Made by a program: the position numbers and the translations under genes
Notes under the pieces: model-generated
What the model saw: the letters and a program-made list of their open reading frames with translations, nothing else
Told to the model about the DNA's origin: nothing
The model's database searches: none
Source: Plantactinospora soyae
Lineage (GTDB): Bacteria > Actinomycetota > Actinomycetes > Mycobacteriales > Micromonosporaceae
Length of the DNA stretch: 64,000 nucleotides
Reading direction: 5' to 3'
Assembly (NCBI RefSeq): GCF_014874095.1
Contig: NZ_JADBEB010000001.1
Span: forward strand, 5,890,001-5,954,000
In this document: positions 1 to 64,000 of the stretch, piece after piece
Numbering within the stretch: the stretch's first letter is position 1
How the letters are laid out: every line of letters starts with the position of its first letter

Positions 1-2
1 TC

Positions 3-557
3 CGGCGGTTCCCGCAGTCACCGACAGCCCCGTCAGCTTCACCCGGTCCGCGGCCGACCGGGAATGGCCGGCCGACCGGGGCGGAGCTGCCCGAGGGCGC
101 GACCCGGGTCTTCACCGCCACCGTGTCTCCCCGGGACGTCGTCCGGTACGCGGTCGCCACCGAGGACCTCTACGAGGCGCACTACGACGAGTCCGCCGCA
201 CGGGCCAGTGGTCTGCCCGGGACCATCGTGCACGGGCTGTTGAAGCTGGCCTGGCTGGCCCGGGGCGCACTGGAGTACGGCGGCACCGGCAGCGTGCTGC
301 GGGAGCTGTCGGCCTCGTACCGGGGAATGGACCTGGTCAAGGACGACTTCACGGTCTGGGTCGCGCCCGAACCGGCCGGAACCGGGGCCACCGGAACAAG
401 GTTGCACCTGTTCGGGCAGTCCCGGGGTGGCGCGATCTCCACCGTCGGCACCGCCGTTGTCGAACCGGTGCCGACCTCGTCGATATCCAGCGCGGCCGGG
501 GCGAGCCCGGACCGCGCGCGTACCCAGACTCGATTTCAGACGCAGGAAGAGGAGTGA
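3..557 (+). CDS. MaoC-like dehydratase, 5' partial
   Basis: C-terminal part of a MaoC/hot-dog fold protein of the hydratase-dehydratase type that acts on acyl-CoA or hydroxy-acid thioesters. The frame is open to the window edge, so the true start lies upstream; an internal GTG at 123 is too late because the preceding residues GAELPEG still match the family. Visible motif: a VVRYAVATEDLYEAHYDE stretch followed by GLPGTIVHG, the usual place of the MaoC active-site Asp/His; here Asp is replaced within EDLYEAHYDE, so activity is uncertain. Its TGA overlaps the GTG of the aldehyde dehydrogenase gene, so it is the first visible gene of the operon that runs to 8050. Family call is by motif; substrate unknown. 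Confidence 0.72.
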   Translation, partial: RRFPQSPTAPSASPGPRPTGNGRPTGAELPEGATRVFTATVSPRDVVRYAVATEDLYEAHYDESAARASGLPGTIVHGLLKLAWLARGALEYGGTGSVLRELSASYRGMDLVKDDFTVWVAPEPAGTGATGTRLHLFGQSRGGAISTVGTAVVEPVPTSSISSAAGASPDRARTQTRFQTQEEE

Positions 558-2044
558 GTGTCGTGGGTCAACCCGCCACCGCAGAATTCGACGCCGACCT
601 GCTGCCCGGCGAGCCCGGTCGGACCCTGCTCGTCGCCGGGAAGTGGACGACGGCCGAGACGACGTTCGACGTACTCGACCCGGCGACGCTCGAGGTCGTC
701 GGGCGGGCCGCCGACGCGGGGGAGTCGGAGGCCCGAGCCGCGGTCGAGGCGGCGGTGGCCGCGTACGACGGCTGGCGCGCCGAGGCCGCCGAGGCACGGG
801 CCACACGGCTGCGGGCCGCCGTGGACGCCATCCGCGCCCACGCCGAGGGACTCGCCCGGCTGCTGTCGGTCGAGAACGGCAAGCCGTACGCCGAGGCGTA
901 CGGCGAGATCCTCCGGGGCGCCGCCATGCTCGAGTGGGGTGTCGAGGAGGGCCGTCGCGCGTACGGTCGGATCACCCCGTCCTCGGCCAACGGACGCGGC
1001 CTCGTCCTCACCTCCCCGGTCGGTCCGGCGCTGCTGATCACTCCGTGGAACTTCCCGGCGAGCATGCTTCTGCGCAAGATCGGGCTGTCGCTCGCCGCCG
1101 GTTCGCCGGTGGTGGCCAAGCCGGCGGAGCAGACCCCGCTCGTCGCGGTCGCCGTGACCAGGCTGATCAACGAGCAGCTTCCGCCCGGCGTGCTGAACGT
1201 GCTCACCACCTCGCGGCCCGCCGAGGTCGTCAACGCGGTGATGGACGATCCCCGGATCCGCAAGGTGAGCTTCACCGGCTCCACCGAGGTGGGGCTGAGC
1301 CTGGCCCGCCGGCCGGGCGCCGTGCTGCGGCGCGTCTCGCTGGAGATGGGCGGCCACTCGCCGGCCATCGTCTTTCCCGACGCCGACCTGCACAGCACGG
1401 TCGACAACCTCATGTTCGCGAAGTTCCCCAACGCGGGCCAGAGCTGCATCTCGGTCAACCGGCTGTTCGTGCACCGCTCCCTGGTGGCCGAACTGACCGG
1501 CCGGCTCGCCGAGCGGATCGCCGCGCTGCGCCTCGGGCGCGGGCTCACCGCCGGGGTGACGACCGGGCCGCTGATCGACTTCGCCGGCCTCGCCAAGGTG
1601 GAACGGCACGTCGCGGACGCGGTCGCGAAGGGGGCGACCGTGCTCGTCGGCGGCAACCGTTGGACGCCGGACGACCCTCGGCTCAGGGGCGCCTTCCACG
1701 AGCCGACCCTGCTGACCGACGTGCACGAGGGGATGGAGATCGCCTCCGAGGAGACCTTCGGGCCGGTGCTTCCCGTCTACCCGTTCGACGATGGCGAGGA
1801 CGTGATCGCCCGCGCGAACGACACCACGTACGGCCTCGCCGCGTACGTGTTCGGCGCGGACTTCAACCGGCTCTGGGACGCGATGGAACGTCTCGAGTTC
1901 GGCGTCATCGGAGTCAACGACGCCTTCCCCAACCGCCCGGAGCTGCCGTTTGGGGGCTTCAAGAACAGCGGCCAGGGCCGCGAGGGCGGCACCGAGGGCA
2001 TCGAGGACTACGTCGAGACGAAGGCCATCGCGATCCGGCGATGA
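554..2044 (+). CDS. NAD(P)-dependent aldehyde dehydrogenase
   Basis: A 496-residue member of the aldehyde dehydrogenase superfamily, oxidising an aldehyde to a carboxylate. Seen: the coenzyme-binding PWNF at residues 164-167 and Lys189, FTGSTEVG at 240-247, the general base Glu264 in LEMGG, the catalytic Cys298 in GQSC, and EETFGPV near the C-terminus. All key residues are present, so it should be active. It resembles succinate-semialdehyde/benzaldehyde-type enzymes, but the substrate cannot be read from sequence. The GTG start overlaps the TGA of the preceding MaoC-like gene, so translation is coupled. With the iron alcohol dehydrogenase at the end of the operon it could form an alcohol to aldehyde to acid route. 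Confidence 0.9.
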   Translation: MSVVGQPATAEFDADLLPGEPGRTLLVAGKWTTAETTFDVLDPATLEVVGRAADAGESEARAAVEAAVAAYDGWRAEAAEARATRLRAAVDAIRAHAEGLARLLSVENGKPYAEAYGEILRGAAMLEWGVEEGRRAYGRITPSSANGRGLVLTSPVGPALLITPWNFPASMLLRKIGLSLAAGSPVVAKPAEQTPLVAVAVTRLINEQLPPGVLNVLTTSRPAEVVNAVMDDPRIRKVSFTGSTEVGLSLARRPGAVLRRVSLEMGGHSPAIVFPDADLHSTVDNLMFAKFPNAGQSCISVNRLFVHRSLVAELTGRLAERIAALRLGRGLTAGVTTGPLIDFAGLAKVERHVADAVAKGATVLVGGNRWTPDDPRLRGAFHEPTLLTDVHEGMEIASEETFGPVLPVYPFDDGEDVIARANDTTYGLAAYVFGADFNRLWDAMERLEFGVIGVNDAFPNRPELPFGGFKNSGQGREGGTEGIEDYVETKAIAIRR

Positions 2045-2174
2045 CGACGTCCGGCTCCTGGGGATGAGCGCCGGCACCGCGCAACGGTGCCGCACGGAAC
2101 TGCGACATTCCACCAACCGCCCGGGTCCGGGCGTACAGGTCCGCCACCAACGGCCGGCCGGAATAGGAGACCTG

Positions 2175-3344
2175 ATGTTCCACAGCAGGCGACCCGCACG
2201 ATGGATTCCCGCGACAACACGTACCACCCTGGCCCTCGTGCTCGCCGTCACCGCCCTGTCGGCCTGCACCCTCGACTCCGGCAGCGTCACCGCCTCCGGC
2301 GAGGCGTCGGAGTCCGGCGAGGTCCTCGTCGGCGTCGCGCTGCCGTTCTCCGGCGCGGTGTCGCGGACCGGCAACCTGTACCGCAAGGGCATCGAGCTGC
2401 GCCTGAAGCAGGCCGAGGAGGCGGGCGAACTCGGCGACATCTCCGTGAAGGTCGACTACCAGGACGACGCGAACAATCCCAGTGAGGCCGTACCGCTGGT
2501 GACCCGCTTCGCCCAGGCCGGCGCGGTCGCCATGTTCGGTGCCCACTCGTCCCCGGTCGCGCTGGCCCAGGCGAACGCCGTCCAGGCGGCCGGACTGCCC
2601 GAGTTCGTGTTCGGGGCGAGCAACTCGATCAAGAATCCGTTCCAGTACCAGGTGAACGCCCGGGACTCGGAACAGATCAGGAACGTCATCAACTTCGCCG
2701 CCCGGAACAACTTCCGCCGGGTCGGCCTGTTCACCGACACCGGGGCGTACGGCACGTCGGCCAAGCAGCAGCTCGACGCCATTCTCGGCGAATCCGACCT
2801 GGAGATCGTCGGCTCCGAGACGTTCGAGCCGACCGCCTCGAACCTCGCCCCCCAACTCGTCTCGCTGCGGCGCAAGAACCCCGACTTCGTCGCGATGTTC
2901 AGCTTCGGCACCCCGTACGCGGCCGTGGTCAAGGGGAAGGCGGAGATCGGATGGAACGTGCCGATCGTCGGCAACGTGGCCGCCGGTGACATCGCCGTCG
3001 GTGAGATCGCCGGCAAGGACGCCGACGGGCTCTACTTCATGACGCCGCTGGGCGACGACACCCCGGCCAGCCGCGCGCTCGCCGAGTCCTGGGCGAAGGC
3101 GTACCCGGAGGATCCGCTGACCTTCGAGGGTGCCACCTCGTACGACGCGATGACGGTGCTGATCCGCGCGCTCTCCGAGGGCGGCACCAGCCGACAGGCG
3201 GTACAGGAGTGGCTGTCGAAGGCCACCGCGATCGAGGGTCTCGCCTGCGGCAAGTCGCCGTGGAACCTGACCGAACGCGCGCCGATCAAGGCGGACGACC
3301 TGGCGTTCCGGCTCTGGAAGACAGGAGAGACGGTCGCTGTCTGA
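2175..3344 (+). CDS. Liv-type ABC transporter substrate-binding lipoprotein
   Basis: A 389-residue periplasmic-binding-protein type 1 (LivJ/LivK, Peripla_BP_6) lipoprotein that captures a small organic solute outside the membrane and delivers it to the permease pair encoded next. The N-terminus has a basic stretch, a hydrophobic segment and the lipobox LSAC with Cys31. The mature part starts with VLVGVALPFSGA and contains the DDANNPSEAV and GAHSSPVA segments typical of the family. The ATG at 2175 was chosen because it has AGGAG just upstream and yields the signal peptide; the longer open frame back to 1950 has none. It lies 130 bases after the aldehyde dehydrogenase. The substrate may be an aromatic or hydroxy acid, by analogy with Liv systems next to catabolic genes. 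Confidence 0.9.
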   Translation: MFHSRRPARWIPATTRTTLALVLAVTALSACTLDSGSVTASGEASESGEVLVGVALPFSGAVSRTGNLYRKGIELRLKQAEEAGELGDISVKVDYQDDANNPSEAVPLVTRFAQAGAVAMFGAHSSPVALAQANAVQAAGLPEFVFGASNSIKNPFQYQVNARDSEQIRNVINFAARNNFRRVGLFTDTGAYGTSAKQQLDAILGESDLEIVGSETFEPTASNLAPQLVSLRRKNPDFVAMFSFGTPYAAVVKGKAEIGWNVPIVGNVAAGDIAVGEIAGKDADGLYFMTPLGDDTPASRALAESWAKAYPEDPLTFEGATSYDAMTVLIRALSEGGTSRQAVQEWLSKATAIEGLACGKSPWNLTERAPIKADDLAFRLWKTGETVAV

Positions 3345-3356
3345 CCGCACCCGGAG

Positions 3357-4241
3357 ATGACTGAGCTACTTTATTTCACGATCATCGGGCTCTGCATCGG
3401 CGGCGGCTACGCGCTGGTGGCACTCGGCATCTCGACGCTGTTCAACGGTACCGGCGTCCTCAACTTCGCGCAGGGCGACATCGTCATGGTCGCGGCGCTG
3501 TTCGTGGCCGTCCGCACCACCGGGGGCGGCGGGTACCTCGCCGGGTTCCTGGAGGCGACCGCGGTCGTCCTGGTGGCCAGCGTGCTGCTGGGACTGCTCT
3601 TCGTCCGGCCGGCGATCGCCCGGCGACGGGACATCGACCTGATCATCGTCGGTACGATCGGCGTCTCGACGGTGCTCGCGAACCTCGCGAACAACGTGCT
3701 GGGCTCCGAGACGTACCGGCTGACGAGTCCGGTCACCGCGCAGGCGATCAGACTGGAGTCGTTCAGCATCTCGTTCGACTACATCGCGATCCTGCTGGCC
3801 GCCGGGCTGCTGATGGCCGCCTTCTTCGTCTTCTACAAGAGGACCGACATCGGGTTGCAGATGCGGGCGATGTCCGCCGACGTGGACGCCGCGCGGCTGT
3901 CGGGCGTACAGATCGCCCGGCTGACGGTGGTCGGCTGGGTGTTCGCGGGCATCGTCGGGGTGTTCGCGGGCGTACTGCTGGGCACCGTGCTCCTGGTCAG
4001 CGCCAGCATGGGCGTGGCGTTGACCATCAGCGGGTTCGCCGCCGCGATGATCGGTGGCCTGCGGCACCCGTATGGCGCCGTCGTTGGCGGCGTGATCATC
4101 GGTCTCGCCGAAAACTACGCGGCGGGGTACCTCAACACCGCCACCCGGCAGGCGATCGCGCCGCTGATCATCATGGCCGTGCTGCTGGTGTTGCCGCAGG
4201 GCATCCTGGCCGGTCGCGGCATCAAGGCAAGGGTGGTCTGA
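3357..4241 (+). CDS. Liv-type ABC permease (LivH family)
   Basis: A 294-residue polytopic membrane protein of the branched-chain amino acid permease family, LivH type. It begins with a membrane segment containing GGGYALVALGIS and continues with FNGTGVLNFAQGD, a signature of LivH proteins, then about eight hydrophobic segments. The cytoplasmic loop around residues 160-185 (TDIGLQMRAMSADVDAARL) matches the coupling region that contacts the ATPases. It starts 12 bases after the binding-protein stop and its TGA overlaps the ATG of the LivM-type gene, so all transporter parts should be made together. Length is normal for the family. Confidence 0.92.
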   Translation: MTELLYFTIIGLCIGGGYALVALGISTLFNGTGVLNFAQGDIVMVAALFVAVRTTGGGGYLAGFLEATAVVLVASVLLGLLFVRPAIARRRDIDLIIVGTIGVSTVLANLANNVLGSETYRLTSPVTAQAIRLESFSISFDYIAILLAAGLLMAAFFVFYKRTDIGLQMRAMSADVDAARLSGVQIARLTVVGWVFAGIVGVFAGVLLGTVLLVSASMGVALTISGFAAAMIGGLRHPYGAVVGGVIIGLAENYAAGYLNTATRQAIAPLIIMAVLLVLPQGILAGRGIKARVV

Positions 4242-5215
4242 TGGCGACGGCACGCGGTGCTTCCCCGGCAACCCGGCAGGGCGTCCACCTCGTCGAGGCG
4301 GCGGCCATCGCCGCCGGGGCGATCGCGCTCGCCGCGGTGCTGGGACCGCACGAGGCCCAGATCGCGGCGATGACGGCGATATTCGCGCTGGCCGGCGTCG
4401 GGCTGAACATCCTCGTCGGGTACACCGGACTGGTCTCGCTCGGCCACGTCGTCTTCTTCGCCATCGGCGCGTACGGCTGGGCGAGGCTGACCGAGTCCAG
4501 CTCGGTCGGATTGGCGCTGCTGCTGCCGATCCTCGTCTCCCTGCTGGTCGCGGGAGTCATCGTGCTGGTCACGCTGCGGGTCGTCGGCTACTACTTCGGC
4601 ATCACGACTCTGGCCATCGGTCTCCTCTCGGTCGTCGTGGTGCAGAACGCGACCCCGATCACCGGCGGGTACGCCGGAATCAGCGGGATCCAACAGATCG
4701 CCGTGCCGGGATTCGTCGGACCGGGGCAGGTACTGGTGATGGCCGGCCTGGTCCTCGCCGTGGCGTACTACCTGCAGAGCAGCCTGCGGGAGTCACCACT
4801 CGGGGCCGCGATGCTCGCGACCCGGTTCGACGTCCCCGCGTCCCAGTCGCTCGGCGTCTCGGTGGCCCGGGTACGGCTGCTCGCCTTCATGATCAGCTCG
4901 GTGCCGGTCACCATCGCGGGAGCCTTCCTCGCCCAACTCGTCCACTACATCGGGCCGGACCAGATGTCGATGGAGACCTCCATCCGGCTGATCGCCATCG
5001 CCATCATCGGCGGCCGGGGTTGGCGCTGGGCGCCGGTGCTCGGTGCGGTGGTCGTGGTGACCCTGCCCGAACTGCTCCGGCCACTCGCCGAGTACCGGCT
5101 GGTGTTCTACGGTGTGGCCCTCGCCTTCGTCGCGCTGTTCATGCCGCGCGGGCTCAACCAGATCGTGACCTGGGCCGGCGGGCGGATCCATGCGCTGAGA
5201 GGAAGCACCGGATGA
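4241..5215 (+). CDS. Liv-type ABC permease (LivM family)
   Basis: A 324-residue second permease of the Liv-type importer. After a short polar N-terminus it has about eight to ten hydrophobic segments. GLNILVGYTGLVSLGHVVFF is the LivM signature near residues 50-70, and SPLGAAMLATRFDVPASQSLGV is the coupling-loop region. Its start overlaps the LivH-type stop by one base and its stop overlaps the start of the LivG-type ATPase gene. It is slightly short at the C-terminus but complete. It should form the translocation channel with the neighbouring LivH-type subunit. Confidence 0.91.
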   Translation: MATARGASPATRQGVHLVEAAAIAAGAIALAAVLGPHEAQIAAMTAIFALAGVGLNILVGYTGLVSLGHVVFFAIGAYGWARLTESSSVGLALLLPILVSLLVAGVIVLVTLRVVGYYFGITTLAIGLLSVVVVQNATPITGGYAGISGIQQIAVPGFVGPGQVLVMAGLVLAVAYYLQSSLRESPLGAAMLATRFDVPASQSLGVSVARVRLLAFMISSVPVTIAGAFLAQLVHYIGPDQMSMETSIRLIAIAIIGGRGWRWAPVLGAVVVVTLPELLRPLAEYRLVFYGVALAFVALFMPRGLNQIVTWAGGRIHALRGSTG

Positions 5216-5991
5216 GCACCGTTCGACTCTCCGTACGCGACATGACCGTGCAGTTCGGCGGCGTCGTCGCGGTCGCACAGCTCAGTCTCGACGTGACCGG
5301 CGGCGAGATCGTGGCGCTGATCGGGCCGAACGGCGCGGGCAAGAGCACCGCGATCAACGGGCTCTCCGGGTTCGTACCGGTCCGGGTGGCGACGATGTCC
5401 CTACAGTTCGACGACGTCGTCGTCGACCTCACCCCGCTGTCGCCCCAGCAGCGTAGCCGGCTCGGCATCGTGCGCACCTTCCAGACGCCGCGGCTGATTC
5501 CGGAGCTGACGGTGTGGCAGAACGTGGCGATGGGCTCGGTGGCCGGCGACGTACGCCGCCGGTGGTTCGAGGTCTTCGGCGGACCGGCGCTGTCGCGGGG
5601 GGCGCGGGACCGGCGCGACCGCGCGGTCACCGCACTCGCGGCGCTCGGGCTCGACGGACTCGCCCAGGACAATCCGGGCGAACTCAGTCTGGGGGAGCAG
5701 CGCCTGGTCGAGATCGCCCGGTCGATGGTGTCCGGCGCCCGGGTGCTGCTGCTCGACGAGCCGTTCGCCGGGCTGTCGTCGGTCGAGCAGCAGCGGCTGG
5801 CGGCCGAGATCGACAAACTGAGGTCGGCCTCGGTCGCCGCGCTGCTGGTGGAGCACAACCTCGAACTGGTCCGGTCGCTGGCCGACACCGTGGTGGCGTT
5901 GGACCAGGGGGCGGAGTTCGCCCGGGGGGACGCGGCCACGGTCCTGGACTCGCACGAGGTCCGCGAACGGTATCTGGGTGAGGTGGCGTGA
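5212..5991 (+). CDS. Liv-type ABC ATP-binding protein (LivG family)
   Basis: A 259-residue ATPase that powers the Liv-type importer from the cytoplasmic side. Walker A GPNGAGKST lies near residues 37-45, the ABC signature is the variant LSLGEQR, Walker B is VLLLDEP, and the H-loop is in LLVEHNLELV. The RTFQTPRLIPELTVWQNV segment is typical of LivG. The ATG at 5212 was chosen because it overlaps the preceding TGA; a longer in-frame reading back to 5020 runs inside the LivM-type gene and is spurious. LivG proteins normally carry LSYGxQR, so the signature Tyr/Gly change is conservative. Confidence 0.9.
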   Translation: MSTVRLSVRDMTVQFGGVVAVAQLSLDVTGGEIVALIGPNGAGKSTAINGLSGFVPVRVATMSLQFDDVVVDLTPLSPQQRSRLGIVRTFQTPRLIPELTVWQNVAMGSVAGDVRRRWFEVFGGPALSRGARDRRDRAVTALAALGLDGLAQDNPGELSLGEQRLVEIARSMVSGARVLLLDEPFAGLSSVEQQRLAAEIDKLRSASVAALLVEHNLELVRSLADTVVALDQGAEFARGDAATVLDSHEVRERYLGEVA

Positions 5992-6830
5992 TGAGTGACG
6001 ATTCGACCCGGCTGCCGGCGGCACTGGAGTTGACCGGGTTCTCCGCCTACCACGGTTCCGTGGCCGCGGCGAATGACGTCTCGTTCCGGGTCGAGCGGGG
6101 CAGCGCGGTGGGTGTGCTGGGCCCGAACGGCGCGGGCAAGTCGACGCTGCTGCTGGCCGCGGCCGGCTTCGTCCGGACCACGGGCGGGCTGTCGATCGCC
6201 GGGCAGGTCGCCGACCGGCTGTCCCCGGCCCGGCGACGCCGGCTCGGCCTGGCGATGGTGCCGCAGGAGCGGGCCGCCGTGCTGGAGCTGTCGGTCGCCG
6301 AGAACCTGCGCCTGTCCTGGCTCACCGGCCGGCGGGCCACCCCGTACGAACAGGCGCGGGAGTCGGTGCTGGAGATCTTCCCGGCACTGGCCGGCCGGCT
6401 CGGCGATCCGGCGGGAAACCTCTCCGGCGGTCAACGCCAGATGCTCGCCGTGTCCCGTGGCCTCATGGCGACCTGCGACGTGCTCCTGCTCGACGAACCC
6501 ACGGCCGGCCTGTCGCCGAAACTGATCTCCGAGCTGGTGCAGGCGATCCGCACCCTGAACGAGCGCGGCATCACCGTCCTCCTCGTCGAACAGAACTTCT
6601 CGGTCGTCGAGCGGACCTGCTCGTACATCCACGTGTTGAACGGCGGGCGGATCGTCTGGCACGGGCCGACCACCGGGATCGACCGGGACAGCATCGGCGA
6701 CCTGTACTCGGGAGCCCGTCGGACGCGGCCGCCGGCTCCCAGGGCGCCGGATCCGGTGGGGGAACCCCGCGTACGGACGACGGTGGACCGGGCCGTGCCG
6801 GCCGGGTCCGGGGAACCGGAGGGGACCTGA
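5991..6830 (+). CDS. Liv-type ABC ATP-binding protein (LivF family)
   Basis: Second ATPase of the Liv-type importer, 279 residues. Walker A GPNGAGKST, signature LSGGQRQML, Walker B VLLLDEP and the H-loop LLVEQNF are all present. The domain is complete by about residue 235; the last 45 residues are Pro/Arg-rich and look unstructured, a tail longer than usual for LivF. GTG at 5988 and ATG at 5991 are adjacent in frame; the ATG was preferred, and both overlap the LivG-type stop. The TGA at 6828 overlaps the ATG of the alcohol dehydrogenase gene, tying the transporter to that enzyme. Confidence 0.9.
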   Translation: MSDDSTRLPAALELTGFSAYHGSVAAANDVSFRVERGSAVGVLGPNGAGKSTLLLAAAGFVRTTGGLSIAGQVADRLSPARRRRLGLAMVPQERAAVLELSVAENLRLSWLTGRRATPYEQARESVLEIFPALAGRLGDPAGNLSGGQRQMLAVSRGLMATCDVLLLDEPTAGLSPKLISELVQAIRTLNERGITVLLVEQNFSVVERTCSYIHVLNGGRIVWHGPTTGIDRDSIGDLYSGARRTRPPAPRAPDPVGEPRVRTTVDRAVPAGSGEPEGT

Positions 6831-8050
6831 TGGAGACGGTGTTCTTACCGCCGAGCGGCTCGACCGCCGAGTTCATCTCGCCGGCCACGGTCGTCAGCGG
6901 CCGGGGCAGTGCCGGGCTGGTCGCCCGGGTGCTGTCGTCCCGGCTGCGCCTGCCGGGCGGCGCCTCGGTGTTCGTCGCGGTCGACGACGCCGTCGCGGGC
7001 GCCGGACTACTCGCGCCGATGCTCGACGCGCTGGGTGCGGCGTACCGGGTGACGGTCGTCGGCGGGTTCGGCGCGGAACCGGACGACGACCGCATCGACC
7101 GGGCGGCGGCGCGCGCCCGGGAGGTCCGGGCGGATGTCGTCGTGGCGGCCGGCGGCGGGTCCGTGATGGACGCCGCCAAGATGATCGCGCTGCTGCTGGA
7201 GAACGCCGGCGGCGCCGCCGACTGGCTCGGCCCGGTCGCACCGCCCGGCGGCGTCGCCCCGCTCGTCATGGTGCCCACGACCTGCGGCACAGGCTCCGAG
7301 GCGACCCGGGCGGCGATGGTGACGGTGGCCGGGGCGAAACGCATCTCGGCCACCGCCGGGTACGTCGGCACGGCGGTCGTGCTCGACCCGGCCCTGCTCG
7401 ACGGGCTGCCCGGACGGATCGTCGCGATCACCGGAATGGACGCGCTGTCACATGCCGCCGAGTCGCTGATGTCCACCGACCGCTCGCCGATGAGCGTGCA
7501 CCATGCCAGGACGGCGATCGCCCTGCTGGTCGGCAACCTCGAGGCGGCCTGCCGTGGTGACATCGAGGCCCGCGCCGCCTGCCTCTGGGCGTCGCACCTG
7601 TCGGGCCAGGCGCTCAACGCGGGTGTGCTGCTGGGGCACTCGCTCGCCTACTGCGTCGCGCACGAGCGGTCCGTACCGCACGGCGTGTCGTCGGGGCTGG
7701 CGCTGCCGTACTGCATCGCCTTCAATGCGAGCGGGCTGGAGCCGGACTGCGCCCGGACCCTGGCCCGGGCCCTCACCTCGGGACGCGGCGACGACCTCGT
7801 GGAGGCGGCGAACGGGGTACAGGCACTGCTCGGTCGGCTGGAACTTCCGACCACGCTCGCGGAGCTGGGCATCGGCGAGGACGCCGACGAGCGGATCGCC
7901 CAGCGGTGCGCCACGGAGTACCCCCGCGCCAACAACCCGACGCCGATGACCGTCGACGCCCTGCGACGGCTCGTGCCGTCGATGCGTACCGGCAATCTCG
8001 AGTCGGCGTTCGAGGCGGCGGTGACCAGCAGGCCAGCCACCTCAAGCTGA
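6830..8050 (+). CDS. Iron-containing alcohol dehydrogenase
   Basis: A 406-residue group III (iron-type) alcohol dehydrogenase, using NAD(P) to interconvert an alcohol and an aldehyde or ketone, or to reduce a keto acid as in maleylacetate reductase. The NAD-binding GGGSVMDAAK is at residues 108-117, TTCGTGSE at 150-157, and the metal ligands Asp204, His208, His270 and His284 keep the spacing known from this family, so it is expected to be active. It is the last gene of the operon, overlapping the LivF-type stop by one base. With the aldehyde dehydrogenase upstream it suggests stepwise oxidation of the imported compound or of an intermediate. Confidence 0.9.
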   Translation: METVFLPPSGSTAEFISPATVVSGRGSAGLVARVLSSRLRLPGGASVFVAVDDAVAGAGLLAPMLDALGAAYRVTVVGGFGAEPDDDRIDRAAARAREVRADVVVAAGGGSVMDAAKMIALLLENAGGAADWLGPVAPPGGVAPLVMVPTTCGTGSEATRAAMVTVAGAKRISATAGYVGTAVVLDPALLDGLPGRIVAITGMDALSHAAESLMSTDRSPMSVHHARTAIALLVGNLEAACRGDIEARAACLWASHLSGQALNAGVLLGHSLAYCVAHERSVPHGVSSGLALPYCIAFNASGLEPDCARTLARALTSGRGDDLVEAANGVQALLGRLELPTTLAELGIGEDADERIAQRCATEYPRANNPTPMTVDALRRLVPSMRTGNLESAFEAAVTSRPATSS

Positions 8051-8112
8051 TCGCGATCCGGGTCGGTCGACGCGGGTGAGGAGCCGGTCGAACAGGTCGC
8101 GGTGACCGAGTG

Positions 8113-8784
8113 CTACCGGGTAGCCGCGGCCTGGACGATCAGGGCCAGTTGGACCCGGTTGTTGCAGGCGGTCTTGCCGAGAATGGTGCTGATGTAGCCC
8201 TTCACGGTGGGGACGGTGAGGCTGAGAGCGGCGGCGATCTCGGCGTTCGACTTGCCGTCACCGACGGCCGTGGCGACCTGGACCTCCCGGGCGCTGAGAG
8301 ATCGGAGGCGTTCCCGTGCGGCCAGCCGGTCGGTGTCGTGGCCGGTGCCGTCGGCGACCATGGTGATGAGGCGTCGGGCGATCTCCGGCGACAGCAGGCT
8401 GTTCCCTTGGCGGGCCGCCCGGATGGCGCGGACGATGTCCTCCGGCGGGGCGTGTTTGAGCAGGAAGCCGACGGCTCCGGCCCGGAGCGCCTTGACCACC
8501 AGCTCGTGCTCGTCGAACGTGGTCAGGACGATCACCGCGGGACCGTTCCCGCGATCGTGTAGTCGCTGGGTCGCGGTGATCCCGTCGACCTTCTTCATCC
8601 GCAGGTCCATCAGGACGACCTGGGGGTGGTGTGCGTCGACGACGGCCGGCACGTCGGCGCCATCCGATGCTTCCGCCACCACTCGGATCCCCTGGACTCC
8701 GTCGAGCATCGCCCGTAGCCCCATCCGCACCAGCGCGTCGTCGTCGACCAGGACGACGCGTGTCGTCTCGGCTAGGTCCCCCAC
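8113..8784 (-). CDS. NarL/LuxR-family response regulator
   Basis: A 223-residue two-component response regulator. The receiver domain covers about residues 8-125 with acidic pocket VDDD and phospho-acceptor Asp60 in VLMDLRM; the LuxR-type helix-turn-helix is at about 165-215 (LSAREVQVATAV, then NAEIAAALSLTVPTVKGY). The GTG at 8784 lies inside the 3' end of the histidine kinase gene (13-base overlap), so kinase and regulator are co-translated. The pair is divergent from a MacB/FtsX-type exporter at 10177-12335, which is the likely target. Confidence 0.93.
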   Translation of the reverse strand: MGDLAETTRVVLVDDDALVRMGLRAMLDGVQGIRVVAEASDGADVPAVVDAHHPQVVLMDLRMKKVDGITATQRLHDRGNGPAVIVLTTFDEHELVVKALRAGAVGFLLKHAPPEDIVRAIRAARQGNSLLSPEIARRLITMVADGTGHDTDRLAARERLRSLSAREVQVATAVGDGKSNAEIAAALSLTVPTVKGYISTILGKTACNNRVQLALIVQAAATR

Positions 8785-10019
8785 GGAAGCCTCGCGGTGA
8801 CGACGAACTGGTCCTCGACCCGTCCCGAGTCGAAGGTGCCGCCCAGGAGCGAAACCCGCTCGCCGAGCCCGCTCAACCCGGTTCCGCTGCCGGGGATGAC
8901 CGACGCCCGGCCCGGCCCCGGGTCGAGGAACGTACTGACTGTCACGGCGATCTCCCCCGCCTCGTAGGATCGGACCACGATACGGACCGGCGACCCGGGT
9001 GCGTGCTTGCGGGCGTTGGTCAGGCCCTCCTGGACGATCCGGTACGCGGTCGCCGCCGCGGCGGCATTCCTTGACGCGCCGCCGCCGGTACCGTCGACGC
9101 GCTGGTCCACCTCCACCTCCGTGCCGCTGAGCCGGGACTCGTCGATGAGGGCGGACAGGTCGTCCAGCCCGACGCGGGGCTCGAGCAGGCCTGCCTCGCT
9201 GGTCGATCCGTCGCGCAGGATTCCGATGACGTCCTGGAGGTCACCCAGCGCATCGTGGCTGGTCTGCCGGATTATGGCGGCCATGCTGCGGGTCTGGGCC
9301 GGCGACAGGTCGGCTCGGAACTCGAGCGCACCCGCGTGAACGCTCAGCAGGGACAGGCGATGGGCTAGCGCGTCGTGCATCTCCCGGGCTATCCGGCGAC
9401 GTTCCTGGTCCCGAATCGTCGCCGCGAGCAGCTCCTGGCCGACCTCGAGATCGTGTGCACGTTCCAGGACCTCCCGCAGGTAGTTGCGCTGGGCACGGAT
9501 CATCAGGCCCCAGCCGACCACGGCCAGGTTCATCAGGCTGCCCATGATGATCTGGGTGCGGTAGCTGAAACCAGCCGACCCGGGATACATCAATGGAAAG
9601 CAGCACGTCGCGATCAGCTCGGCCGCGGTCAGCGCGGCGATCGCCGGAGCGCGCACCCGGATCGCCGCGGTGAAGAGTGCGACCAGCGACGCGCCCGCGG
9701 CGAACGCGGACACGGCCGAGGCGGCGACGGCAAATGCCGCTACTGCGGTGGGGAAGTTCTTGCGGCCGGCCAACGCCGCGCACGCGGCCGTACCGAGCAG
9801 CACGTCGAGGACCAGGCCGGCGGGGCTGTGCGCGTCGATGGTCGGGACCAGTATGAACAGGCCGAAGCCGACCGCGACGACGACGAGGACGACGTCGACC
9901 AGTACCTGGCGGCTGATGGTCCTCGACCGCTGCCCGGCGGCGGGGGCGGAGGAGTAGATCAGCGCATGCCAACGGCGACGCGGTCGTCGCGTCGGGTGTG
10001 CGGCTGCGGGGTGCGTCAT
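8772..10019 (-). CDS. Sensor histidine kinase, HisKA_3 (NarL/DesK type)
   Basis: A 415-residue membrane sensor kinase. An N-terminal basic stretch is followed by about five hydrophobic segments (residues 38-175) with very short loops, so the signal is probably sensed in or at the membrane. The dimerisation box RRIAREMHDALAHR carries the phospho-acceptor His215, and the HATPase domain follows with the N-box near AATAYRIVQEGLTNARKH and GTGLSGLGERV. The ATG at 10019 was chosen because AAGGTG lies 7-12 bases upstream; the frame is open to 10205 but that part is Arg/Pro-rich and overlaps the divergent promoter region. It pairs with the regulator at 8113-8784. Confidence 0.92.
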   Translation of the reverse strand: MTHPAAAHPTRRPRRRWHALIYSSAPAAGQRSRTISRQVLVDVVLVVVAVGFGLFILVPTIDAHSPAGLVLDVLLGTAACAALAGRKNFPTAVAAFAVAASAVSAFAAGASLVALFTAAIRVRAPAIAALTAAELIATCCFPLMYPGSAGFSYRTQIIMGSLMNLAVVGWGLMIRAQRNYLREVLERAHDLEVGQELLAATIRDQERRRIAREMHDALAHRLSLLSVHAGALEFRADLSPAQTRSMAAIIRQTSHDALGDLQDVIGILRDGSTSEAGLLEPRVGLDDLSALIDESRLSGTEVEVDQRVDGTGGGASRNAAAAATAYRIVQEGLTNARKHAPGSPVRIVVRSYEAGEIAVTVSTFLDPGPGRASVIPGSGTGLSGLGERVSLLGGTFDSGRVEDQFVVTARLPWGT

Positions 10020-10176
10020 GTTGATGCACCTTAACGAGGTGGAAGTGCTCCGCCGCACCGTCCTTGGTCGCTCGCCCACACCCTTCTTTGGTCGGGCAGG
10101 TTCGCCCTTCCCGGGGTGGTGTTGCGATCGGTCCGCCGCGCCGACGCTTGGGGTGACCCGCCCGTAGACCGATCGG

Positions 10177-10965
10177 ATGGACACCTTGACCAGCTCGGAT
10201 CCCACACGTCATGCCAGGCAGGACCCCTTACGGGTGGTGGGTCTCACGAAGACCTACGGACCGTCGAGCAACGAGGTGACCGCTCTCGCCGGCGTGACGA
10301 CCTCGTTCGCCGCCGGAACGTTCACCGCCGTCATGGGCCCCTCGGGTTCGGGCAAGACCACTCTTCTTCAGTGCGCCTCCGGTCTTGACCGACCCACCAC
10401 GGGCACGGTTTATGTCGATGGGCGCGAGTTCGTGCAGGGTAGCGAGGCGGCGATCACCCGCTTCCGGCGTACCCGGATCGGGTTCGTCTTCCAGCAGTAC
10501 AACCTCCTGCCGACGCTGACGGCGTTGCAGAACGTCACCCTGCCGATGCGGCTCGCGGGCAGGAAGGTCTCTCGCAAGCAGTGCCTCGCCCTCCTCGACC
10601 AGGTCGGGCTGGCTGGCTACGCCGACCGTCGGCCCACCGAACTCTCCGGCGGTCAGCAGCAACGCGTCGCGATCGCCCGGGGGTTGGCGTCCAGGCCGTC
10701 GATCGTGTTCGCCGACGAACCCACCGGTGCGCTCGACGGCACCAGCGCGGCCGCGGTCCTCGCGCTCCTGCGCCAGGCCGTCGACGAGCACCACCAGACG
10801 ATAGTGATGGTGACCCACGACCCCATCGCCGCCGCCTTCGCCGACTCGGTCGTCTTCCTCACCGACGGGCGGATCGTCGGCACCATGAAAGATCCCAGCG
10901 CGGCCGCGGTGTCCGAGCAGATGCTGCGGCTCGATCTCGCCCGTCGAAATGGCGGACAGCGATGA
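10177..10965 (+). CDS. ABC transporter ATP-binding protein, MacB/LolD type
   Basis: A 262-residue ATPase of the MacB/LolD/FtsE class, which works with an FtsX-like permease rather than a classical channel. Walker A GPSGSGKTT is at residues 54-62, the Q-loop is in FVFQQYNLLPTLTA, the signature is LSGGQQQR, Walker B is IVFADEPTGALD and the H-loop is in VMVTHD. The first 17 residues are a non-conserved leader. Its TGA overlaps the ATG of the permease gene at 10962. Such pairs next to NarL-type two-component systems often provide resistance to, or sensing of, membrane-active peptides; here that is an inference from context. Confidence 0.93.
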   Translation: MDTLTSSDPTRHARQDPLRVVGLTKTYGPSSNEVTALAGVTTSFAAGTFTAVMGPSGSGKTTLLQCASGLDRPTTGTVYVDGREFVQGSEAAITRFRRTRIGFVFQQYNLLPTLTALQNVTLPMRLAGRKVSRKQCLALLDQVGLAGYADRRPTELSGGQQQRVAIARGLASRPSIVFADEPTGALDGTSAAAVLALLRQAVDEHHQTIVMVTHDPIAAAFADSVVFLTDGRIVGTMKDPSAAAVSEQMLRLDLARRNGGQR

Positions 10966-12335
10966 CGCTGCTCGGGCTCGCGTTCAACTCGCTGCGGTTC
11001 CGCCGGGGCAGCTTCGCCGCGACGTTCATCAACGTGTTCCTCGGCGCGGTCGTGTTGATGTCCTTCGCCTCGCTGTTCGACACCGCCGGTGGGGTCGGCG
11101 TCTCCTCGGCCGACGCATCGTCGCTGACGACGATCGCCGCCGCCGTCGGCGGATGGGGCCTCGTCATCGTGGGTTTCGGCGTCGCCTCGACGATGAACCT
11201 GTCGGTCCGGCAACGCCAGGCCGAACTCGCGCTGCTCAAGGCCACCGGCGCCATGCCGTCCCAGATCGGACGCATTATCGTCGGTGAGGGGGCGGCCATC
11301 TCGATCATGGCTGCCCTCCTGGGCATCGTCCCAGCCTGGCTGATCGGACGGGTGGTGCTCGACGCACTGACCTCCACCGACCAGATCGCCGACGACGTCT
11401 CCTACCGCTTCGGGCCCCTCGCCCTGATCGCGGGACTGTCGACGACCCTGCTCGCCACCGCCGGCGCGACCACGATCAGCGCCCGCGCGGCAGGACGGGT
11501 CACCGCCCGGGAGGCGTTGAGCCAGGCCGCCACCGACGGCCGATCGATCGGCCGGGGCCGGATCATCGCGGGCGGTCTTCTGCTCGTCGTCGGCATCTCC
11601 TGCGCCCTGACGACCGCCACCGTACTGAAGGACGAGGGCTTCACCACCCTGAGCGTCGCCGGCCAGGCCTGCATCGCCTCCGCGATCGGCCTGGCACTCC
11701 TGTCTCCCTTGGTGCTGCGTGGACTGATCCGGTCCGTCGAGCTGGTGACCCGGCCGCTCACCGGGGCGGCGGGATATCTGGCGACGACGGCCATCCGCCA
11801 ACGCACCGGACAAGCCACGGCCATCACCATGCCGGTGATCATCCTGACCGGCCTGGCCGCCGGAACCCTGTACATCCAGAAGATCCAGAATGCGGCCAAC
11901 GCCGCTGACGGCATCACCGTCAGTGCCGACGACAAGGGAGTCGAGACTCTCAACTTCATCATCGTGGGCATGATCGCGCTCTTCGCCGCCATAGTGCTGA
12001 TCAACAACTGCGTCGCGAGCCTGCTGGCCCGACGGCAGGAGTTCGGCCTGACCCGCAAGCTCGGCGCGACCCCGGGGCAGATCCTGCGCGCCGTCGCATT
12101 CGAGACGATGTTCGCCGCCGCCTCCGGACTCGCCCTGGGCACCATCTCCGCCGCGATCGGCATCGCGGGTTTCCAGTACGGGCGCACCGGCTCGTTGCGT
12201 CTCGACCTCGACGCCGTTCCCTACCTCGCGATCGTCGGCACCGTCGTCGTCCTGGCCATCACCGCGAGCCTGACGGCCGCCCGCAGGTCACTGGCCGCCC
12301 CGATGATCGATGCGGCAGGTGTCGCGCGCACCTGA
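10962..12335 (+). CDS. FtsX-like ABC permease
   Basis: A 457-residue membrane protein with two FtsX repeats. Hydrophobic segments occur near residues 20-40, 60-80, 110-135 and 145-165 for the first half, followed by a linker, then again near 205-230, 290-305, 330-350, 380-400 and 430-450. Each half has the conserved segment in which the chain re-enters the membrane after a ReaElALLKatGA-like sequence (QAELALLKATGAMPSQIGR and EFGLTRKLGATPGQILR). There is no large extracytoplasmic MacB domain, so it is of the short type found in actinomycetes. It is coupled to the ATPase gene by ATGA overlap and followed by a hairpin at 12336. Confidence 0.9.
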   Translation: MTLLGLAFNSLRFRRGSFAATFINVFLGAVVLMSFASLFDTAGGVGVSSADASSLTTIAAAVGGWGLVIVGFGVASTMNLSVRQRQAELALLKATGAMPSQIGRIIVGEGAAISIMAALLGIVPAWLIGRVVLDALTSTDQIADDVSYRFGPLALIAGLSTTLLATAGATTISARAAGRVTAREALSQAATDGRSIGRGRIIAGGLLLVVGISCALTTATVLKDEGFTTLSVAGQACIASAIGLALLSPLVLRGLIRSVELVTRPLTGAAGYLATTAIRQRTGQATAITMPVIILTGLAAGTLYIQKIQNAANAADGITVSADDKGVETLNFIIVGMIALFAAIVLINNCVASLLARRQEFGLTRKLGATPGQILRAVAFETMFAAASGLALGTISAAIGIAGFQYGRTGSLRLDLDAVPYLAIVGTVVVLAITASLTAARRSLAAPMIDAAGVART

Positions 12336-12368
12336 CCGCGACGAGACCGCCGGTGGGCGGGGTCGCGG
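12336..12368 (+). terminator. Probable transcription terminator hairpin
   Basis: Immediately after the TGA of the FtsX-like permease, CCGCGAC (12336-12342) pairs with GTCGCGG (12362-12368), and an inner CCGCC/GGCGG helix closes on a GGTG loop. There is no U-tract, as is common in high-GC actinomycetes. It would end the exporter operon before the carotenoid oxygenase gene. Confidence 0.5.
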
Positions 12369-12509
12369 GGGAGAGCCGCAGGTCACGCGACCGGTCTGGC
12401 AGCGGGCCCCGGCCAGGATCCGGCAGGAACAACCCGGCACGACAACCGTACGACCAGCACCCGTAGTGATGGACATCAGTCCACGTCAACCAGAACAGGG
12501 AGTCCTGAG

Positions 12510-14045
12510 ATGACCAGTTACAGCCGACGGTACGTACTGCGCTCGGCGGCCGCGGCGGGAGCCGCTGCCGCCGGGTACGGCGGACTGCTGCTCTCCGGCG
12601 CAACCGGCGGGCCGGCCCTGGCTGCCACCTCCGGCGGCCGGCCCGGAAGGTACCCGTTCCTCGAGGGCGCCTTCGCCCCGGTCCGCAAGGAGGTGACGGC
12701 GTTCGACCTGCCCGTCACCGGCCGGATTCCTCGCGAACTGAACGGGCGGTATCTGCGGATCGGCCCCAACGTCCTCGGGCTGGAGGACCCTCGGGCGCAT
12801 CACTGGATGCACGGCGAGGGGATGGTGCACGGCGTCCGGCTCCGGGACGGACGCGCCGAGTGGTACCGCAACCGCTGGGTCCGGTCGGCCGTGGTCGCCG
12901 GCAAACTGGGCGAGCCGTACCCCGGTCCGGTGCCGGAGCAGGACTACGCCTGCAACACGCACGTGATCGCGCACAACGGCCGGATCCTGACGCTGCAGGA
13001 GAGCGGGCCGCTGCCGTACGAGCTTGACGGCGACCTGAACACCGTCGGCCCGTACGACTTCGGCGGGACGTTGGACAACACCTTCACCGCGCACACCAAA
13101 CTCGACGCCGAGGCTGGTGAGCTGCACGCCGTCACCTACAGCCCGATGTGGGAGTACGTCCGACATCTCGTCGTGGACCAGACGGGCCGGGTCATCCGGA
13201 CGACGCAGATTCCGATGACCGCCAGCCCGTTCATGCACGACTTCGCGCTCACCAAGCGGTACGTGGTGCTCTTCGACGTGCCGGTCACGTTCGATCCCGA
13301 GGCGGCAGCGGCCGGGGCGCCGGTGCCGTACACCTGGAACGACCGGCACCCCGCGCGGGTCGGGGTGCTGCCGCGGGCCGGCGGCCAGATCCGCTGGTTC
13401 GAGGTTGCGCCGATCCTGTACTCCCACACCCTCAACGCCTACGACGACGGGGACTCGGTGGTAGTGGACCTCACCACGATGCCGGCCCCCTTCTACCCGG
13501 GTGGTCGGGGCTCCGGCGGTCCGGGCTCCGCCGGTACGCCGTCGCTGGACCGTTGGACGATCGACCTGGCGCGCGGCCGGGTCCGCACGAGCCGGCTGGA
13601 CGACCGCCCGCAGGAGTTCCCCCGGGTGAACGAGGCGCTGGTGTCCCGGCGGCACCGGTACGGATACTCGGCGGCGGCTGCCGAGATGTTCCAGGCCTTC
13701 GAGACGGTGGACGGTGTCCCACCGGACCGGGCGTTCAGCAACGCGCTGATCAAGCACGACCTGGTCCGGGGCACGTCGGAGGTGCACCGCCTACCCCGGC
13801 ACGCCGCCGCCAGCGAGGCCGTGTTCGTCCCGGCCACCGACTCCGGCCGCGACGCGGCGGCGTCGGACCACTCGGCGGCCGAGGACGACGGTTACGCGGT
13901 CGCCTACGTGCACAATCCGGAGCGCAACGCGTCGGACCTGGTGATTCTGGCCGCCCAGGACTTCACCGGCAAGCCGCTCGCCCGGGTCCACCTGCCGGCG
14001 CGGGTACCGCTCGGCTTCCACGGCAGCTGGGTCCCCGACGCCTGA
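12510..14045 (+). CDS. Tat-exported carotenoid cleavage oxygenase
   Basis: A 511-residue non-heme iron enzyme of the carotenoid oxygenase family (RPE65/lignostilbene dioxygenase group), cleaving double bonds in carotenoids or stilbene-like phenolics. The N-terminus carries a twin-arginine signal, SRRYVLRSA, followed by an Ala/Gly-rich hydrophobic segment and an AxA-like cleavage site near residue 39, so the folded metalloenzyme is probably exported. The four iron-binding His residues can be assigned as His195 (TAHTKLD), His243 (MHDFA), His306 (YSHTLN) and His504 (FHGSW), the normal end-of-protein position. GGGAG precedes the ATG. It is monocistronic, convergent with the pectin genes. An extracellular location suggests an aromatic or plant-derived substrate, but this is inference. 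Confidence 0.9.
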   Translation: MTSYSRRYVLRSAAAAGAAAAGYGGLLLSGATGGPALAATSGGRPGRYPFLEGAFAPVRKEVTAFDLPVTGRIPRELNGRYLRIGPNVLGLEDPRAHHWMHGEGMVHGVRLRDGRAEWYRNRWVRSAVVAGKLGEPYPGPVPEQDYACNTHVIAHNGRILTLQESGPLPYELDGDLNTVGPYDFGGTLDNTFTAHTKLDAEAGELHAVTYSPMWEYVRHLVVDQTGRVIRTTQIPMTASPFMHDFALTKRYVVLFDVPVTFDPEAAAAGAPVPYTWNDRHPARVGVLPRAGGQIRWFEVAPILYSHTLNAYDDGDSVVVDLTTMPAPFYPGGRGSGGPGSAGTPSLDRWTIDLARGRVRTSRLDDRPQEFPRVNEALVSRRHRYGYSAAAAEMFQAFETVDGVPPDRAFSNALIKHDLVRGTSEVHRLPRHAAASEAVFVPATDSGRDAAASDHSAAEDDGYAVAYVHNPERNASDLVILAAQDFTGKPLARVHLPARVPLGFHGSWVPDA

Positions 14046-14114
14046 CGGGCGGCTCTGTCCGAAGTCGACGAAGAACCTTTCCGGTCCGCCGCATCTCGAC
14101 GGCGGCGGGCGGGA

Positions 14115-14150
14115 CGTGGCACGGGCCGGTGGAGGCCGGCCCGTGCCACG
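14115..14150. terminator. Bidirectional terminator, 15-bp perfect stem
   Basis: CGTGGCACGGGCCGG (14115-14129) and its exact inverse complement at 14136-14150 enclose a TGGAGG loop. It sits between the ends of the convergent carotenoid oxygenase and PL26-like genes and can serve both. No U-tract. Confidence 0.75.
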
Positions 14151-14170
14151 CCGACCTCTCCGCGCGACCC

Positions 14171-16744
14171 TTACCGGGGCTGGGCGAATGCCGTTCGCGG
14201 GCGTGCGTGGGGGATGAGTGCGAGCAGCTGGATCGCGGCGAGTCCGTACTGTGCGGCGTTGTTGGTGGAGACGAACACCGCTTCGTCGATGGGCATCAGG
14301 ACCCGTGTGCCGTCGATCCGGGTGAGCTGCCATCGGGCCTCGCGCTGCAATGGGTTGCGGTTGAGCTGGTCGTTCTCGTCCAGGGTGAACTTGCGCCAGG
14401 CGAGTTCGGCCAGGCCCGGGTCGCCCGTTCGGGCCGCGGCGTACGCGGTGAGCCGGCTGTGCGCCTGGACGAGTGAGATGCCCTGGAGCGGTTGCCCGAC
14501 CTCGGACTCCTGCTGCTCCGGCGGTGCCAGATAGAGCCGGCAGTAGTCCAGCCAGGCCCGTTCGAACTCCGGCAGGCCGAGATCGAGGTCGATGAGCTCG
14601 GTGATGATCTCCGGAAGGCCGAAGACGGCGGAGAGGTGCGAGACGCTGATGTCGTCGAGCGTGGTGTCGAAGCGGCCGGTCGACAGGTCGATCCGCGCCT
14701 GACCCGTGAGGAAGCCATGCGGCAGCCCGCCGATGTCCGCCATGGTGCCGAGCAACCGGTCACGCGCCCGGGTGTCGCCATGGCGTTCCCACCGGGTGAG
14801 CCAGGCGGCGGCCAGGGCGCCCCAGTCGGTACCGAGACTGACCGACAGGGCGTGCGGGTCGGGCACGTACGCGTCCGTGCGAATCTTGCGGAGCGGGTCG
14901 ATGACGAGGAACGTCTCCTCCGCCGTGGCGAGCTCGTCGAGCAGGTCACCGGTGCGTTCGTCGGCGGTCAGGTAGTAGTAGAACCGCCGGTAGGCCGCGT
15001 TGGAGATGCGCAGCTGCTTGCAACTGCATCCCCAGTGCTGCACGTTGTGCCGCGAGCCGAGGCCCTTCCAGCGGCCGAGGTGGTAGACGTCGACCTCGCC
15101 GGTGTGCCGGGTCATCGCCTCGGCGAAGCGGAAGACGTCGGCCCGGCCGGTGCGCAGGTACTGGTACCACAACCAGAGGTCGGGGGAGAGCTCCGAGTTG
15201 TCCCAGGCGTACCCGCCGACGTCGTAACGCCAGGTGTGCCGGTCGGGGTCGTACGCGTGCATGACGTCCCCGTAGTCCCAGAACCCGTACCAGCGACGCT
15301 GTTCGCGTTGGCGTACGTAGTGGTCGAAGAGGAAGTCGAGACGTTCCTCGATGTCCTGGTGCCGAGGGTCGGGAACGCTCCAGCTGCCGAAGACGTTCGC
15401 CGCCGCCAGCCCTTCCGGGGCGGCGGCCAGCAGTCCGGGGGAGCTGAGCATCGCGGCGTGCTCGGCAAGCTCGTCGTTCGACGGTGTCGCGTCGTGAACG
15501 TGCAGACTCAGCTCGTGCGTCCGCGCTATCCCGTGCGGCGTTCCGTAGCCGGGTTCGTAGTCCTCGTAGGTGATCTCGAGACCCTCGAGCTGCTCGGCGA
15601 AGGTGTCCTGGCCCAGGCCATCGTGCCAGTACCGCAGATCCATCGCCGGAGCGCTCGGCGACCACATCCACACCGTCGCCGTCGCGACGTCGGTCGCCGC
15701 CCCGCGGATGTCGAGCCGGGTCGGATGCAGCTTCCAGAAGTCCCGCAGGCCGAACCCGAGACCGCCCCCGGTCGCACCGCCGAGGTATCCGTATCCGGCT
15801 GACCGGGTACCGGACGGGATGCTGACCCAGGCGTGGCCGGACGCCGTCCGCTTGCGCAGCAGGAAGCCGTCGGCGCTGGTCTGGTCGAGCGTGTAGTCGT
15901 TCCAGGTGGGAACGAGATGCAGCCGGCTTGCTACCCCGTCGTCGCGGATCTCGCCGACGGGACGGCCGGCGACCTGTGCCCGTCGTACCGCCGCGCCCGG
16001 GTCGCGGCGCAGGCCGGTCAGGCCACGGACCGCCTCGGTGAGGAAGCCCTCCGGTCCGGCGAGCCGGACATGCCGGTCGTGCGGCTCGTCCCGCATCACC
16101 ACGTCGGCGCTCAGCCCGAGCCCGGCCAGGAAGTCCCGATCGGGATCGCCGTCCCAGACGAAGGTGTGCACGACGCGTACGTCGGGCGCGCCGGCGTAGA
16201 AGTACAACCGGACCCGGAAGGGCAGCCAGTCGCCGTGCCGCCCGTCCAGCCGTACGACGGCCCGCACGGGCCCGTCCTGCTCGACCGTGATCTGTTCGAC
16301 CTCGCCGCTGGCCTGATGGCGGTCGCGTGAACCGTCGTCGTCGGGCAGGTGCTGCCGCAGGCTGACCAGTCGCACCGCCCGGACGATCTGCCGACCGTCG
16401 TACTCGATCGAGGCGACGAGGTGCGGGCGGCGCAGCGTCCAGGTCACCGGTCCGGTGCTGACCCGGAGATCGTTCTCCGATCCCGTCACGGTGACGGGCT
16501 CGGCCGGGAGGCTCGGCTCCTGGCCCGCCACCACCTCGTACGACGCGGCTGGGTCGTGCTGCGGGCCGATCGCGTGGGCCGACCACTTGACCGAGCCGTC
16601 CGGCCAGCTGGCGGTGATCCAGCTCTGTAGCGGTGTGCCGTCGGCCAGCGCGAACGGTGTAGCTGTGTCGACCGTGCCACGGGCCCAGGGAAGTCCCCAG
16701 GTGATGCCCTGCCTTCTGGGCCCGTCCAGCCACCGTACCGTCAT
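14171..16744 (-). CDS. YetA-like exo-rhamnogalacturonan lyase family protein (PL26-like)
   Basis: An 857-residue protein resembling Bacillus subtilis YetA and the fungal exo-rhamnogalacturonan lyase PcRGLX (family PL26, RIFT-barrel N-domain). It starts MTVRWLDGPRRQGITWGLPW, with GSVKWSAHAIG nearby, which are typical of the N-domain; the centre contains GYAWDNSELSPDLWLW and the cluster RHNVQHWGCSCKQ, typical of the catalytic (alpha/alpha) part. There is no signal peptide, so it should work on imported oligosaccharides in the cytoplasm. The ATG at 16744 overlaps the TGA of the LplC-like permease gene; a 1415-residue reading that extends through the permease genes is only an open shadow frame. 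Context with LplA/B/C-, DUF624- and DUF1961-like genes supports the role. Confidence 0.78.
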   Translation of the reverse strand: MTVRWLDGPRRQGITWGLPWARGTVDTATPFALADGTPLQSWITASWPDGSVKWSAHAIGPQHDPAASYEVVAGQEPSLPAEPVTVTGSENDLRVSTGPVTWTLRRPHLVASIEYDGRQIVRAVRLVSLRQHLPDDDGSRDRHQASGEVEQITVEQDGPVRAVVRLDGRHGDWLPFRVRLYFYAGAPDVRVVHTFVWDGDPDRDFLAGLGLSADVVMRDEPHDRHVRLAGPEGFLTEAVRGLTGLRRDPGAAVRRAQVAGRPVGEIRDDGVASRLHLVPTWNDYTLDQTSADGFLLRKRTASGHAWVSIPSGTRSAGYGYLGGATGGGLGFGLRDFWKLHPTRLDIRGAATDVATATVWMWSPSAPAMDLRYWHDGLGQDTFAEQLEGLEITYEDYEPGYGTPHGIARTHELSLHVHDATPSNDELAEHAAMLSSPGLLAAAPEGLAAANVFGSWSVPDPRHQDIEERLDFLFDHYVRQREQRRWYGFWDYGDVMHAYDPDRHTWRYDVGGYAWDNSELSPDLWLWYQYLRTGRADVFRFAEAMTRHTGEVDVYHLGRWKGLGSRHNVQHWGCSCKQLRISNAAYRRFYYYLTADERTGDLLDELATAEETFLVIDPLRKIRTDAYVPDPHALSVSLGTDWGALAAAWLTRWERHGDTRARDRLLGTMADIGGLPHGFLTGQARIDLSTGRFDTTLDDISVSHLSAVFGLPEIITELIDLDLGLPEFERAWLDYCRLYLAPPEQQESEVGQPLQGISLVQAHSRLTAYAAARTGDPGLAELAWRKFTLDENDQLNRNPLQREARWQLTRIDGTRVLMPIDEAVFVSTNNAAQYGLAAIQLLALIPHARPRTAFAQPR

Positions 16745-17655
16745 TCCTTCACCGATCCGATCAGGACGCCCTTCGCGAAGTGCTTCTGCAGGAACGGGTA
16801 CACCAGGAGGATCGGCGCCGTCGCGAGCACGATGACGGCGAACTTCAGGCCCTGTAGCGGAAACAGTGCCGAACCCTGCTGGTTCAACACGTTTTCCGAG
16901 TCCGAGTTCGGCGCGGTGAGCTGGCGGACCAGCACCTGCAGTGTCCACTTGTTTTCGTCGTTGATGTAGAGCAGCGGCGACATGTAGTCGTTGCAGATGG
17001 CGACCGCGTAGAACAGGGCGAACGTCGCGATGACGGGCTTGGACAGCGGCAGCACGATCCGCCAGAAGACCGCGAGCTCGTTGCAGCCGTCGATCCGCGC
17101 CGCCTCCTCGAGCGCCTCCGGCAGCTCCTGGAAGAAGGCCTTGACGATGAGCAGGTAGAAGGGATTGATGGCCAACGGCAGGATCAGCGCCCAGTAGCTG
17201 TCGAGCAGGCTGAGCTCGCGCACCACCAGGTAGGTCGGGATCATTCCGCCGGTGAAGACCAGGGTGAAGAGGACCAGGTTGATGATCAGGGTGCGGCCGG
17301 GCAGGTGCCGCTTCGCCAGCGGGTACGCCATGGTGAGGGTGAGCGTCACCTGGATCGCCGTGCCGACGAGGGTGACCCCGATGGTGGTGAGCATCGCGCG
17401 GATGAACACGTCGGTGGCGAACATGTAGTCGTACGCGTCCGTCACGAACTTCTCCGGCCACAGGAAGAACGGCCGCGAGTCGATCTCGGCCTCGCTGGCG
17501 AACGATCCGGCGAGGACGTAGAGCAGCGGAAGAACGGTGATGGCCGCGAGCGACACCAGGACGACGATGTTCAGGGCGTCGAATACCCGGCTGCCGAACG
17601 AGTCGTAGTGTCGGATCGACGGCCTGCGGCGCCTGGTGACATTCGTGAGAACCAT
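16741..17655 (-). CDS. Carbohydrate ABC permease, LplC/YtcP type
   Basis: A 304-residue inner-membrane subunit of a CUT1-type oligosaccharide importer. Six hydrophobic segments are visible, and the cytoplasmic EAA loop reads EEAARIDGCNELAVFWRIV with the expected EAA...G pattern. The sequence TLIINLVLFTLVFTGGMIPTYLVV is characteristic of the LplC/YtcP branch that goes with pectin-derived oligosaccharides. It ends in ATGA overlap with the YetA-like gene and begins 12 bases after the LplB-like gene. No ATPase gene is in the cluster; as in other actinomycetes, a shared MsiK-type ATPase encoded elsewhere probably energises it. Confidence 0.9.
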   Translation of the reverse strand: MVLTNVTRRRRPSIRHYDSFGSRVFDALNIVVLVSLAAITVLPLLYVLAGSFASEAEIDSRPFFLWPEKFVTDAYDYMFATDVFIRAMLTTIGVTLVGTAIQVTLTLTMAYPLAKRHLPGRTLIINLVLFTLVFTGGMIPTYLVVRELSLLDSYWALILPLAINPFYLLIVKAFFQELPEALEEAARIDGCNELAVFWRIVLPLSKPVIATFALFYAVAICNDYMSPLLYINDENKWTLQVLVRQLTAPNSDSENVLNQQGSALFPLQGLKFAVIVLATAPILLVYPFLQKHFAKGVLIGSVKE

Positions 17656-17667
17656 AATTGCGCCTCC

Positions 17668-18723
17668 TCAGTACAGGCCACGCTGGCCGAGGCGCTTTGC
17701 CAGCCAGTTCGAGCCGACGATCAGGAACACCCCGACCACGCCCTTGAAGAGGCCGACGGCGGTGGAGTAGCTGAAGGCACCCTGGGTGATACCGATGTAG
17801 TACACGTACGTGTCGAAGACCTCCGACGTCGAGCGGTTCAGGGACGTTGTCATCAGCCAGATCTGCTCGAACCCGGAGTCCATCAGATTGCCCGACGTCA
17901 GGATGGCCATCACCACGATCGCCGGCCGGATGGCCGGGACGGTGATGTGCCAGAGCTGGCGCCACCGCCCGGCGCCGTCGACGCGGGCCGCCTCGTAGAG
18001 CTGCGTGTCCACGTTCGCCAGGGCGGCCAGATAGATGATCGTTCCCCAGCCGGTCTGCTTCCAGAGCAGCTGCAGGATGATGATCGGTCGGAACCACTCC
18101 TCCTGGGCCACGTAGTCCACCCGCTGCCCGCCAACGACGTCGTGGATGAAGCCGGCCAGCACGCCGAAGTCCGCCGAGAAGAGCAGATACGTCAGCGACG
18201 CCACGATCGTCCAGGACAGGAAGTGCGGGATGTAGATCAGTGACTGGACCGAGCGCTTCACGATCCGGACCCGCAACTCGTTGAGCAGCAGCGCGACCAC
18301 GATCGGTGCCGGAAAGACGAAGACCACGGTGAGCAGGGCCAGGATCAGCGTGTTGGCCATCAGACGGCCGAAGTCCGGGCCGGTGAACAGCTCCTCGAAG
18401 TGCTCGAGGCCGACCCACGGACTACCCGAGTAGCCCAGGAACGGCACGTAGTCCTTGAAGGCGATATGTAGGCCGTACATCGGCCAGTACTTGAAGACCA
18501 GGAAGTACAGGACGCCCGGCAGCAGCATCAGGTAGAGCCAGCGGTTTCGCAGCAGCAGGGCGAGGCGACGACCCGGCGTCTTCGGAGCGGCACGCGGAAC
18601 GCGTCCCCGGGTACTCTTCGGCGGGTCCGGCGCCCTGTCGGCGACGAGATCGGTGGCCACGGCGGCCTCCCGTCCGGGGTGAGCGGGGTCCGGCCCGGGG
18701 ACCGGACCCTTCGAGACCGTCAC
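17668..18723 (-). CDS. Carbohydrate ABC permease, LplB/YteP type
   Basis: A 351-residue permease partner of the LplC-like subunit. An unusually long polar, Pro/Arg-rich N-terminus (about 50 residues) precedes six hydrophobic segments. The EAA loop is YEAARVDGAGRWRQLWHITV. The segment LMLLPGVLYFLVFKYWPMYG is the typical first membrane helix of LplB proteins. The GTG start overlaps the TGA of the binding-protein gene, so the three transporter genes are translationally linked in the order binding protein, LplB, LplC. The substrate is most likely a rhamnogalacturonan oligosaccharide. Confidence 0.9.
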   Translation of the reverse strand: MTVSKGPVPGPDPAHPGREAAVATDLVADRAPDPPKSTRGRVPRAAPKTPGRRLALLLRNRWLYLMLLPGVLYFLVFKYWPMYGLHIAFKDYVPFLGYSGSPWVGLEHFEELFTGPDFGRLMANTLILALLTVVFVFPAPIVVALLLNELRVRIVKRSVQSLIYIPHFLSWTIVASLTYLLFSADFGVLAGFIHDVVGGQRVDYVAQEEWFRPIIILQLLWKQTGWGTIIYLAALANVDTQLYEAARVDGAGRWRQLWHITVPAIRPAIVVMAILTSGNLMDSGFEQIWLMTTSLNRSTSEVFDTYVYYIGITQGAFSYSTAVGLFKGVVGVFLIVGSNWLAKRLGQRGLY

Positions 18724-20261
18724 TTGGGAAGCTTGGAGACCAGGTCGTTGACCTCCTGTGCCACCTGGGTGCCGCCGCTGTCGTACCAGCGCTTGACCTG
18801 GGCCCGTAGCTGTTCCTCGCTGATCGCGCCGGAGAGGAACTTGATCCGGGCGTCGGGGATGATCAGGTCCAGCGTCTGACCCTTCTCGACGGCCGTCGGC
18901 GCGACGACCGGAAGCGCCGGGTTGTGCACCGCCGTTTTCAGGTCCTCCTGCATCAGCGTCTCCCGCTGGTCGAACAGCTTCTGCTCGATGTCGTTGGAGT
19001 ACTTGAACGGGTACTGGCCGAGGCCGACGCTGGCCCGGGTACCCAGCTGGATGAAGGCCTTGTCGACGTCGTTCTGGATGACCTTGACCTGGGCGTCGTC
19101 CTGGTTGATCAGTACGGCCTTTCCGTCCTCAAGCCGGAAGTTGCGGCCTTCGATGCCGTTGGTCAGCAGGGACGAGCCCTCCTGGGACTGCAACTTGTCC
19201 AGCGTCTGCAGCACCTGTTCCAACTGCTCGTCGGTCCGGATCCGCTGCTTGGAGATGGCCAGGACATCGAGGTATCCGGTGAACGGGAGGGAGAACTTCT
19301 GGCCGTCGGACCGCTTCATGTTGCCGACCATGGAGACCTTGTCGAAGTCCTTCGGGTCCTTCTGCCTGAACCGGCCGGCCAGGTCGGTGCCGCGGACGTT
19401 GACATCGATGATCATGCCGCCCTTGCCCTGGACGAACGGGTCGTTCCAGCTGCCGGCGTCGAGCGTGGCGAAGTCCGGGTTGACCAGGCCCTCGTCGACC
19501 CACTTCTTCATGAACCGGTTGGCCTGGTAGAACTCCTCGGTGTCGAAGCCCGGCACGAGCTTGCCGCCGCGCTGACCCCAGCCGTTGGGCGCGCCGAACC
19601 AGGTCTCCATCGTGTCGTACGGGCTGCTGCTGGCGTAGTTGCCGGGCCACTTCGGGATGACCAGCCCGTACGTGTCCTTTTTGCCGTTGCCGTCCGGGTC
19701 CTGCTCGGTGAACGCCTTGGCGATCCGGTACAGGTCGTCGACCGTCTGCGGCTCCGGCAGACCGACCTTCGCCAGCCAGTCCTTGCGGTACACCACGGCC
19801 GACCGCAGCAGTGGCCGGGTGCGGTAGATGCCGTAGGTCTTGCCGTTGACCATGACGTTGCGCGCGGTCTGTGCGTTCGCGGGCTTGAGGTTCGGGTAAC
19901 TGTCCAGCTTGCCGGTCAGGTCCCAGAAGGCACCGGCGTCGGCGGCCCGGATGAACGACGGGCTCTTCTCGTTCGTGACCACCAGGTCGGGAATGCTGTT
20001 GGAGGCGAGCGTGACGTTGAGCTTGTCGTTGTAGTCCGCGTTGGGCACCCAGGTGATGTCGAGCTTCTTGCCGATCAACTTCTGGACGGCCTGTTGCAGC
20101 TCACCGCCCGGATCGGGCGCGGTGCCGAACAGCTTGGTCATCACGGTGATCGTGTCGAGCGAGGCCTGCTTCTCGTCGCCGCCGCAGGCGGTGACGGTCA
20201 GGGCGGTGGTCAGGCCGAGTGCGGCGGCCAACAACCGCCGTGACCGGGACACCATCTTCAT
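18720..20261 (-). CDS. Extracellular oligosaccharide-binding lipoprotein, LplA type
   Basis: A 513-residue solute-binding lipoprotein of the large LplA/YtcQ type (longer than ordinary CUT1 binding proteins). The signal sequence has MKMVSRSRR, a hydrophobic core and a lipobox ending TAC with Cys26. In the mature part, ITVMTKLFGTAPDPGGELQ and a Trp/Tyr-rich body fit sugar binding. The ATG at 20261 has AAAGGA 7-12 bases upstream and overlaps the TGA of the DUF624 gene; the longer frame to 20339 lies inside that gene. It should capture pectin-derived oligosaccharides for the LplB/LplC-like permeases. Confidence 0.9.
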   Translation of the reverse strand: MKMVSRSRRLLAAALGLTTALTVTACGGDEKQASLDTITVMTKLFGTAPDPGGELQQAVQKLIGKKLDITWVPNADYNDKLNVTLASNSIPDLVVTNEKSPSFIRAADAGAFWDLTGKLDSYPNLKPANAQTARNVMVNGKTYGIYRTRPLLRSAVVYRKDWLAKVGLPEPQTVDDLYRIAKAFTEQDPDGNGKKDTYGLVIPKWPGNYASSSPYDTMETWFGAPNGWGQRGGKLVPGFDTEEFYQANRFMKKWVDEGLVNPDFATLDAGSWNDPFVQGKGGMIIDVNVRGTDLAGRFRQKDPKDFDKVSMVGNMKRSDGQKFSLPFTGYLDVLAISKQRIRTDEQLEQVLQTLDKLQSQEGSSLLTNGIEGRNFRLEDGKAVLINQDDAQVKVIQNDVDKAFIQLGTRASVGLGQYPFKYSNDIEQKLFDQRETLMQEDLKTAVHNPALPVVAPTAVEKGQTLDLIIPDARIKFLSGAISEEQLRAQVKRWYDSGGTQVAQEVNDLVSKLPK

Positions 20262-20941
20262 GAGAGTCCTTTCGCGTGTAGGCGCGCCTCGTTCTCTGCG
20301 AAGAAGCGCAGACATAGCCAGGTGTCCAGCTGGATCCACCCGCCGACGGCGACCACGAGCGCCAGAAGCGGGTACGTCGCGGTCGCGTACACGATCGCGG
20401 TGAAGACGAACAGCAGCAGGACGGAGGCGGCCGGGCGAGTGAGGGCGAACAGCGAGGCCTTGGCGAAGCTGCTGGACGTCCGCAGGTCGTAGTGCACGGA
20501 CATGGGAAGCAGATACGCCCCGATCACCACCAGGGCGACGATCGCCGCGATGGTGACCAGCCGGAAGTGCGTGGCTGCCGATCCGAGTGCGGTGAAATAA
20601 AAGTAGTTCACGACAAGAAGGACGGTCGTCGCGGCCAGGGGGAGGACCAGGAGAGATCCGCGTCCGAACTCTCGCCGGTAGACGGTGACGAATGCCCGCC
20701 AGGGATGAAATGTTTCACCCAGTGCCCGCCGCCGGGCAAGTGTGTAGGCCGCCAGGGTGGCCGGACCGATCCCCAGGACCACGCCGCCGACGAGCGTGAA
20801 AACCAGCCAGAGCAGGTTGAGCCTGGCCGCCCAGAAGACCTCGTCGGCCGCCTCATAGAGCCTTGTCGCCCAGCCAGTCGTGCTCGGTGCGGGTGGTCGG
20901 TCGGATGGCGCAAACCTGGGGGTCGGAAATCGTTGCTGCAC
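20258..20941 (-). CDS. DUF624 family membrane protein (YesL/YesV-like)
   Basis: A 227-residue membrane protein with about five hydrophobic segments, of the DUF624 family (Bacillus subtilis YesL and YesV), whose members recur beside LplABC-type importers and rhamnogalacturonan enzymes. The biochemical role of the family is not established. The conserved N-terminal part has FWAARLNLLWLVFTLVGGVVLG and GPATLAAYTLARR. The start appears to be GTG at 20941. It is the first gene of the transporter operon, and a LacI-like dyad lies at 20998, 57 bases upstream of the start. Confidence 0.82.
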   Translation of the reverse strand: MQQRFPTPRFAPSDRPPAPSTTGWATRLYEAADEVFWAARLNLLWLVFTLVGGVVLGIGPATLAAYTLARRRALGETFHPWRAFVTVYRREFGRGSLLVLPLAATTVLLVVNYFYFTALGSAATHFRLVTIAAIVALVVIGAYLLPMSVHYDLRTSSSFAKASLFALTRPAASVLLLFVFTAIVYATATYPLLALVVAVGGWIQLDTWLCLRFFAENEARLHAKGLS

Positions 20942-20997
20942 GCTGGCCTGCCTCGTGGCGAGCGGTTACCGATGTAAATGTGTGAGCGACCGTAGCT

Positions 20998-21011
20998 TTG
21001 AATCGCTTCAA
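20998..21011. promoter_or_regulatory. LacI-like operator candidate
   Basis: TTGAATCGCTTCAA is a dyad with 5-bp perfect arms and a CG-containing centre, located between the DUF624/transporter operon and the DUF1961 gene, about 57 bases upstream of the former. The layout resembles LacI-family operators; similar centred sites occur at 27988 and 33372 in front of the other pectin genes. No LacI gene is in the window. Confidence 0.45.
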
Positions 21012-21140
21012 TGTCAACGCTGGGAAAGGCTTTACCTCACGGCCTGTCGCGGACCGCCTTCCGGCGCAGCGTGGCTGCCCACCGCACCCCGTGGCGCGGC
21101 GTCGCGGCGACGTTCACACCGCGCGGCTCGCGAGCAGACC

Positions 21141-21770
21141 TCAGTGCTCGGTCACCCGGAGGTTGGCGTATTCGCCGATCATCGGCGCCATCTGCCGGAA
21201 ACCGATCTTGCCGCCGGGGAGCGGGTTGTCATCCTGCCATCGGAACGACACCAGGTCCGCCACCTCGAAGGTGACGGTGCCACCGCGGAGGCGCAGGCGC
21301 AGCGGGTACGGACCCTGCGCGTCGAGCACCGCAGGTAGCGGATCGGGCCCCTGCGCGACCAGATGGAAGCCGTAGCTCTTTCGGAGGTTGCAGGTGTGGA
21401 GCTTGCGTTCCGACGGCCACCTCCGGCGGAAGTACGACACGTGGTACGCGTCCAGGTCGCCGTGGTGGTACTGCTCGTACCGCCCGGTGCGAGCGGTCAG
21501 CTCGAAGAGATCTTCGCCCTGCCGGCCACGGGCGTGGAAGAAGAGGATGCAGAGGCCGGGCTCCCGGATCGGCCAGAAGTCCCACTCGATCGTGACGTCG
21601 GCACCGAAGTCCTGCGGACACCACAGCACGACGTTGGCGTCCTGATCGTCCTCTGCCGGCCGCAGGCTCTCCAGCCGCAGCCGCCCTCGCGGGAACGACA
21701 CGGCGCCGTCGCCCTCCAATCGAAACGCCTCCAGGTCCTCCGGCGAACTCAACGGGTTGACGTAGGGCAT
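21141..21770 (-). CDS. DUF1961 family protein (YesU-like)
   Basis: A 209-residue protein resembling Bacillus subtilis YesU (DUF1961, concanavalin-like beta-sandwich), a family found in rhamnogalacturonan utilisation loci but of unproven activity. Recognisable segments are VTIEWDFWPIREPGLCILFFHARG, YEQYHHGDLDAYHVSYFRRR and NLRKSYGFHLVAQGPDP, rich in aromatic residues suited to sugar contact. There is no signal peptide, so it should be cytoplasmic. Transcribed in the same direction as the transporter operon and lying upstream of it, with about 200 bases and the dyad at 20998 between them. Confidence 0.8.
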   Translation of the reverse strand: MPYVNPLSSPEDLEAFRLEGDGAVSFPRGRLRLESLRPAEDDQDANVVLWCPQDFGADVTIEWDFWPIREPGLCILFFHARGRQGEDLFELTARTGRYEQYHHGDLDAYHVSYFRRRWPSERKLHTCNLRKSYGFHLVAQGPDPLPAVLDAQGPYPLRLRLRGGTVTFEVADLVSFRWQDDNPLPGGKIGFRQMAPMIGEYANLRVTEH

Positions 21771-21814
21771 CGACCTGGCTCCTTCCGAGCGGTGTCCGGC
21801 TGACCGGCAACGGT

Positions 21815-22573
21815 TCAGAACGGCGCCCGCAGATGCAGGCGGCGGCCGTCCGGCCCGGTCAGGTCGAGCCGGTCACCGTCGAGGTCGAAGGCCACCTCGC
21901 CGCGAAGGACGCCGAAGATGGCGATCTCCAGCATGATGTCCTCCTGCTGACAGGCGCGCTTCGTGGTGCCCAGGCCGTCGACCGCGACGGTGGAGTCGGC
22001 CACCACGGCCCGGCCGCTGAGCCAGTTGCAGGAGAGCGTGCCGTACAACTCGTCGTCCTGGAACACCAGGTGTGCGGGTACCCGGGCGGGGACCGGCGTG
22101 CTGCCCGGCTGCGAACTCGACTCCAGGAGCCAGTACGTCTCCGTCAGCGGCCGGTCGGACTCGGGTCGGCCGGCCATCCGAATCTCCGTGCCGTCGACCC
22201 GGAGCAGCAACTCGTCGTCGTGCCGGGTCCACGCCGGACCGGCGCCGAGGAACTCGGCCAGCCAGCTGTCCTGGGCCCGTTGCTCGGCGCCGTACGAGGC
22301 GTCCGCGGTGTGCAGGTCGGTCACGACCAGGTGGGTGCCCTCCACGCTGACCTGGGCGGCGATCAGGTTTCCGCCGGCATGCGCGTGCAGGCCGCCGCCG
22401 GCGATCCGCAGTCGGATCACCGTACCGGGTAGCAGCGGGCGGGGCTGGCCGTCCTGGGTCACCGCCACCGACTCGAACGCACGGTCCTCGAGACAGTCGG
22501 CGGCGCCCGGCACCACTGCGGCGGTGCCGGCCGCCACGACACCCATGACAAAGATACTCGTCAATGTGTTCAT
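21815..22573 (-). CDS. Secreted protein with META (HslJ-like) domain
   Basis: A 252-residue protein with an N-terminal hydrophobic signal-like stretch (residues 1-24) and a C-terminal META domain at about 145-250: YWLLES, then LYGTLSCNWLSG, TTKRACQQE and a final LDLTGPDGRRLHLR. The first half (about 30-135) looks like a second, more divergent META repeat. META/HslJ proteins are poorly understood and linked to stress or envelope functions. It lies 44 bases upstream of the DUF1961 gene in the same direction, so it may share its transcript, although its function has no clear link to pectin. Confidence 0.65.
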   Translation of the reverse strand: MNTLTSIFVMGVVAAGTAAVVPGAADCLEDRAFESVAVTQDGQPRPLLPGTVIRLRIAGGGLHAHAGGNLIAAQVSVEGTHLVVTDLHTADASYGAEQRAQDSWLAEFLGAGPAWTRHDDELLLRVDGTEIRMAGRPESDRPLTETYWLLESSSQPGSTPVPARVPAHLVFQDDELYGTLSCNWLSGRAVVADSTVAVDGLGTTKRACQQEDIMLEIAIFGVLRGEVAFDLDGDRLDLTGPDGRRLHLRAPF

Positions 22574-22656
22574 GCCTTAATGATGCCCACGTCAGCTGCG
22601 CGTGCACCAGCGGTACCCGACCGAGAAGGACGCGATAGAGGGAGGTGGGCCGGGGT

Positions 22657-22688
22657 GATGAACGGTTCGGTGCCGAATCGATGAACGG
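22657..22688 (+). promoter_or_regulatory. Direct repeat flanking a dyad upstream of secreted protein gene
   Basis: GATGAACGG occurs at 22657-22665 and again at 22680-22688, 23 bases apart, on either side of the dyad TTCGGTGCCGAA (22666-22677). It lies about 47-78 bases upstream of the GTG at 22735. Direct repeats about two helical turns apart are what SARP regulators bind, and a SARP-type gene follows at 23430, but this link is only inferred. Confidence 0.35.
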
Positions 22689-22734
22689 CGGCGCTTAGCG
22701 TGGCGCCGATGTCACCTACCAAGTGGAGGCAATC

Positions 22735-23349
22735 GTGCGTCGAACCGTACGGCGAAGCTCGGTCTTCGCAGTCACGCTGCTCATGGCGGTGGTCGGCATG
22801 GTGACGCTGACCGGATCCGCCGCGTCCGCCAGACCGCTCAACAATCGGGTCACCCAGACGGCCTTCATCTGGAACTGTCCCACCGGAACACCCGGATGTT
22901 CGGCGGTACAGACCCGGGTCGGGGATGTGCGGACGGCCGACCCGATGACGGACGTGTGCCGGGTCACGATCGCCGGGGTAGCCAAGAATCTGATCTACAA
23001 CCGGACGGCTCGGGCCGGCGCCTCACTGCGAACCGGGTTCCTCTACCGGTCGAACCTCCAGTCGCCCAACCTCCAGCAGGACTCGTGCGTCAGCGGAGGT
23101 TCGTTCAACAACGTGCCGGGGAACACGCCACAGCGGTTGTGCCCACATCCGAACTGCGGCGGCGTCGCCACGGCCACCAGCGGACAGCAGTTGCGGGAGT
23201 TCTGCTCGGTCGACGACGAGATCGGCAACATCTGGCACCTCACGGTCGCGCTCAGTACCACGACCGGTCCGCTCACCGCGGGCTTCATCAACCGGGACGA
23301 TCTCAACAACGCCACCAACCTCCAGTTCGACTGTCACAACCTGATCTAG
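22735..23349 (+). CDS. Secreted cysteine-rich protein, unknown function
   Basis: A 204-residue exported protein that I do not recognise. The signal peptide runs to about residue 33 (basic MRRTVRRSS, hydrophobic core, ASA-like cleavage site). The mature part has eight Cys, enough for four disulfides, and two segments that look like SH3-type strands (AKNLIYNRTARAGASLRTG and IGNIWHLTVALSTTTG followed by GFINRDDLNN). The GTG at 22735 was chosen because GGAGG lies 7-11 bases upstream; the in-frame GTG at 22723 has none. It precedes a SARP-type regulator gene by 80 bases in the same direction. Confidence 0.7.
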   Translation: MRRTVRRSSVFAVTLLMAVVGMVTLTGSAASARPLNNRVTQTAFIWNCPTGTPGCSAVQTRVGDVRTADPMTDVCRVTIAGVAKNLIYNRTARAGASLRTGFLYRSNLQSPNLQQDSCVSGGSFNNVPGNTPQRLCPHPNCGGVATATSGQQLREFCSVDDEIGNIWHLTVALSTTTGPLTAGFINRDDLNNATNLQFDCHNLI

Positions 23350-23429
23350 GACGGCATTCGGGGTGATCGATGCACCTGCGGCTACGATGAGCGTCGCCGG
23401 AGGTTCCTCAGGTCACCGCGGAGGCGTAG

Positions 23430-24572
23430 GTGGAGTTCCGTGTCCTGGGCTCGCTCGAGGTGTCGGCGAACGACGGCCCGGTACGCCTGACCGGCCAGCG
23501 CCAGCGCACCCTGCTCGCGATGCTGCTGGTCAACGCGGACCGGGCCGTTCCGCTCGACATCCTGATCGACGCGGTGTGGGGGGAGCACCCGCCGACGACC
23601 GCGAAACGCCAGGTCCAGAACAGCATCTCCGCGCTCCGCCGGCTGCTGGACACCGGATCACCCGGTCCGGGCCAGGCGCCGACGATCGCCGCCGAGGGCA
23701 ACGCGTACCGGCTCCGGCTCGGCACCGCCGAACTCGACGCGCGGGTCTTCCAGACCCGGGTCGAGACGGCACAGCGGCACAGTGCCGCCGGCCAGGTCGG
23801 CGAGGCCACGGCCGAGCTGCGGACGGCGCTGCGGCTGTGGCGCGGTCCCGCCCTCGCCAACCTGGGCGGCGGAGTGTTCGCGGCGGCGGCGCGCCTGGAC
23901 GAACAGTGGCGCGCGGCCGTCGAGGAGTGCCTGACGCTGGAGCTCAGGCTCGGCCGGCACGCCGAGCTGATCAGCGAACTGACCGAGCTGGTCGCGACGT
24001 ATCCGCTCCGTGAGCGGCTGGTGGGACAGCTGATGGTGGCGCTGCACCGATCAGGCCGGCAGGCCGACGCGCTCGATGCGTACCGCCGGCTCCGGGAAGG
24101 GCTCGCCGACGGACTGGGCCTCGAACCCAGCGCCATGCTGCGGGAGCTGCACACCGCGATCCTGCGGGACGAGGACGACGGCGCGGTGTCGGGCACGCCG
24201 GCCGACCTCGCCCGGACCACGCGGGCGGTCCCGGCCCAGCTCCCCACCGACACAGCCGGCTTCACCGGCCGGGCAAACCACCTCAAGGAGCTGGACCAAC
24301 TACTGTCCGGCGATGCCACCGCCGTGGTGATCTCCGCGATCGCCGGCACGGCGGGGGTGGGGAAGACGGCGCTGGCCGTCCACTGGGGGCAGCGGGTCCG
24401 GCAGCACTTCCCCGACGGACAGCTCTACGTCAACCTGCGCGGCTTCCATCCTGACCCCCGCCGGTGCACCCGTCCGAGGCGCTGCGCGGGTTCCTGGACG
24501 CGCTGGACGTACCGCCGGGACGGATTCCGGTCGATCTGGCGGCCCGGTCCGCCCTGTACCGCAGCCTGCTGA
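23430..24572 (+). CDS. SARP/AfsR-type regulator, N-terminal part of frameshifted gene
   Basis: Encodes the OmpR-like DNA-binding domain (about residues 1-95), the bacterial transcriptional activation domain (about 100-250) and the start of the NB-ARC ATPase with Walker A in GTAGVGKTALAVHWG near residue 310. Homology is normal up to NLRGFHPDP, after which the frame becomes nonsense (DPRRCTRPRRC) and stops at 24572. The correct continuation is in the next frame (see 24464-26224). A single missing C in the run of five C at 24455-24459 explains this. As it stands the product would keep DNA-binding and activation domains but lose ATPase and TPR control. Start GTG with GGAGG 6-10 bases upstream. 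Confidence 0.8.
   Translation: MEFRVLGSLEVSANDGPVRLTGQRQRTLLAMLLVNADRAVPLDILIDAVWGEHPPTTAKRQVQNSISALRRLLDTGSPGPGQAPTIAAEGNAYRLRLGTAELDARVFQTRVETAQRHSAAGQVGEATAELRTALRLWRGPALANLGGGVFAAAARLDEQWRAAVEECLTLELRLGRHAELISELTELVATYPLRERLVGQLMVALHRSGRQADALDAYRRLREGLADGLGLEPSAMLRELHTAILRDEDDGAVSGTPADLARTTRAVPAQLPTDTAGFTGRANHLKELDQLLSGDATAVVISAIAGTAGVGKTALAVHWGQRVRQHFPDGQLYVNLRGFHPDPRRCTRPRRCAGSWTRWTYRRDGFRSIWRPGPPCTAAC
24455..24460 (+). other. Frameshift site in a C-run
   Basis: The run CCCCCG follows GA in a Phe-His-Pro-Asp codon context. Adding one C restores DPPPVHPSEALRGFL, matching the intact paralogue at 54743-57616 (FDPDGRTVGPAGALAGLL). It could be a sequencing error, a true mutation or, less likely, a slippery site. 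Confidence 0.75.
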
Positions 24573-26224
24573 CGGACCGGCGGATGCTGGTCGTGCTGGA
24601 CAACGCCCGCGACGCCGACCAGGTCCGTCCGCTGTTGCCCGGCAGCCGGACCTGCCTGGTCGTGATCACCAGCCGCAACGTGCTGTCCGGGCTGGTCGCC
24701 GCCGAGGGCGCCCGGCCGGTCCTGCTCGACCTGTTCGACGCGGCCGAGGCACAGCAGATGTTGGCACTGCGGCTCGGCCGGGAGCGGGTGGCGGCCGACC
24801 CGGCGGCCGTCGGCGAGATCGTCGCCCGGTGCGCCCGGTTGCCGCTGGCCCTGGCGGTGGCGGCGGCCCGTGCGGCCATCCATCCCGACTTCCCGCTCGG
24901 CACGCTCGCCGCCGAACTACGCACCGCCCGCGGCGGTCTGGACGCCTTCAGCGGTGAGGACCCGGTCACCGACGTCCGGGCCGTCTTCTCCTGGTCCTAT
25001 CGACAGCTCAGTGAGCCCGCGCGGCGGCTGTTCCGGCTGCTCGGCACACACCCCGGCCCGGACGTCTCGGTGCCGGCGGCCGGCAGCCTGGCCGGCATCC
25101 CGGCCGAAGAGGTACGCCCGCTGCTGGCCGAACTGGCCGGTGCGCGGTTGGCCGCCGAACAGACCCCGGGCCGGTACGCGTGCCACGACCTCCTGCGCGC
25201 GTACGCCACCGAACTGGCACAGACCTGCGACACGGCTCCGGAGCGGCACGCGGCCCTGCACCGGCTGCTCGATCACCACCTGCACAGCGCCTGCGCCGCC
25301 GACCGGCTACTCGACCCGTACCGGGACCCGATCTCCATTGCGGCGGCCCGGCCGAGGGTGATCGTCGAACAGCACGCCGACCACGAACACGCGATGCGCT
25401 GGTTCACGGTCGAACTGCCCGGCCTGCTGGCCGCCATCGACCGCGCGGCGGAATCGGGCTTCGACCCGTACGCCTGGCAGCTGGCCTGGGCGTTGGCGTA
25501 TTTCCTGGAGCGGCGGGGTCACTGGGAGCCCTGGGCCGCCGCCCAGCACACCGCGCTAGCCGCGGCGCGACGGCTCGACGACCACAGCGGACAGGCGCAC
25601 GCCCACCGCAGTCTCGGCCGCGTCCACGTCCACCTCGGCCGGGCCGAGGAGGCCCTGCGCCACCTGCGGCAGGCCGGTCGCGACTACCAGGCGGTCGACG
25701 ATTCCGCCGGTCAGGCCCGGGTCCACTTCGACCTGTGCTGGATCCACCATCGCCAGGGCCGGTACCGGCGGTCGCTCGATCACGCCCAGCGGGCGCTCGA
25801 GTTGTTCCGCGCCATGGGGCACCGGTCCGGTCAGGCCAGGGCGCTGAGCAACGTCTCCTGGGAGCACAACTCCCTCGGTGACCACGAGCGGGCTCTCGCC
25901 GCTGCCGAGCAGGCCCTGCGTCTGCATCAGGCGACCGGCGACCGGTTCGGCGAGGCGGACACCTGGGACGTGCTGGGTCACGCCCACCACGGTCTGCGTC
26001 ACCACGAGGAGAGCATCGGGTGCTACCAGCGGGCCGCAGACCTCTACCGGGACCTCGGCCACCGGTGGGGTGAGGCCGACACCACTGCCCGGCTCGGCGA
26101 CGCCCACGACGCCGCGGGTGCCGCCGAGGCCGCACGCGCCGCCTGGCGGCGGGCCGTCGCGATCCTCGACGAACTCGGCCACCCCGACGCCGACCAGGTC
26201 CGCGCCAAGCTGGAATCCCGCTGA
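24464..26224 (+). CDS. SARP/AfsR-type regulator, C-terminal part of frameshifted gene
   Basis: Continues the regulator begun at 23430 in another frame. It carries the rest of the NB-ARC domain (Walker B-like RRMLVVLDNARDADQVRPLLPG, CLVVITSR, CARLPLALAVAAARAA, AVFSWSYRQLS) and about five to six TPR repeats (from about residue 350) with typical spacing, ending at a normal C-terminus. The nominal GTG at 24464 has no ribosome binding site and is preceded in frame by a stop at 24452, so independent translation is doubtful. Walker A and Walker B are on different fragments, so no ATPase forms unless the frame is restored. Confidence 0.8.
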   Translation: MHPSEALRGFLDALDVPPGRIPVDLAARSALYRSLLTDRRMLVVLDNARDADQVRPLLPGSRTCLVVITSRNVLSGLVAAEGARPVLLDLFDAAEAQQMLALRLGRERVAADPAAVGEIVARCARLPLALAVAAARAAIHPDFPLGTLAAELRTARGGLDAFSGEDPVTDVRAVFSWSYRQLSEPARRLFRLLGTHPGPDVSVPAAGSLAGIPAEEVRPLLAELAGARLAAEQTPGRYACHDLLRAYATELAQTCDTAPERHAALHRLLDHHLHSACAADRLLDPYRDPISIAAARPRVIVEQHADHEHAMRWFTVELPGLLAAIDRAAESGFDPYAWQLAWALAYFLERRGHWEPWAAAQHTALAAARRLDDHSGQAHAHRSLGRVHVHLGRAEEALRHLRQAGRDYQAVDDSAGQARVHFDLCWIHHRQGRYRRSLDHAQRALELFRAMGHRSGQARALSNVSWEHNSLGDHERALAAAEQALRLHQATGDRFGEADTWDVLGHAHHGLRHHEESIGCYQRAADLYRDLGHRWGEADTTARLGDAHDAAGAAEAARAAWRRAVAILDELGHPDADQVRAKLESR

Positions 26225-26267
26225 GCGTACCCGGGTGCCAGCGCGACGCGGTGACGCCCGGGTACGC
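26225..26267. terminator. Bidirectional terminator hairpin
   Basis: GCGTACCCGGG (26225-26235) pairs perfectly with CCCGGGTACGC (26257-26267) around a 21-base loop, between the ends of the convergent SARP and RidA-like genes. Confidence 0.7.
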
Positions 26268-26291
26268 CCTACCGGAGGCGGCGGAGTGGCA

Positions 26292-26693
26292 TCACCCGAC
26301 GGCGGTCCCCTCGAGTTCGACCATCAGGTCGAGGACCGCCAGCCGGGTCACCCCGAGCATCGTGGTGGTCGGTGCCACCCTGGCGGCGCCCAACCGCGAC
26401 GCCAATACGCCGTAGTGCGCGAAGAGCCGATCGACGTCGGTCGTGTAGACGTTGAGCCGGACGAGGTTGGCGAGGGACATGCCGGCCTCGCCGAGTACGG
26501 CCTCCAGATTGTCGAGGCTCAACGCCAACTGCGCCGCCATGTCGCCGGCATGCTGGGGCTTGCCGTCGCCGCCCATCGCGGTCTGCCCGGAGCAGTACAG
26601 GGTCCGGGTGTGCCCGGAGACGATCTCACCCTGGTTGAATCCCAGCTGTGCCGACCACGTGACCGGGTTGACTGCCGTTCGTTCCACTGCCAC
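26292..26693 (-). CDS. RidA family protein (YjgF/YER057c/UK114)
   Basis: A 133-residue member of the RidA family, whose best-known members hydrolyse reactive enamine/imine intermediates to ketones and ammonia. Seen: GHTRTLYCSGQTAMG, AQLALSLDNLEAVLGEAGMSLANLVRLNVYTTDVD and a C-terminal VLDLMVELEGTAV; the usual active-site Arg of RidA-type enzymes is not at its expected IPxxxR place, so it belongs to another subgroup. The GTG at 26693 has GGAG five bases upstream; an ATG at 26732 would add 13 unconserved residues. Divergent from a WYL regulator, with a strong dyad between them, so that regulator probably controls it. Confidence 0.82.
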   Translation of the reverse strand: MAVERTAVNPVTWSAQLGFNQGEIVSGHTRTLYCSGQTAMGGDGKPQHAGDMAAQLALSLDNLEAVLGEAGMSLANLVRLNVYTTDVDRLFAHYGVLASRLGAARVAPTTTMLGVTRLAVLDLMVELEGTAVG

Positions 26694-26775
26694 ATCAGCT
26701 CCGTTCGATTCATCGGAAGTGCGTACGTCCATCGGCGCGGTAGCCGACTTTCTTCGACGTCGGGGTAACCCTCTC

Positions 26776-26810
26776 CCGGAATACACGACATCCTTTGTCG
26801 CGTATTCCGG
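26776..26810. promoter_or_regulatory. 35-bp near-perfect dyad, probable operator
   Basis: CCGGAATACACGACA (26776-26790) and TGTCGCGTATTCCGG (26796-26810) are inverted repeats with one mismatch in 15, separated by TCCTT. The dyad lies between the divergent RidA-like and WYL-regulator genes and ends 12 bases before the regulator's ATG. This is the place for autoregulation by the WYL protein. Confidence 0.75.
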
Positions 26811-26822
26811 TAAGGTTTTCGG

Positions 26823-27797
26823 ATGCGCGCCGACCGGTTGGTCTCGCTGGTGCTGCTGCTGCGGCAGCACGGTCGGCTCTCCGCGGCCGCGCTGGCCCGC
26901 GAGCTGGAGGTGTCCACCCGGACCGTGCTGCGCGACATCGAGGCGCTGTCCGCAGCCGGCGTTCCGGTCTACGCCGAACGCGGTCGCCACGGCGGCTTCG
27001 CGTTGCTGCCCGGTTTCCGGACCGAGTTCGCCGGGCTGAATCACGACGAGGCACTTGCCCTGCTGGTCGCCGGATCGCGGCGCGGCGCGCAGGCATTCGG
27101 TCTCGGCTCGGCGCTCGCCTCGGCCATGCTCAAGGTGGTCGACGCGCTACCCGAAGGCCATCGGGTCACCGCGGCCGGCGCGGCCCAGCGACTGCTCATC
27201 GACCCGGAGACCGACCTGCTCTCGCGCCGGCTGAGCGCTGAGGAACTGCCCGACGCGATAGTCGCCGAGGTCCGGCGCGCGGTGCTCGTCGGACACCAGC
27301 TGCGCATCCACTACGCGGCTGGGGACCAGGCCCCGAGGTGGCGCACGGTGGACCCGATCGGCCTGGTCACCGTACGCGACCAGGGCTACCTGCTGGCCAC
27401 GCGGTCTGGCGCGGACCGTACCTACCGGCTGTCCCGGATCCTGGACGCCGAGGAACTCGCCGAACCCGCACAGCGACCAGACCGGGTCGATCTGGATCGG
27501 GCCTGGCAGGAACGCAGCACGCAGTTTCGGACCGGGGGTGACCAGGTAGCCGTGCTGGTACGGGTGCACCCGGCGCGGCGGGAAGGCCTACTGGGCACCG
27601 CGCTGGCCGTCCTCGCCGAAGAGGCCGACCCAGACGGCTGGCTGCGGCTGGAGGTGACCTTCCAGGATTCGAGGCACGCCGAATGGGCGCTGTGGCAACT
27701 CGCCACGGACGCGGAAGCCCTGGCCCCGCAATGGCTGCGTACCTCCCTGCGCAACCGCGCCGCCGCGATCGCCACGCGCTACGGAATGTCACCCTGA
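26823..27797 (+). CDS. WYL-domain transcriptional regulator (DeoR-like HTH)
   Basis: A 324-residue regulator. The N-terminal helix-turn-helix (HTH_11 type, residues 1-60) reads LARELEVSTRTVLRDIEALSAAGVPVYAERGRHGG; the WYL domain (about 140-215) has LRIHYAAGD, WRTVDPIGLVTVRDQGYLLATR (here the W-Y-L signature residues are G-Y-L) and the C-terminal WCX extension follows to the end. WYL domains are thought to bind ligands or nucleic acid. It is divergent from a RidA-like gene, a pairing seen often in actinomycetes, and the dyad at 26776-26810 in front of it is the likely binding site. Confidence 0.9.
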   Translation: MRADRLVSLVLLLRQHGRLSAAALARELEVSTRTVLRDIEALSAAGVPVYAERGRHGGFALLPGFRTEFAGLNHDEALALLVAGSRRGAQAFGLGSALASAMLKVVDALPEGHRVTAAGAAQRLLIDPETDLLSRRLSAEELPDAIVAEVRRAVLVGHQLRIHYAAGDQAPRWRTVDPIGLVTVRDQGYLLATRSGADRTYRLSRILDAEELAEPAQRPDRVDLDRAWQERSTQFRTGGDQVAVLVRVHPARREGLLGTALAVLAEEADPDGWLRLEVTFQDSRHAEWALWQLATDAEALAPQWLRTSLRNRAAAIATRYGMSP

Positions 27798-28266
27798 CCA
27801 GCCGCCACTCGTTCCGCTCGGCCGGATCGCCGCGTTGCAGGTGGCGGTCGTAGATGTGAGCGGTAACAAGTCTGCTGGCAGGACCATTGACGCCTCGAAT
27901 GCCGCCGATGGAGCCGAGCCGGATTAGCCCTGCTATTGACCGCTGAGCAGGCCGATCGACGGCACTTCAAAACCTTGACATCTTTCATGTTAGCGCTCAC
28001 AGTTAGCTAACATATGAATCATCATCATCGATGTCGCCGGCAGGTCGATACCGGTGCATCCCCGATGGACAGTGGCCTACCAGCCCTCGGGCCGGCCGAG
28101 CCACGTGTGCGGCCCGATGACGCCTGACCCTCGCCCGACCAGCGGTCACGACGGTGGCTGTCCAGCATGCCGCCGGTTGTCGAGGAGACCGTCAGCGCGT
28201 GCACGGATCGGTCTCAGGCGGCAGCCCACCTAGTCCCGGACGCAGGCCCCCAAGGAAGGAACCGCG
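27798..28266 (+). other. Intergenic region upstream of the GH43 gene
   Basis: No convincing gene. It holds the promoter/operator region at 27975-28013 and then a leader of about 250 bases before the GH43 start, in which I see no known riboswitch or coding signal. Confidence 0.5.
27975..28013 (+). promoter_or_regulatory. Promoter with overlapping LacI-like operators
   Basis: A consensus -35 TTGACA (27975-27980) is followed by TGTTAGCGCTCACA (27988-28001), one mismatch from a LacI-type palindrome, and by GTTAGCTAAC (28002-28011). Outer arms ATGTTAGC and GCTAACAT (27987-27994 and 28006-28013) are also exact inverse complements. The base composition here is strikingly AT-rich for this genome. 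It precedes the GH43 gene and would place it under a sugar-responsive repressor. Confidence 0.6.
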
Positions 28267-29331
28267 ATGATCACGATCCACGGACTGAAAGCGGCGCGAC
28301 GGCTGCTGACCACCGCTGTCGTCGCTGTGCTCGTGTCGGCCCTGGGTGCAACCATCCCCGCCGCTCCGGCGCTCGCCGCACCCGGACCGTCGTTCACCAA
28401 CCCTCTCGTCGGCACGCCCAACAGCGCGGACCCGTCAATCGTGTACACCAACGGCAACTGGTACTACCTGGCCACGACGTGGTCCTCGAGAATCGTCATG
28501 CGCACGTCGTCAACCATGGCCGGCTTGAAGAGCGCGGGGGAGCGGACGGTGTTCACCCTGGGCGCGGGGCCCGGCTGCTGCACGATGTGGGCACCGGACA
28601 TCCAATGGATCAACAACCGGTGGTACATCTACTTCTCGGCAGAGGCCTCCCCGGGCCAGGGCGAGCGCCGGACCGGCGTGCTCGAGAGCAACGGCACCGA
28701 CCCGCTCGGACCGTACACCTATCGGGGCATCCTCAACCTGGAACCCAACAACGGATGGGCGATCGACGGCAGCGTGGTCCGGTTCAACGGCTTCGCGAAC
28801 CACTTCGTCTACTCCGCGTTCCGAGGCGGGGAACAGGGGCTGTTCATCGCCCCGATGTCGTCGCCGACCCAGGTCTCGCGCAACGGCGTGCGGATCTCGT
28901 CCCCGACGCTGTCGTGGGAGCGGCAGGGCGGCGCGGTCAACGAGGGCCCGTACGCCGTGTACAACGGTGGGAGAACGTTCCTGACGTACTCGGCGAGTTC
29001 CTGCAACACGCCTGACTACAAGCTCGGCACGTTGACCTGGACCGGTGGCGACCCGATGTCAGCCAGCTCGTGGACGAAGAGGTCGACGCCCATCTTCCAG
29101 CGCAGCGACGCCAATGGCGTGTACGGCCCGGGCCACGCCTCCTTCGTCAGATCACCGGACGGCGCGGAGACGTGGATTGTCTACCACGCCAATTCGTCCA
29201 CCGGCCAGGGCTGCGGCACCACCCGTACGACGCGGGCGCAGAAGATCGGCTGGAACTCCGACGGCACCCCCAACCCCGGCGTCCCGGTCCGCACCGGGAC
29301 CTCGATCGTCGGCCCCTCCGGCGACTCGTAG
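28267..29331 (+). CDS. Secreted GH43 arabinosidase-like glycoside hydrolase
   Basis: A 354-residue secreted five-bladed beta-propeller enzyme of family GH43, probably an alpha-L-arabinofuranosidase or arabinanase acting on arabinan side chains of pectin. Signal peptide to about residue 38 (ALA). Catalytic candidates: base Asp55 in ADPSIVY, Asp111 in WAPDIQW, pKa-modulating Asp167 in WAIDGSV and acid Glu226 in VNEGPYA. No carbohydrate-binding module. AAGGAA precedes the ATG. It is monocistronic and convergent with the PL11 lyase gene, sharing the terminator at 29455-29486. The LacI-like operators upstream suggest induction by plant sugars. Confidence 0.88.
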   Translation: MITIHGLKAARRLLTTAVVAVLVSALGATIPAAPALAAPGPSFTNPLVGTPNSADPSIVYTNGNWYYLATTWSSRIVMRTSSTMAGLKSAGERTVFTLGAGPGCCTMWAPDIQWINNRWYIYFSAEASPGQGERRTGVLESNGTDPLGPYTYRGILNLEPNNGWAIDGSVVRFNGFANHFVYSAFRGGEQGLFIAPMSSPTQVSRNGVRISSPTLSWERQGGAVNEGPYAVYNGGRTFLTYSASSCNTPDYKLGTLTWTGGDPMSASSWTKRSTPIFQRSDANGVYGPGHASFVRSPDGAETWIVYHANSSTGQGCGTTRTTRAQKIGWNSDGTPNPGVPVRTGTSIVGPSGDS

Positions 29332-29454
29332 ACACCCGCCGGCCACGCCGGTACGCCTCCACCGTGAGCCGGACCGGCGCCGGCCATTCGTGGGTCGCGG
29401 GGAGTGGCAACTGGTGTGTCCGGCCCGGTGCCAGTCGTGGCTCCCCGGGCAGCA

Positions 29455-29486
29455 GGCAGGGCCGGCCCTTGCGGACCGGCCCTGCC
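29455..29486. terminator. Bidirectional terminator, 11-bp perfect stem
   Basis: GGCAGGGCCGG (29455-29465) pairs with CCGGCCCTGCC (29476-29486) around a 10-base loop, between the convergent GH43 and PL11 genes. Confidence 0.75.
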
Positions 29487-29498
29487 CGACCTCGGTTG

Positions 29499-32400
29499 TC
29501 AGTACGTGCCGAGGTCCTGCCACGGGCCGTTAGGGTCGCCCGGCTGCTGGTTCCGGGTCCACCACTTGGCCTTCCAGGTGTGACCGCTGTGCGCGACCGT
29601 CCCGCCACTGGGGTAGACCCAGGAGGCGGTCCAGGCCCGGACATCGGCCCCGGCCGCCAGGACGAGGGCGCCCTGCTCCATCCACGAGCCAGTCGTGGTG
29701 CTGCCGGGCTTCTCGTTCTGCGTCCACCACTGCGCGATGTAACTCGCCCCGTTGTAGGACACCTGGTCGCCGCCGTTGTACGGCTTCTTCGGATCCCAGG
29801 CCGGAGCCGCTGGCTTCGGCGCGACCAGCGTGAAGGTCACGGTCGTGGCGTTGCCGGCCACGTCGTACACCCTCAGCTCGTTCGCCCCGAGCACCGCGCC
29901 GGACACACCGGGCTGCACCCCGTTGGCGTCGGAGTAGGTGTCGTCGGTCAGGTCCTTCTCCACCCCGTTCAGGGTGAGCTTGTCGACCTTGTTCTCGTCG
30001 AACAGCTTGAACGACACCCGCTCGTACCCGGCCGCAGCCGTGCCGACCGTCTCGGTCGCGCCGTCCTTCACCGTCACCGTCGGGCCCGTGACATCCAGGA
30101 TGAAGGTCAGCGTCGTGACGTTGCCCGCCACGTCGTACACCTTCAGCTCGTTGCCACCGGCCTTGCCGCCGAACGTACCCGGCTTGACCCCGTTGAGATC
30201 GGAGTAGGTGTTGTCGGTCAGGTCCCTCTCGACCCCGTTCAGGGTGAGCTTGTCGACCTTGCCGGCGTCGAACAGCTTGAAGGAGACATTGCTGTAGACC
30301 CCGTCCCTACCCTTCGAGTCCGGCTTGACCGTGACCGTCGGAGCTGTCGTGTCGGGCGCAGCCGGGACAGAGATGTCGGTCCTCATCCGGGGCAGCTCAG
30401 CCTCGTCACCAAGATAGAAGCTGGCGAATCCGAACTGGTCGTAGCCGGTGTTTTTGTTCGCCACACCGAGCCGGTACATCGGGTCGTGCATCAGCGTACG
30501 GATGCCGTACGCCGTCGGCGACAGGGTGGTGACGATGGCCAGGCGGTTGTCGGAGGCGCGAAGCACGAGTTCCTCACGCCAGTCGCCCAACAGGTCGGCC
30601 TTGAGCGTGGGAGTGCTCTTGTTGCCGGTCGAGGTGAGGCCGGTCGCCAGATACGGGGAGGTCGCGAAGGTCAGATCGTCGACCGTACTGATGGTCGCGT
30701 TACTGGCGGCCATGGCCGTCAGGCCGCCGCCGAACCAGATGGCGTACTGGCCGCTGCTCACGTTACGGTCGCCGTTCAGGAGTTCGCCGGTGACCATACT
30801 CCTGGCGCCGTTCTGCGAGTATCCCTGCGCGCCGGGCCAGCGGTTGGAGAAGTTGCCGGCGACCGCGCCCTCGGCGTCGGTACCGGCGTACACGCCGAAG
30901 ACCATCGAGTTTTCCTGGACGATCTCGCCCTTGTCGTTGCGCCGCTTGCCCGCCATCGGGTCGTGGGCCTCCGGACCGGGCATCCAGCCCAACTGCCTGC
31001 CGGTACGGATGTCGTCCAGCAGGTTCTCCTCGCTGCCGGACCACATGCGCATGTTGTTGTTCTTGTCGACCGGAAGCAGCGCGCTGCGGTCGCCGTGGCG
31101 GAGCGGAGCCCACGTGTTCAGCGGGTTGTTCCGGACCGCGTCCGTGGCGAACTCGAAGCTGCCGGCAACCGGAGGGACACTGTTCTGCCCCTCGATCGTG
31201 GGCATGGTGTCGCCGTTGATCACCTCGGGCAGGATCTTGGTCCCGTCGGCGCTCAGGTCGAGGACCATGGCCTTCATCACGATCTCATCCCGGCCGTCGC
31301 CGTCGAGGTCGCCGGACTGGGTCTGATGGTTACCGCGGTTCTGGTAGTCGTAGGCGGTGCCGCCCAGCGACCAGTACTGCGGGTCGGCCGAGTCGAAGCT
31401 GGCCTGGAGGTTGACCTTGCCGTCCACGATGTTGAAGGCGGCCATGGTCGTTCTGGCGTAATAGCCGCGCTGGGAGACCGCGTACTGGTGCTTGCCGTCC
31501 AGGGCAGCCACGACGCCGACGTAGCGGTTGGCGCGGTTGCCCTGCGCGTCGCCCCACACGGCCGCTTTCCAGGGGTGCTCGAGCCAGTAGGCCTCCGAGG
31601 GGGCCATCATCTGCGACTTGTAATCACCGGGGCCGCTACCGGCGCCGGGGCCGGGGTAGGCCAGGTAGGAGAAATTGCCGCGCTGGGTGGCGGGCGTCAT
31701 GGCCCAGTTGTCGCCGTCGACGCTGCCCTCGTAGGGGTGCGGGTACTTGGCGCTGTCCATGAGTACGCCCTTGCCGGCGTCGGCGTCCCACTTGAAGGCC
31801 GAGAAGAACTCCTCGTCGTCCTTGGCAGGGCCGATCGGGCCGACATGGTAGGTCTTGATCCACCGCTTGACGGCCGGATCGTTGACTCCGTCGTTGCCGC
31901 CGCCGGCAACCGGGCTGCGGTAGCTGATGGCGAAGCTGTTGAGGAGCGACCAGAAGGTGTCGAGAGCATCGGTGTTGCCGGTGGCGAAATAGTCCTTGAA
32001 CTTGTCCGTGGTCGCCTTCAGACCGTCCTCGCCGCCCACGACGGTGTTGAGGGTGTCCGAATACTTGACGGACTGCGACTCTTCGTCCCAGTTGCCGATC
32101 CGGCTGCCCAGGCCGGTCTTGAGCATCAGCTCGGCCTTGCCGTCACCGTCGAAGTCCTCGCTGAACAGCGTGGTCTCATGGTCGTTGCCCGCTCGTACGT
32201 TGTAGCCCATGTCCACGCGGAACAGCAGGCTGCCGTCCAGCTTGTACACGTCGATGTACTCGGGAGCGGTCGTGGTGTTACTGCCGCCGAAGATCGGCTC
32301 GGAATACATCGGATCCTGCTGGGTGCTGCGCCACTTGACGACGATCTCGTACTCGCCGTCGCCGTCAAAATCGCCCACCGTCATGTCGTGCGTGGAGTAG

Positions 32401-33338
32401 GCGCTGCTCTGCGACGTGTGGATCGCGCCGGTGCTGGTCTTCGCGTAGGGGAGCGACGTGCCGGCGTCCAGATTCTCTACGTACTTGATGAACTCGCCTT
32501 CGAGCTCGTTGAACAGCACCTCCGTGATCTTGCCGTCCACGAGGGAGTTGGTCAGCGGCCGGGCACTGGCGTAGGTCGCGACGCCGAGAGCGTTGGGGGT
32601 CGTGTTGTGCTCGTTGAGCTTGGCGACCCAACCGTCGAGCTGCTCCTGGGTCACGGTCGTCTGGTCCTCGTGCGCCACCCGGAACCCTCTGAGCAGGTCC
32701 ATGTCGACGACGTACCAGTTCTGGTTTCCGGTATCCGGGACGACCATGTTTGCCGCGCTCAGATTGGTGCCGGGGCCGAACCTGTTGCCACGGTAGGTGA
32801 AGTGCGCGAGCGGTACGGGGGCCGGGGCAGGCTTGAGCGGGATGTAATCCACCGCGCCCCTGTTGGCCTGCCCCGCCTGGCCCGCCAGGGTCGACAGCAT
32901 GGGCACGCTCATGCCCTGCCGCTGGCCCTCGACGCCGGCGATGACCGGGGCGACCTCGTAGACGGAGGTCAGGACGCCGTCCGGGTCGGTGTAGTTGGAC
33001 GGGGTGACGTTCTTCTTCACGACGCCGGGGTTCGTGTCGTAGTCGCTCTCGGGCTGAACGTCCCTCGGCGCGATGGTGGTGATCTTCACGAACTCCGCGT
33101 CACCGTCTTTGCGGTAGACGTTCCAGGAGATGCCGTCAGGTTCGTTGCCCAGGAAGCGCCAGCTCAGGAACGTTCCGGTCGGGGTCTGGGCGGCGACCAA
33201 CCCACGCGTCAGATACTCCAGCTGGCGCGGACCGGACGCAGGGGCAGCGCTCGCGGCCGGTGGGACGACGCCGAACAGGGACAGGCTCACGGCCAGCGAC
33301 AGGGGCAAGGGTACGAGTTTACGCAGCGTCTTTCGCAC
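29499..33338 (-). CDS. Secreted PL11 rhamnogalacturonan lyase with Ig-like repeats and CBM5/12-like modules
   Basis: A 1279-residue secreted lyase that cleaves the rhamnogalacturonan I backbone by beta-elimination, resembling Bacillus YesW/YesX. Order: signal peptide (ending ASA), fibronectin-like N-domain with GTFLSWRFLGNEPDGISWNVYR, eight-bladed propeller with repeated DFDGDGEYEIVVKW, DFDGDGKAELMLKTG, DLDGDGRDEIVMKA calcium-binding motifs and DLLGDWREELV, then two Ig-like repeats, and at the C-terminus two modules with WWTQNEKPG and WWTRNQQPG typical of CBM5/12. Start: the GTG at 33338 has GGAG eight bases upstream and gives a normal signal peptide (MRKTLRKL); the ATG at 33359 would add seven residues. 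A CBM5/12-type chitin/cellulose-binding tail on a pectin lyase is unusual. Confidence 0.9.
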   Translation of the reverse strand: MRKTLRKLVPLPLSLAVSLSLFGVVPPAASAAPASGPRQLEYLTRGLVAAQTPTGTFLSWRFLGNEPDGISWNVYRKDGDAEFVKITTIAPRDVQPESDYDTNPGVVKKNVTPSNYTDPDGVLTSVYEVAPVIAGVEGQRQGMSVPMLSTLAGQAGQANRGAVDYIPLKPAPAPVPLAHFTYRGNRFGPGTNLSAANMVVPDTGNQNWYVVDMDLLRGFRVAHEDQTTVTQEQLDGWVAKLNEHNTTPNALGVATYASARPLTNSLVDGKITEVLFNELEGEFIKYVENLDAGTSLPYAKTSTGAIHTSQSSAYSTHDMTVGDFDGDGEYEIVVKWRSTQQDPMYSEPIFGGSNTTTAPEYIDVYKLDGSLLFRVDMGYNVRAGNDHETTLFSEDFDGDGKAELMLKTGLGSRIGNWDEESQSVKYSDTLNTVVGGEDGLKATTDKFKDYFATGNTDALDTFWSLLNSFAISYRSPVAGGGNDGVNDPAVKRWIKTYHVGPIGPAKDDEEFFSAFKWDADAGKGVLMDSAKYPHPYEGSVDGDNWAMTPATQRGNFSYLAYPGPGAGSGPGDYKSQMMAPSEAYWLEHPWKAAVWGDAQGNRANRYVGVVAALDGKHQYAVSQRGYYARTTMAAFNIVDGKVNLQASFDSADPQYWSLGGTAYDYQNRGNHQTQSGDLDGDGRDEIVMKAMVLDLSADGTKILPEVINGDTMPTIEGQNSVPPVAGSFEFATDAVRNNPLNTWAPLRHGDRSALLPVDKNNNMRMWSGSEENLLDDIRTGRQLGWMPGPEAHDPMAGKRRNDKGEIVQENSMVFGVYAGTDAEGAVAGNFSNRWPGAQGYSQNGARSMVTGELLNGDRNVSSGQYAIWFGGGLTAMAASNATISTVDDLTFATSPYLATGLTSTGNKSTPTLKADLLGDWREELVLRASDNRLAIVTTLSPTAYGIRTLMHDPMYRLGVANKNTGYDQFGFASFYLGDEAELPRMRTDISVPAAPDTTAPTVTVKPDSKGRDGVYSNVSFKLFDAGKVDKLTLNGVERDLTDNTYSDLNGVKPGTFGGKAGGNELKVYDVAGNVTTLTFILDVTGPTVTVKDGATETVGTAAAGYERVSFKLFDENKVDKLTLNGVEKDLTDDTYSDANGVQPGVSGAVLGANELRVYDVAGNATTVTFTLVAPKPAAPAWDPKKPYNGGDQVSYNGASYIAQWWTQNEKPGSTTTGSWMEQGALVLAAGADVRAWTASWVYPSGGTVAHSGHTWKAKWWTRNQQPGDPNGPWQDLGTY
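29836..30340 (-). repeat. Two tandem repeats coding Ig-like domains in the PL11 lyase
   Basis: Two copies of about 80 codons, each with VSFKLFD, VDKLTLNGVE, LTDxTYSDxNGV, NELxVYDVAGN and a following TFxL. The DNA is similar too: CACGTCGTACACC and CTCAGCTCGTT-like blocks recur about 270 bases apart. Boundaries are approximate. These look like spacer domains holding the binding modules away from the catalytic domain. Confidence 0.75.
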
Positions 33339-33371
33339 TTTTTGTTCTCCATCTCGCATTACCCACCGTTG

Positions 33372-33385
33372 GGTAAGCGCTTTCC
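33372..33385. promoter_or_regulatory. LacI-like operator candidate before the PL11 gene
   Basis: GGTAAGCGCTTTCC contains the perfect palindrome AAGCGCTT with partly symmetrical flanks, 34 bases upstream of the chosen PL11 start. It has the classic LacI/CcpA-like core and matches the sites at 20998 and 27988 in style, suggesting shared control of the pectin genes. Confidence 0.55.
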
Positions 33386-33759
33386 GGCATCCTGCCGCGT
33401 CCCGCTCCGTTGCGCAAGCAAAACGATTGTGTAGACGGCCAATAGGGGCCCTGACCTGGGGATACGCGGAGTGGATGGCCTATGTGGAGACAAAGCGGCG
33501 GGCGGGATCGCGTGGGTGATTCGGGGCTTCTTGGCGCTTCACGACGCCCCGCGGACCACGCTCGCCGATGGCGTCATCCCGCATCACCACACTGGCCGTA
33601 ACGACGCCGATACCGATACCCGGCCGGTAGGACCACCCAGCGGAGTGCGCCCACTGCGCCTCGCATTCGCGCTGCTTTCCGGAGGCTGCGCCGGCAGCCG
33701 CAGGTGTACGCCGATCCACTCTTATCGATGATCGGGTCGGACAGATCTTGATTGGCGGT
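33386..33759. other. Intergenic region without recognised gene
   Basis: About 370 bases between the PL11 promoter region and the end of the DsbA-fold gene. Open frames here have no ribosome binding site or family resemblance; I see nothing else in it. Confidence 0.4.
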
Positions 33760-34359
33760 TCAGGTGAAGTTCAGGCCACCGGTACGGGAGCGCTTGAGCT
33801 CGAAGAAGTCCGGGTAGCTCGCGAGCGCCAGCACGCCATCGAAGATGCGCAGAGCGTCCTTGCCGCGGGGGATGCTGCTCAGCACCGGACCGAAGAAGGC
33901 CACGCCATCGACATGGATGGTCGGCGTGCCGACGTCCTCGCCGACCGGGTCCATGCCCTCCTGATGGCTCCTGCGCAGTGCCTCGTCGTAGTCGGTGCTC
34001 TGTGCCACCTCGGCCAGTTCGGCCGGTAGGCCCGCCTCGGCCAGCGAGTCACGGATGACGGCCTCGAAGTCCTTGTTGTCCTGCTGATGGATGCGGGTGC
34101 CGAGGGCCGTGTAGAGCGGCTCGACGACCTCCTCGCCGTGCTGTGCGGCGGCGGCCGTGACCACCCGGACGGCGGCCAGCGACGCGTCGACCAACTCGCG
34201 GTACCACGGTGGCAGCTCGCGGTTCTCGTTGAGGACGTACAGGCTCATGATTTTGAAATGCAGGTCTATTTCGCGCTGCCGCTGGACCTCGAGGATCCAG
34301 CGCGACGAGATCCAGGCGAACGGACAGCCGGGATCGAAGTAGAAGATGACTGTCGTCAT
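33760..34359 (-). CDS. DsbA-fold oxidoreductase, mycothiol-dependent nitroreductase-like
   Basis: A 199-residue cytoplasmic thioredoxin-fold protein of the DsbA/2-hydroxychromene-2-carboxylate isomerase type, resembling the Rv2466c group of mycothiol-dependent nitroreductases. It starts [16 protein letters not shown]; the active-site motif is CPFA at residues 12-15 with only the first Cys, so it would work through a mixed disulfide with mycothiol rather than a CxxC pair. A later cis-Pro segment GTPTIHVDG supports the fold. The gene is monocistronic, with the ribosome binding site AGGAG just upstream. Substrate unknown. Confidence 0.82.
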
Positions 34360-34519
34360 GCGTGGCTCCTATGTCCAGTCGCCACAGGATAGAGGTCCGG
34401 CGCGGCTGGTTGCTGGTCTTTCAATGGATTGCAGACGACGCGGGCGCGGCGACGTTTCGATGCTCTTGAGCGATTCTTTTCACCTGTGGCGTTCGCGGCG
34501 ATGAAGGGTCACCCTCTCA

Positions 34520-35122
34520 TCAGAGCCAGTCGTGTTCGCGTGCATAACGTGCCGCCTCGTGCCGGGTTCGTGTCTGGGTCTTCTGCATCGCGTTGGAGAG
34601 GTAATTGCGCACGGTGCCTTCGGCGAGGTGGAGCCGGGTGGCGATGTCGGCGACCGAGTACCCGTCACCGGTGGCCCGCAACACGTCGATCTCACGGTCG
34701 GTGAGGGGGCAGTCGTCGATGAGGGCGAGTGCGGAGACGTCCGAGTCGATCCATCGCCTGCCTTGGTGCAGCGCTGCGATGACCGACGCGATGTGGGCGG
34801 GTTCGGCCGACTTGCTGACGAAGCCCTGGACCCCGAGTTTCAGGGCCTTGCGGAGCACGCCGGGCCTGGCGTGCCGGGTCAGCATGAGGATCACCTGCCC
34901 CGGCCACCTCCGGCGGATCTGGGCGACCGCACCGAGCCCGTCCACGCCCGGCATCTCCAGATCGATGACGAGGACGTCGGGCCGGTGTCGCAGAACGGCC
35001 TGCACGGCGGCTTCGCCGTCCTCCGCCTCGGCGAGGACGGTGATCTGTCCCTCCAGGGGCAGCAGCGCTGCCAGGGCCTTGCGGAGCAGGACCTCGTCGT
35101 CAGCGAGCACCACGGTCGTCAC
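34520..35122 (-). CDS. NarL/LuxR-family response regulator (DesR-like)
   Basis: A 200-residue response regulator. The receiver domain has the acidic ADDE near residues 7-10 and phospho-acceptor Asp54 in VIDLEMPG; the LuxR-type helix-turn-helix is at about 138-190 with LTDREIDVL and VADIATRLHLAEGTVRNYLSNAMQKTQTRTR, closely like DesR proteins. The GTG at 35122 overlaps the TGA of the kinase gene. The same frame is open far upstream (to 36145) inside the kinase gene, which is a shadow. It works with the kinase at 35119-36279. Confidence 0.93.
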   Translation of the reverse strand: MTTVVLADDEVLLRKALAALLPLEGQITVLAEAEDGEAAVQAVLRHRPDVLVIDLEMPGVDGLGAVAQIRRRWPGQVILMLTRHARPGVLRKALKLGVQGFVSKSAEPAHIASVIAALHQGRRWIDSDVSALALIDDCPLTDREIDVLRATGDGYSVADIATRLHLAEGTVRNYLSNAMQKTQTRTRHEAARYAREHDWL

Positions 35123-36279
35123 TGGTGCACCTCCCGGGTTGTCACCGCGCCTGCGTCGGCACGGGCGCGCCGGAACACCGCGGCCGTCAGGAACTGCCCG
35201 TCCCTCTGTTCCACGGTCAACTCGCCTCCGTCGCCTGCCACCCGTTGTCTGAGGGCGGAGAGTCCCCGAAGTTCGGGAAGTGGGCCCTCCGGTACGCCGT
35301 CGTTGACGATGGTGATGCCGGACCCGGACAGGGTGATCCGTACCTGCGTGGCTTGTGCGTGTCGCAGGATGTTGGTCGTCGTCTCGCGCAGGACCTGGCC
35401 GAGCAGTTCGCTGGTGTGGGTGTCGACCTCGCCCGCGCGGTGAATGCGCACGCGGATGCCGGCGGCCTGATAGAGATTCTTCGCGTTCTCCAGCTCCGCG
35501 GACAGGTTGAGCCGTCGCTGGGCGTAGGCGAGTTCCTTGGTCGCGGTGATGGTGTCGCTGACCAGGGCGTAGATCTCCCGCAGTTCCTCCTCCGCTCGGT
35601 CGGCGTCGCTGCGCACCAGCCTCTGCGCCAGGGCGGTCTTCAGCTTCACCACATGCAGTGTGTGGCCCTGGATGTCGTGCAGGTCGCTGGCGAACCGGAC
35701 ACGTTCCCGGATGACTGCCAGTTCCGCCTCGCGTGCGCGGGACTCCTCCAGATCCTTGACGACGTCGTAGAACCGCTTGTTGGGAAACATGAGGCCCGTT
35801 ATCACCACGGCGACGCCCGTGGGGATGAGGACGTAGTGCAGGAGGACGCCGCGTACGTCGTCGTGTGACACCAGCAGCCGCGACGCGCCCACCACGGCGA
35901 TGTAGGCAGGCAGTGCGATGGCTGCCGTACCTCGGTAGCGCGTTAGCAGGGGGATGGTGAGAGAGCCCACGACGGCAAGGCCATAGGAGGCATTGGGGCT
36001 GCCGGTCAGCAGGGCTCCGGAGGGCCACACGGCCGCCGTGACAATCAGGCAGGGGAGTGCCACCCGGGCGATGTCGTTCGCTGCCCACCGGACGAAGGCC
36101 ACCAGGGCCGCCGCCACGCCCAGGGTCAGGAGGGTCGCCTCCCACCAGGTCCGGGCGTCGACCGCCACCACCAGGGCCCCGCCGACGACGAGCGGCGGAA
36201 GCAACATGGTGAGGTTGAGCCTGCGCAGCCGGTCCGGTGTCGAATCGGGGCTCTCGGACGTCGTGGATGTCGGGCTCAC
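35119..36279 (-). CDS. DesK-like sensor histidine kinase
   Basis: A 386-residue sensor kinase of the HisKA_3 class. Five to six hydrophobic segments (residues 25-165) form the membrane sensor, followed by a coiled linker and the dimerisation box RFASDLHDIQGHTLHVVKLK with phospho-acceptor His201, the exact form found in DesK-like kinases of actinomycetes. The HATPase domain contains ETTTNILRHAQA (N-box) and GLSALRQRV. The start is GTG at 36279. It overlaps its response-regulator gene. The neighbouring genes give no clear target. Confidence 0.92.
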   Translation of the reverse strand: MSPTSTTSESPDSTPDRLRRLNLTMLLPPLVVGGALVVAVDARTWWEATLLTLGVAAALVAFVRWAANDIARVALPCLIVTAAVWPSGALLTGSPNASYGLAVVGSLTIPLLTRYRGTAAIALPAYIAVVGASRLLVSHDDVRGVLLHYVLIPTGVAVVITGLMFPNKRFYDVVKDLEESRAREAELAVIRERVRFASDLHDIQGHTLHVVKLKTALAQRLVRSDADRAEEELREIYALVSDTITATKELAYAQRRLNLSAELENAKNLYQAAGIRVRIHRAGEVDTHTSELLGQVLRETTTNILRHAQATQVRITLSGSGITIVNDGVPEGPLPELRGLSALRQRVAGDGGELTVEQRDGQFLTAAVFRRARADAGAVTTREVHQ

Positions 36280-36592
36280 CGGTCGTTCGCCGGCCAGGAT
36301 CTCAAAACGCGAGGGTAGAGGCCGGACCTGTCAACGGTCAGCGGAATGCGCAGCGGTCGGGCGTCCATGTACGGCTCTCTCGGGGTTGAACTGCGGAGTC
36401 TGCTCCCCAGTATTCGTCCCGCTCCGTGACGGCCACCAGTGACACTGCGTCATGGTTCTAACCGCAGGCAGGTCACGGCGAAGTGATGACGTGCCCGCAC
36501 TGACCGGCGGGCGCGGCACCCGCTGTGATGGCCAACGCCGTCTCCTGAGTGCGGTCCCGCCCGGTATGGCACCGGGCGGGACCGCTGTGGGT
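36280..36592. other. Intergenic region with terminator
   Basis: Between the kinase start and the protease stop. Apart from the hairpin at 36551-36585 I see no gene or motif; the kinase promoter should be here. Confidence 0.4.
36551..36585 (-). terminator. Terminator of the protease gene, 14-bp perfect stem
   Basis: GCGGTCCCGCCCGG (36551-36564) pairs exactly with CCGGGCGGGACCGC (36572-36585) around TATGGCA, just downstream of the S8 protease stop. Confidence 0.75.
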
Positions 36593-37930
36593 TCAGGAGG
36601 AGGGCACGTAGAGCATCCGGCTGGTCGTGTTCGGCCGGGTGTTGAAGACCACGCCTGAGGTGGCGTTGGCGAGCACCTGGGCGTGCACCTGCGCCGGACT
36701 CCAGGTCGGATTCCCGGCCAGGATCAACGCGGCGGCGCCGGCCACGTGCGGGGCGGCCATCGAGGTACCGGTCTTGCTGGCCACCGCAGTGTCGTTGAGG
36801 TGACCGGCGGAGAGGATGTCCTGCCCGGGGGCGAACAGGTCCACGCACGGGCCGTGGTTGCTCAGCCAGGCGGCGCCGTCGTCCGGCCAGGTGTACCCGA
36901 CGGTGAGCACCGCCGGGATGAAGGCGGGCGTCTTCTCACAGGCGTCCCTGCCATCGTTGCCAGCGGAGGCGACGACGGTCACCCCGGAGTTGATCAGCCC
37001 GTTGGTCGCGGCCTCGTACGCGCCAGGGGTGAGCGAAACCGATCGGCCGAAGCTCATGTTCGCCACGGCGGGACGTTGCGCGTTCGCGGTGACCCAGTCG
37101 ATCGCCTGGGTGGTCGAGGCGATGTCACCGGTGGCGTCGCAGGCAAAGATGCGTACCGCGACCAGGGTGACGTTCTTTGCCACTCCGTACGTCGTGCCGC
37201 CCAACGAGCCGGCGACGTGGCTGCCGTGCCCGTAGCAGTCGTCGGCGGTCCCGCCGTCCACCACGTCGATGCCGTTGACGACCCGGCCGCCGAAGTCCTG
37301 ATGGGTGAAACGGATGCCGGAGTCCAGGACGTAGGCGCGCACGCCCGAACCGCCCGAGGACGGGTAACTGAACGAGTTGTTCAGCGGCAGGTTGCGCTGA
37401 TCCACCCGGTCCAGCCCCCACGACGGCGGATTTGGCTGCGTGCCGAGCGGTGTGACGGATGCGGCGCTGCCTTCCAAGCGCACCCGACGGTTCTGCTCCA
37501 CGAAGGCCACCGACTCGTCGGCGGCGATCCGCTGGGCCGCCGCCTCGCTGGCCTCGATCGTGAACCCGCGCAGTGCGGCGGAATATCGGTGCCCCACCGT
37601 TCCTCCGTGCCGGTCGGTGAGCGACCGCGCCGTACGTTCCACCGCGGCTCGGGCCACCCGCTGATCCGATGTGGACGGCGTGCCGCCCGGCACCCGGTCA
37701 CCTTCCGTCAGCACGCCGCTGCCCTTGAGTACGACGCTGTCCTTCAGTACGACGATGTAGCTGCCCAGCACGGCGGCTGGCTCGCCGGCACCGAGGATCG
37801 CACCCGGCGCGGCTGCCGCCGGTGGCGCGGCGCTGACGAGCGACGCCGTTCCGACCACGACGGCCATCGACATCGCGCCGACCAGACGCGAGATGTTGTA
37901 CCGGTGCAGATTGGCATGCGGATACCGCAT
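36593..37930 (-). CDS. Secreted S8 serine protease, proteinase K/aqualysin-like
   Basis: A 445-residue subtilase. Signal peptide to about residue 42, inhibitor I9 propeptide to about 150 (GSYIVVLKD at the start, AADESVAFVEQNR at the end), then the mature S8 domain beginning near PPSWGLDRVDQR. Catalytic triad Asp203 (VLDSGIR), His235 (CYGHGSHVAG) and Ser390 (GTSMAAPHVAG), with oxyanion Asn325 (AGND). Pairs of Cys fit the proteinase K branch. The ATG at 37930 has GGGAGG upstream and gives the signal peptide. The propeptide contains a short internal duplication (DSVVLKGSGVL). An extracellular scavenging protease; control may involve the neighbouring two-component system, but nothing shows this. 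Confidence 0.93.
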   Translation of the reverse strand: MRYPHANLHRYNISRLVGAMSMAVVVGTASLVSAAPPAAAAPGAILGAGEPAAVLGSYIVVLKDSVVLKGSGVLTEGDRVPGGTPSTSDQRVARAAVERTARSLTDRHGGTVGHRYSAALRGFTIEASEAAAQRIAADESVAFVEQNRRVRLEGSAASVTPLGTQPNPPSWGLDRVDQRNLPLNNSFSYPSSGGSGVRAYVLDSGIRFTHQDFGGRVVNGIDVVDGGTADDCYGHGSHVAGSLGGTTYGVAKNVTLVAVRIFACDATGDIASTTQAIDWVTANAQRPAVANMSFGRSVSLTPGAYEAATNGLINSGVTVVASAGNDGRDACEKTPAFIPAVLTVGYTWPDDGAAWLSNHGPCVDLFAPGQDILSAGHLNDTAVASKTGTSMAAPHVAGAAALILAGNPTWSPAQVHAQVLANATSGVVFNTRPNTTSRMLYVPSS

Positions 37931-38410
37931 CGACTGCCTCCCCGATCGATACCCCGTTGCGGTCCCCGTTGTCCCGCACCCCGACGGAGACATCGATCAC
38001 CGCCGAGATTATCCGGTGGCGGACCAGAATGCGCAGACGCGCCGATGGCGAGGCGGGGGTAGTGCTCTCGGTCAATGAGTGGATCTCAGCGACGCCGGTA
38101 CCCGCAACGGCAGCCGCGCCTTGACCTGCTTGCGTCGGGTCGCCGGCGACATCCGACGCCGGCTATGAAAGAGCAGGTCACGGCATCGAGATCTGGTCAG
38201 GCGACCCCTGGCGGCCACCGACTCCACGTCGACAACCGTGCCTGTGACCGGCTACGGCGCGGCCTGCGCTGGCAAGGCGTCCATCGTCCTGTAACACTGT
38301 CCCGGCGATCCGGCAGGCTCCCGCCAGTCCTGGCCCGATCCCAGCCGACACCTCACGGCGAAGGAATCAACGGTCAACAACAGTTCCACGTTCGGCTTCC
38401 AGCGGCGCAG
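37931..38410. other. Intergenic region upstream of protease gene
   Basis: About 480 bases. Open frames across it lack ribosome binding sites and family resemblance. It must contain the protease promoter; I recognise nothing else. Confidence 0.4.
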
Positions 38411-38686
38411 ATGGTGGCACTCGCCAGGCGGGTCCTGCTCGTCACGTTGATCGTCGTGGCGACGCTCTTCCTGGCCTGTCGGGTCGCTGTCGTCGGATCA
38501 CTGGAATACCACTTCGGCGCTGGGTTCGACGACCGACGGTTCGACGAGCTGGAGACGGAGTTTGATCGCGGGCAGGCGGCCTTCATCAAGGCCGAGGCCC
38601 GGCTGCGGGAGTTGGTGGCCGAGCCGCCGGAGTCTGGAGAAACCGTGCTTCCGTGGAAGCTTGACGAACGCATCGATGTCCGTTAG
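38411..38686 (+). CDS. Small single-pass membrane protein, hypothetical
   Basis: A possible 91-residue protein: one membrane helix at about residues 8-30 (VLLVTLIVVATLFLACRVAVV) and a polar, acidic/basic C-terminal part that could form a helix (FDELETEFDRGQAAFIKAEARLREL). I do not recognise it. The ATG has no good ribosome binding site and the open frame extends far upstream, so the start is uncertain. It precedes the secreted cyclophilin gene by 39 bases in the same direction and may be co-transcribed. Confidence 0.4.
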   Translation: MVALARRVLLVTLIVVATLFLACRVAVVGSLEYHFGAGFDDRRFDELETEFDRGQAAFIKAEARLRELVAEPPESGETVLPWKLDERIDVR

Positions 38687-38725
38687 ACCGTGCGGGAAGA
38701 CTCTTACCGGTCGATGGAGGACAAC

Positions 38726-39445
38726 GTGATCCCACGCCGCATCACCGTCACGGTGCTCGCCGCCGGCTTGCTCCTCGGCGCTGGCGCCACTCCGGCACCT
38801 GCCGCCGCCGCGCCGGCGGAGGTGACGAAGGGGCCCTGCCGGTACACCGAGACTCCGGACGATCCGGCGGCGCGACCGGTACCGCTGCCGCGCGATCCCC
38901 GGCACACCCCGGACCGTGGCACGGTGGCGACCACCCTGGTCACCAACCTCGGCCTCATTCCGCTTACCCTCGACCGCGCACAGGCGCCCTGCACCGTGCA
39001 GAGTTTCCTGCACCTGGCGGGGCACAGGTTCTACAACCGGACCATCTGCCACCGGCTCACCACGTACCCGACGCTGAAGGTGCTGCAGTGCGGCGACCCG
39101 ACGGGTACGGGTGAGGGTGGCCCTGGGTACCGGTACAAGGACGAACTGCCGACGGACCTGCCGCCCGCGCCCACCGACCCGACCGGCGCGCGGAAGGTCT
39201 ACGCGCGCGGGGTGCTCGCGATGGCCAACGCCGGGCCGGACACCAACGGCAGTCAGTTCTTCCTGGTCTTCGCCGACTCGGCACTGCGACCGGACTACAC
39301 GATCTTCGGCAGCGTGCGGCCACTCGGTCTGCGTACCCTCGACCGGATCGCCGCGGGCGGCGTGGCGCCGACGGCCGAGGATCCGGCCCCGGTCGACGGC
39401 GCCCCGGCCCTGCGCACGGAAATCTGCCTGGTGCCTCGCCTTTGA
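38726..39445 (+). CDS. Secreted cyclophilin-type peptidyl-prolyl isomerase
   Basis: A 239-residue cyclophilin with a signal peptide (hydrophobic LAAGLLLGAGATPAPAAAAPA). The catalytic domain shows YNRTICHRLT, LQCGDPTGTGEGGPGYRYKDE, GVLAMANAGPDTNGSQFFLVF and a DYTIFGSV strand, all classic. It would help folding or isomerise prolines outside the membrane. The GTG at 38726 has GGAGG five bases upstream; the in-frame ATG at 38714 contains that site in its own codons and is less likely. The expected FHR motif with the catalytic Arg appears as CHR, a minor change seen in actinobacterial members. Confidence 0.9.
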   Translation: MIPRRITVTVLAAGLLLGAGATPAPAAAAPAEVTKGPCRYTETPDDPAARPVPLPRDPRHTPDRGTVATTLVTNLGLIPLTLDRAQAPCTVQSFLHLAGHRFYNRTICHRLTTYPTLKVLQCGDPTGTGEGGPGYRYKDELPTDLPPAPTDPTGARKVYARGVLAMANAGPDTNGSQFFLVFADSALRPDYTIFGSVRPLGLRTLDRIAAGGVAPTAEDPAPVDGAPALRTEICLVPRL

Positions 39446-39635
39446 ACGTTGATCGGGTAACCGCCGTCCGGGGCCAGCCGGCCCCGGACGTCACGCACCA
39501 CCCGGCGGCGGGCGGGCGCGGGTTCGGGGCGGTTCGCCGGGCGGCCGTCGGCGTCGGATCGGCGTAGCCGCCCGGCGTGGCCACGAGAGGTCCCGAAGGA
39601 GCCGCGAGGCAGGGCGCCGATCGGCGGCGGTGGCC

Positions 39636-39846
39636 TCAGGCCCGGTAGGGGTGCGCTGCCCGGGCGTCGCGCAGCACCCGCGCCCACCAGGTGATCTGGT
39701 CCAGCAGCGCCTTCGCCGCCTGGTTGACCGGCCGCTGTCCAACGGCTCGCCCCGATCGTCGAACTTGCCGTGGCGCATTGGGAAGCTGACCGTCTCGCGG
39801 ACGGTCACGGTGTGCAGTTCGCCGAAGACCACCCGAAGCCTGGTTA
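39636..39846 (-). pseudogene. 3' fragment of an NAD(P)H-dependent FMN reductase gene
   Basis: On the minus strand LRVVFGELHTVTVRETVSFP and FDDRGEPL are followed, after a one-base frame change, by PVNQAAKALLDQITWWARV and a natural end PYRA-stop. Together these look like the C-terminus of an NADPH-dependent FMN reductase. The 5' part is missing and replaced by unrelated sequence, so it is a truncated, frameshifted remnant. Confidence 0.55.
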
Positions 39847-39985
39847 CACGCGCGGGCTCGACATCACGCTCTGGGGCATGACGGCCATGGCCGCGGCCAC
39901 CGTGCTGCTGGTCGCGCCGCTGCTGCATCGCCGCCGGTCCGCCCCGGCGCCGTTGACACCGGCGGAGCCGGTGGGCCGTTCCTGA
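39841..39985 (+). pseudogene. 3' fragment of a membrane transporter gene (possibly MFS)
   Basis: On the plus strand GYTRGLDITLWG leads into one hydrophobic helix and the basic tail LLHRRRSAP, ending at TGA 39985. It resembles the last helix of an MFS-type exporter, but only about 45 residues remain and no upstream gene body exists. The junction with the FMN reductase remnant at about 39841 looks like a deletion or rearrangement point. A hairpin follows at 39998. Confidence 0.35.
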
Positions 39986-39997
39986 CGACGCCGAAAG

Positions 39998-40024
39998 GGG
40001 ACGGCAGGCGTTGCCCGCCGTCCC
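39998..40024 (+). terminator. Terminator-like hairpin after remnant
   Basis: GGGACGGC (39998-40005) pairs with GCCGTCCC (40017-40024), followed by TT. Probably the original terminator of the lost gene. Confidence 0.5.
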
Positions 40025-40044
40025 TTCGCTTCCCGCCGGACCGG

Positions 40045-40216
40045 TCAGGGCACCACCGCGAACTGGGCCACGGCCAGTCGGAACGGGCGTTGCTTGGCAC
40101 GCTCGGCGTCGTGCTCCATCGCCTCGACGAGTTCGACCAGCCGCCGGGCCGAGGACAGCATGTCCCGGCCGAACGGGGTCAGTGTGACGTTTCGCGACGA
40201 CCGGTCGAATCTGTCT
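40045..40216 (-). pseudogene. Fragment of a LysR-type regulator gene
   Basis: On the minus strand FDRSSRNVTLTPFGRDML and ARRLVELVEAMEHDAERA match the end of the LysR winged-helix domain and its linker helix. The first about 35 residues of the helix-turn-helix are missing and the frame ends at TGA 40045 shortly after the linker, so no effector domain exists. A remnant. Confidence 0.5.
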
Positions 40217-40336
40217 TGGACAGCATGTAGTGCCGGATGCCAGACTGCCTTCTGCCCGACCTAGCCCAACTCTTCGGGTAGATAGCGGTTTGCCAGTAAT
40301 GGGGCTTTCAGTACTCGTTCCAGTGGAGGGAAGACC

Positions 40337-41296
40337 ATGACGTCACGACAACCGGCCGTCACCCGCCGCGCTCTTCTCGGGGCTATGGCACTCGTGCCGT
40401 TGGCCGGATGCGCGGAGGGCGGGCGGACAGCGACACGACCGTCGGCTGGAGCGTCCCCTTCACCTTCCCCTTCCACCACCGTGCCTGCCCACCACGGTCA
40501 ACTGGTCGAGCTGGAACGGAAGTTCGACGCACGCCTGGGGGTGTATGCCCTCGCCACCGGCACCGGGGCCACCATCGCCCACCGGGCGGACGAACGGTTC
40601 GCCTTCTGCTCGACGTTCAAAGGACTGGCGGCAGCGGCGGTCCTGCACCGCAATCCGCTCACGCGCCTGGACAAGGTCGTCAGGTACGCCGAAGGCGACC
40701 TGATGAAGAGCGCCGCCATCACCAGGCGGCATGTGGCCACCGGAATGACGATCCGACAACTCTGCGATGCCGCGGTCCGTTACAGCGACGGAACGGCCGG
40801 CAACCTCCTGCTCCGCGATCTCGGCGGGCCTGCCCAGTTCACGGCGTACGTGCGTAGCCTCGGCGACACGGTCACGAGGATGGACCGGATCGAGCCGACG
40901 ATCACGGAAGCCACCCCGGGAGATCCCCGCGACACCACCTCGCCTCGGGCATTCGGTACGAATTACCAGCAGATCCTGCTGGGGGACGCCCTGCCGGCGG
41001 ACAAGCGTGCCCTCCTCCGCGACCTGCTGGAACGCAACGCCACCGCTGCTGGCGCGCAGCGTATTCGGGCTGGCGTGCCACGGGGATGGACCGTCGCGGA
41101 CAAGACCGGGACCGGCGACTACGGCACCGTCAACGACATAGCAGTGGTGTGGCCTCCGAATGCCGCGCCACTCGTGATCGCGATCATGTCCAGTAAGGCC
41201 ACCAAGGACGCCAGGTACGATCAGGCCCTCCTCGCCGAGGCCGCCGCATATGTAGTGGCCAGCCTCATGGAACAGGCAGGGCCGGCTGCCGGCTGA
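40337..41296 (+). CDS. Class A beta-lactamase, Tat/lipoprotein signal
   Basis: A 319-residue class A beta-lactamase hydrolysing beta-lactams with an active-site serine. The N-terminus combines a twin Arg (TRRALLG) with a lipobox LAGC (Cys25), so it is probably a Tat-exported lipoprotein; residues 35-50 are a Ser/Pro-rich linker. Active site: Ser92-Thr-Phe-Lys95, Ser150-Asp-Gly152 (SDN loop with Gly, common in actinomycetes), Glu186 in IEPTIT (Glu166 in standard numbering, with Thr in place of Asn170), and Lys256-Thr-Gly. GGAGGGAAG precedes the ATG. The change at position 170 may affect deacylation. Located in the decay zone, but intact. Confidence 0.92.
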   Translation: MTSRQPAVTRRALLGAMALVPLAGCAEGGRTATRPSAGASPSPSPSTTVPAHHGQLVELERKFDARLGVYALATGTGATIAHRADERFAFCSTFKGLAAAAVLHRNPLTRLDKVVRYAEGDLMKSAAITRRHVATGMTIRQLCDAAVRYSDGTAGNLLLRDLGGPAQFTAYVRSLGDTVTRMDRIEPTITEATPGDPRDTTSPRAFGTNYQQILLGDALPADKRALLRDLLERNATAAGAQRIRAGVPRGWTVADKTGTGDYGTVNDIAVVWPPNAAPLVIAIMSSKATKDARYDQALLAEAAAYVVASLMEQAGPAAG

Positions 41297-41369
41297 CGCC
41301 TACCCGGCGGCGACGCAGCCCCGCAACGCGTCTGCCTCGGCCCCGGCAGGAAAGGAAGATCCAACCGAG

Positions 41370-41813
41370 ATGGGCATCGTCGCGAGCTCTCTTCTGATCG
41401 CCGTACCCGCCCTACTCGTGCTGTGGCTCTGGGTCAGACCGCTGCTCATCGGCCGGTGGAAGACCCCAGGCTGGTTCATCGGAACAGCCGGGTTCTGCGT
41501 CGTCGCCGCCGCCGTCACGTGGTTCATCGGCGCCTTCGCGGGTACCTCGCTGGACCCGGAAGAGTCCTGCCACACGGCCGGCGTTGTCTACGACAGCGCC
41601 TACCGCTCCGCCAATTGGCAGGAACCTTCGCGACTCTTCCCCCTGCACAACAGGTGTAACGCCACCTACGACCTGGTCCCGGTATGGATCAACCCGGCCC
41701 TGGTGCTCCTGCTCCTGCTGGCCACGACCTGCGTGGGCGTGGCCGTCCGGCTGGCAGTCGCAGCCCGACGAACCACGAAGGCAGAGCGTGAACGCGTCCA
41801 TCGTCAACGGTAG
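41370..41813 (+). CDS. Small membrane protein, hypothetical
   Basis: A 147-residue protein with three hydrophobic segments (about residues 4-24, 38-58 and 108-130). The stretch between the second and third holds two Cys (EESCHTAG and HNRCNATYD) on the same face, which could form an extracytoplasmic disulfide. I do not recognise the family. It lies 73 bases after the beta-lactamase gene in the same direction, with AGGAAAGGAAG upstream, so it may be co-transcribed. Confidence 0.65.
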   Translation: MGIVASSLLIAVPALLVLWLWVRPLLIGRWKTPGWFIGTAGFCVVAAAVTWFIGAFAGTSLDPEESCHTAGVVYDSAYRSANWQEPSRLFPLHNRCNATYDLVPVWINPALVLLLLLATTCVGVAVRLAVAARRTTKAERERVHRQR

Positions 41814-41915
41814 CCATCGGTGGCTCAGTCAAGGCACGGCGCACGGACGGAGGACCTTATCTGCACTTCACCCGATCGGTTGAACGCTTGCGCTGCGTAG
41901 GGCTGTTGTGCGGCT

Positions 41916-42505
41916 GTGCCTGTTGAGTTCCTGTCTGATGACCAGGCGCGGCCGCGTACGAGCGGTTCGTCGGCGATCTGAGCCGGTCGGAGTTGGGGGG
42001 CTTCTTCCTGCTCGACAGCACCGCATCGGACCTGATCGCGAACAAGCGCGGTGAGCACAACCGGCTCGGGGTGGCGGTGCAGATCGGGACGGTGCGGTAT
42101 CTGGGCCACTTCCTGACCGAGGATCCCCTGGAGGTTCCCTGGTCGGCGGTGGAGCACGTGGCCGGGCAGTTGGACGTCGCGGACCCGTCGGTGATCAAGC
42201 AGGTACACCGAGCGGTCGAAGACGGTGTATGAGCACGTGTGGGAGATCAGCGCCGCGTACGGGTACCGGGACTTCGCCGACTCGGGGGGTGCTGGAGTTC
42301 GTGAGTGCCCGGGCGTTGATTCATGCCGAGGGCGCGGTGGCGTTGTTCGAGCAGGCCAAGGCGTGGCTGCGTCGGGAGCGGGTGCTGCTGCCCGGGGTCA
42401 GTGTGCTCTGGCTCGGCTGGTTTCGACGGTGCGGGAGGCTGCGGACCAGCGCATGTACCAGACCCTCGCGGAGGCCGACCCATATGAGACAGCGTTGCCG
42501 TAGGT
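41916..42505 (+). pseudogene. Decayed Tn3-family transposase, N-terminal fragment
   Basis: Read across frames, the DNA gives the DUF4158 N-domain of Tn3-family TnpA: PVEFLSDDQAR, then (after a shift near 41953) ERFVGDLSRSELGGFFLLD, IANKRGEHNRLGVAVQIGTVRYLG, PLEVPWSAVEHVAGQL, then shifts near 42207, 42285 and 42410 leading through YEHVWEISAAYGYRDFADSG, AWLRRERVLLPGV and LVSTVREAADQRMYQTL. It stops at about 42505, before any catalytic DDE region. At least four frameshifts and a 3' truncation make this an old remnant; no terminal inverted repeats were found. Confidence 0.75.
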
Positions 42506-42752
42506 CGGCCTCTCGGGAGGGCGCGCACCGGACCCGTCTCGCTTACCGATCGGCTAACGGAACACCACTGGACTCCCGCGCGGGATGCGACTGTCACCCG
42601 GCCGGGGGACGGCGTCCTGCTCCCAAAGCTGTCTCAAACCCCGGTGCAGCTGTGAGCTAGATCATGGTTGAGGTTGACCTTGGGTCAGGGTGGAAGCTCG
42701 GCGCAGCGGCGCGACGCCGACCCGGACATAAGAACTTCGAAGGGCAACCACC
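42506..42752. other. Intergenic region with MerR-type operator candidate
   Basis: Between the transposase remnant and the serine hydrolase gene. Apart from the dyad at 42675-42687 and the ribosome binding site GAAGGG before 42753, nothing recognised. Confidence 0.4.
42675..42687 (+). promoter_or_regulatory. MerR-type operator candidate
   Basis: TGACCTTGGGTCA, a dyad with 5-bp perfect arms, preceded by GGTTGAGGT. It lies 66 bases upstream of the serine hydrolase ATG. Dyads of this sort between -35 and -10 are used by MerR-family proteins, and a MerR gene follows the hydrolase. Confidence 0.4.
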
Positions 42753-44318
42753 ATGACGATCACCCTTTCCGATCAGGACAAGAGCACCCTGCGGATTGCC
42801 GCGTACGGCGCCGTGGCGTTGATGGCCGCCGCCGGTGCCGCCGGCGAGCCTCACAAGATCGCCACCTCCGGCAGCATCGCGCTGGGCTCGGCCACCGGCC
42901 TGATCGGGCATGTGCTCGCCGACCACCAGGAGGGCAAGGACCTGACCGGCAAGTCCGTGGCCGAGATCACCGACCGCGTGCTGCCGGCCCTGACTGCGGC
43001 CATGAACCTCCTGAAGCAGCAGGATCCGGCCGAGGCCGACAACTTCCGCCGCACCGTCCTCGTCGCTGTCGAGACCGTCCAGATGCGCCAGGGCCGGCCG
43101 AGCCCCGCCACGCCCGAGATGGTCCGCAAGATCACCGAAGCTCTCGACGCCGCCAGGGTGGCCGTTGCGGACAGCGGGGCCGTGCCGGAAGCTGCAACCG
43201 GGCAGGATCGCCCGGAGCTACAGAAGGCGATCGAGGAGATCGTCGATTCCGGTTTCGTCGGGGTGTCGCTGCGCGTGCACGATGAGCGGGGCGAGTGGGT
43301 CCGCAGCGCCGGGGTGGCCGAGCTGGGCGGGACCGCGAAGCCGCCGGTCAACGGGCATGCCCGGATCGGCAGCAACACCAAGACCTTCACCGCGACCCTG
43401 GTGCTGCAGCTGGTGGCTGAGGGCAAGATCGAGCTGGACACCCCGGCGGCCGACTACCTGCCCGAGTTCGGGCTGGACCGGCGGATCACGGTGCGGATGC
43501 TGTTGCAGCACACCAGCGGGCTGTTCAACTTCACCGGTGAGGTATACGACGACGGGACGATCGTGCACGGGATCCCCGTGCCCTACGGCACCACGGGCAA
43601 GGAGTGGGTGGACAAGCGGTTCCACACCTACCGGCCCGAGGAGCTGGTACGTCTGGCGCTGTCCAAGCCGGCCCGGTTCGAGCCGGGGACGGGCTGGAGC
43701 TACTCCAACACCAACTACGTGCTGGCCCGGCTGCTGATCGAGAAGGTCACCGGCCGCTCGCTGGCCGAGGAGATGCAGCGACGGATCCTGGGGCCGCTCG
43801 GGCTGTCGGGCACGGTGGTGCCGGACGCCTCGCCGGAGATTTCTGAGCCGCACGCCCACGTCTACTACCGCTACGAGGAAGCCGGCCAGCAGAAGACGAT
43901 CGACGTCACCCGTTACAACCCCTCCTGGGTCTCCACCGGCGGTGACATGATCTCGACCAGCCAGGACCTCCACACGTTCATCTCCGCGCTGATAGGCGGC
44001 AAGCTCCTGCCGGCCCCACTGCTGGCCGAGATGTGCACCCCACACGCCACGGGCATCCCGAACATGGACTACGGGCTGGGAGTGTTCGTACAGAAAACGG
44101 ACTGCGGCGGCACCGTCATCACCCACAACGGCGGCAACGTCGGCTCCGCGACGCTGATGTACAGCACGCCCGACGGCAGCAAGACCCTGACCGCCGTACT
44201 GAACTGTGTGGGCGACGCCGACATGTCCATAGCGACAGCGTTCCAGAACGCCCAGCAAAGGCTCGTCAACGAGGTGTTCTGCGGCGAGCAGGCCGATCCG
44301 GCTCAGCCAGCGGACTGA
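42753..44318 (+). CDS. Class C-type serine hydrolase fused to a helical N-terminal domain
   Basis: A 521-residue protein. Residues 1-140 are a helical, Ala-rich domain (AAYGAVALMAAAGAAGEPHK, then TDRVLPALTAAMNLLKQQDPAE) that I have the impression also occurs alone in actinomycetes. Residues 150-515 are a serine beta-lactamase-like (AmpC/DD-peptidase, Pfam Beta-lactamase) domain with Ser207-Asn-Thr-Lys210, Tyr317-Ser-Asn319 and His458-Asn-Gly-Gly. Such domains act as esterases or peptidases on diverse substrates. There is no signal peptide, so unlike most relatives it should be cytoplasmic. A MerR regulator follows in the same direction. GAAGGG precedes the ATG. Confidence 0.85.
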   Translation: MTITLSDQDKSTLRIAAYGAVALMAAAGAAGEPHKIATSGSIALGSATGLIGHVLADHQEGKDLTGKSVAEITDRVLPALTAAMNLLKQQDPAEADNFRRTVLVAVETVQMRQGRPSPATPEMVRKITEALDAARVAVADSGAVPEAATGQDRPELQKAIEEIVDSGFVGVSLRVHDERGEWVRSAGVAELGGTAKPPVNGHARIGSNTKTFTATLVLQLVAEGKIELDTPAADYLPEFGLDRRITVRMLLQHTSGLFNFTGEVYDDGTIVHGIPVPYGTTGKEWVDKRFHTYRPEELVRLALSKPARFEPGTGWSYSNTNYVLARLLIEKVTGRSLAEEMQRRILGPLGLSGTVVPDASPEISEPHAHVYYRYEEAGQQKTIDVTRYNPSWVSTGGDMISTSQDLHTFISALIGGKLLPAPLLAEMCTPHATGIPNMDYGLGVFVQKTDCGGTVITHNGGNVGSATLMYSTPDGSKTLTAVLNCVGDADMSIATAFQNAQQRLVNEVFCGEQADPAQPAD

Positions 44319-44449
44319 ACACCTGTGACCCGTACGCCTTGAGAGGCGACCCCTTCCGGTCGTGGATCAGGTAGAACGCAAACTGGGGCCGCATGCTCGG
44401 CTGCGGTCTGCCTAGTCGCCGAGCTCGAGCACAAGGCAGGATTTTGCCG

Positions 44450-45232
44450 ATGAACGGAGTCACGATCGGGCAGGCGGCGGCATTCGTCGGCGTCACAGTG
44501 AAGACGGTGCGGCACTACCACAAGCTCGGCCTGGTGAAGGAGCCGGAACGCGACAGCTCCGGCTACCGCAGGTACGGATCGGCCGAGCTGTTGCGGCTGG
44601 TGCGGGTCCGGACGCTGGCCGCCGCCGGGGTGCCGCTGGCCGAAGTCGGGCCCCTGCTCGACGCCGACGCCGCGCTGTTCGCCGCCGCGCTCACCGACGT
44701 CGAGCGGCAGCTCGCCGAACGGATCGAGGAGCTGATCGCGCGCCGTGACATGCTGCGCCGGCTCGCCGACGGAGACCGGGCCCTGCTGCCCGACCGCGCC
44801 GTGGCGCTGCTGGAGCGGCTGTCCGGCGTCGGCCTCCCCGCGGACGAGGTGGCGGCCACCAGGGAGGGCTGGGTGCTGGCCAGGGCCCTGGTCCCCGAGG
44901 GCTTCGACGACTACCTCACCCATGTCGAGAACGCTCTCGACGACCCCCGCTTCGTCACGTTGATCAAGCGCGCCACCGAAGCCACGGCATGGGAGCCGGA
45001 CGACCCGCGCCTGGCCGAACTCGCCACTGCCATTGCCGACCACTTCCTCGCCAACCCCGCACACCTGAAGATCGTGACCGGCCTGCAAGCCCGCACCGAC
45101 GCCGCGGCCCGGTACCACCTGATCGCCCACTACGGCGAAGAGCAGGGATCGGCCACGGCCCGGGGGGTCGCGCTCGTCGAGGCCAAGCTCCGCGCCGCGG
45201 GCGTCCATATCCCCAGACCAGACACCCGCTGA
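44450..45232 (+). CDS. MerR-family transcriptional regulator
   Basis: A 260-residue regulator. The N-terminal MerR winged helix is MNGVTIGQAAAFVGVTVKTV with RHYHKLGLVKEPERDSSGYRRY and the second helix pair to about residue 70; a coiled helix follows (LTDVERQLAERIEELIARRDMLRRL), then an about 150-residue C-terminal domain without an obvious ligand motif. The ATG at 44450 starts directly at the DNA-binding domain; an upstream start at 44393 adds unconserved residues. It probably controls the serine hydrolase gene 131 bases upstream; see the dyad at 42675. Confidence 0.88.
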   Translation: MNGVTIGQAAAFVGVTVKTVRHYHKLGLVKEPERDSSGYRRYGSAELLRLVRVRTLAAAGVPLAEVGPLLDADAALFAAALTDVERQLAERIEELIARRDMLRRLADGDRALLPDRAVALLERLSGVGLPADEVAATREGWVLARALVPEGFDDYLTHVENALDDPRFVTLIKRATEATAWEPDDPRLAELATAIADHFLANPAHLKIVTGLQARTDAAARYHLIAHYGEEQGSATARGVALVEAKLRAAGVHIPRPDTR

Positions 45233-45591
45233 CCGGCCGGGATCTGCCGGCAGACACCGCTGGAGCGGCTCGTCCCACGCTAGGTGCATCGCCTCAGCCA
45301 TCCACGCGTGCTTCGAAGGAGCGGCCAACGGACAGGATCGCGCGGCCAGGCCGGGCACGACGGGCGATTCGCCGTCCAGCTCAAGGAAAGCCTCAGGACA
45401 AGGACGCCGGCCGTGGCCGCGATCCTGGCCGGTACACCCCCTCCTCATCCACGCCGCCGTCGCCCTCAGGCACGTCGGGTGTCTCGCCGAGCTGCCGCAG
45501 CCCTTCGGCCGGCGCGGAGGAGGCGGTGGCGTAGCGGCCCAGGACGTTGAGGTGGGCGTGACCAGGGGCGGGCATCTCAGCATTCCTACGG
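45233..45591. other. Intergenic region without recognised gene
   Basis: About 360 bases between the MerR stop and the esterase remnant. Open frames on both strands have no ribosome binding site or family match that I can see. Confidence 0.4.
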
Positions 45592-45969
45592 TCGCTTCCC
45601 GCCCGCCCCGTCCTGCTCGGCTTGGGCGAGGCCAGGCACTTCGTGGGAGAACTGGGCGAGTTGCGCAACGAGATCTTCCGGCATCTGGTCGAGCACGAGG
45701 GCTACCGGTCGTTCGCCATCGAGAGCGACTGTTTGATGGGCCTCGTGGTGGACGACAACATCACAACCGGCGCGGGCACGCTCGATGGCGTCTTGGAACG
45801 CGGCTTCAGCAATAACTTCGGCACGGCACCCGGCAACCGCGACCTCGTGCGCTGGATGCGGGCCTATAACCAGGAGCATGACCAAAAGCTGCGGTTCTGC
45901 GCGTGGTGCAGCAGCGACTCCGGTCGAGTTCAAAGACAGAGTGCGACGTCATCAGGATGGACTCCTTGA
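45592..45969 (+). pseudogene. N-terminal fragment of an erythromycin-esterase-like gene
   Basis: In frame, PVLLGLGEARHFVGELGELR, RHLVEHEGYRSFAIESDCL, GLVVDD, GAGTLDGVLERGFSNNFG and RDLVRWMRAYNQEHDQKLRF match the first about 110 residues of the erythromycin esterase (EreA-like) family. Homology stops near 45900 and the frame runs out at 45969; the rest (three quarters) is missing. The beginning has no start codon with a ribosome binding site. A truncated remnant. Confidence 0.65.
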
Positions 45970-46880
45970 CGTACACCCCCCGCCAGTTCGGCGGCGGCGC
46001 GCGACGCGCCAGCGCGGCGGAGAAACTCGGCCGAATCCGTCCCAGCGCCGGTGGCCCTCCGAGGAAACGAGCGTGCATTCGGTCATGATCGCGTATCACC
46101 GACCCGAAGCACCCAGCCAGTGATAGGCATTACGTCGACGGTCTCGAACGCGCGAGCGCCACGTCGGTGGTCAGCTGTCCGCCGGGCCGGCCGAGACCGT
46201 CGCCGATGCTGTCCGGCGGGCAGCCCCTGCACGCTGGGTATCCGACAGACAGGATCCCCGCCATCAGGATGACGGCTACGATTTTCCCGACGCCGGGCGT
46301 AACCGTACGGATATTCGTGAGTGGGCATCTGAATAGTACAGCGAGCGTGGAATGCGTGTGGATGTCGGTTGCGGCCCTACTTCGTGTGATCGGAACGGTC
46401 AGTTGGTGCGCGCACGACGCATTTGCGGAGCCGTCGGTTCCTGTAGGGCCGCCCAGCCGCCGTCGATCATCGACCTGCTCGAGGGAGGAGTCGTGCGCAT
46501 GACACGCGGATTGTCGGCATGGTCCGTCGGATCACTGCGGACGGTAATCCAGGCTGCGTCCAGTCGCGATCCAGTCGCGCCCGGCATTGTCGGCTGATCC
46601 AAGGAAATTGACATTGAGTTAATGCGCGTGATGCTGAGGTACCCGGATGTGACATCTGTGCACGGGCGCGATCCGGCAGGCCGAATCGATCGCTCGTAGG
46701 CGCGGTACGTGGGGCATTCGCCACATCGGCTACCGAACTGACCGCCATTTGGATGGGCGCCGGGAGGTTCTCGGAACGATCATGAGGTATTCGGACGCGG
46801 CGTGGTCGAGCCGCAGTCCGGGAGCGGCAAGTCGACATCTGGCGGGATGTCGGGTGTTCGCGGCAGGGAGGGGGCAATCC
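45970..46880. other. Long stretch without recognised gene
   Basis: About 910 bases between the esterase remnant and the LuxR-type regulator. Composition is a little less GC-rich in parts (for example 46240-46400). Open frames are short or Arg-rich and lack ribosome binding sites. It should contain the promoter of the regulator; nothing else recognised. Confidence 0.45.
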
Positions 46881-49520
46881 GTGGACCGCATCCGGACACC
46901 GCTGATCGCACGATCCGGCCTGGTCCAGCAGATCCTCACCGCGGTGACCACCGACCGTGGGGCCGTGCTGGTCGGGCGACGGGGGACCGGCCGTACGACG
47001 CTAGTCGAACTCGTGACCCGGCAACTGTCGGCCGAGCGTTATGCCGTGACCCGTACCACCGCCACCGAGGCGGGACGGCCGATCCCGTTCGGGCCGTTCA
47101 GCCAACTGTTTCCGGTCACCGGTGACCCGGCCCTCGTGCCGGGCCGGATCCGCGCCGAGCTGGTCCGACGTGGACAGTTGCGTACGCCGCTGCTGGTCGT
47201 CGAGGACGCGCACTGGATGGACGACCGGTCGGCGACCACGCTGCTCGGCCTCGCACACGACGGTCACATCCGGTTGATGGTCACCACCCGGGCGGACGTG
47301 GCGCCGCCCGACGCCGTCGTGGCGCTGTGGAAGGACCGGCATCTGCGTCGGGTCGACCTGCCACCGCTGGACCTGATGGAGACCGCGACCCTGATGCACA
47401 CGATGCTCGGTCACACGGTCGCCTCGACCACGTTGCACCTGATCCACCAGTGGACCGGTGGCAACCCGCGGCTGGCGACCGAACTGCTCCGGCACGGCAC
47501 CGCCAGCGGTCGGCTGGTCCGCGACCGGGGTCTGTGGTGGTGGCGTGGTCCGCTCAGCGTGCCACCGCATCTGGTCGAGTTGTTCCTGCCCGAACCCAAC
47601 CGGCTCACCCCGACCCACCGGGACGCGCTGGCGGCGGTCGCCGTCAGTGATGAGCTACCGATCGAGCTGATCGACCGGGTCGCCCCGGACGCCGTCGAGG
47701 AACTGGAGGACCTGGACCTGTTGCGTACCACGGACACGGAGGACGGAGTGTCGGTGGGATTCGGCCATCCCTTGCTCCAGGCGATCGTCTGGGCGCAGGT
47801 GTCACCGGCCCGGCGGCGTCGGGTGGCGTCGGCGCTCATCGAGGCGGCCCGCGACACCGGTCCTACGACACCGGATCCGGTCACGGTTGCCCGCTGGCAG
47901 GTGGCCGCGGGCGTGCCGGCCACCACAATGGTGTTGACGGACGCCGCCCGCCGGGTCCGGCCGCACGATCCGGAGCAGGCGCTCCGGCTGGCCCGGGCCG
48001 CGTTCGACCGGGACCGGTCCGCGCGCACCAGCGTCGCGCTGGCCGACGCGCTCGCGGAACTCGGTAACGGCCGTGAGGCGCAGTCGATGCTTCACCAGGC
48101 GACCGCGTCCGACCACTGCGTCACCGGACGTGTCGTGCTTTCGGCGGCTCTCGCCCTGCACCGCTGTGCGGCGGAGCGTGATCCGGCGTCGGCCCACGCC
48201 GACCTGCGGGCGCTCCGCGCCGTCGCGTCGCTCGCCGCGTCGCACGTCGTCGACGGCGCCGACGCGCTGGTTCTACTGCTCGGTCAGCGTCCGGCCGACG
48301 CCATGCGGGTTGCCGACAGCTTGCTGCGCCGGCTGTCCGTCGGCGGCTCGTCCGTACTACGGTGCCGGATCGTCCGTACGATGGCGCTGGCCCTGGTCGG
48401 CCGCACCGACGAGGCGGCGGTCGAGGGCGCGGCGGCGCTGGCGGCTGCCGGTGGCGGTGTCCGGACCCCGGACATCGCGGGTATGGCCGCGGCGACCGTG
48501 TCCCTGGTCGGGCTGTGGCGGGACGGCAGCGCGCCCCCGCCGGTCACCGATCCGATCAGCGGGCGCTGGCCGAGGTTACCGGGGGCGGTGCCCGGAACCC
48601 GACTACGTGCCGTCGACTGGCCGCTGCTGGTCGGGTACGCACGGCTGCTCCAGGGCGAGTACGCCGCCGCGATCGCGCCGCTGCGTGAGGCGCTGGCGCA
48701 ACAGGCGAGCGGGTTCCGGCCGTTCCGGTCGGAGGCGTCGGCGTGGCTCGCCGTGTCGTTCGCCGCGGCCGGTCGGCCGGACGACGCGCAGCGGGTGCTG
48801 GACCTGGATCCCCCGGACCGGCTGGCGGTGCTGCCGGGCCTGCGGCCGTGGGCCGACGGCGTGGTCGCCGCCGCCCGCGGTGACACCCGATCCGCCGGGT
48901 GGCGGCTCGAGGAGGCGGTGGCGGCGGCACACGCGGCGAGTTGCTGGAGCGTCGAGTTGCAGTATCTGACCTGGGCGGCGCGCCTGCCGCCCGCCGACCA
49001 GCCGGCCGCGCTGGCCGACCAGGTCACCCGCTGCCTCCGGTACGTCGAGGCGAGGCGGCTGGTGACCGAGGCGCGCGGCGAACTGGCACTGCTCAACCGC
49101 GACCGCGCGGGCCTGCTCGAACAGGCGATCCGGCTCGCCGAGATGGGGCTGCACCGGCGGGCATGGCGGCTGGCCGAGGCCGCCACGAAGGTGTTGACCG
49201 GACGCGATCAGGACTACGCCGGGGCCGTCGCGCTGGCCGGTCGGCTCCGCAGCGCCCTCGGCCTGCACACCCCGAACCTGGCATCGCCGACCCTGACGGC
49301 CCGGGAGAACGAGGTCGCGGCCCTGGCCGCCACCGGTCTACCCAATCGGGAGATCGCGACCCGGCTGGTCGTGTCGGCCAGGACCGTCGAGAGCCATCTG
49401 GCCCGGGTGTACCGGAAACTGGGCGTCGGTTCCCGTCGTGAGCTGCGGGCGGAGTGGTTCAGCCGGGCGATCGAGGGCGGCCCGGGGTCGCCGACCATCC
49501 TGGGCAGCTACCCGGTCTGA
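46881..49520 (+). CDS. Large LuxR-family (LAL) ATPase regulator
   Basis: An 879-residue regulator of the LAL/MalT-like class: N-terminal AAA/STAND ATPase, long helical (TPR-like) middle and a C-terminal LuxR helix-turn-helix at about 815-865 (LTARENEVAALAATGLPNRE, VSARTVESHLARVYRKLGVG). The Walker A is GRRGTGRTT at residues 32-40, with Arg38 in place of the invariant Lys, while Walker B VVEDAHW is normal; ATP hydrolysis may be lost. The GTG at 46881 was chosen because GGAGGGGG lies 7-14 bases upstream; the open frame from 46749 has no such site. LAL proteins commonly activate specialised metabolism, and the gene is convergent with the exporter genes (13-base overlap of the 3' ends). Confidence 0.88.
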   Translation: MDRIRTPLIARSGLVQQILTAVTTDRGAVLVGRRGTGRTTLVELVTRQLSAERYAVTRTTATEAGRPIPFGPFSQLFPVTGDPALVPGRIRAELVRRGQLRTPLLVVEDAHWMDDRSATTLLGLAHDGHIRLMVTTRADVAPPDAVVALWKDRHLRRVDLPPLDLMETATLMHTMLGHTVASTTLHLIHQWTGGNPRLATELLRHGTASGRLVRDRGLWWWRGPLSVPPHLVELFLPEPNRLTPTHRDALAAVAVSDELPIELIDRVAPDAVEELEDLDLLRTTDTEDGVSVGFGHPLLQAIVWAQVSPARRRRVASALIEAARDTGPTTPDPVTVARWQVAAGVPATTMVLTDAARRVRPHDPEQALRLARAAFDRDRSARTSVALADALAELGNGREAQSMLHQATASDHCVTGRVVLSAALALHRCAAERDPASAHADLRALRAVASLAASHVVDGADALVLLLGQRPADAMRVADSLLRRLSVGGSSVLRCRIVRTMALALVGRTDEAAVEGAAALAAAGGGVRTPDIAGMAAATVSLVGLWRDGSAPPPVTDPISGRWPRLPGAVPGTRLRAVDWPLLVGYARLLQGEYAAAIAPLREALAQQASGFRPFRSEASAWLAVSFAAAGRPDDAQRVLDLDPPDRLAVLPGLRPWADGVVAAARGDTRSAGWRLEEAVAAAHAASCWSVELQYLTWAARLPPADQPAALADQVTRCLRYVEARRLVTEARGELALLNRDRAGLLEQAIRLAEMGLHRRAWRLAEAATKVLTGRDQDYAGAVALAGRLRSALGLHTPNLASPTLTARENEVAALAATGLPNREIATRLVVSARTVESHLARVYRKLGVGSRRELRAEWFSRAIEGGPGSPTILGSYPV

Positions 49521-51349
49521 GTCGAGCCCGACCGGACCCCGTCCCGGGTCGCCGCCGCAGCCAGGACCGTCGGCCCGGCGCCGTACGCGGCGGCGTGCAG
49601 CGCGTACATCTCCGCGTACCGGCCGGCCCGGTCGATCAGCTCGGCGTGCGGGCCGTACTCGATTATCCGGCCCTCGTGCAGGACCACGATCAGATCCGCG
49701 TCACGTACCGTGGTCAGCCGGTGCGACACGACCACGGTGAGCGGTGCGTCGGCGGCTGACCGGGTCGGCGTGCGATACCTGCGCAGCAGTTCGGCTTCGC
49801 TGTCCGGGTCGAGGCTCGCCGCAGGCTCGTCGAGCAGCACCACCGTGGGCGTGGTCCGCATCCGGCCCCGGGCGAGGGCGAGCTTCTGCCACTGGCCGGA
49901 CGACAGGTCGGTGCCGTCCGGGAAGGTCCGGCCGAGCCGACTGTCGAGCCCGGCGGGAAGTTCGCCCACCACGGTGGCGGCGCCCGCCGATTCCAGCGCC
50001 CTGCCCACCGCCTCCCGGTCGTCGATCGCGCTGAGCCGGCCGACCCCGACCGACTCCCTGGCCAGCAGTTCGAACCGGCAGAAGTCCTGAAAGACCGCGG
50101 TGACCCGGGTCCGCCACACGTCCGGATCCACCTGCGCCAGGTCCTGCCCGCCGAAGGTGATCCGTCCGGTCGACGGCGGGTAGAGACCCGCCAGCAGCGC
50201 GACCAGGGTGGACTTGCCGGCACCGTTGTCACCGACGATGGCGACGGTGGCGCCGGCGGGCAGCCGGAGGTCGATCGGTCCCAGCGCCGGCGTCGCCTCG
50301 CCGGGGTACCGGAAACTCACCCCGTCGAGGACGAGGTCGCCCTGCTCCGGCAGGTCCCGACTCCGCCCCTCGACGGCGCCGGGGTGCGGATATCCGGCCA
50401 GGCGCTGGTAGAGCGCGACGGTGTGCAGCGCACGACGCAGCCATCCGATCAGCCAGCTCAGTCCGATGGTGGCGCCGACCAGCCGGGTGCCGAGCAGCAG
50501 GACCAGGACGGCCTCGCCGGCCGACGCGGTGCCGGCGAGCACAGATCGGGTGACGAGGTACAGCCCGGCCACGAGCGCGATACAGAACAGCAGCCAACCC
50601 GCCGCCACCGCGACGGCGCCGCGGGTCCTGGCCGACTCCCGACGGCGTGCCGAGACGGCGAACGCCGCCCGGTGCCGGGCGGCGATCTCGTCGCCCAGCC
50701 GGTACAACCGGACCTCGGGGGCGGCGGCCGGATCGGTGGCCAGGGTCAACAGGGCGCGGCGTTGGCGGTCCGCCTCGGCACCGGCCACCTCGGCCGCGGC
50801 AACGGCGGTCGCCTGCCAGCGGACGGCGAGGGCCAGCGGCACGATGAACAGCGGCAGCAGGGCCAGCACCGGACTGACGATCGCCATCAGCGCCACCGCA
50901 CCGGCGAACCGGGCCAACAGGCCGGCGTTCTCGACCAGCGCCGCGAATGCCCCGCCGAACTCGGTCCGGCGCTGCCGTACCAGCTCGGCCGTGTCGAGGA
51001 ACTCGGGGTCGTGGTAGTGGCTGATGTGGGTGGGACCGGAGCACAGCGTCATCAGGCGGCGGTCGAACTCCAGCCCGACCCGCTGCTGGAGCACCTGCCG
51101 GAGATCGGTCGCGACCGCGCTCGCCTGGTGCACGAAGACGGTGACGAGGACGAGGACCAGTCCGCCGGTCAGCGCCTCGGTGACCTGCCGGGCGACCGCG
51201 CCGTCGACCATGCCGCGCAGTCCCAGCGCCTGCGCCGCCGCGACGATGTTGAACAGCGGGACGAACACCATGACCAACACCGCGCGTCGCGGGTCCGCCC
51301 GGACCGCGACGCCCACCACCAGACGGGCGGCGCTCAGCCAGTTACGCAC
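49508..51349 (-). CDS. ABC exporter, fused permease-ATPase (first of pair)
   Basis: A 613-residue ABC half-transporter. About five to six membrane helices over residues 20-310, then the ATPase with Walker A GDNGAGKST at 373-381, a degenerate signature LSSGQWQK, Walker B VVLLDEPAASLDP and H-loop VVSHRL. The GTG start overlaps the 3' end of the preceding ABC gene by eight bases, so the two half-transporters are made together and probably form a heterodimer. This type exports small peptides or natural products and often gives self-resistance. Divergent radical SAM gene nearby. Confidence 0.88.
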   Translation of the reverse strand: MRNWLSAARLVVGVAVRADPRRAVLVMVFVPLFNIVAAAQALGLRGMVDGAVARQVTEALTGGLVLVLVTVFVHQASAVATDLRQVLQQRVGLEFDRRLMTLCSGPTHISHYHDPEFLDTAELVRQRRTEFGGAFAALVENAGLLARFAGAVALMAIVSPVLALLPLFIVPLALAVRWQATAVAAAEVAGAEADRQRRALLTLATDPAAAPEVRLYRLGDEIAARHRAAFAVSARRRESARTRGAVAVAAGWLLFCIALVAGLYLVTRSVLAGTASAGEAVLVLLLGTRLVGATIGLSWLIGWLRRALHTVALYQRLAGYPHPGAVEGRSRDLPEQGDLVLDGVSFRYPGEATPALGPIDLRLPAGATVAIVGDNGAGKSTLVALLAGLYPPSTGRITFGGQDLAQVDPDVWRTRVTAVFQDFCRFELLARESVGVGRLSAIDDREAVGRALESAGAATVVGELPAGLDSRLGRTFPDGTDLSSGQWQKLALARGRMRTTPTVVLLDEPAASLDPDSEAELLRRYRTPTRSAADAPLTVVVSHRLTTVRDADLIVVLHEGRIIEYGPHAELIDRAGRYAEMYALHAAAYGAGPTVLAAAATRDGVRSGSTQTG

Positions 51350-53180
51350 GACGGCCCCCTGCGGAATCGGTGAAGGGCGCGGACTGCACCCGGAACATCT
51401 GGGCGTACCGGCCGTCGGCCGCGAGCAACTCGTCGTGACTGCCGTACTCGCTCACCCGGCCGTCCCGCAGCACGGCGATCCGCTCGGCGAGCCGGACGGT
51501 GGCGAACCGGTGTGACACCAGGATCGTGGTGATGCCGGCGGTGATCTCCAGGAACCGGGTGTAGAGCTCGTACTCCGCCTCGATGTCCAGGTGCGCGGTG
51601 GGTTCGTCCAGGACGAGAACCCTGGCACCCTGCCGCACCGAGTAGAGCGCCCGGCTGAGCGCCAGCCGCTGCCACTGTCCGCCGGACAACTCGGTCCCGC
51701 CCAGGTGGGCGCTGGTGAGCAGGGTGTCCCAGCCGTCCGCCAGCCCCAACTCCACGCCGAGGAAGCCACCGAGGCGGGCGGCCTCGACCACCGCGTCCCT
51801 GGTGGCGGCCGTCTCGATCGCGCCGAAGGCGATGTTGTCGCGGACGGAGAACGGGTACCGTCCGAAGTCCTGGAACACCACGGCCAGCTGCCGCCGCCAA
51901 CTGGCGAGGTCGTATTCGTGCAGGTCCCGCCCGTCGACGCGGATCCGCCCGGCGTCCGGCCGGTACAGGCCGGCCAGCAACTTGGTGATGGTGCTCTTGC
52001 CGGCGCCGTTGTCGCCGACGATCGCGAGCGAGGATCCGGCCGGGATGACGAGGTCCAGGTTGTCGACGACCGGGCGGCGGTCGCCGGGGTATCCGAAGCG
52101 CACCCGCTCGAAGCGGATCTCGCGTTGGGGCAGCCGGGTGGCGGCCCGCCCGGTGACCGCGAGCGCCGGAGTGCCCAGCGCACTCACGGCGAGCGCCGGC
52201 GGTACGGCGGCACTGGCCAGCCGTAGCCGCCGTTGCAGGTCGCCGGTGAATCCCAGGGCGTAGAGACCCAGCAGCGACTGGAGGGCGATGGTCAGGTGTC
52301 CGATCGACGGGTCGCCGCTGCTGGCCCCGTACGCCAGCGGCACCACCACGATGACGTGTGCCGCCAGCAGCAGCGCGCTCGCCGCCAGGTGTCGACGGCC
52401 GTCGGTGGTCCTGCGCCGCATCTCGACGATGCCGTCCCACCACTCCCGGGTGAAGCGTTCGACGAGCCACTGGTGCAGGCCGAACAGGCGTACCTCCTTG
52501 GCCGACGGCGCGGTCGCCGTGATGTCGCGCAGGTACACCGCGTGTCGTAGCTGGACGGTCCTCGCGGTGTTGGCGACGACGGCGCGGGCCATCTCCTTCT
52601 CCTGCCAGCGGCCGGCGACGATCCAGCCGGCACCGAGTACGACGGGCATCCACCACTGCCCGGCCCAGCCCAGCAGGACCGCGGAGGCCAACCCGGTGAG
52701 TCGGAGCGGGACCAGGGCGGCCAGCGCGTCGACGGCCTGCCCGGGGGAGTGGCCGCCGATCTCGACCCCGCGTGCCTGCTCGAGCTGGTCGGCGACGTCC
52801 GGGTCGTCCAGGTGGTCGATCCCGCCGGGGCGAAGTGCGCCCTCGACGGTGCGTTGGGCCAGGCTGCCGTCGACCGCGGTACTCAGCTTCGCGGTGACCA
52901 TGGCGCGGATCGGGTCCAGCGCGATGTCCAGGACGAGCGCCAGCGCCAGGAGGGTGAGCCCCGACCATGCCTGTCGGGACGCCGTCGGGCCACCGCCGGC
53001 GGTCAGCGCCGTGACCAGTCGCCCGATCGCCAGTGGCAGCAGCGCGACGCCCGCCACCTGTCCGGCGACGAGCGCGACGAGCAGCACGGTCAGCGGGGTG
53101 TCGACGCGCGGCAGCTCACGGACGAGTGCCGACACACTGCCAGGGCGGCGGGTCACGGTGGCTGTCGGTGAGGTCGACAC
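51342..53180 (-). CDS. ABC exporter, fused permease-ATPase (second of pair)
   Basis: A 612-residue half-transporter with about six membrane helices over residues 25-320 and an ATPase with Walker A GDNGAGKST, canonical signature LSGGQWQRL, Walker B VLVLDEPTAHLD and H-loop LVSHRF. Start choice: two GTG codons follow an AAGGAG site; that at 53180 has ten bases spacing, that at 53189 only one, so 53180 is preferred. The open frame continues to 53549 but that part is Arg/Gly-rich. One ATPase site of the pair looks canonical (this one) and the other degenerate, a common feature of heterodimeric exporters. Confidence 0.87.
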   Translation of the reverse strand: MSTSPTATVTRRPGSVSALVRELPRVDTPLTVLLVALVAGQVAGVALLPLAIGRLVTALTAGGGPTASRQAWSGLTLLALALVLDIALDPIRAMVTAKLSTAVDGSLAQRTVEGALRPGGIDHLDDPDVADQLEQARGVEIGGHSPGQAVDALAALVPLRLTGLASAVLLGWAGQWWMPVVLGAGWIVAGRWQEKEMARAVVANTARTVQLRHAVYLRDITATAPSAKEVRLFGLHQWLVERFTREWWDGIVEMRRRTTDGRRHLAASALLLAAHVIVVVPLAYGASSGDPSIGHLTIALQSLLGLYALGFTGDLQRRLRLASAAVPPALAVSALGTPALAVTGRAATRLPQREIRFERVRFGYPGDRRPVVDNLDLVIPAGSSLAIVGDNGAGKSTITKLLAGLYRPDAGRIRVDGRDLHEYDLASWRRQLAVVFQDFGRYPFSVRDNIAFGAIETAATRDAVVEAARLGGFLGVELGLADGWDTLLTSAHLGGTELSGGQWQRLALSRALYSVRQGARVLVLDEPTAHLDIEAEYELYTRFLEITAGITTILVSHRFATVRLAERIAVLRDGRVSEYGSHDELLAADGRYAQMFRVQSAPFTDSAGGRRA

Positions 53181-53592
53181 GATGGGCACTCTCCTTGCGA
53201 CGTCGACGGTTCGGTCCCCCAGCGCCGCGGTGGCCACCCACTCGGAGTGACCACCGCCATCAGGCACCTGCCCCTTACGAGGCGTCGACCGGCGGGTATG
53301 CGCGCATGATCCACCTCCTTCGCTGGCGACGGGCAGCTGACCGTGGTGGCCGCCACGCCAGAACGCTAGGTGCCACCGCGCACCGGGGAATCGGTAGTCG
53401 GGTACGCAACCGCCCCGCCGCAACCACCGAGGGTCGACCGGCACGCTGGGTCGTCGGAGGTGCCGGCCTGCGTATCCGGTCGGGACTCTTGCGTATCCAT
53501 CGCCGATGTCCCAGGCGGTTCGGCGCCCGTACGGTTCCGGCGACCGCACTGCCGAACGCTCGGGAGACCCGTCTCATGAATGTCGACGTCCC
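53181..53592. other. Divergent region between ABC exporter and radical SAM genes
   Basis: Holds the 10-codon reading frame at 53275-53307 with a near-perfect ribosome binding site, a possible 35-codon frame at 53153-53260 (minus) overlapping the exporter start, and a six-codon frame at 53576-53596 (plus; MNVDVP) whose stop overlaps the radical SAM start. Both promoters must lie here. Confidence 0.5.
53275..53307 (-). CDS. Ten-residue reading frame with strong ribosome binding site
   Basis: ATG at 53307 to TAA at 53275 encodes MRAYPPVDAS. AAGGAGGT (53313-53320) lies five bases upstream, the best ribosome binding site in this neighbourhood, so translation here is likely. It lies 94 bases upstream of the ABC exporter start in the same direction and divergent from the radical SAM gene. 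It could be a tiny peptide precursor, as in the five-residue biarylitide precursor MRYYH, or an upstream reading frame controlling the exporter. No homologue is known to me. Confidence 0.4.
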   Translation of the reverse strand: MRAYPPVDAS

Positions 53593-54681
53593 ATGAACGC
53601 CGTCGCAGGTCCGAACGTCCTCATCTGGGACGTCACCTTCGCCTGTCCGCTGCGCTGCTCGCACTGCTACACGGAGTCGGGCCGGCGGCGCCCGCAGAAT
53701 CTGAGCCACGAGGAGATGCTGCGGGTGGCGGACGCGCTCATCACCTTCCGACCGGCCATGATCACGCTCTGCGGAGGTGAACCGCTCACCGTGCCGCGCA
53801 TCGTGGAGGTGGTGGAACGGTTCGCCACGGCGGGTGTGCGGGTCTTCCTCTACACCAGTGGCTGGTCACTGCCGGAGCAGACCGTACGCGACCTGGCCGG
53901 CATGGTCGCCAAGCTGGTGGTCAGTGTCGACGGCGCGACGGCGCAGGTGCACGACCGGATCCGTGGCCGAGCCGGTTCCTTCGACCGGGCGATGGCGGCG
54001 CTGGCCCTGCTCGACGCGGAGAGCGCGCGACGTGCCGCGGCGGGGGAGTCGCCGCTGCGGTTCGGCATCGACAACGTGGTGGTCCGCAGCAACTACCACC
54101 AGCTCGACGAGATGTGCGCCTCCGTCGCGCCACGGTTCCCGCACCTGAGTGACGTGGCGTTCGGTGCGGTGGTACCCACCGGCCTGGCCAGTCGGGTGTC
54201 GTACGGCGACCACGAGATGTTGACCGACGAGCAGGTCACGGCACTGGTCGACGAGGGGACGAGGCAGCGGCTCCAGCAGGCCGCGCCGGCGTCCGTCACC
54301 GTCACCACCACGGACAACTTCGGCGTGCAGATGCACCCCGACTACGTCGCCAGCCACCCCGACTTCCGGCCACTGGAGATCGAACCGGACGGCGAGGTGC
54401 GCGCGATGCCGATCTACGAGGGCACCGTCGGCAGCCTGCTGACCGAGGATCCGTTCGTGCTGTGGGAACGCGCCCGGAGCCGGTGGCACGACCCCTTCGT
54501 GCTGGAGTGTCTGCGCGGCATCCGTACCAGAAGGGACTGGGCCGAGGCGGTGCGCCGGATCGACTACCGGTTCGGCTCGGACCAGGTCCGAGCCCGGATC
54601 GATGGCCGCCCGGTCTTCGATCCGGCGCAGGCACCCCGGCAGCTCGCGCTGCGATCGGTCGGCGGTACGCCGACGCGCTGA
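53593..54681 (+). CDS. Radical SAM protein without SPASM domain
   Basis: A 362-residue radical SAM enzyme. The CxxxCxxC cluster motif is CPLRCSHC with Cys18, Cys22 and Cys25; GGEPL follows near residue 57, and the TIM-barrel strands VFLYTSG, KLVVSVDGA and FGIDNVVVRS are visible. The C-terminal region has only one further Cys (LECLRG), so there is no SPASM or twitch cluster of the usual sort. Similar short radical SAM proteins beside ABC exporters modify peptides or small metabolites; the substrate here is unknown. The ATG at 53593 lacks its own ribosome binding site but overlaps the stop of a six-codon frame (MNVDVP) that has GGGAG upstream, suggesting translational coupling. Convergent with the SARP gene. 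Confidence 0.85.
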   Translation: MNAVAGPNVLIWDVTFACPLRCSHCYTESGRRRPQNLSHEEMLRVADALITFRPAMITLCGGEPLTVPRIVEVVERFATAGVRVFLYTSGWSLPEQTVRDLAGMVAKLVVSVDGATAQVHDRIRGRAGSFDRAMAALALLDAESARRAAAGESPLRFGIDNVVVRSNYHQLDEMCASVAPRFPHLSDVAFGAVVPTGLASRVSYGDHEMLTDEQVTALVDEGTRQRLQQAAPASVTVTTTDNFGVQMHPDYVASHPDFRPLEIEPDGEVRAMPIYEGTVGSLLTEDPFVLWERARSRWHDPFVLECLRGIRTRRDWAEAVRRIDYRFGSDQVRARIDGRPVFDPAQAPRQLALRSVGGTPTR

Positions 54682-54742
54682 GCCCGGGTCAGCCGGCAGG
54701 TACCGCCGGCGGAGAGCTTCCGGGCCGGGTGGGGGCCGAACC

Positions 54743-57616
54743 TCATCCGACGCCCAGCCGGGCCTGGACCGCGACCACGTCGGGATGGTTCAGCTCTTCC
54801 AGCACGGTCAGCGCCTGCCGCCATGCGCCGACCGCGGCGGTGTCGTCCCCGGCCGCGCGGTACGCCTCGCCGAGGCGTACGAGGGTGTCGGCCTCGGCGT
54901 AGCGGACTCCCAGTTCTCGCCAGACCTGGATCGCCCGCTGGTACGCCTCGACCGCCGCACCGGGTTCGCCACTGTGGTGGTGGGCGTACCCGATGCTGTC
55001 CCACACGTCGGCCTGGCTGCGCTGTTCGCCCGCCTCCTCCAGCAGCGCCAACGCCTGCTGGCAGTAGCAGAGGGCGGACTGGTGCTGGCCGAGTAGTGCG
55101 TGGTACCAGCCGACGGCGTTGAGCGCCATGGCCCGGCGGGCGGGGGTGCCGGCGGTCTTCAGCAGCCCCAGCGCCTGTTCGGCGTGGCTGAGTGCGAGGT
55201 CGTAGCGGCCCTGCTGTTCGAGTACCCAGCTGAAGGCCCGGTGCTGCTCGGCGCGGGTGTCGTCGTCGACCGTGTCGGTGAACAGGTCCAGGGCCTGCCG
55301 CATGTGATCGCCGGCCTCGGTGAGCTGGCCGAGGTTGGCCAGGGCCCGGGCCAGCACGCTGTGCATGTGTCCCAGCGCGACCGGATCGGCCAGGCGCTGC
55401 GCGGCGGCCAGCGCGGTCCGGCTGAGCGCCAGCTGTTCGTGCCACAGGCCCCGGCCGTAGAGGAACTGGTTCAGCGCCCAGGTCAGCTGCCACACGTGCG
55501 GGTCGAATCGCCGGTCGGTGGCCACGCTGGTCACCAGGTCCAGCAGGAGCCGGTAGCGGCTGTCCAACCAGGCCGACGCCTGCTCGGGCGTGGTCAGTTC
55601 GGTGACGTTCACCCCGGGCGCCGGTGTGGGCAGTGCGATCGGTGGTCGGGACGCCGAATAGCACACCGCCGCCGCGACGGCGGTGTGCACGTAGTGGTCG
55701 AGCAGCCGGTGCCGGGCCTGGTCGCGGGCGGCGTCGCTGTCGTGTTCCGCGCTCAGCTCGCCGGCGTAGGCCCGGAGCAGGTCGTGGCAGGTGTACTCGC
55801 CGGCGGCGGCCTCGCCGGCCAGGTGGGCCTGGGCCAGCGCGGCCAGCAACCCGCGGGCCTCGCGGGCGCTCACCCCGAGCAGGCTTGCCGCCGCGGGCAG
55901 CGTCAGCGGGCTGCCCGGATGCAGGGACAGCAGCCGGAACAGCCGGGCCACGCCGGGCTCAAGCGCCCGGTAGGACCAGGAGAAGACGACCCGGGCGTTG
56001 GTGGCGGCGTCCGCGCCGGCGAACGCGTCCAGACTGCCCTCGGCCGCGCGCAACTCCGCGACAACCGAGGTCAGCGGCAGATCCACGTCATGGGCGGCCC
56101 GCGCCGCGACCACGGCCAGCGCCAGCGGCAACCGCCCGCACCGCTCGGCGATCTCGTCCAGGACCGCCGGCGCCGCCGCCACCGCGGCCCGGTCCAGCCG
56201 CCGAATCAGATACTCACGGGCCTGGTCCAGCTCGAACAACGGCACCCGCATCGGCCGGGCGCCATGGGTGACGGTCAGCCCGGTCAACCGATCCCGGCTG
56301 GTGACAATGGCCAGACACGTGGTCGAACCGGGCAACAGCGGCCGGACCTGCGCCGCATCCCGGGCGTTGTCGATCACCACCAGCACCCGCCGTTGGGCCA
56401 GCACGCTGCGGTACAGCGCCGCCCGGTCGTCCAGCTCCGCGGGCAGATCCTTGGCGGGTACGCCCAGCGCCTGGAGGAGGCCGGCCAACGCCCCGGCCGG
56501 ACCCACGGTACGCCCGTCCGGGTCGAACCCCCGCAGGTTCACGTAGAGCTGCCCGTCCGGGAACCGGCTTGCGAAACAGTGCGCCAGATGAACCGCCAGC
56601 GCGGTCTTCCCCACCCCAGGCATGCCGTCAACCGCGACCACCGTCACACCGCCGCTGCGCTCCAGATCAGCCAGCAGCAGCGACGCCTGGGCGAGTTCCG
56701 TCCGCCGGCCGACAAAGACCGGCAGGTCGGCGGGGAGCTGGGCCAGCCGGGTCAACGGCCTCGCCGTATCCGCCGTGGCGTGCTTAGCCGGGTCCGGGCC
56801 GGCGGGTACGCCCGGGTCGGCGTGCGGGCCGGGCGGCTCGGCGGGCCGGACCTCGTCCGCCGGCACCTCCTGGAGGACGAGGCGCTGCGCCTCCTGGAGA
56901 TCGGGTCCCGGATCGATGCCGAGCTCGTCGGTCAGGCGGCGGCGGGTGTTCCGGTACGCGGCGAGCGCCTCGGCCCGCCGCCCGGTCGCCGCCAGCAGCC
57001 GGACCAGGCACGCCTGGATCGACTCGTTCAGCGGGTCGAAGGCGGCGGCCCGCCGCACCTCGCCCAGGCACTCGTGGCCCAGGTCCGAGCGCAGGCCGAA
57101 CTGGGCGGCCTCCTGCGCGGCCGCGAGGTACTCGTGATCGGCGGCGGTGAACGCGAGGGGTACCCGGTCGACCGTCCGGACGTCGGCGGCGCACGGCCCG
57201 CGCCACAGGCGCAGCGCCGCCACGTACGCCTCGACGGCCGCCCCGGGCTCGCCCGCCTCCACGTGCCGCCCGGCCTGCTCGCGCAGCTGCCGGAACGACG
57301 CCAGGTCGAGGGCGTCGACGCTGACGACAATCCGGTACCCGCCGACCTGCCGCGCAAGGATCGTGCCGTTGACGCGTGCCGGCAGGTCCGGCTCCAGGAT
57401 CCGGCGCAGGCCGCTGACGTAGCGGTGAATGAGGTTCGCGGCGGTCGACGGCGGGTTGTCTCCCCAGAGCATCTCGGTGATCGTCCCGGTGCCGACCGGC
57501 TGACCCGCCTCGGCCAGCAACAGACCCAGCAACGCCCGCTGCTGTGGTGGCCCGAGCTCGATCTCGACCCCGTCGCGCCAGGCCCGAATCGCTCCAAGGA
57601 TCCCGAACGTGATCAT
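54743..57616 (-). CDS. SARP/AfsR-type regulator with NB-ARC and TPR domains
   Basis: A 957-residue intact AfsR-like activator: OmpR-like DNA-binding domain (residues 1-95), bacterial transcriptional activation domain (about 100-250), a Pro-rich linker, NB-ARC ATPase starting VFVGRRTELA with Walker A GMPGVGKTALA (near residue 330) and Walker B RRVLVVIDNARDA, and six or so TPR repeats from about 690 to the end. Such proteins activate specialised-metabolite clusters. It faces away from the glycosyltransferase operon (start 57616 against 57843), so it may control that operon, the radical SAM/ABC genes, or both. It is the intact counterpart of the frameshifted gene at 23430-26224. Confidence 0.92.
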   Translation of the reverse strand: MITFGILGAIRAWRDGVEIELGPPQQRALLGLLLAEAGQPVGTGTITEMLWGDNPPSTAANLIHRYVSGLRRILEPDLPARVNGTILARQVGGYRIVVSVDALDLASFRQLREQAGRHVEAGEPGAAVEAYVAALRLWRGPCAADVRTVDRVPLAFTAADHEYLAAAQEAAQFGLRSDLGHECLGEVRRAAAFDPLNESIQACLVRLLAATGRRAEALAAYRNTRRRLTDELGIDPGPDLQEAQRLVLQEVPADEVRPAEPPGPHADPGVPAGPDPAKHATADTARPLTRLAQLPADLPVFVGRRTELAQASLLLADLERSGGVTVVAVDGMPGVGKTALAVHLAHCFASRFPDGQLYVNLRGFDPDGRTVGPAGALAGLLQALGVPAKDLPAELDDRAALYRSVLAQRRVLVVIDNARDAAQVRPLLPGSTTCLAIVTSRDRLTGLTVTHGARPMRVPLFELDQAREYLIRRLDRAAVAAAPAVLDEIAERCGRLPLALAVVAARAAHDVDLPLTSVVAELRAAEGSLDAFAGADAATNARVVFSWSYRALEPGVARLFRLLSLHPGSPLTLPAAASLLGVSAREARGLLAALAQAHLAGEAAAGEYTCHDLLRAYAGELSAEHDSDAARDQARHRLLDHYVHTAVAAAVCYSASRPPIALPTPAPGVNVTELTTPEQASAWLDSRYRLLLDLVTSVATDRRFDPHVWQLTWALNQFLYGRGLWHEQLALSRTALAAAQRLADPVALGHMHSVLARALANLGQLTEAGDHMRQALDLFTDTVDDDTRAEQHRAFSWVLEQQGRYDLALSHAEQALGLLKTAGTPARRAMALNAVGWYHALLGQHQSALCYCQQALALLEEAGEQRSQADVWDSIGYAHHHSGEPGAAVEAYQRAIQVWRELGVRYAEADTLVRLGEAYRAAGDDTAAVGAWRQALTVLEELNHPDVVAVQARLGVG

Positions 57617-57842
57617 TCCCGGCAGCCTACGACATTGTGCACAGTGCCGGTGCGGCGTGACCGCTGAGTGGACAAAGACTGATCACCGTCTGTACGCGGA
57701 GTCCGGGCGGTCACCGTTCGTGGAGGTGGCCGGTCAGTGCCGGAAACCACAATTGCACGTGTACATCCGGGAATTGACGGATGGAGACGAGGCGATTCGT
57801 CGGTCCCCGGCGCGCACCCGCCGATAGAACTCGGAGACGTGG

Positions 57843-58640
57843 ATGTCGGAACGTCTGGACGATGTCGAGACCGGAGATCGGCCGGATGTCACCGTCGTGG
57901 TACCCGCCTCGAACGCGAGGCCCAACATCGGCCGTACGCTGGATTTCCTGATCGCCAGCCTGGCACCGCAGGCCAGTTTCGAGATCCTCGTCGTGGTCAA
58001 CGACGCGATTCCCGGCCCGGTGGTCTCGGACGTACGGCTCTACCGGGTGAACACCGACCCGCGGGTGGAACTGCACCAGTTGCCCGGCGGGGACAAGGCG
58101 GCCGCGATCCGGTACGGGTTCGAGCGCGCCCGCGGCCGGGTGTGGGGGTACTCCGACGGCGACCTGGGCTGGCAGGCCCGGGTGGACGAGACCGGCGAGA
58201 TGCTGTCGCTGGTGCTCTCCGGCGCGTGCGACCTGGTGGCCGCGGAGCGCGACCAGTCACAGTGGACTCCAATTCGGCGGTGGAAGACCAACGTCTTCCG
58301 GTGGGTCGGCCGGTGGGTGTTCCGGCACCACCTGGTGGACTCGCAGGCACCGCTGAAGTTCATGACGGCAGAGGTCGGGCGGGCGGTCCTGGGTTCGTGC
58401 GCATTCCGGGGCTGGGAGTTCGACGTCGAGCTGCTCTGGTGGGTGCGCCGTTTCGGCTACCGGATCCGGCCCTACCCGGTCCACTGGTCGACCACCGGAA
58501 CCGAAACGACCCTGGAGACCGTCGTGCTCGGCCTGGTGTTCATGGGGCCCGCCATGGTCGTCAACCTGGCGCGGGTCCGGGTTCGGGCGTGGTTCCTGCA
58601 GCGTCGGCTCATCCGCCGGTACCGGCGTACCCCGGCCTAG
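57843..58640 (+). CDS. Family 2 glycosyltransferase
   Basis: A 265-residue GT-A fold glycosyltransferase using a nucleotide or polyprenyl-linked sugar donor. Seen: VTVVVPASNARPNIGRTLDFL at the N-terminus, SFEILVVVNDA, the metal-binding acidic motif YSDGDLGW near residues 104-111, and FRGWEFDVELLWWVRRFGYRI, an acceptor-side region. The C-terminus has a hydrophobic stretch (VVLGLVFMGPAMVVNLARV) and a basic tail, so it may attach to the membrane. GGAG precedes the ATG. It is the first gene of the apparent operon to 64000; the sugar acceptor is unknown. Confidence 0.82.
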   Translation: MSERLDDVETGDRPDVTVVVPASNARPNIGRTLDFLIASLAPQASFEILVVVNDAIPGPVVSDVRLYRVNTDPRVELHQLPGGDKAAAIRYGFERARGRVWGYSDGDLGWQARVDETGEMLSLVLSGACDLVAAERDQSQWTPIRRWKTNVFRWVGRWVFRHHLVDSQAPLKFMTAEVGRAVLGSCAFRGWEFDVELLWWVRRFGYRIRPYPVHWSTTGTETTLETVVLGLVFMGPAMVVNLARVRVRAWFLQRRLIRRYRRTPA

Positions 58641-58677
58641 TTCCGCCGTCCGTACGACCGACTCGAAAGGAGACGTG

Positions 58678-59535
58678 GTGAGCGCGAGGAGCGAGCATGC
58701 GAGCCCCGCAGTCCTGAACGACGTGGAGGACGGCATGCCCCCCGAGCCGATCTTCGTCCTCGGTTCACCCCGCTCCGGGACCACCCTGGCCGGTGCCTGG
58801 CTCGGTTCACACCCGTCGGTGTACGCCATGGGCGAGTACTCGGCGTTCGTCTTCGCGTACGCGACCGCACCTGCCGGGTACACCCGGACCCGGCCGCCCT
58901 ATGCCGAGCGCTACCTGCGGGAGCTGCAGAACCACGCCGCCGAGTTCGCCGGCCGACTCGCCACGGAGCGGGGCGCGCGGTTCTTCTGTGACTCCACGCC
59001 CTGGAACCTCCTGGTCGCGGACACCCTCGCCGAGCTGTACCCGTCCGCCCGCTTCGTGCTCACCCTGCGCCACTACGCGGGGGTGATCCAGTCGCTGGAG
59101 CGTTCCTACCGCCGGAGGTACCTGTGGGCCGGCGCCACCCCGGTCGACCGTGCCTCCGTATGGGCCGCCGTGTACGAGCGGGCCGCCGCCCTGCCGGCCG
59201 ACCGCACCACGGTGTTCAGCTACGACGAGCTGTGCGCCGACCCGGACGGCACCATCGCGCGCTGGCGGTCGGCGCTGGCCCGGATCGGTGTCGACCCTGC
59301 CGGACTGGACGACCGGGTCTTCCTCCGCAGCTATGCCGGCGGATGGGACGACCAGCGACGCACGGTCGCCACCCGCACGGGTGGGCGGGTGGAGTTCGCA
59401 CCGATCCCGAGCGTCGATCCGGAGCGGTGGAGCGAGGCTCTCGACACCGAGGTGCGCCCGGTGGTCGGTGAGGTGGACCGCATGCTGCGGCAACGCTTCT
59501 CCGAGTACGCGACACCGCCCTGCGCCGTGTCGTGA
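58678..59535 (+). CDS. PAPS-dependent sulfotransferase
   Basis: A 285-residue sulfotransferase transferring sulfate from PAPS to a hydroxyl or amine. The 5'-phosphosulfate loop is VLGSPRSGTTLAGAWLGSHP near residues 28-47 and the 3'-phosphate segment is RFVLTLRHYAGVIQSLERSY near 125-145, with YDELCADPDG downstream as usual. Two adjacent GTG codons are possible starts; that at 58678 has AAAGGAG five bases upstream. The gene lies 37 bases after the glycosyltransferase gene and 65 before the small peptide gene. Its position suggests tailoring of the same final product. Confidence 0.85.
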   Translation: MSARSEHASPAVLNDVEDGMPPEPIFVLGSPRSGTTLAGAWLGSHPSVYAMGEYSAFVFAYATAPAGYTRTRPPYAERYLRELQNHAAEFAGRLATERGARFFCDSTPWNLLVADTLAELYPSARFVLTLRHYAGVIQSLERSYRRRYLWAGATPVDRASVWAAVYERAAALPADRTTVFSYDELCADPDGTIARWRSALARIGVDPAGLDDRVFLRSYAGGWDDQRRTVATRTGGRVEFAPIPSVDPERWSEALDTEVRPVVGEVDRMLRQRFSEYATPPCAVS

Positions 59536-59600
59536 CCAGGCCGCAGCCGGCGATCCGCCCGGCTGTGTTCGGAGCAAGGCCATGGAAGGAGGTGTGCAAC

Positions 59601-59780
59601 ATGGCAGAACTCTTCGCCCCGATGGTGAAGATGCGGCAGATGCTCAACAAGATCGCGAGCCAGGGCCGGGAGCAGCGCGAGTCGCTGCTCGGCCCGGTCC
59701 CGGGTCTGAACCTCGGAACGGCCGGCGCCCATGCCGCGCAGGCCGTCGAGCCCGCGCAGCGTCACACGCCGGAGCAGTAG
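59601..59780 (+). CDS. Small 59-residue peptide, possible RiPP precursor
   Basis: MAELFAPMVKMRQMLNKIAS begins a 59-residue product with an amphipathic, charged first half (to GREQRESLLG) and a Gly/Ala/Pro-rich second half (PVPGLNLGTAGAHAAQAVEP, then AQRHTPEQ). There is no signal peptide, no Cys and only two Ser and two Thr. AAGGAGGTG lies about six bases upstream of the ATG, the strongest site in this operon. A 14-bp hairpin follows at 59846-59893, so expression may exceed that of the downstream genes. This leader-plus-core layout is typical of ribosomal peptide precursors, but I recognise no class. Confidence 0.65.
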   Translation: MAELFAPMVKMRQMLNKIASQGREQRESLLGPVPGLNLGTAGAHAAQAVEPAQRHTPEQ

Positions 59781-59845
59781 TACCGGCAGTTCCGGCCATC
59801 GCCGGGCCCGGGGCGGGCGGAGGGGTCACGCCCGTCCCGGGGACG

Positions 59846-59893
59846 CCGCCGGCCTCCGGTAAGCCGGCGAACCGTCTTCCCGGAGGCCGGCGG
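59846..59893 (+). terminator. Intergenic hairpin, probable partial terminator
   Basis: CCGCCGGCCTCCGG (59846-59859) pairs exactly with CCGGAGGCCGGCGG (59880-59893) around a 20-base loop, between the small peptide gene and the enzyme genes. No other promoter is evident before 59922, so it likely acts as a read-through attenuator lowering enzyme expression relative to the peptide. Confidence 0.65.
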
Positions 59894-59921
59894 TGGTTTC
59901 CGCCCGAGGAGAAAGGACGCC

Positions 59922-60914
59922 ATGCAGATCGTCTTCGGCGACCTGGTCATCTGCGACTACGAGCTGGGCGCCACGCTGTCACCGATCGAGTTGGAGCTGT
60001 ACACGTCGGGCGTGCAGGCGGTACCGGAAGTGCTGCTCGGCGAGCCGCTGACGCTCGGCAGCCTCCGGCGCCAGGGAGTGCTCGACATCCCGCTGGCCGA
60101 GTTCGTCCGGGTCCGCGACCGGTTCACCGAACGTGTCTGGTCGGCCGGTACGGCGGCGGCGACCCGCCGACACCTCGACGACCTCGTACGCCGGGCGGAC
60201 ACGCTCGCCGGGGACGTCGAAGCCCGGCTCCTGGCCGACCGGATCGACGGCGATCTGCTGCGCGCCTACCACGGCACCCTGGTCCGGCTGATGGCGTACC
60301 ACGTGCTCAACTGGTGGCTGCCGGTGGACGACTACGAACGGCTCCTCGCCGGGCTCCTCGGTCCCGAGCGGGGCCGCGACGTGCTGTTCCGGTTGCTGAC
60401 ACCGAGCCGGCAGCCCCACATGATCTCGTTCCACGAGGAGATCCTGGCCGCGGACCGGTCGGCGCCGGCTGCCGCCGAACGACTCGCCAGGCAGGTCGGT
60501 TACCTACAGACCTGGGGTGCGGCGGCCTCCGTCCTGGAGAGCCCGGCCGCGATGAGCCAGCACCTGAGCGGGCTCGACGCCGGCCATGCGGCCGACGGCC
60601 TTGCGCTCATGCGGGCGGCCCGGACCGATGCCCGGCGGCGCCGCGACGAGGCCCTGGCCGAGGCGCTGGCGGCCGCCCACGCCGACCCGGCGCGGTTCGA
60701 CCGGGTGGAGGCCCTGGCGATCATGTGTCAACTTGCCTGTGACGAGGAGGAGGACCGCCGCGTGCACCAGTTGCGCGGGCTGCGCAACCTACGCGTCGTC
60801 GCCCGGCTCGCCGGCACCGACCTCACCCGAACCAGCTTCGTGCGGCTGCTGAGTACCGCGGCCGGCAGCGTCCGGACACCGCTGGCCGGGGTACCCGGCA
60901 CGGACGGGCGGTGA
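59922..60914 (+). CDS. Helical protein resembling the central domain of PEP-synthase-like enzymes
   Basis: A 330-residue, mostly helical protein. I recognise no stand-alone family, but the segments LLTPSRQPHMISFHEEILAA, LARQVGYLQTWGA and MCQLACDEEEDRRVHQLRGL resemble the helical linker between the ATP-grasp and the phospho-His domains in rifampin phosphotransferase/PEP-synthase-like enzymes. The next gene encodes both those domains without a linker, so the enzyme appears to be split. The N-terminal MQIVFGDLVICDYELGATLS is unlike that family. AAAGGA precedes the ATG. Four bases separate it from the next gene, so both are surely co-expressed. Role inferred. Confidence 0.6.
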   Translation: MQIVFGDLVICDYELGATLSPIELELYTSGVQAVPEVLLGEPLTLGSLRRQGVLDIPLAEFVRVRDRFTERVWSAGTAAATRRHLDDLVRRADTLAGDVEARLLADRIDGDLLRAYHGTLVRLMAYHVLNWWLPVDDYERLLAGLLGPERGRDVLFRLLTPSRQPHMISFHEEILAADRSAPAAAERLARQVGYLQTWGAAASVLESPAAMSQHLSGLDAGHAADGLALMRAARTDARRRRDEALAEALAAAHADPARFDRVEALAIMCQLACDEEEDRRVHQLRGLRNLRVVARLAGTDLTRTSFVRLLSTAAGSVRTPLAGVPGTDGR

Positions 60915-60918
60915 CCCG

Positions 60919-62721
60919 GTGCCGCGCCCGTCCTTCCTGCATCCCCTCGCCGCCGCCGACGACCCGGCACTGATGGGGCGCAAGGCCGTGGGCCTGCGCC
61001 TCGCCTCGGTTGCGGGTCTGCCCGTACCCCCGGCACTCGTGCTCGACGCCGATGCCCTGCGCGCCCATCTTGACTACCATGGCGGCCCGGTGGATGCGGT
61101 GACCGCGATCCTCGAAGGTCACCTGCCCGAGCGCGTGGCGCACGCCGTGCACTCCGCCGCGGAGCACTTCCGTACCGCCCAGCACGGGGTTGTCGTCCGC
61201 TCCTCGGCACCCGGCGAGGACGGCGAGGACCTCTCCTTTGCCGGCCAGTTCGGATCGTTCTTCTGCCCCAGCCGCCCCAACGCGGTGCAGACGGCGGTCC
61301 GCCGCGTCTGGGCCAGCGCGTTCGGCACCACGATCCGGCAGTACGAGCAGAACCGCCCGGACCGGTCCGAGCGCGCCCCGGCGATGGCGGTGATCGTCCA
61401 ACAGGCCGTGAATCCCTGGTGTTCCGGTGTTCTCGCGGCCGACGCCGGTGGCCGCGGCAGGCTTCTCGTGGAGAGCTGTCCCGGACTGCCGGTACCGGTG
61501 GTGCAGGGGTTGATCCGCCCGGAGGTGCTGGTGTCGCGCCAACCCGGCCACAGCGACCTGCACGACGGGGATCGCCACGTCTGGGTCGTCACTGCCGGCG
61601 GTCCCGGTGCCCCCGAGGTGCTGCCCGGCGACCTCTTCCCGGCGCCGGACGGCTTTCCGCTGCCGGACGGCGCCGGGACCGAGCAGCCGTGGAAGGTGGT
61701 GTGGCGCGAGCCGGCCGGTGTCCTGGTCTATCTCCAACCGCCGGAGCGGGTCCAGCAGACGCCCGCGCTCACGGCGGGCGACGAAGCCATCTTTCGTGAC
61801 CTGGTCCGGCGGCTGCCGGACCCGGGTGGTGCCGGACTGGACGTGGAGTGGGCCCGCGACGCGAGCGGCCTGCACCTCCTACAGGTCCGTCCGCTCACCG
61901 CCCCGGTGCCGCTGGAGCCCCGGGCGAGCGGCACCGGTGGAAGCGACCCGTTGATCGGGTCGACACTCCTGCACGGCCGTCCGGCCGCGGCAGGGCACGC
62001 CGAGGGCCCGGTCTGGCTGGGCTCTCAGCCCGGTGTGGCCGCCGAGCAGATGCCGGACGGCGCGGTGCTGGTCTGCTCCGGGCTCTCCACGGACCTGATG
62101 CCCGCGCTGCTCCGGGCCGCAGGTGTGATCAGTGGCGAGGCCGGTGTCCTGGCCCACACCGCGATCGTCGCCCGCGAGCTGGGCAAGCCGTGCGTGATCG
62201 ATATCCCGATCGGTTCGGGCCGGCTGAAGAACGGCGATCTGGTGCACCTCGACGGCGATCGGGGCACCGTCCGGCTCCTCGGGGAGTCGGGCCAGGGCCC
62301 GGCCGGCGACCCGCCACCGATGCCCGGCACGCCCCCAGCGGATCGGGCGCTCCCGGACGCACTACTGATCGTGGTGACCCGGCACAGCGGCGAGGGGGGA
62401 TTGGCAGCACCGGTCGACATCGGCTCGTGGAGCTGGCTCGGCGTCCTGCTTCCGGACCCGCCTGCCGCCTCGGACGGGGCCGAGACCCACCGGCTGCTCC
62501 GTACCCGGCTCTCGGCCGGCGGCTGGGCGGGCACCCCGCTGGCCGGCGGCGGCGAGGTGTGGCGGGCGGTGCGCACGGTGCCCGGCGAGACATGGCGGCT
62601 GGACCTGTCCGACGGCCGGGCGATCCTCGGCGTACCGGGCCGGGAGCCCGTTGTCTGCCGACTGCGGACGGCCTCGCCCGAGGCCCTGACCCAGCTCGTC
62701 TCGACGGGGGTCCTGAGATGA
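60919..62721 (+). CDS. PEP/pyruvate-kinase-like phosphotransferase
   Basis: A 600-residue enzyme of the PEP synthase/rifampin phosphotransferase type. The ATP-grasp PPDK_N domain (residues 1-330) has GRKAVGLRLASVAGLPVPP, VVVRSSAPGEDGEDLSFAGQ and LDVEWARDASGLHLLQVRPL. A mobile phospho-His domain (about 350-450) has SGEAGVLAHTAIVARELGKP with His413 as the expected phospho-carrier. Between them the usual helical linker is absent, apparently supplied by the preceding gene. The last about 150 residues are an extra domain I do not recognise. Such enzymes pass phosphate from ATP via His to a small molecule or pyruvate; the acceptor here is unknown. The GTG start lies four bases after the previous stop, and the stop overlaps the start of the next gene. 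Confidence 0.78.
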   Translation: MPRPSFLHPLAAADDPALMGRKAVGLRLASVAGLPVPPALVLDADALRAHLDYHGGPVDAVTAILEGHLPERVAHAVHSAAEHFRTAQHGVVVRSSAPGEDGEDLSFAGQFGSFFCPSRPNAVQTAVRRVWASAFGTTIRQYEQNRPDRSERAPAMAVIVQQAVNPWCSGVLAADAGGRGRLLVESCPGLPVPVVQGLIRPEVLVSRQPGHSDLHDGDRHVWVVTAGGPGAPEVLPGDLFPAPDGFPLPDGAGTEQPWKVVWREPAGVLVYLQPPERVQQTPALTAGDEAIFRDLVRRLPDPGGAGLDVEWARDASGLHLLQVRPLTAPVPLEPRASGTGGSDPLIGSTLLHGRPAAAGHAEGPVWLGSQPGVAAEQMPDGAVLVCSGLSTDLMPALLRAAGVISGEAGVLAHTAIVARELGKPCVIDIPIGSGRLKNGDLVHLDGDRGTVRLLGESGQGPAGDPPPMPGTPPADRALPDALLIVVTRHSGEGGLAAPVDIGSWSWLGVLLPDPPAASDGAETHRLLRTRLSAGGWAGTPLAGGGEVWRAVRTVPGETWRLDLSDGRAILGVPGREPVVCRLRTASPEALTQLVSTGVLR

Positions 62722-64000
62722 CCCTCCACGAGCACTACCTGCCGGCGGCCCGCCGGCTGCTCGACGCCGCCGGGCTGCGCCGGAGCCTCGACGAGATCCG
62801 CCGACTGCCGGGCATCGAGACGGTGGACGTCTTCCCCGATGTCACGGTCAAGGACTGGGGGTTTCCCTCCGGCCTGGCGATCCGGTCACGCGGGTACCTG
62901 TACCCCTTGGCCGTGCCGGACCCGGGCAGCGGATACCACGTGAGTGCCCTGCCGATGCACCGCGACCAGCTCGGCCCGGATGAGGTCCGGGCCCTCTACG
63001 ACGCCGTCGCGAGCTCGGTCAACCACCGCGACCTGCGGTACGAGTATCCCAAGGTCGACCTCGACCGGGTACTGGCCGACGGGCTGGACTACGCCGCCCA
63101 GCTGCACCCGGACCTGGGTGGCCCCGCGGCGGAGCCCGCCGACCGAGGGTGGCACCGGGCCGGCGTCGTCGCCCGCTTCGACGACGACCTCAAGGCAACC
63201 CTGCGGCGTTCGCTCGGCGGGGCCGACGGACACTACGTCGCGGTGCAGTGGATTCAGCAGCTCCTGGATCCCGAAACGGCGCAGCGACACGGGCTGCGTA
63301 CCGGACAACTCGTCCTGATCATCCACATCGGTGCCAGACCGATGCGGGAGTACATCTACCGGCGGTACGGCCTCCCGGCAGCCGAACACAGCCTTCACGA
63401 CGGCACCGCGCTTCCGGAGCAGCTGCGCACCGGAATCTTCGCGGTACGCAGCGACAGCCCGTATGGCGAGGCGTACCTGGACTGCGCGGCGGCCAGTGCC
63501 AACTTCGGATACTTCAACCGTCACCTGGTCCGGCTCAATGTCCTGGCCGCACTGGCACCACGGTGGGGCGACCTCACCGGGCAGGCGCCGCTGCTGCAAC
63601 ACCGGCATCACACCGAGCTGAGCATTGCCGCCGACCAGACTGTCACGGCGCGCCGGGGCATCCAGCGGCTGGACGCCGACGCGGGTGGGGAATGGCTGCC
63701 GGACCGGAGGGACCCGCTCTCCTATGTGGCCGGTGGCGAGTTCGGCTCCAGCTATCTCGTCACCACCACCGATCCGGACCGGTACGCGAACCTGTGCGGT
63801 CACGGCATCCCCGAGTGGCAGCCCGTCGGCCGGTTCCGGGACCAGATCGACGACTGCCTGCCGCACGCCCGCGCGGCGGTCCGCAACTCCGCCTTCGCCC
63901 CTGCGACCTTCGCCCGCGACGTGGCTAACCTGGAGGAGACCACGGCACACGTCTGCGACATCGGCATGGCGCGACCGGTGGCCCGGCTGTACCCGTTGGC
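62718..64000 (+). CDS. RtcB-like protein, 3' partial
   Basis: At least 427 residues, running off the window. Motifs in order resemble the RtcB RNA ligase family: RRLPGIETVDVFPDVT (normally PDVH), AVPDPGSGY (normally VDIGCGM; the metal Asp kept, Cys changed to Ser), GHYVAVQW (normally GNHFIEVQ; His kept), LIIHIGARP (normally HSGSRG; His kept), AAASANFGYFNRHLV, HHTELSI (normally HN), TARRGIQR (normally xRKGA) and CGHGIPEW (normally SHGAGR, with the guanylylated His). So most catalytic positions can be matched but several are changed; the activity may differ from RNA ligation. ATG overlaps the TGA of the phosphotransferase gene, so it belongs to the same operon. Alignment is by eye. Confidence 0.6.
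   Translation, partial: MTLHEHYLPAARRLLDAAGLRRSLDEIRRLPGIETVDVFPDVTVKDWGFPSGLAIRSRGYLYPLAVPDPGSGYHVSALPMHRDQLGPDEVRALYDAVASSVNHRDLRYEYPKVDLDRVLADGLDYAAQLHPDLGGPAAEPADRGWHRAGVVARFDDDLKATLRRSLGGADGHYVAVQWIQQLLDPETAQRHGLRTGQLVLIIHIGARPMREYIYRRYGLPAAEHSLHDGTALPEQLRTGIFAVRSDSPYGEAYLDCAAASANFGYFNRHLVRLNVLAALAPRWGDLTGQAPLLQHRHHTELSIAADQTVTARRGIQRLDADAGGEWLPDRRDPLSYVAGGEFGSSYLVTTTDPDRYANLCGHGIPEWQPVGRFRDQIDDCLPHARAAVRNSAFAPATFARDVANLEETTAHVCDIGMARPVARLYPL

Follow-up and report, generated by a model that had tools for sequence, protein, structure and literature searches.

What might an operon produce that joins a gene for a 59-residue peptide to a phosphotransferase apparently split over two proteins and to a relative of the RNA ligase RtcB? 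The question is raised by the right end of a 64,000-nucleotide stretch of the Plantactinospora soyae genome (the window). A first-pass annotation had seen six co-directional genes there, separated by short gaps or ATGA overlaps, and had proposed an undescribed peptide-tailoring operon with the peptide as its substrate. The gene set, the reading of a split enzyme, and the linkage of the peptide to its neighbors hold up, whereas the argument drawn from a hairpin behind the peptide gene and the step from peptide to substrate do not. The operon is real and its cassette extends past the six reported genes. Peptide, apparently split kinase, and altered RtcB relative form a rare combination; as had been suspected, no described pathway with this gene set is found in the literature searched, outside of which most subscription journals lie.

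The operon runs on the forward strand and begins with a GT2 glycosyltransferase (P0001, 265 aa, 57,843–58,640; PF00535, E 3.2e-8, 34 bits against a Pfam cut-off of 23.3), whose nearest solved chain, in a weak match (E 7e-4), is the family 2 glycosyltransferase 6yv7. It is followed by a sulfotransferase (P0002, 286 aa, 58,675–59,535; Sulfotransfer_3, PF13469, E 1.7e-23, 84 bits in Pfam) with TPST1/2 as nearest solved relatives, a weak likeness restricted to the N-terminal half. Then come the peptide gene (P0005, 59 aa, 59,601–59,780), P0003 (330 aa, 59,922–60,914), P0004 (600 aa, 60,919–62,721), and the RtcB-like P0006 (434 aa, 62,718–64,022), whose end lies beyond the window (64,000). The gaps from the glycosyltransferase to P0004 measure 34, 65, 141, and 4 nt, and P0004 and P0006 share a 4-nt ATGA overlap, which confirms the described arrangement. 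Two ABC exporter genes at the window-equivalent positions 64,035–65,729 and 65,726–67,540 belong to the same operon. The first cassette gene is divergent and encodes a SARP-type transcriptional regulator (957 aa, 54,743–57,616, reverse strand; Trans_reg_C, BTAD, NB-ARC, and TPR domains).

The limits of the cassette are given by Plantactinospora alkalitolerans, which carries the same cassette flanked by other genes. The eight genes from the glycosyltransferase to the second ABC gene share 84 to 97% protein identity, and the block common to both species starts at window position 54,738, with the SARP-type gene inside. Similarity is lost at both cassette ends when the 20-kb and 21-kb stretches are compared. 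The nine-gene cassette thus spans 54,743 to about 67,540, more than first reported. A radical SAM gene (P0009, about 53,593–54,681) was considered as a further member and rejected, as it is unmatched in the P. alkalitolerans locus. The ABC genes at 49,508–53,549 were excluded because the DNA common to both species ends at the SARP-type gene.

The order peptide-P0003-P0004-P0006 is kept in four genomes (G000, G104, G228, and G741). Two of them, G228 and G741, belong to another genus, where other genes, including an aminotransferase and an amidohydrolase, adjoin the core. The identity of 84 to 97% in P. alkalitolerans, together with the core in two genomes of another genus, places the gene set beyond chance. 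The survey comprised 1995 genome look-ups, repeats included. The window's family was searched in 300 genomes. Three of them hold P0003, and the same three are those with a close relative of P0006 (E ≤ 1e-40; no further match is better than 9e-14). The idea of peptide tailoring was to fall if the PEP enzyme and the RtcB-like gene occurred together without the peptide; this outcome is not seen, as the peptide lies immediately upstream of P0003 in all four loci in which both P0004 and P0006 were found. The peptide of G228 is found in two of 160 genomes of its own genus, both core-bearing.

P0004 has the anatomy expected of one half of a split dikinase, consistent with the earlier label of a split PEP-dependent phosphotransferase. 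An ATP-grasp part reaches to about residue 332 (PPDK_N, PF01326, 93.8 bits in Pfam) and a phosphohistidine swivel domain covers residues 352–454 (PEP-utilizers, PF00391, 60.8 bits in Pfam). R94-S-S-A, E100-D, and the swivel histidine H413 are invariant in all six sequences compared. The swivel aligns with residues 766–866 of rifampin phosphotransferase (RPH), and no central acceptor domain appears between the ATP-grasp and swivel parts in the alignment to RPH. The best NCBIfam match of P0004 is PigC, at 136 bits against a cut-off of 1300, and all NCBIfam cut-offs are far off. RPH, as described in PMC4844700, and the prodigiosin ligases PigC/RedH share the ATP-grasp and swivel domains with P0004; unlike it, each is one chain, roughly 870 aa long, that also holds a central acceptor domain.

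The acceptor-binding component is proposed to be P0003, which matches no Pfam or NCBIfam family. Its AlphaFold2 model (pLDDT 82) weakly resembles the acceptor domain of RPH. In Foldseek, the four highest probabilities among the 50 matches listed fall on rifampin phosphotransferase (0.87, 0.82, 0.80, and 0.75), all of them weak matches with E of 0.11 or worse and TM up to 0.43, and the best match by E-value is an unrelated transporter. Homology to the fused acceptor domains of PigC and RPH is not detectable by sequence: an hmmsearch of P0003 against six targets gives a best full-sequence E of 0.019 with the best segment in the swivel region, and hhalign against the fused dikinases gives a probability of 0.3 on a percent scale. 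No fused P0003-P0004 protein was found. A P0004-like gene adjoins P0003 in 11 of the 11 strong-hit loci examined, and together with the fold likeness this suggests that P0003 and P0004 probably pair as one two-component dikinase. RPH-type dikinases with ATP-grasp, histidine swivel, and acceptor spread over two proteins are described in PMC12167813 (HpeHI, CreHI, and PpsAB). The swivel of HpeHI is joined to the acceptor and its ATP-grasp is separate, whereas here the swivel is joined to the ATP-grasp and the probable acceptor part is a protein of its own. HpeHI-type dikinases belong to aromatic catabolism, whereas the setting of the cassette looks biosynthetic.

A second setting of adjacent P0003 and P0004 genes is found in three loci of family f20 and four of family f21, where the pair adjoins QueD/QueE-like genes and lacks RtcB. 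All seven have a divergent NUDIX-type gene directly upstream of P0003 in place of the peptide gene, an assignment confirmed by Pfam in L050 only. That the peptide was not found beside the pair in these seven loci rests on gene layout. When 4198 start codons from L048, L049, L050, and L062 (but none from L076–L079) were scored for the peptide, the best score was 24, against 23 for the real pair, which leaves the scan without power in these four loci. As the pair also occurs beside QueD/QueE-like genes without peptide and RtcB, its chemistry appears not to be peptide-specific.

RtcB is an RNA ligase that joins RNA 3′-phosphate or 2′,3′-cyclic phosphate ends to 5′-OH ends in a GTP-dependent reaction. 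P0006 takes on the same fold: it scores 65 bits against a Pfam cut-off of 27 (PF01139, E 7.7e-18), and all 16 Foldseek matches with E ≤ 0.001 are RtcB-family structures. The metal ligands D68, H172, H203, and H298 are kept (matched to human RTCB by motif and not by direct alignment), and the metal aspartate, the three histidines, and the position of the guanylylated histidine (H362 in P0006) are found in 34 of 34 sequences. The fifth metal ligand, a cysteine, is present in G228 and G741 and replaced by serine in P. alkalitolerans and in P0006 (Ser71), which therefore lacks the full Asp, Cys, His, His, His set. In all four clade members the α-phosphate-contacting asparagine has become Gly171 and the guanine-binding glutamate Ala175, and four further positions are changed (Ser to Ala, Asn to Thr, His to Ala, and Lys to Arg). 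All six are conserved in the 30 nonclade sequences, which form only three groups at 50% identity, and human RTCB agrees with these 30 for Asn226 and Glu230. The roles of the altered positions are taken from PMC8668186 and PMC10944509. P0006 is thus probably a repurposed RtcB, judging from its residue pattern. Guanylylation is reported to be abolished in human RTCB C122A, so that P0006 with its serine may be incapable of RtcB-type chemistry in P. soyae.

Might P0006 then be an ordinary RNA-repair RtcB, or a noncatalytic bystander in the operon? The RtcB fold (Foldseek probability 1.00) and the cysteine-to-serine exchange at the metal site in this genome speak in favor. Both readings are very unlikely, given the ATGA overlap with P0004 and an adjacency kept in four of four core loci, the purifying selection on P0006 (dN/dS 0.15), a loss of the guanine pocket that runs through the clade while the catalytic residues are kept, and the two further RtcB-family genes in the window genome. 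No Archease gene is found among the annotated cassette genes.

The peptide gene itself is real. A strong Shine-Dalgarno-like stretch, GGAAGGAGGTG, lies ahead of it, as first noticed. P0005 matches no Pfam or NCBIfam family, and it is 97% identical in P. alkalitolerans with few changes (dN/dS 0.15); a probable homolog takes up this place in G228 and G741. The frame is conserved and linked to the PEP enzyme and RtcB, and loss of the frame, the other outcome that was to refute the idea of peptide tailoring, is not seen. Between G228 and G741, residues 1–21 are identical although synonymous sites have changed about once each (approximately 10.7 synonymous changes in the first 24 codons, dS approximately 1.0, dN 0.07), and the tail drifts with a dN of 0.54, the pattern of a real gene. 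The similarity across genera is modest. It is reached by 56 of 100,000 shuffles, and among 228 natural N-termini by none for residues 1–21 and by two for residues 5–21.

The hairpin between the peptide gene and P0003 (59,781–59,921, forward strand) had been read as the usual layout of ribosomal-peptide operons. It is stable in the window genome (−98.2 kcal/mol, z −5.0). The corresponding region of P. alkalitolerans reaches a z of only −1.5, just 7 nt separate the peptide gene from P0003 in G228 and G741, and no terminator-like site is predicted in 57,500–64,000. The hairpin is therefore not constrained, and a conserved hairpin or attenuator was rejected.

What role the peptide plays divides the remaining explanations. 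If it were the precursor of a true RiPP, its C-terminal half would receive phosphate, sugar, and sulfate groups, be joined by P0006, and be exported. The pattern of a short ribosomal precursor conserved beside the core enzymes in four of four loci, with a constant N terminus and a variable tail, is that of leader and core. At residue 20, LGG|S in G228 and G741 and IAS|Q here may resemble a border of the double-glycine type, and Ser20, Ser28, Thr40, and Thr56 are possible acceptors. We nevertheless judge it unlikely, and the peptide is unproven as a substrate. Strong constraint is limited to the first 21 or so residues, in G228 and G741 the enzymes are kept while the peptide tails drift, and the peptide lacks Cys, Tyr, and Trp. 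Furthermore, no peptide is found beside the dikinase pair in the seven loci examined of the second setting, and no RiPP-modifying enzyme, leader peptidase, peptidase family, or C39 domain is recognized by Pfam and NCBIfam in the eight cassette genes scanned (P0001–P0008), nor a modifying enzyme or leader peptidase in the SARP-type protein. Rather unlikely is a peptide that serves as a structural or regulatory subunit of P0003, P0004, or P0006 and is never modified, the product being a small molecule. Strong constraint on the N-terminal 21 or so residues only and the position directly upstream of P0003 in four of four loci would suit such a subunit, but the NUDIX-type gene at that place in seven of seven f20/f21 loci implies that the pair needs no peptide generally.

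The reading that we favor, if tentatively, is a secondary-metabolite cassette built around a four-gene core of peptide, two-component dikinase, and repurposed RtcB-like metalloenzyme. P0003 would bind the acceptor, and His413 of P0004 would take up the β-phosphate of ATP and swing over, so that a hydroxyl (or enolizable carbonyl) of a pathway intermediate is phosphorylated. The metal/histidine center of P0006, devoid of canonical guanine recognition, may then couple or rearrange the phosphorylated intermediate, in the simplest form by linking it to a second hydroxyl through a phosphodiester or phosphate-activated bond. Decoration by the glycosyltransferase and the sulfotransferase would follow, with export by the ABC pair and the SARP-type gene as switch. 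The peptide would act as leader or carrier whose N-terminal 21 or so residues, probably a helix, are recognized by the core enzymes, and its tail would be a spacer or be trimmed off. The product is probably an exported small molecule. What the analysis shows directly is the gene set with its limits and co-occurrence, the domains of P0004, the residue pattern of P0006, and selection on the N terminus of the peptide; a single enzyme formed by P0003 and P0004, each reaction, the part played by the peptide, and the product are inferred. A more specific version is unlikely: in this as yet undescribed, peptide-scaffolded phosphate chemistry, a short helical carrier peptide would hold the growing product, a dikinase of new split would phosphorylate it, and a guanine-blind RtcB would use its metal/histidine center to join the phosphate to a second group. 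The resulting natural product would carry sugar and sulfate groups and a phosphodiester or phosphoramidate linkage. Against the favored cassette model stand the lack of sequence-level homology of P0003 to fused dikinases and its weak fold matches, the serine in place of the metal cysteine, the modest peptide similarity across genera, and the dikinase pair found elsewhere without peptide or RtcB. A further point against it is that the peptide holds no tyrosine, although the weak likeness of the sulfotransferase is to the tyrosylprotein kind.

A carrier role recalls the LysW-type amino-group carrier pathways, with which the cassette shares a small protein and, in the G228 version, a LysJ/ArgD-like aminotransferase (150 bits against LysJ, cut-off 700). 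The cassette differs in that its peptide matches no family and no other lysine-pathway enzyme is recognized. Whether the peptide is a carrier, a leader, or a subunit is a well-defined question that can be put to the test. If the assignments are correct, P0003/P0004 would carry two-component dikinases beyond aromatic catabolism into biosynthesis and show another way of dividing their domains. The P0006 clade, with metal and histidine residues mostly kept, its guanine pocket gone, and a biosynthetic-looking operon around it, would represent a new use of the RtcB fold. The P0003/P0004 pair also marks at least one other uncharacterized type of gene cluster, which makes it a practical handle for genome mining.

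Some minor matches were seen beyond these loci. P0003 has weak matches in G372 and G1223 and another in G704 (E 1.5e-4), the latter in a stretch without a recognized P0004-like gene. One promoter-like site is predicted in 57,500–64,000, inside P0003, and nothing is built on it here. On plasmids, P0003 has no match, P0006 has four weak records, and P0004 has 168, seven of which were examined. A Kitasatospora plasmid, with no P0003 recognized among its called genes, carries a P0004-like gene beside QueD/QueE-like genes.

The unit is a nine-gene cassette of ~12.8 kb, as judged by sequence comparison, because the similarity to Plantactinospora alkalitolerans (same genus, locus on NZ_JADPUN010000148.1) stops at both ends. 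All six co-directional genes of the first-pass annotation are confirmed. The operon continues beyond the window end with two ABC exporter genes, and a divergent gene from 57616 encodes a SARP-type regulator (Trans_reg_C, BTAD, NB-ARC, and TPR domains). On L005, the stretch of the 9.7-Mb, single-contig P. soyae genome that runs past the window end, the shared DNA extends from 738 to 13528 at ~91% identity. Both limits coincide with gene ends: that of the regulator (window position 54738) on the left and that of the second ABC exporter (window-equivalent position 67528) on the right. Outside of these limits no match was found between the two genomes when stretches of 20 kb and 21 kb were compared, and the flanking genes differ. 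The cassette is real and conserved and, as far as the literature searched shows, undescribed. Taken singly, its components are variants of familiar types; what is unusual, and testable, is that they are combined with an apparently neofunctionalized RtcB.

A radical SAM gene immediately upstream (~53593–54681; nearest NCBIfam model the mycofactocin maturase, 103 bits of 265) was rejected as a cassette member, as it lies beyond the DNA shared with P. alkalitolerans. Together with two ABC exporter-like genes on the opposite strand it occupies window 49508–54681, which may be a distinct cluster for a peptide or a cofactor. Directly after the cassette, a ricin-type lectin-domain protein is encoded on the other strand (L005 13639–14202, Ricin_B_lectin 60 bits).

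The core of the cassette consists of the 59-residue peptide (59601–59780), P0003 (59922–60914), the ATP-grasp/swivel protein P0004 (60919–62721), and the RtcB-like protein P0006 (from 62718). P0003 matched no Pfam or NCBIfam model and is rare. In overlapping genome samples it was found in 3/300 genomes of the window's family, 4/394 of the class (the window's own counted in), and 2/396 of the phylum (one of them weak, the other being the window's own), as well as in 3/35 genomes of the order of G409, 3/160 of the genus of G228 (one weak), and 5/249 of family f21 (one weak). The genomes G228 and G741 are from another genus in the window's family, at a guess probably Micromonospora. Both carry, in this order, the peptide, P0003, P0004, an RtcB-like protein, a class III aminotransferase, an amidohydrolase, and an unknown gene (Pfam was run on the G228 copies; the G741 aminotransferase is called as two pieces).

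Judged from its codon changes, the peptide gene is translated and its N-terminus is under strong selection, because residues 1–21 are identical in G228 and G741 despite ~10.7 synonymous differences in the first 24 codons (dS near 1), while the tail diverges (dN 0.54). The two Plantactinospora copies differ by two nonsynonymous and four synonymous changes in 58 codons (dN/dS 0.15, from small numbers), with one extra C-terminal residue in P. soyae. The N-termini of the Plantactinospora and G228 peptides match without gaps (MAE..A..., Lys17 common to both), with a score that is attained by 56/100,000 shuffles and 0/228 natural N-termini, or by 380/100,000 and 2/228 when the first four residues are removed. 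On these scores the peptides are likely homologous, a reading that is partly carried by the “MAE” and by gene position. Within its genus the G228 peptide occurs in 2/160 genomes, precisely the two that bear the core.

P0004 can be aligned to PEP synthases and to rifampin phosphotransferase (RPH) over the ATP-grasp (to ~residue 332) and swivel (352–454) domains, which are separated by a short linker; in RPH, the ATP-grasp domain is described as ending at 314 and the swivel as beginning at 767 (PMC4844700). The swivel histidine H413 and the ATP-grasp residues are invariant in 6/6 homologs. The C-terminal 150 residues are dispensable or optional in the family, since the 428-residue homolog from G409 (L049 10795–12081) ends soon after the swivel domain. 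The model of P0003, built from six sequences (pLDDT 82, pTM 0.78), shows two strand pairs in the N-terminal region followed by a helical bundle. Foldseek returned 0/291 hits with E ≤ 0.001. Among the best 50 of the 291, the top four probabilities all belong to RPH (5fbs 0.87, 5fbu 0.82, 5fbt 0.80, 5hv3 0.75) at E-values of 0.11–0.39, and the lowest E-value (0.092) is that of an ABC transporter. No sequence similarity of P0003 was found to four fused dikinases, a Thermomicrobium PEP-utilizing protein, or a Nonomuraea sequence that is the longest frame of its stretch and may be the wrong one. P0003 probably represents the acceptor part of a dikinase, encoded as a separate protein. Two-component dikinases are already known in HpeHI, CreHI, and PpsAB; HpeHI is described with its swivel fused to the acceptor part (PMC12167813), whereas that of P0004 is fused to the ATP-grasp part.

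At E ≤ 1e-40, close relatives of P0006 were found in 3/300 family genomes, identical to the three with P0003; any RtcB-family match at E ≤ 0.001 is present in 141/300, the best after the close relatives being 9e-14. P0006 takes on the RtcB fold over its full length in a model of moderate quality (pLDDT 71, residues 363–404 under 50). All 16 Foldseek hits with E ≤ 0.001 (probability 1.00, TM 0.64–0.72) are RtcB-family proteins: the RtcB enzymes of human, zebrafish, and Pyrococcus, plus two TTHA1785 chains. When the four core-associated proteins were aligned with 30 further RtcB-family ORFs taken from the retrieved loci, the four formed one clade (support 1.0), and the metal Asp, three metal His, and the guanylylated His are conserved in 34/34 sequences. 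In human RTCB, Asn226 is reported to bind the α-phosphate and Glu230 the guanine (PMC8668186, PMC10944509). At these positions, located by comparing motifs and their order with human RTCB, Asn and Glu are present in 30/30 of the others, which are not independent (three groups of 27, 2, and 1 at 50% identity), and Gly and Ala in 4/4 clade members. Four more positions differ all-or-none between the two sets, and the C-terminal guanine-contacting Lys is an Arg in the clade by a single-column reading. As dN/dS is 0.15, we read P0006 as carrying a repurposed active site rather than a decayed one. The main fact against this is the loss in the window genome of the metal Cys, which in human RTCB (C122) is reported as required for guanylylation (PMC10944509): it is retained in G228 and G741 and replaced by Ser in both Plantactinospora copies. 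The P. soyae genome harbors two further RtcB-family genes (G000:C1:9685808 and 4702863), and P0006 is therefore a third, divergent paralog.

The first-pass annotation favored the peptide as the substrate of the tailoring enzymes. Its constrained part is the N-terminus and not a potential product core, the genes scanned include no known RiPP enzyme or peptidase, and the sulfotransferase's nearest solved relatives (weak matches) act on tyrosine, which the peptide lacks; these points argue against that view. The peptide's role would be that of a leader or carrier, or of a subunit. Most likely, the P0003/P0004 pair would phosphorylate an intermediate, at either a hydroxyl or a carbonyl, and P0006 would then use the phosphate for the next bond at its metal/His center. 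The GT2 and the sulfotransferase would decorate the product, and the ABC proteins would export it. The analysis establishes the genetics and the residue patterns alone; the reactions and the product are inferred.

P0003 also adjoins P0004 at the cluster end, without P0006, in seven more loci from two other families of the same class (three of f20, four of f21), and in each of them a NUDIX-type gene lies divergently just upstream of P0003. A recurrent cluster in these loci (L048, L049, L050, L076–L079) comprises QueD-type, QueE-like, phosphoribosyltransferase, glycosyltransferase, radical SAM, DegT, RNase_T, and NUDIX genes, with P0003/P0004 last. Pfam was applied to L050 alone, the other six being labeled by eye from their sequences. 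It confirmed PTPS (QueD-type), Radical_SAM (QueE-like by sequence), phosphoribosyltransferase, glycosyltransferase, PIG-L, WbqC, a second Radical_SAM, DegT, RNase_T, and NUDIX; a thymidylate kinase falls just under the cut-off. The cluster looks like an uncharacterized 7-deazapurine natural-product pathway. No P0003 was recognized among the called genes of L062, a stretch of a Kitasatospora sp. NBC_01519 plasmid. On this plasmid, which is typed as mobilizable, a P0004-like gene (L062 12001–13440) adjoins QueD/QueE-like genes.
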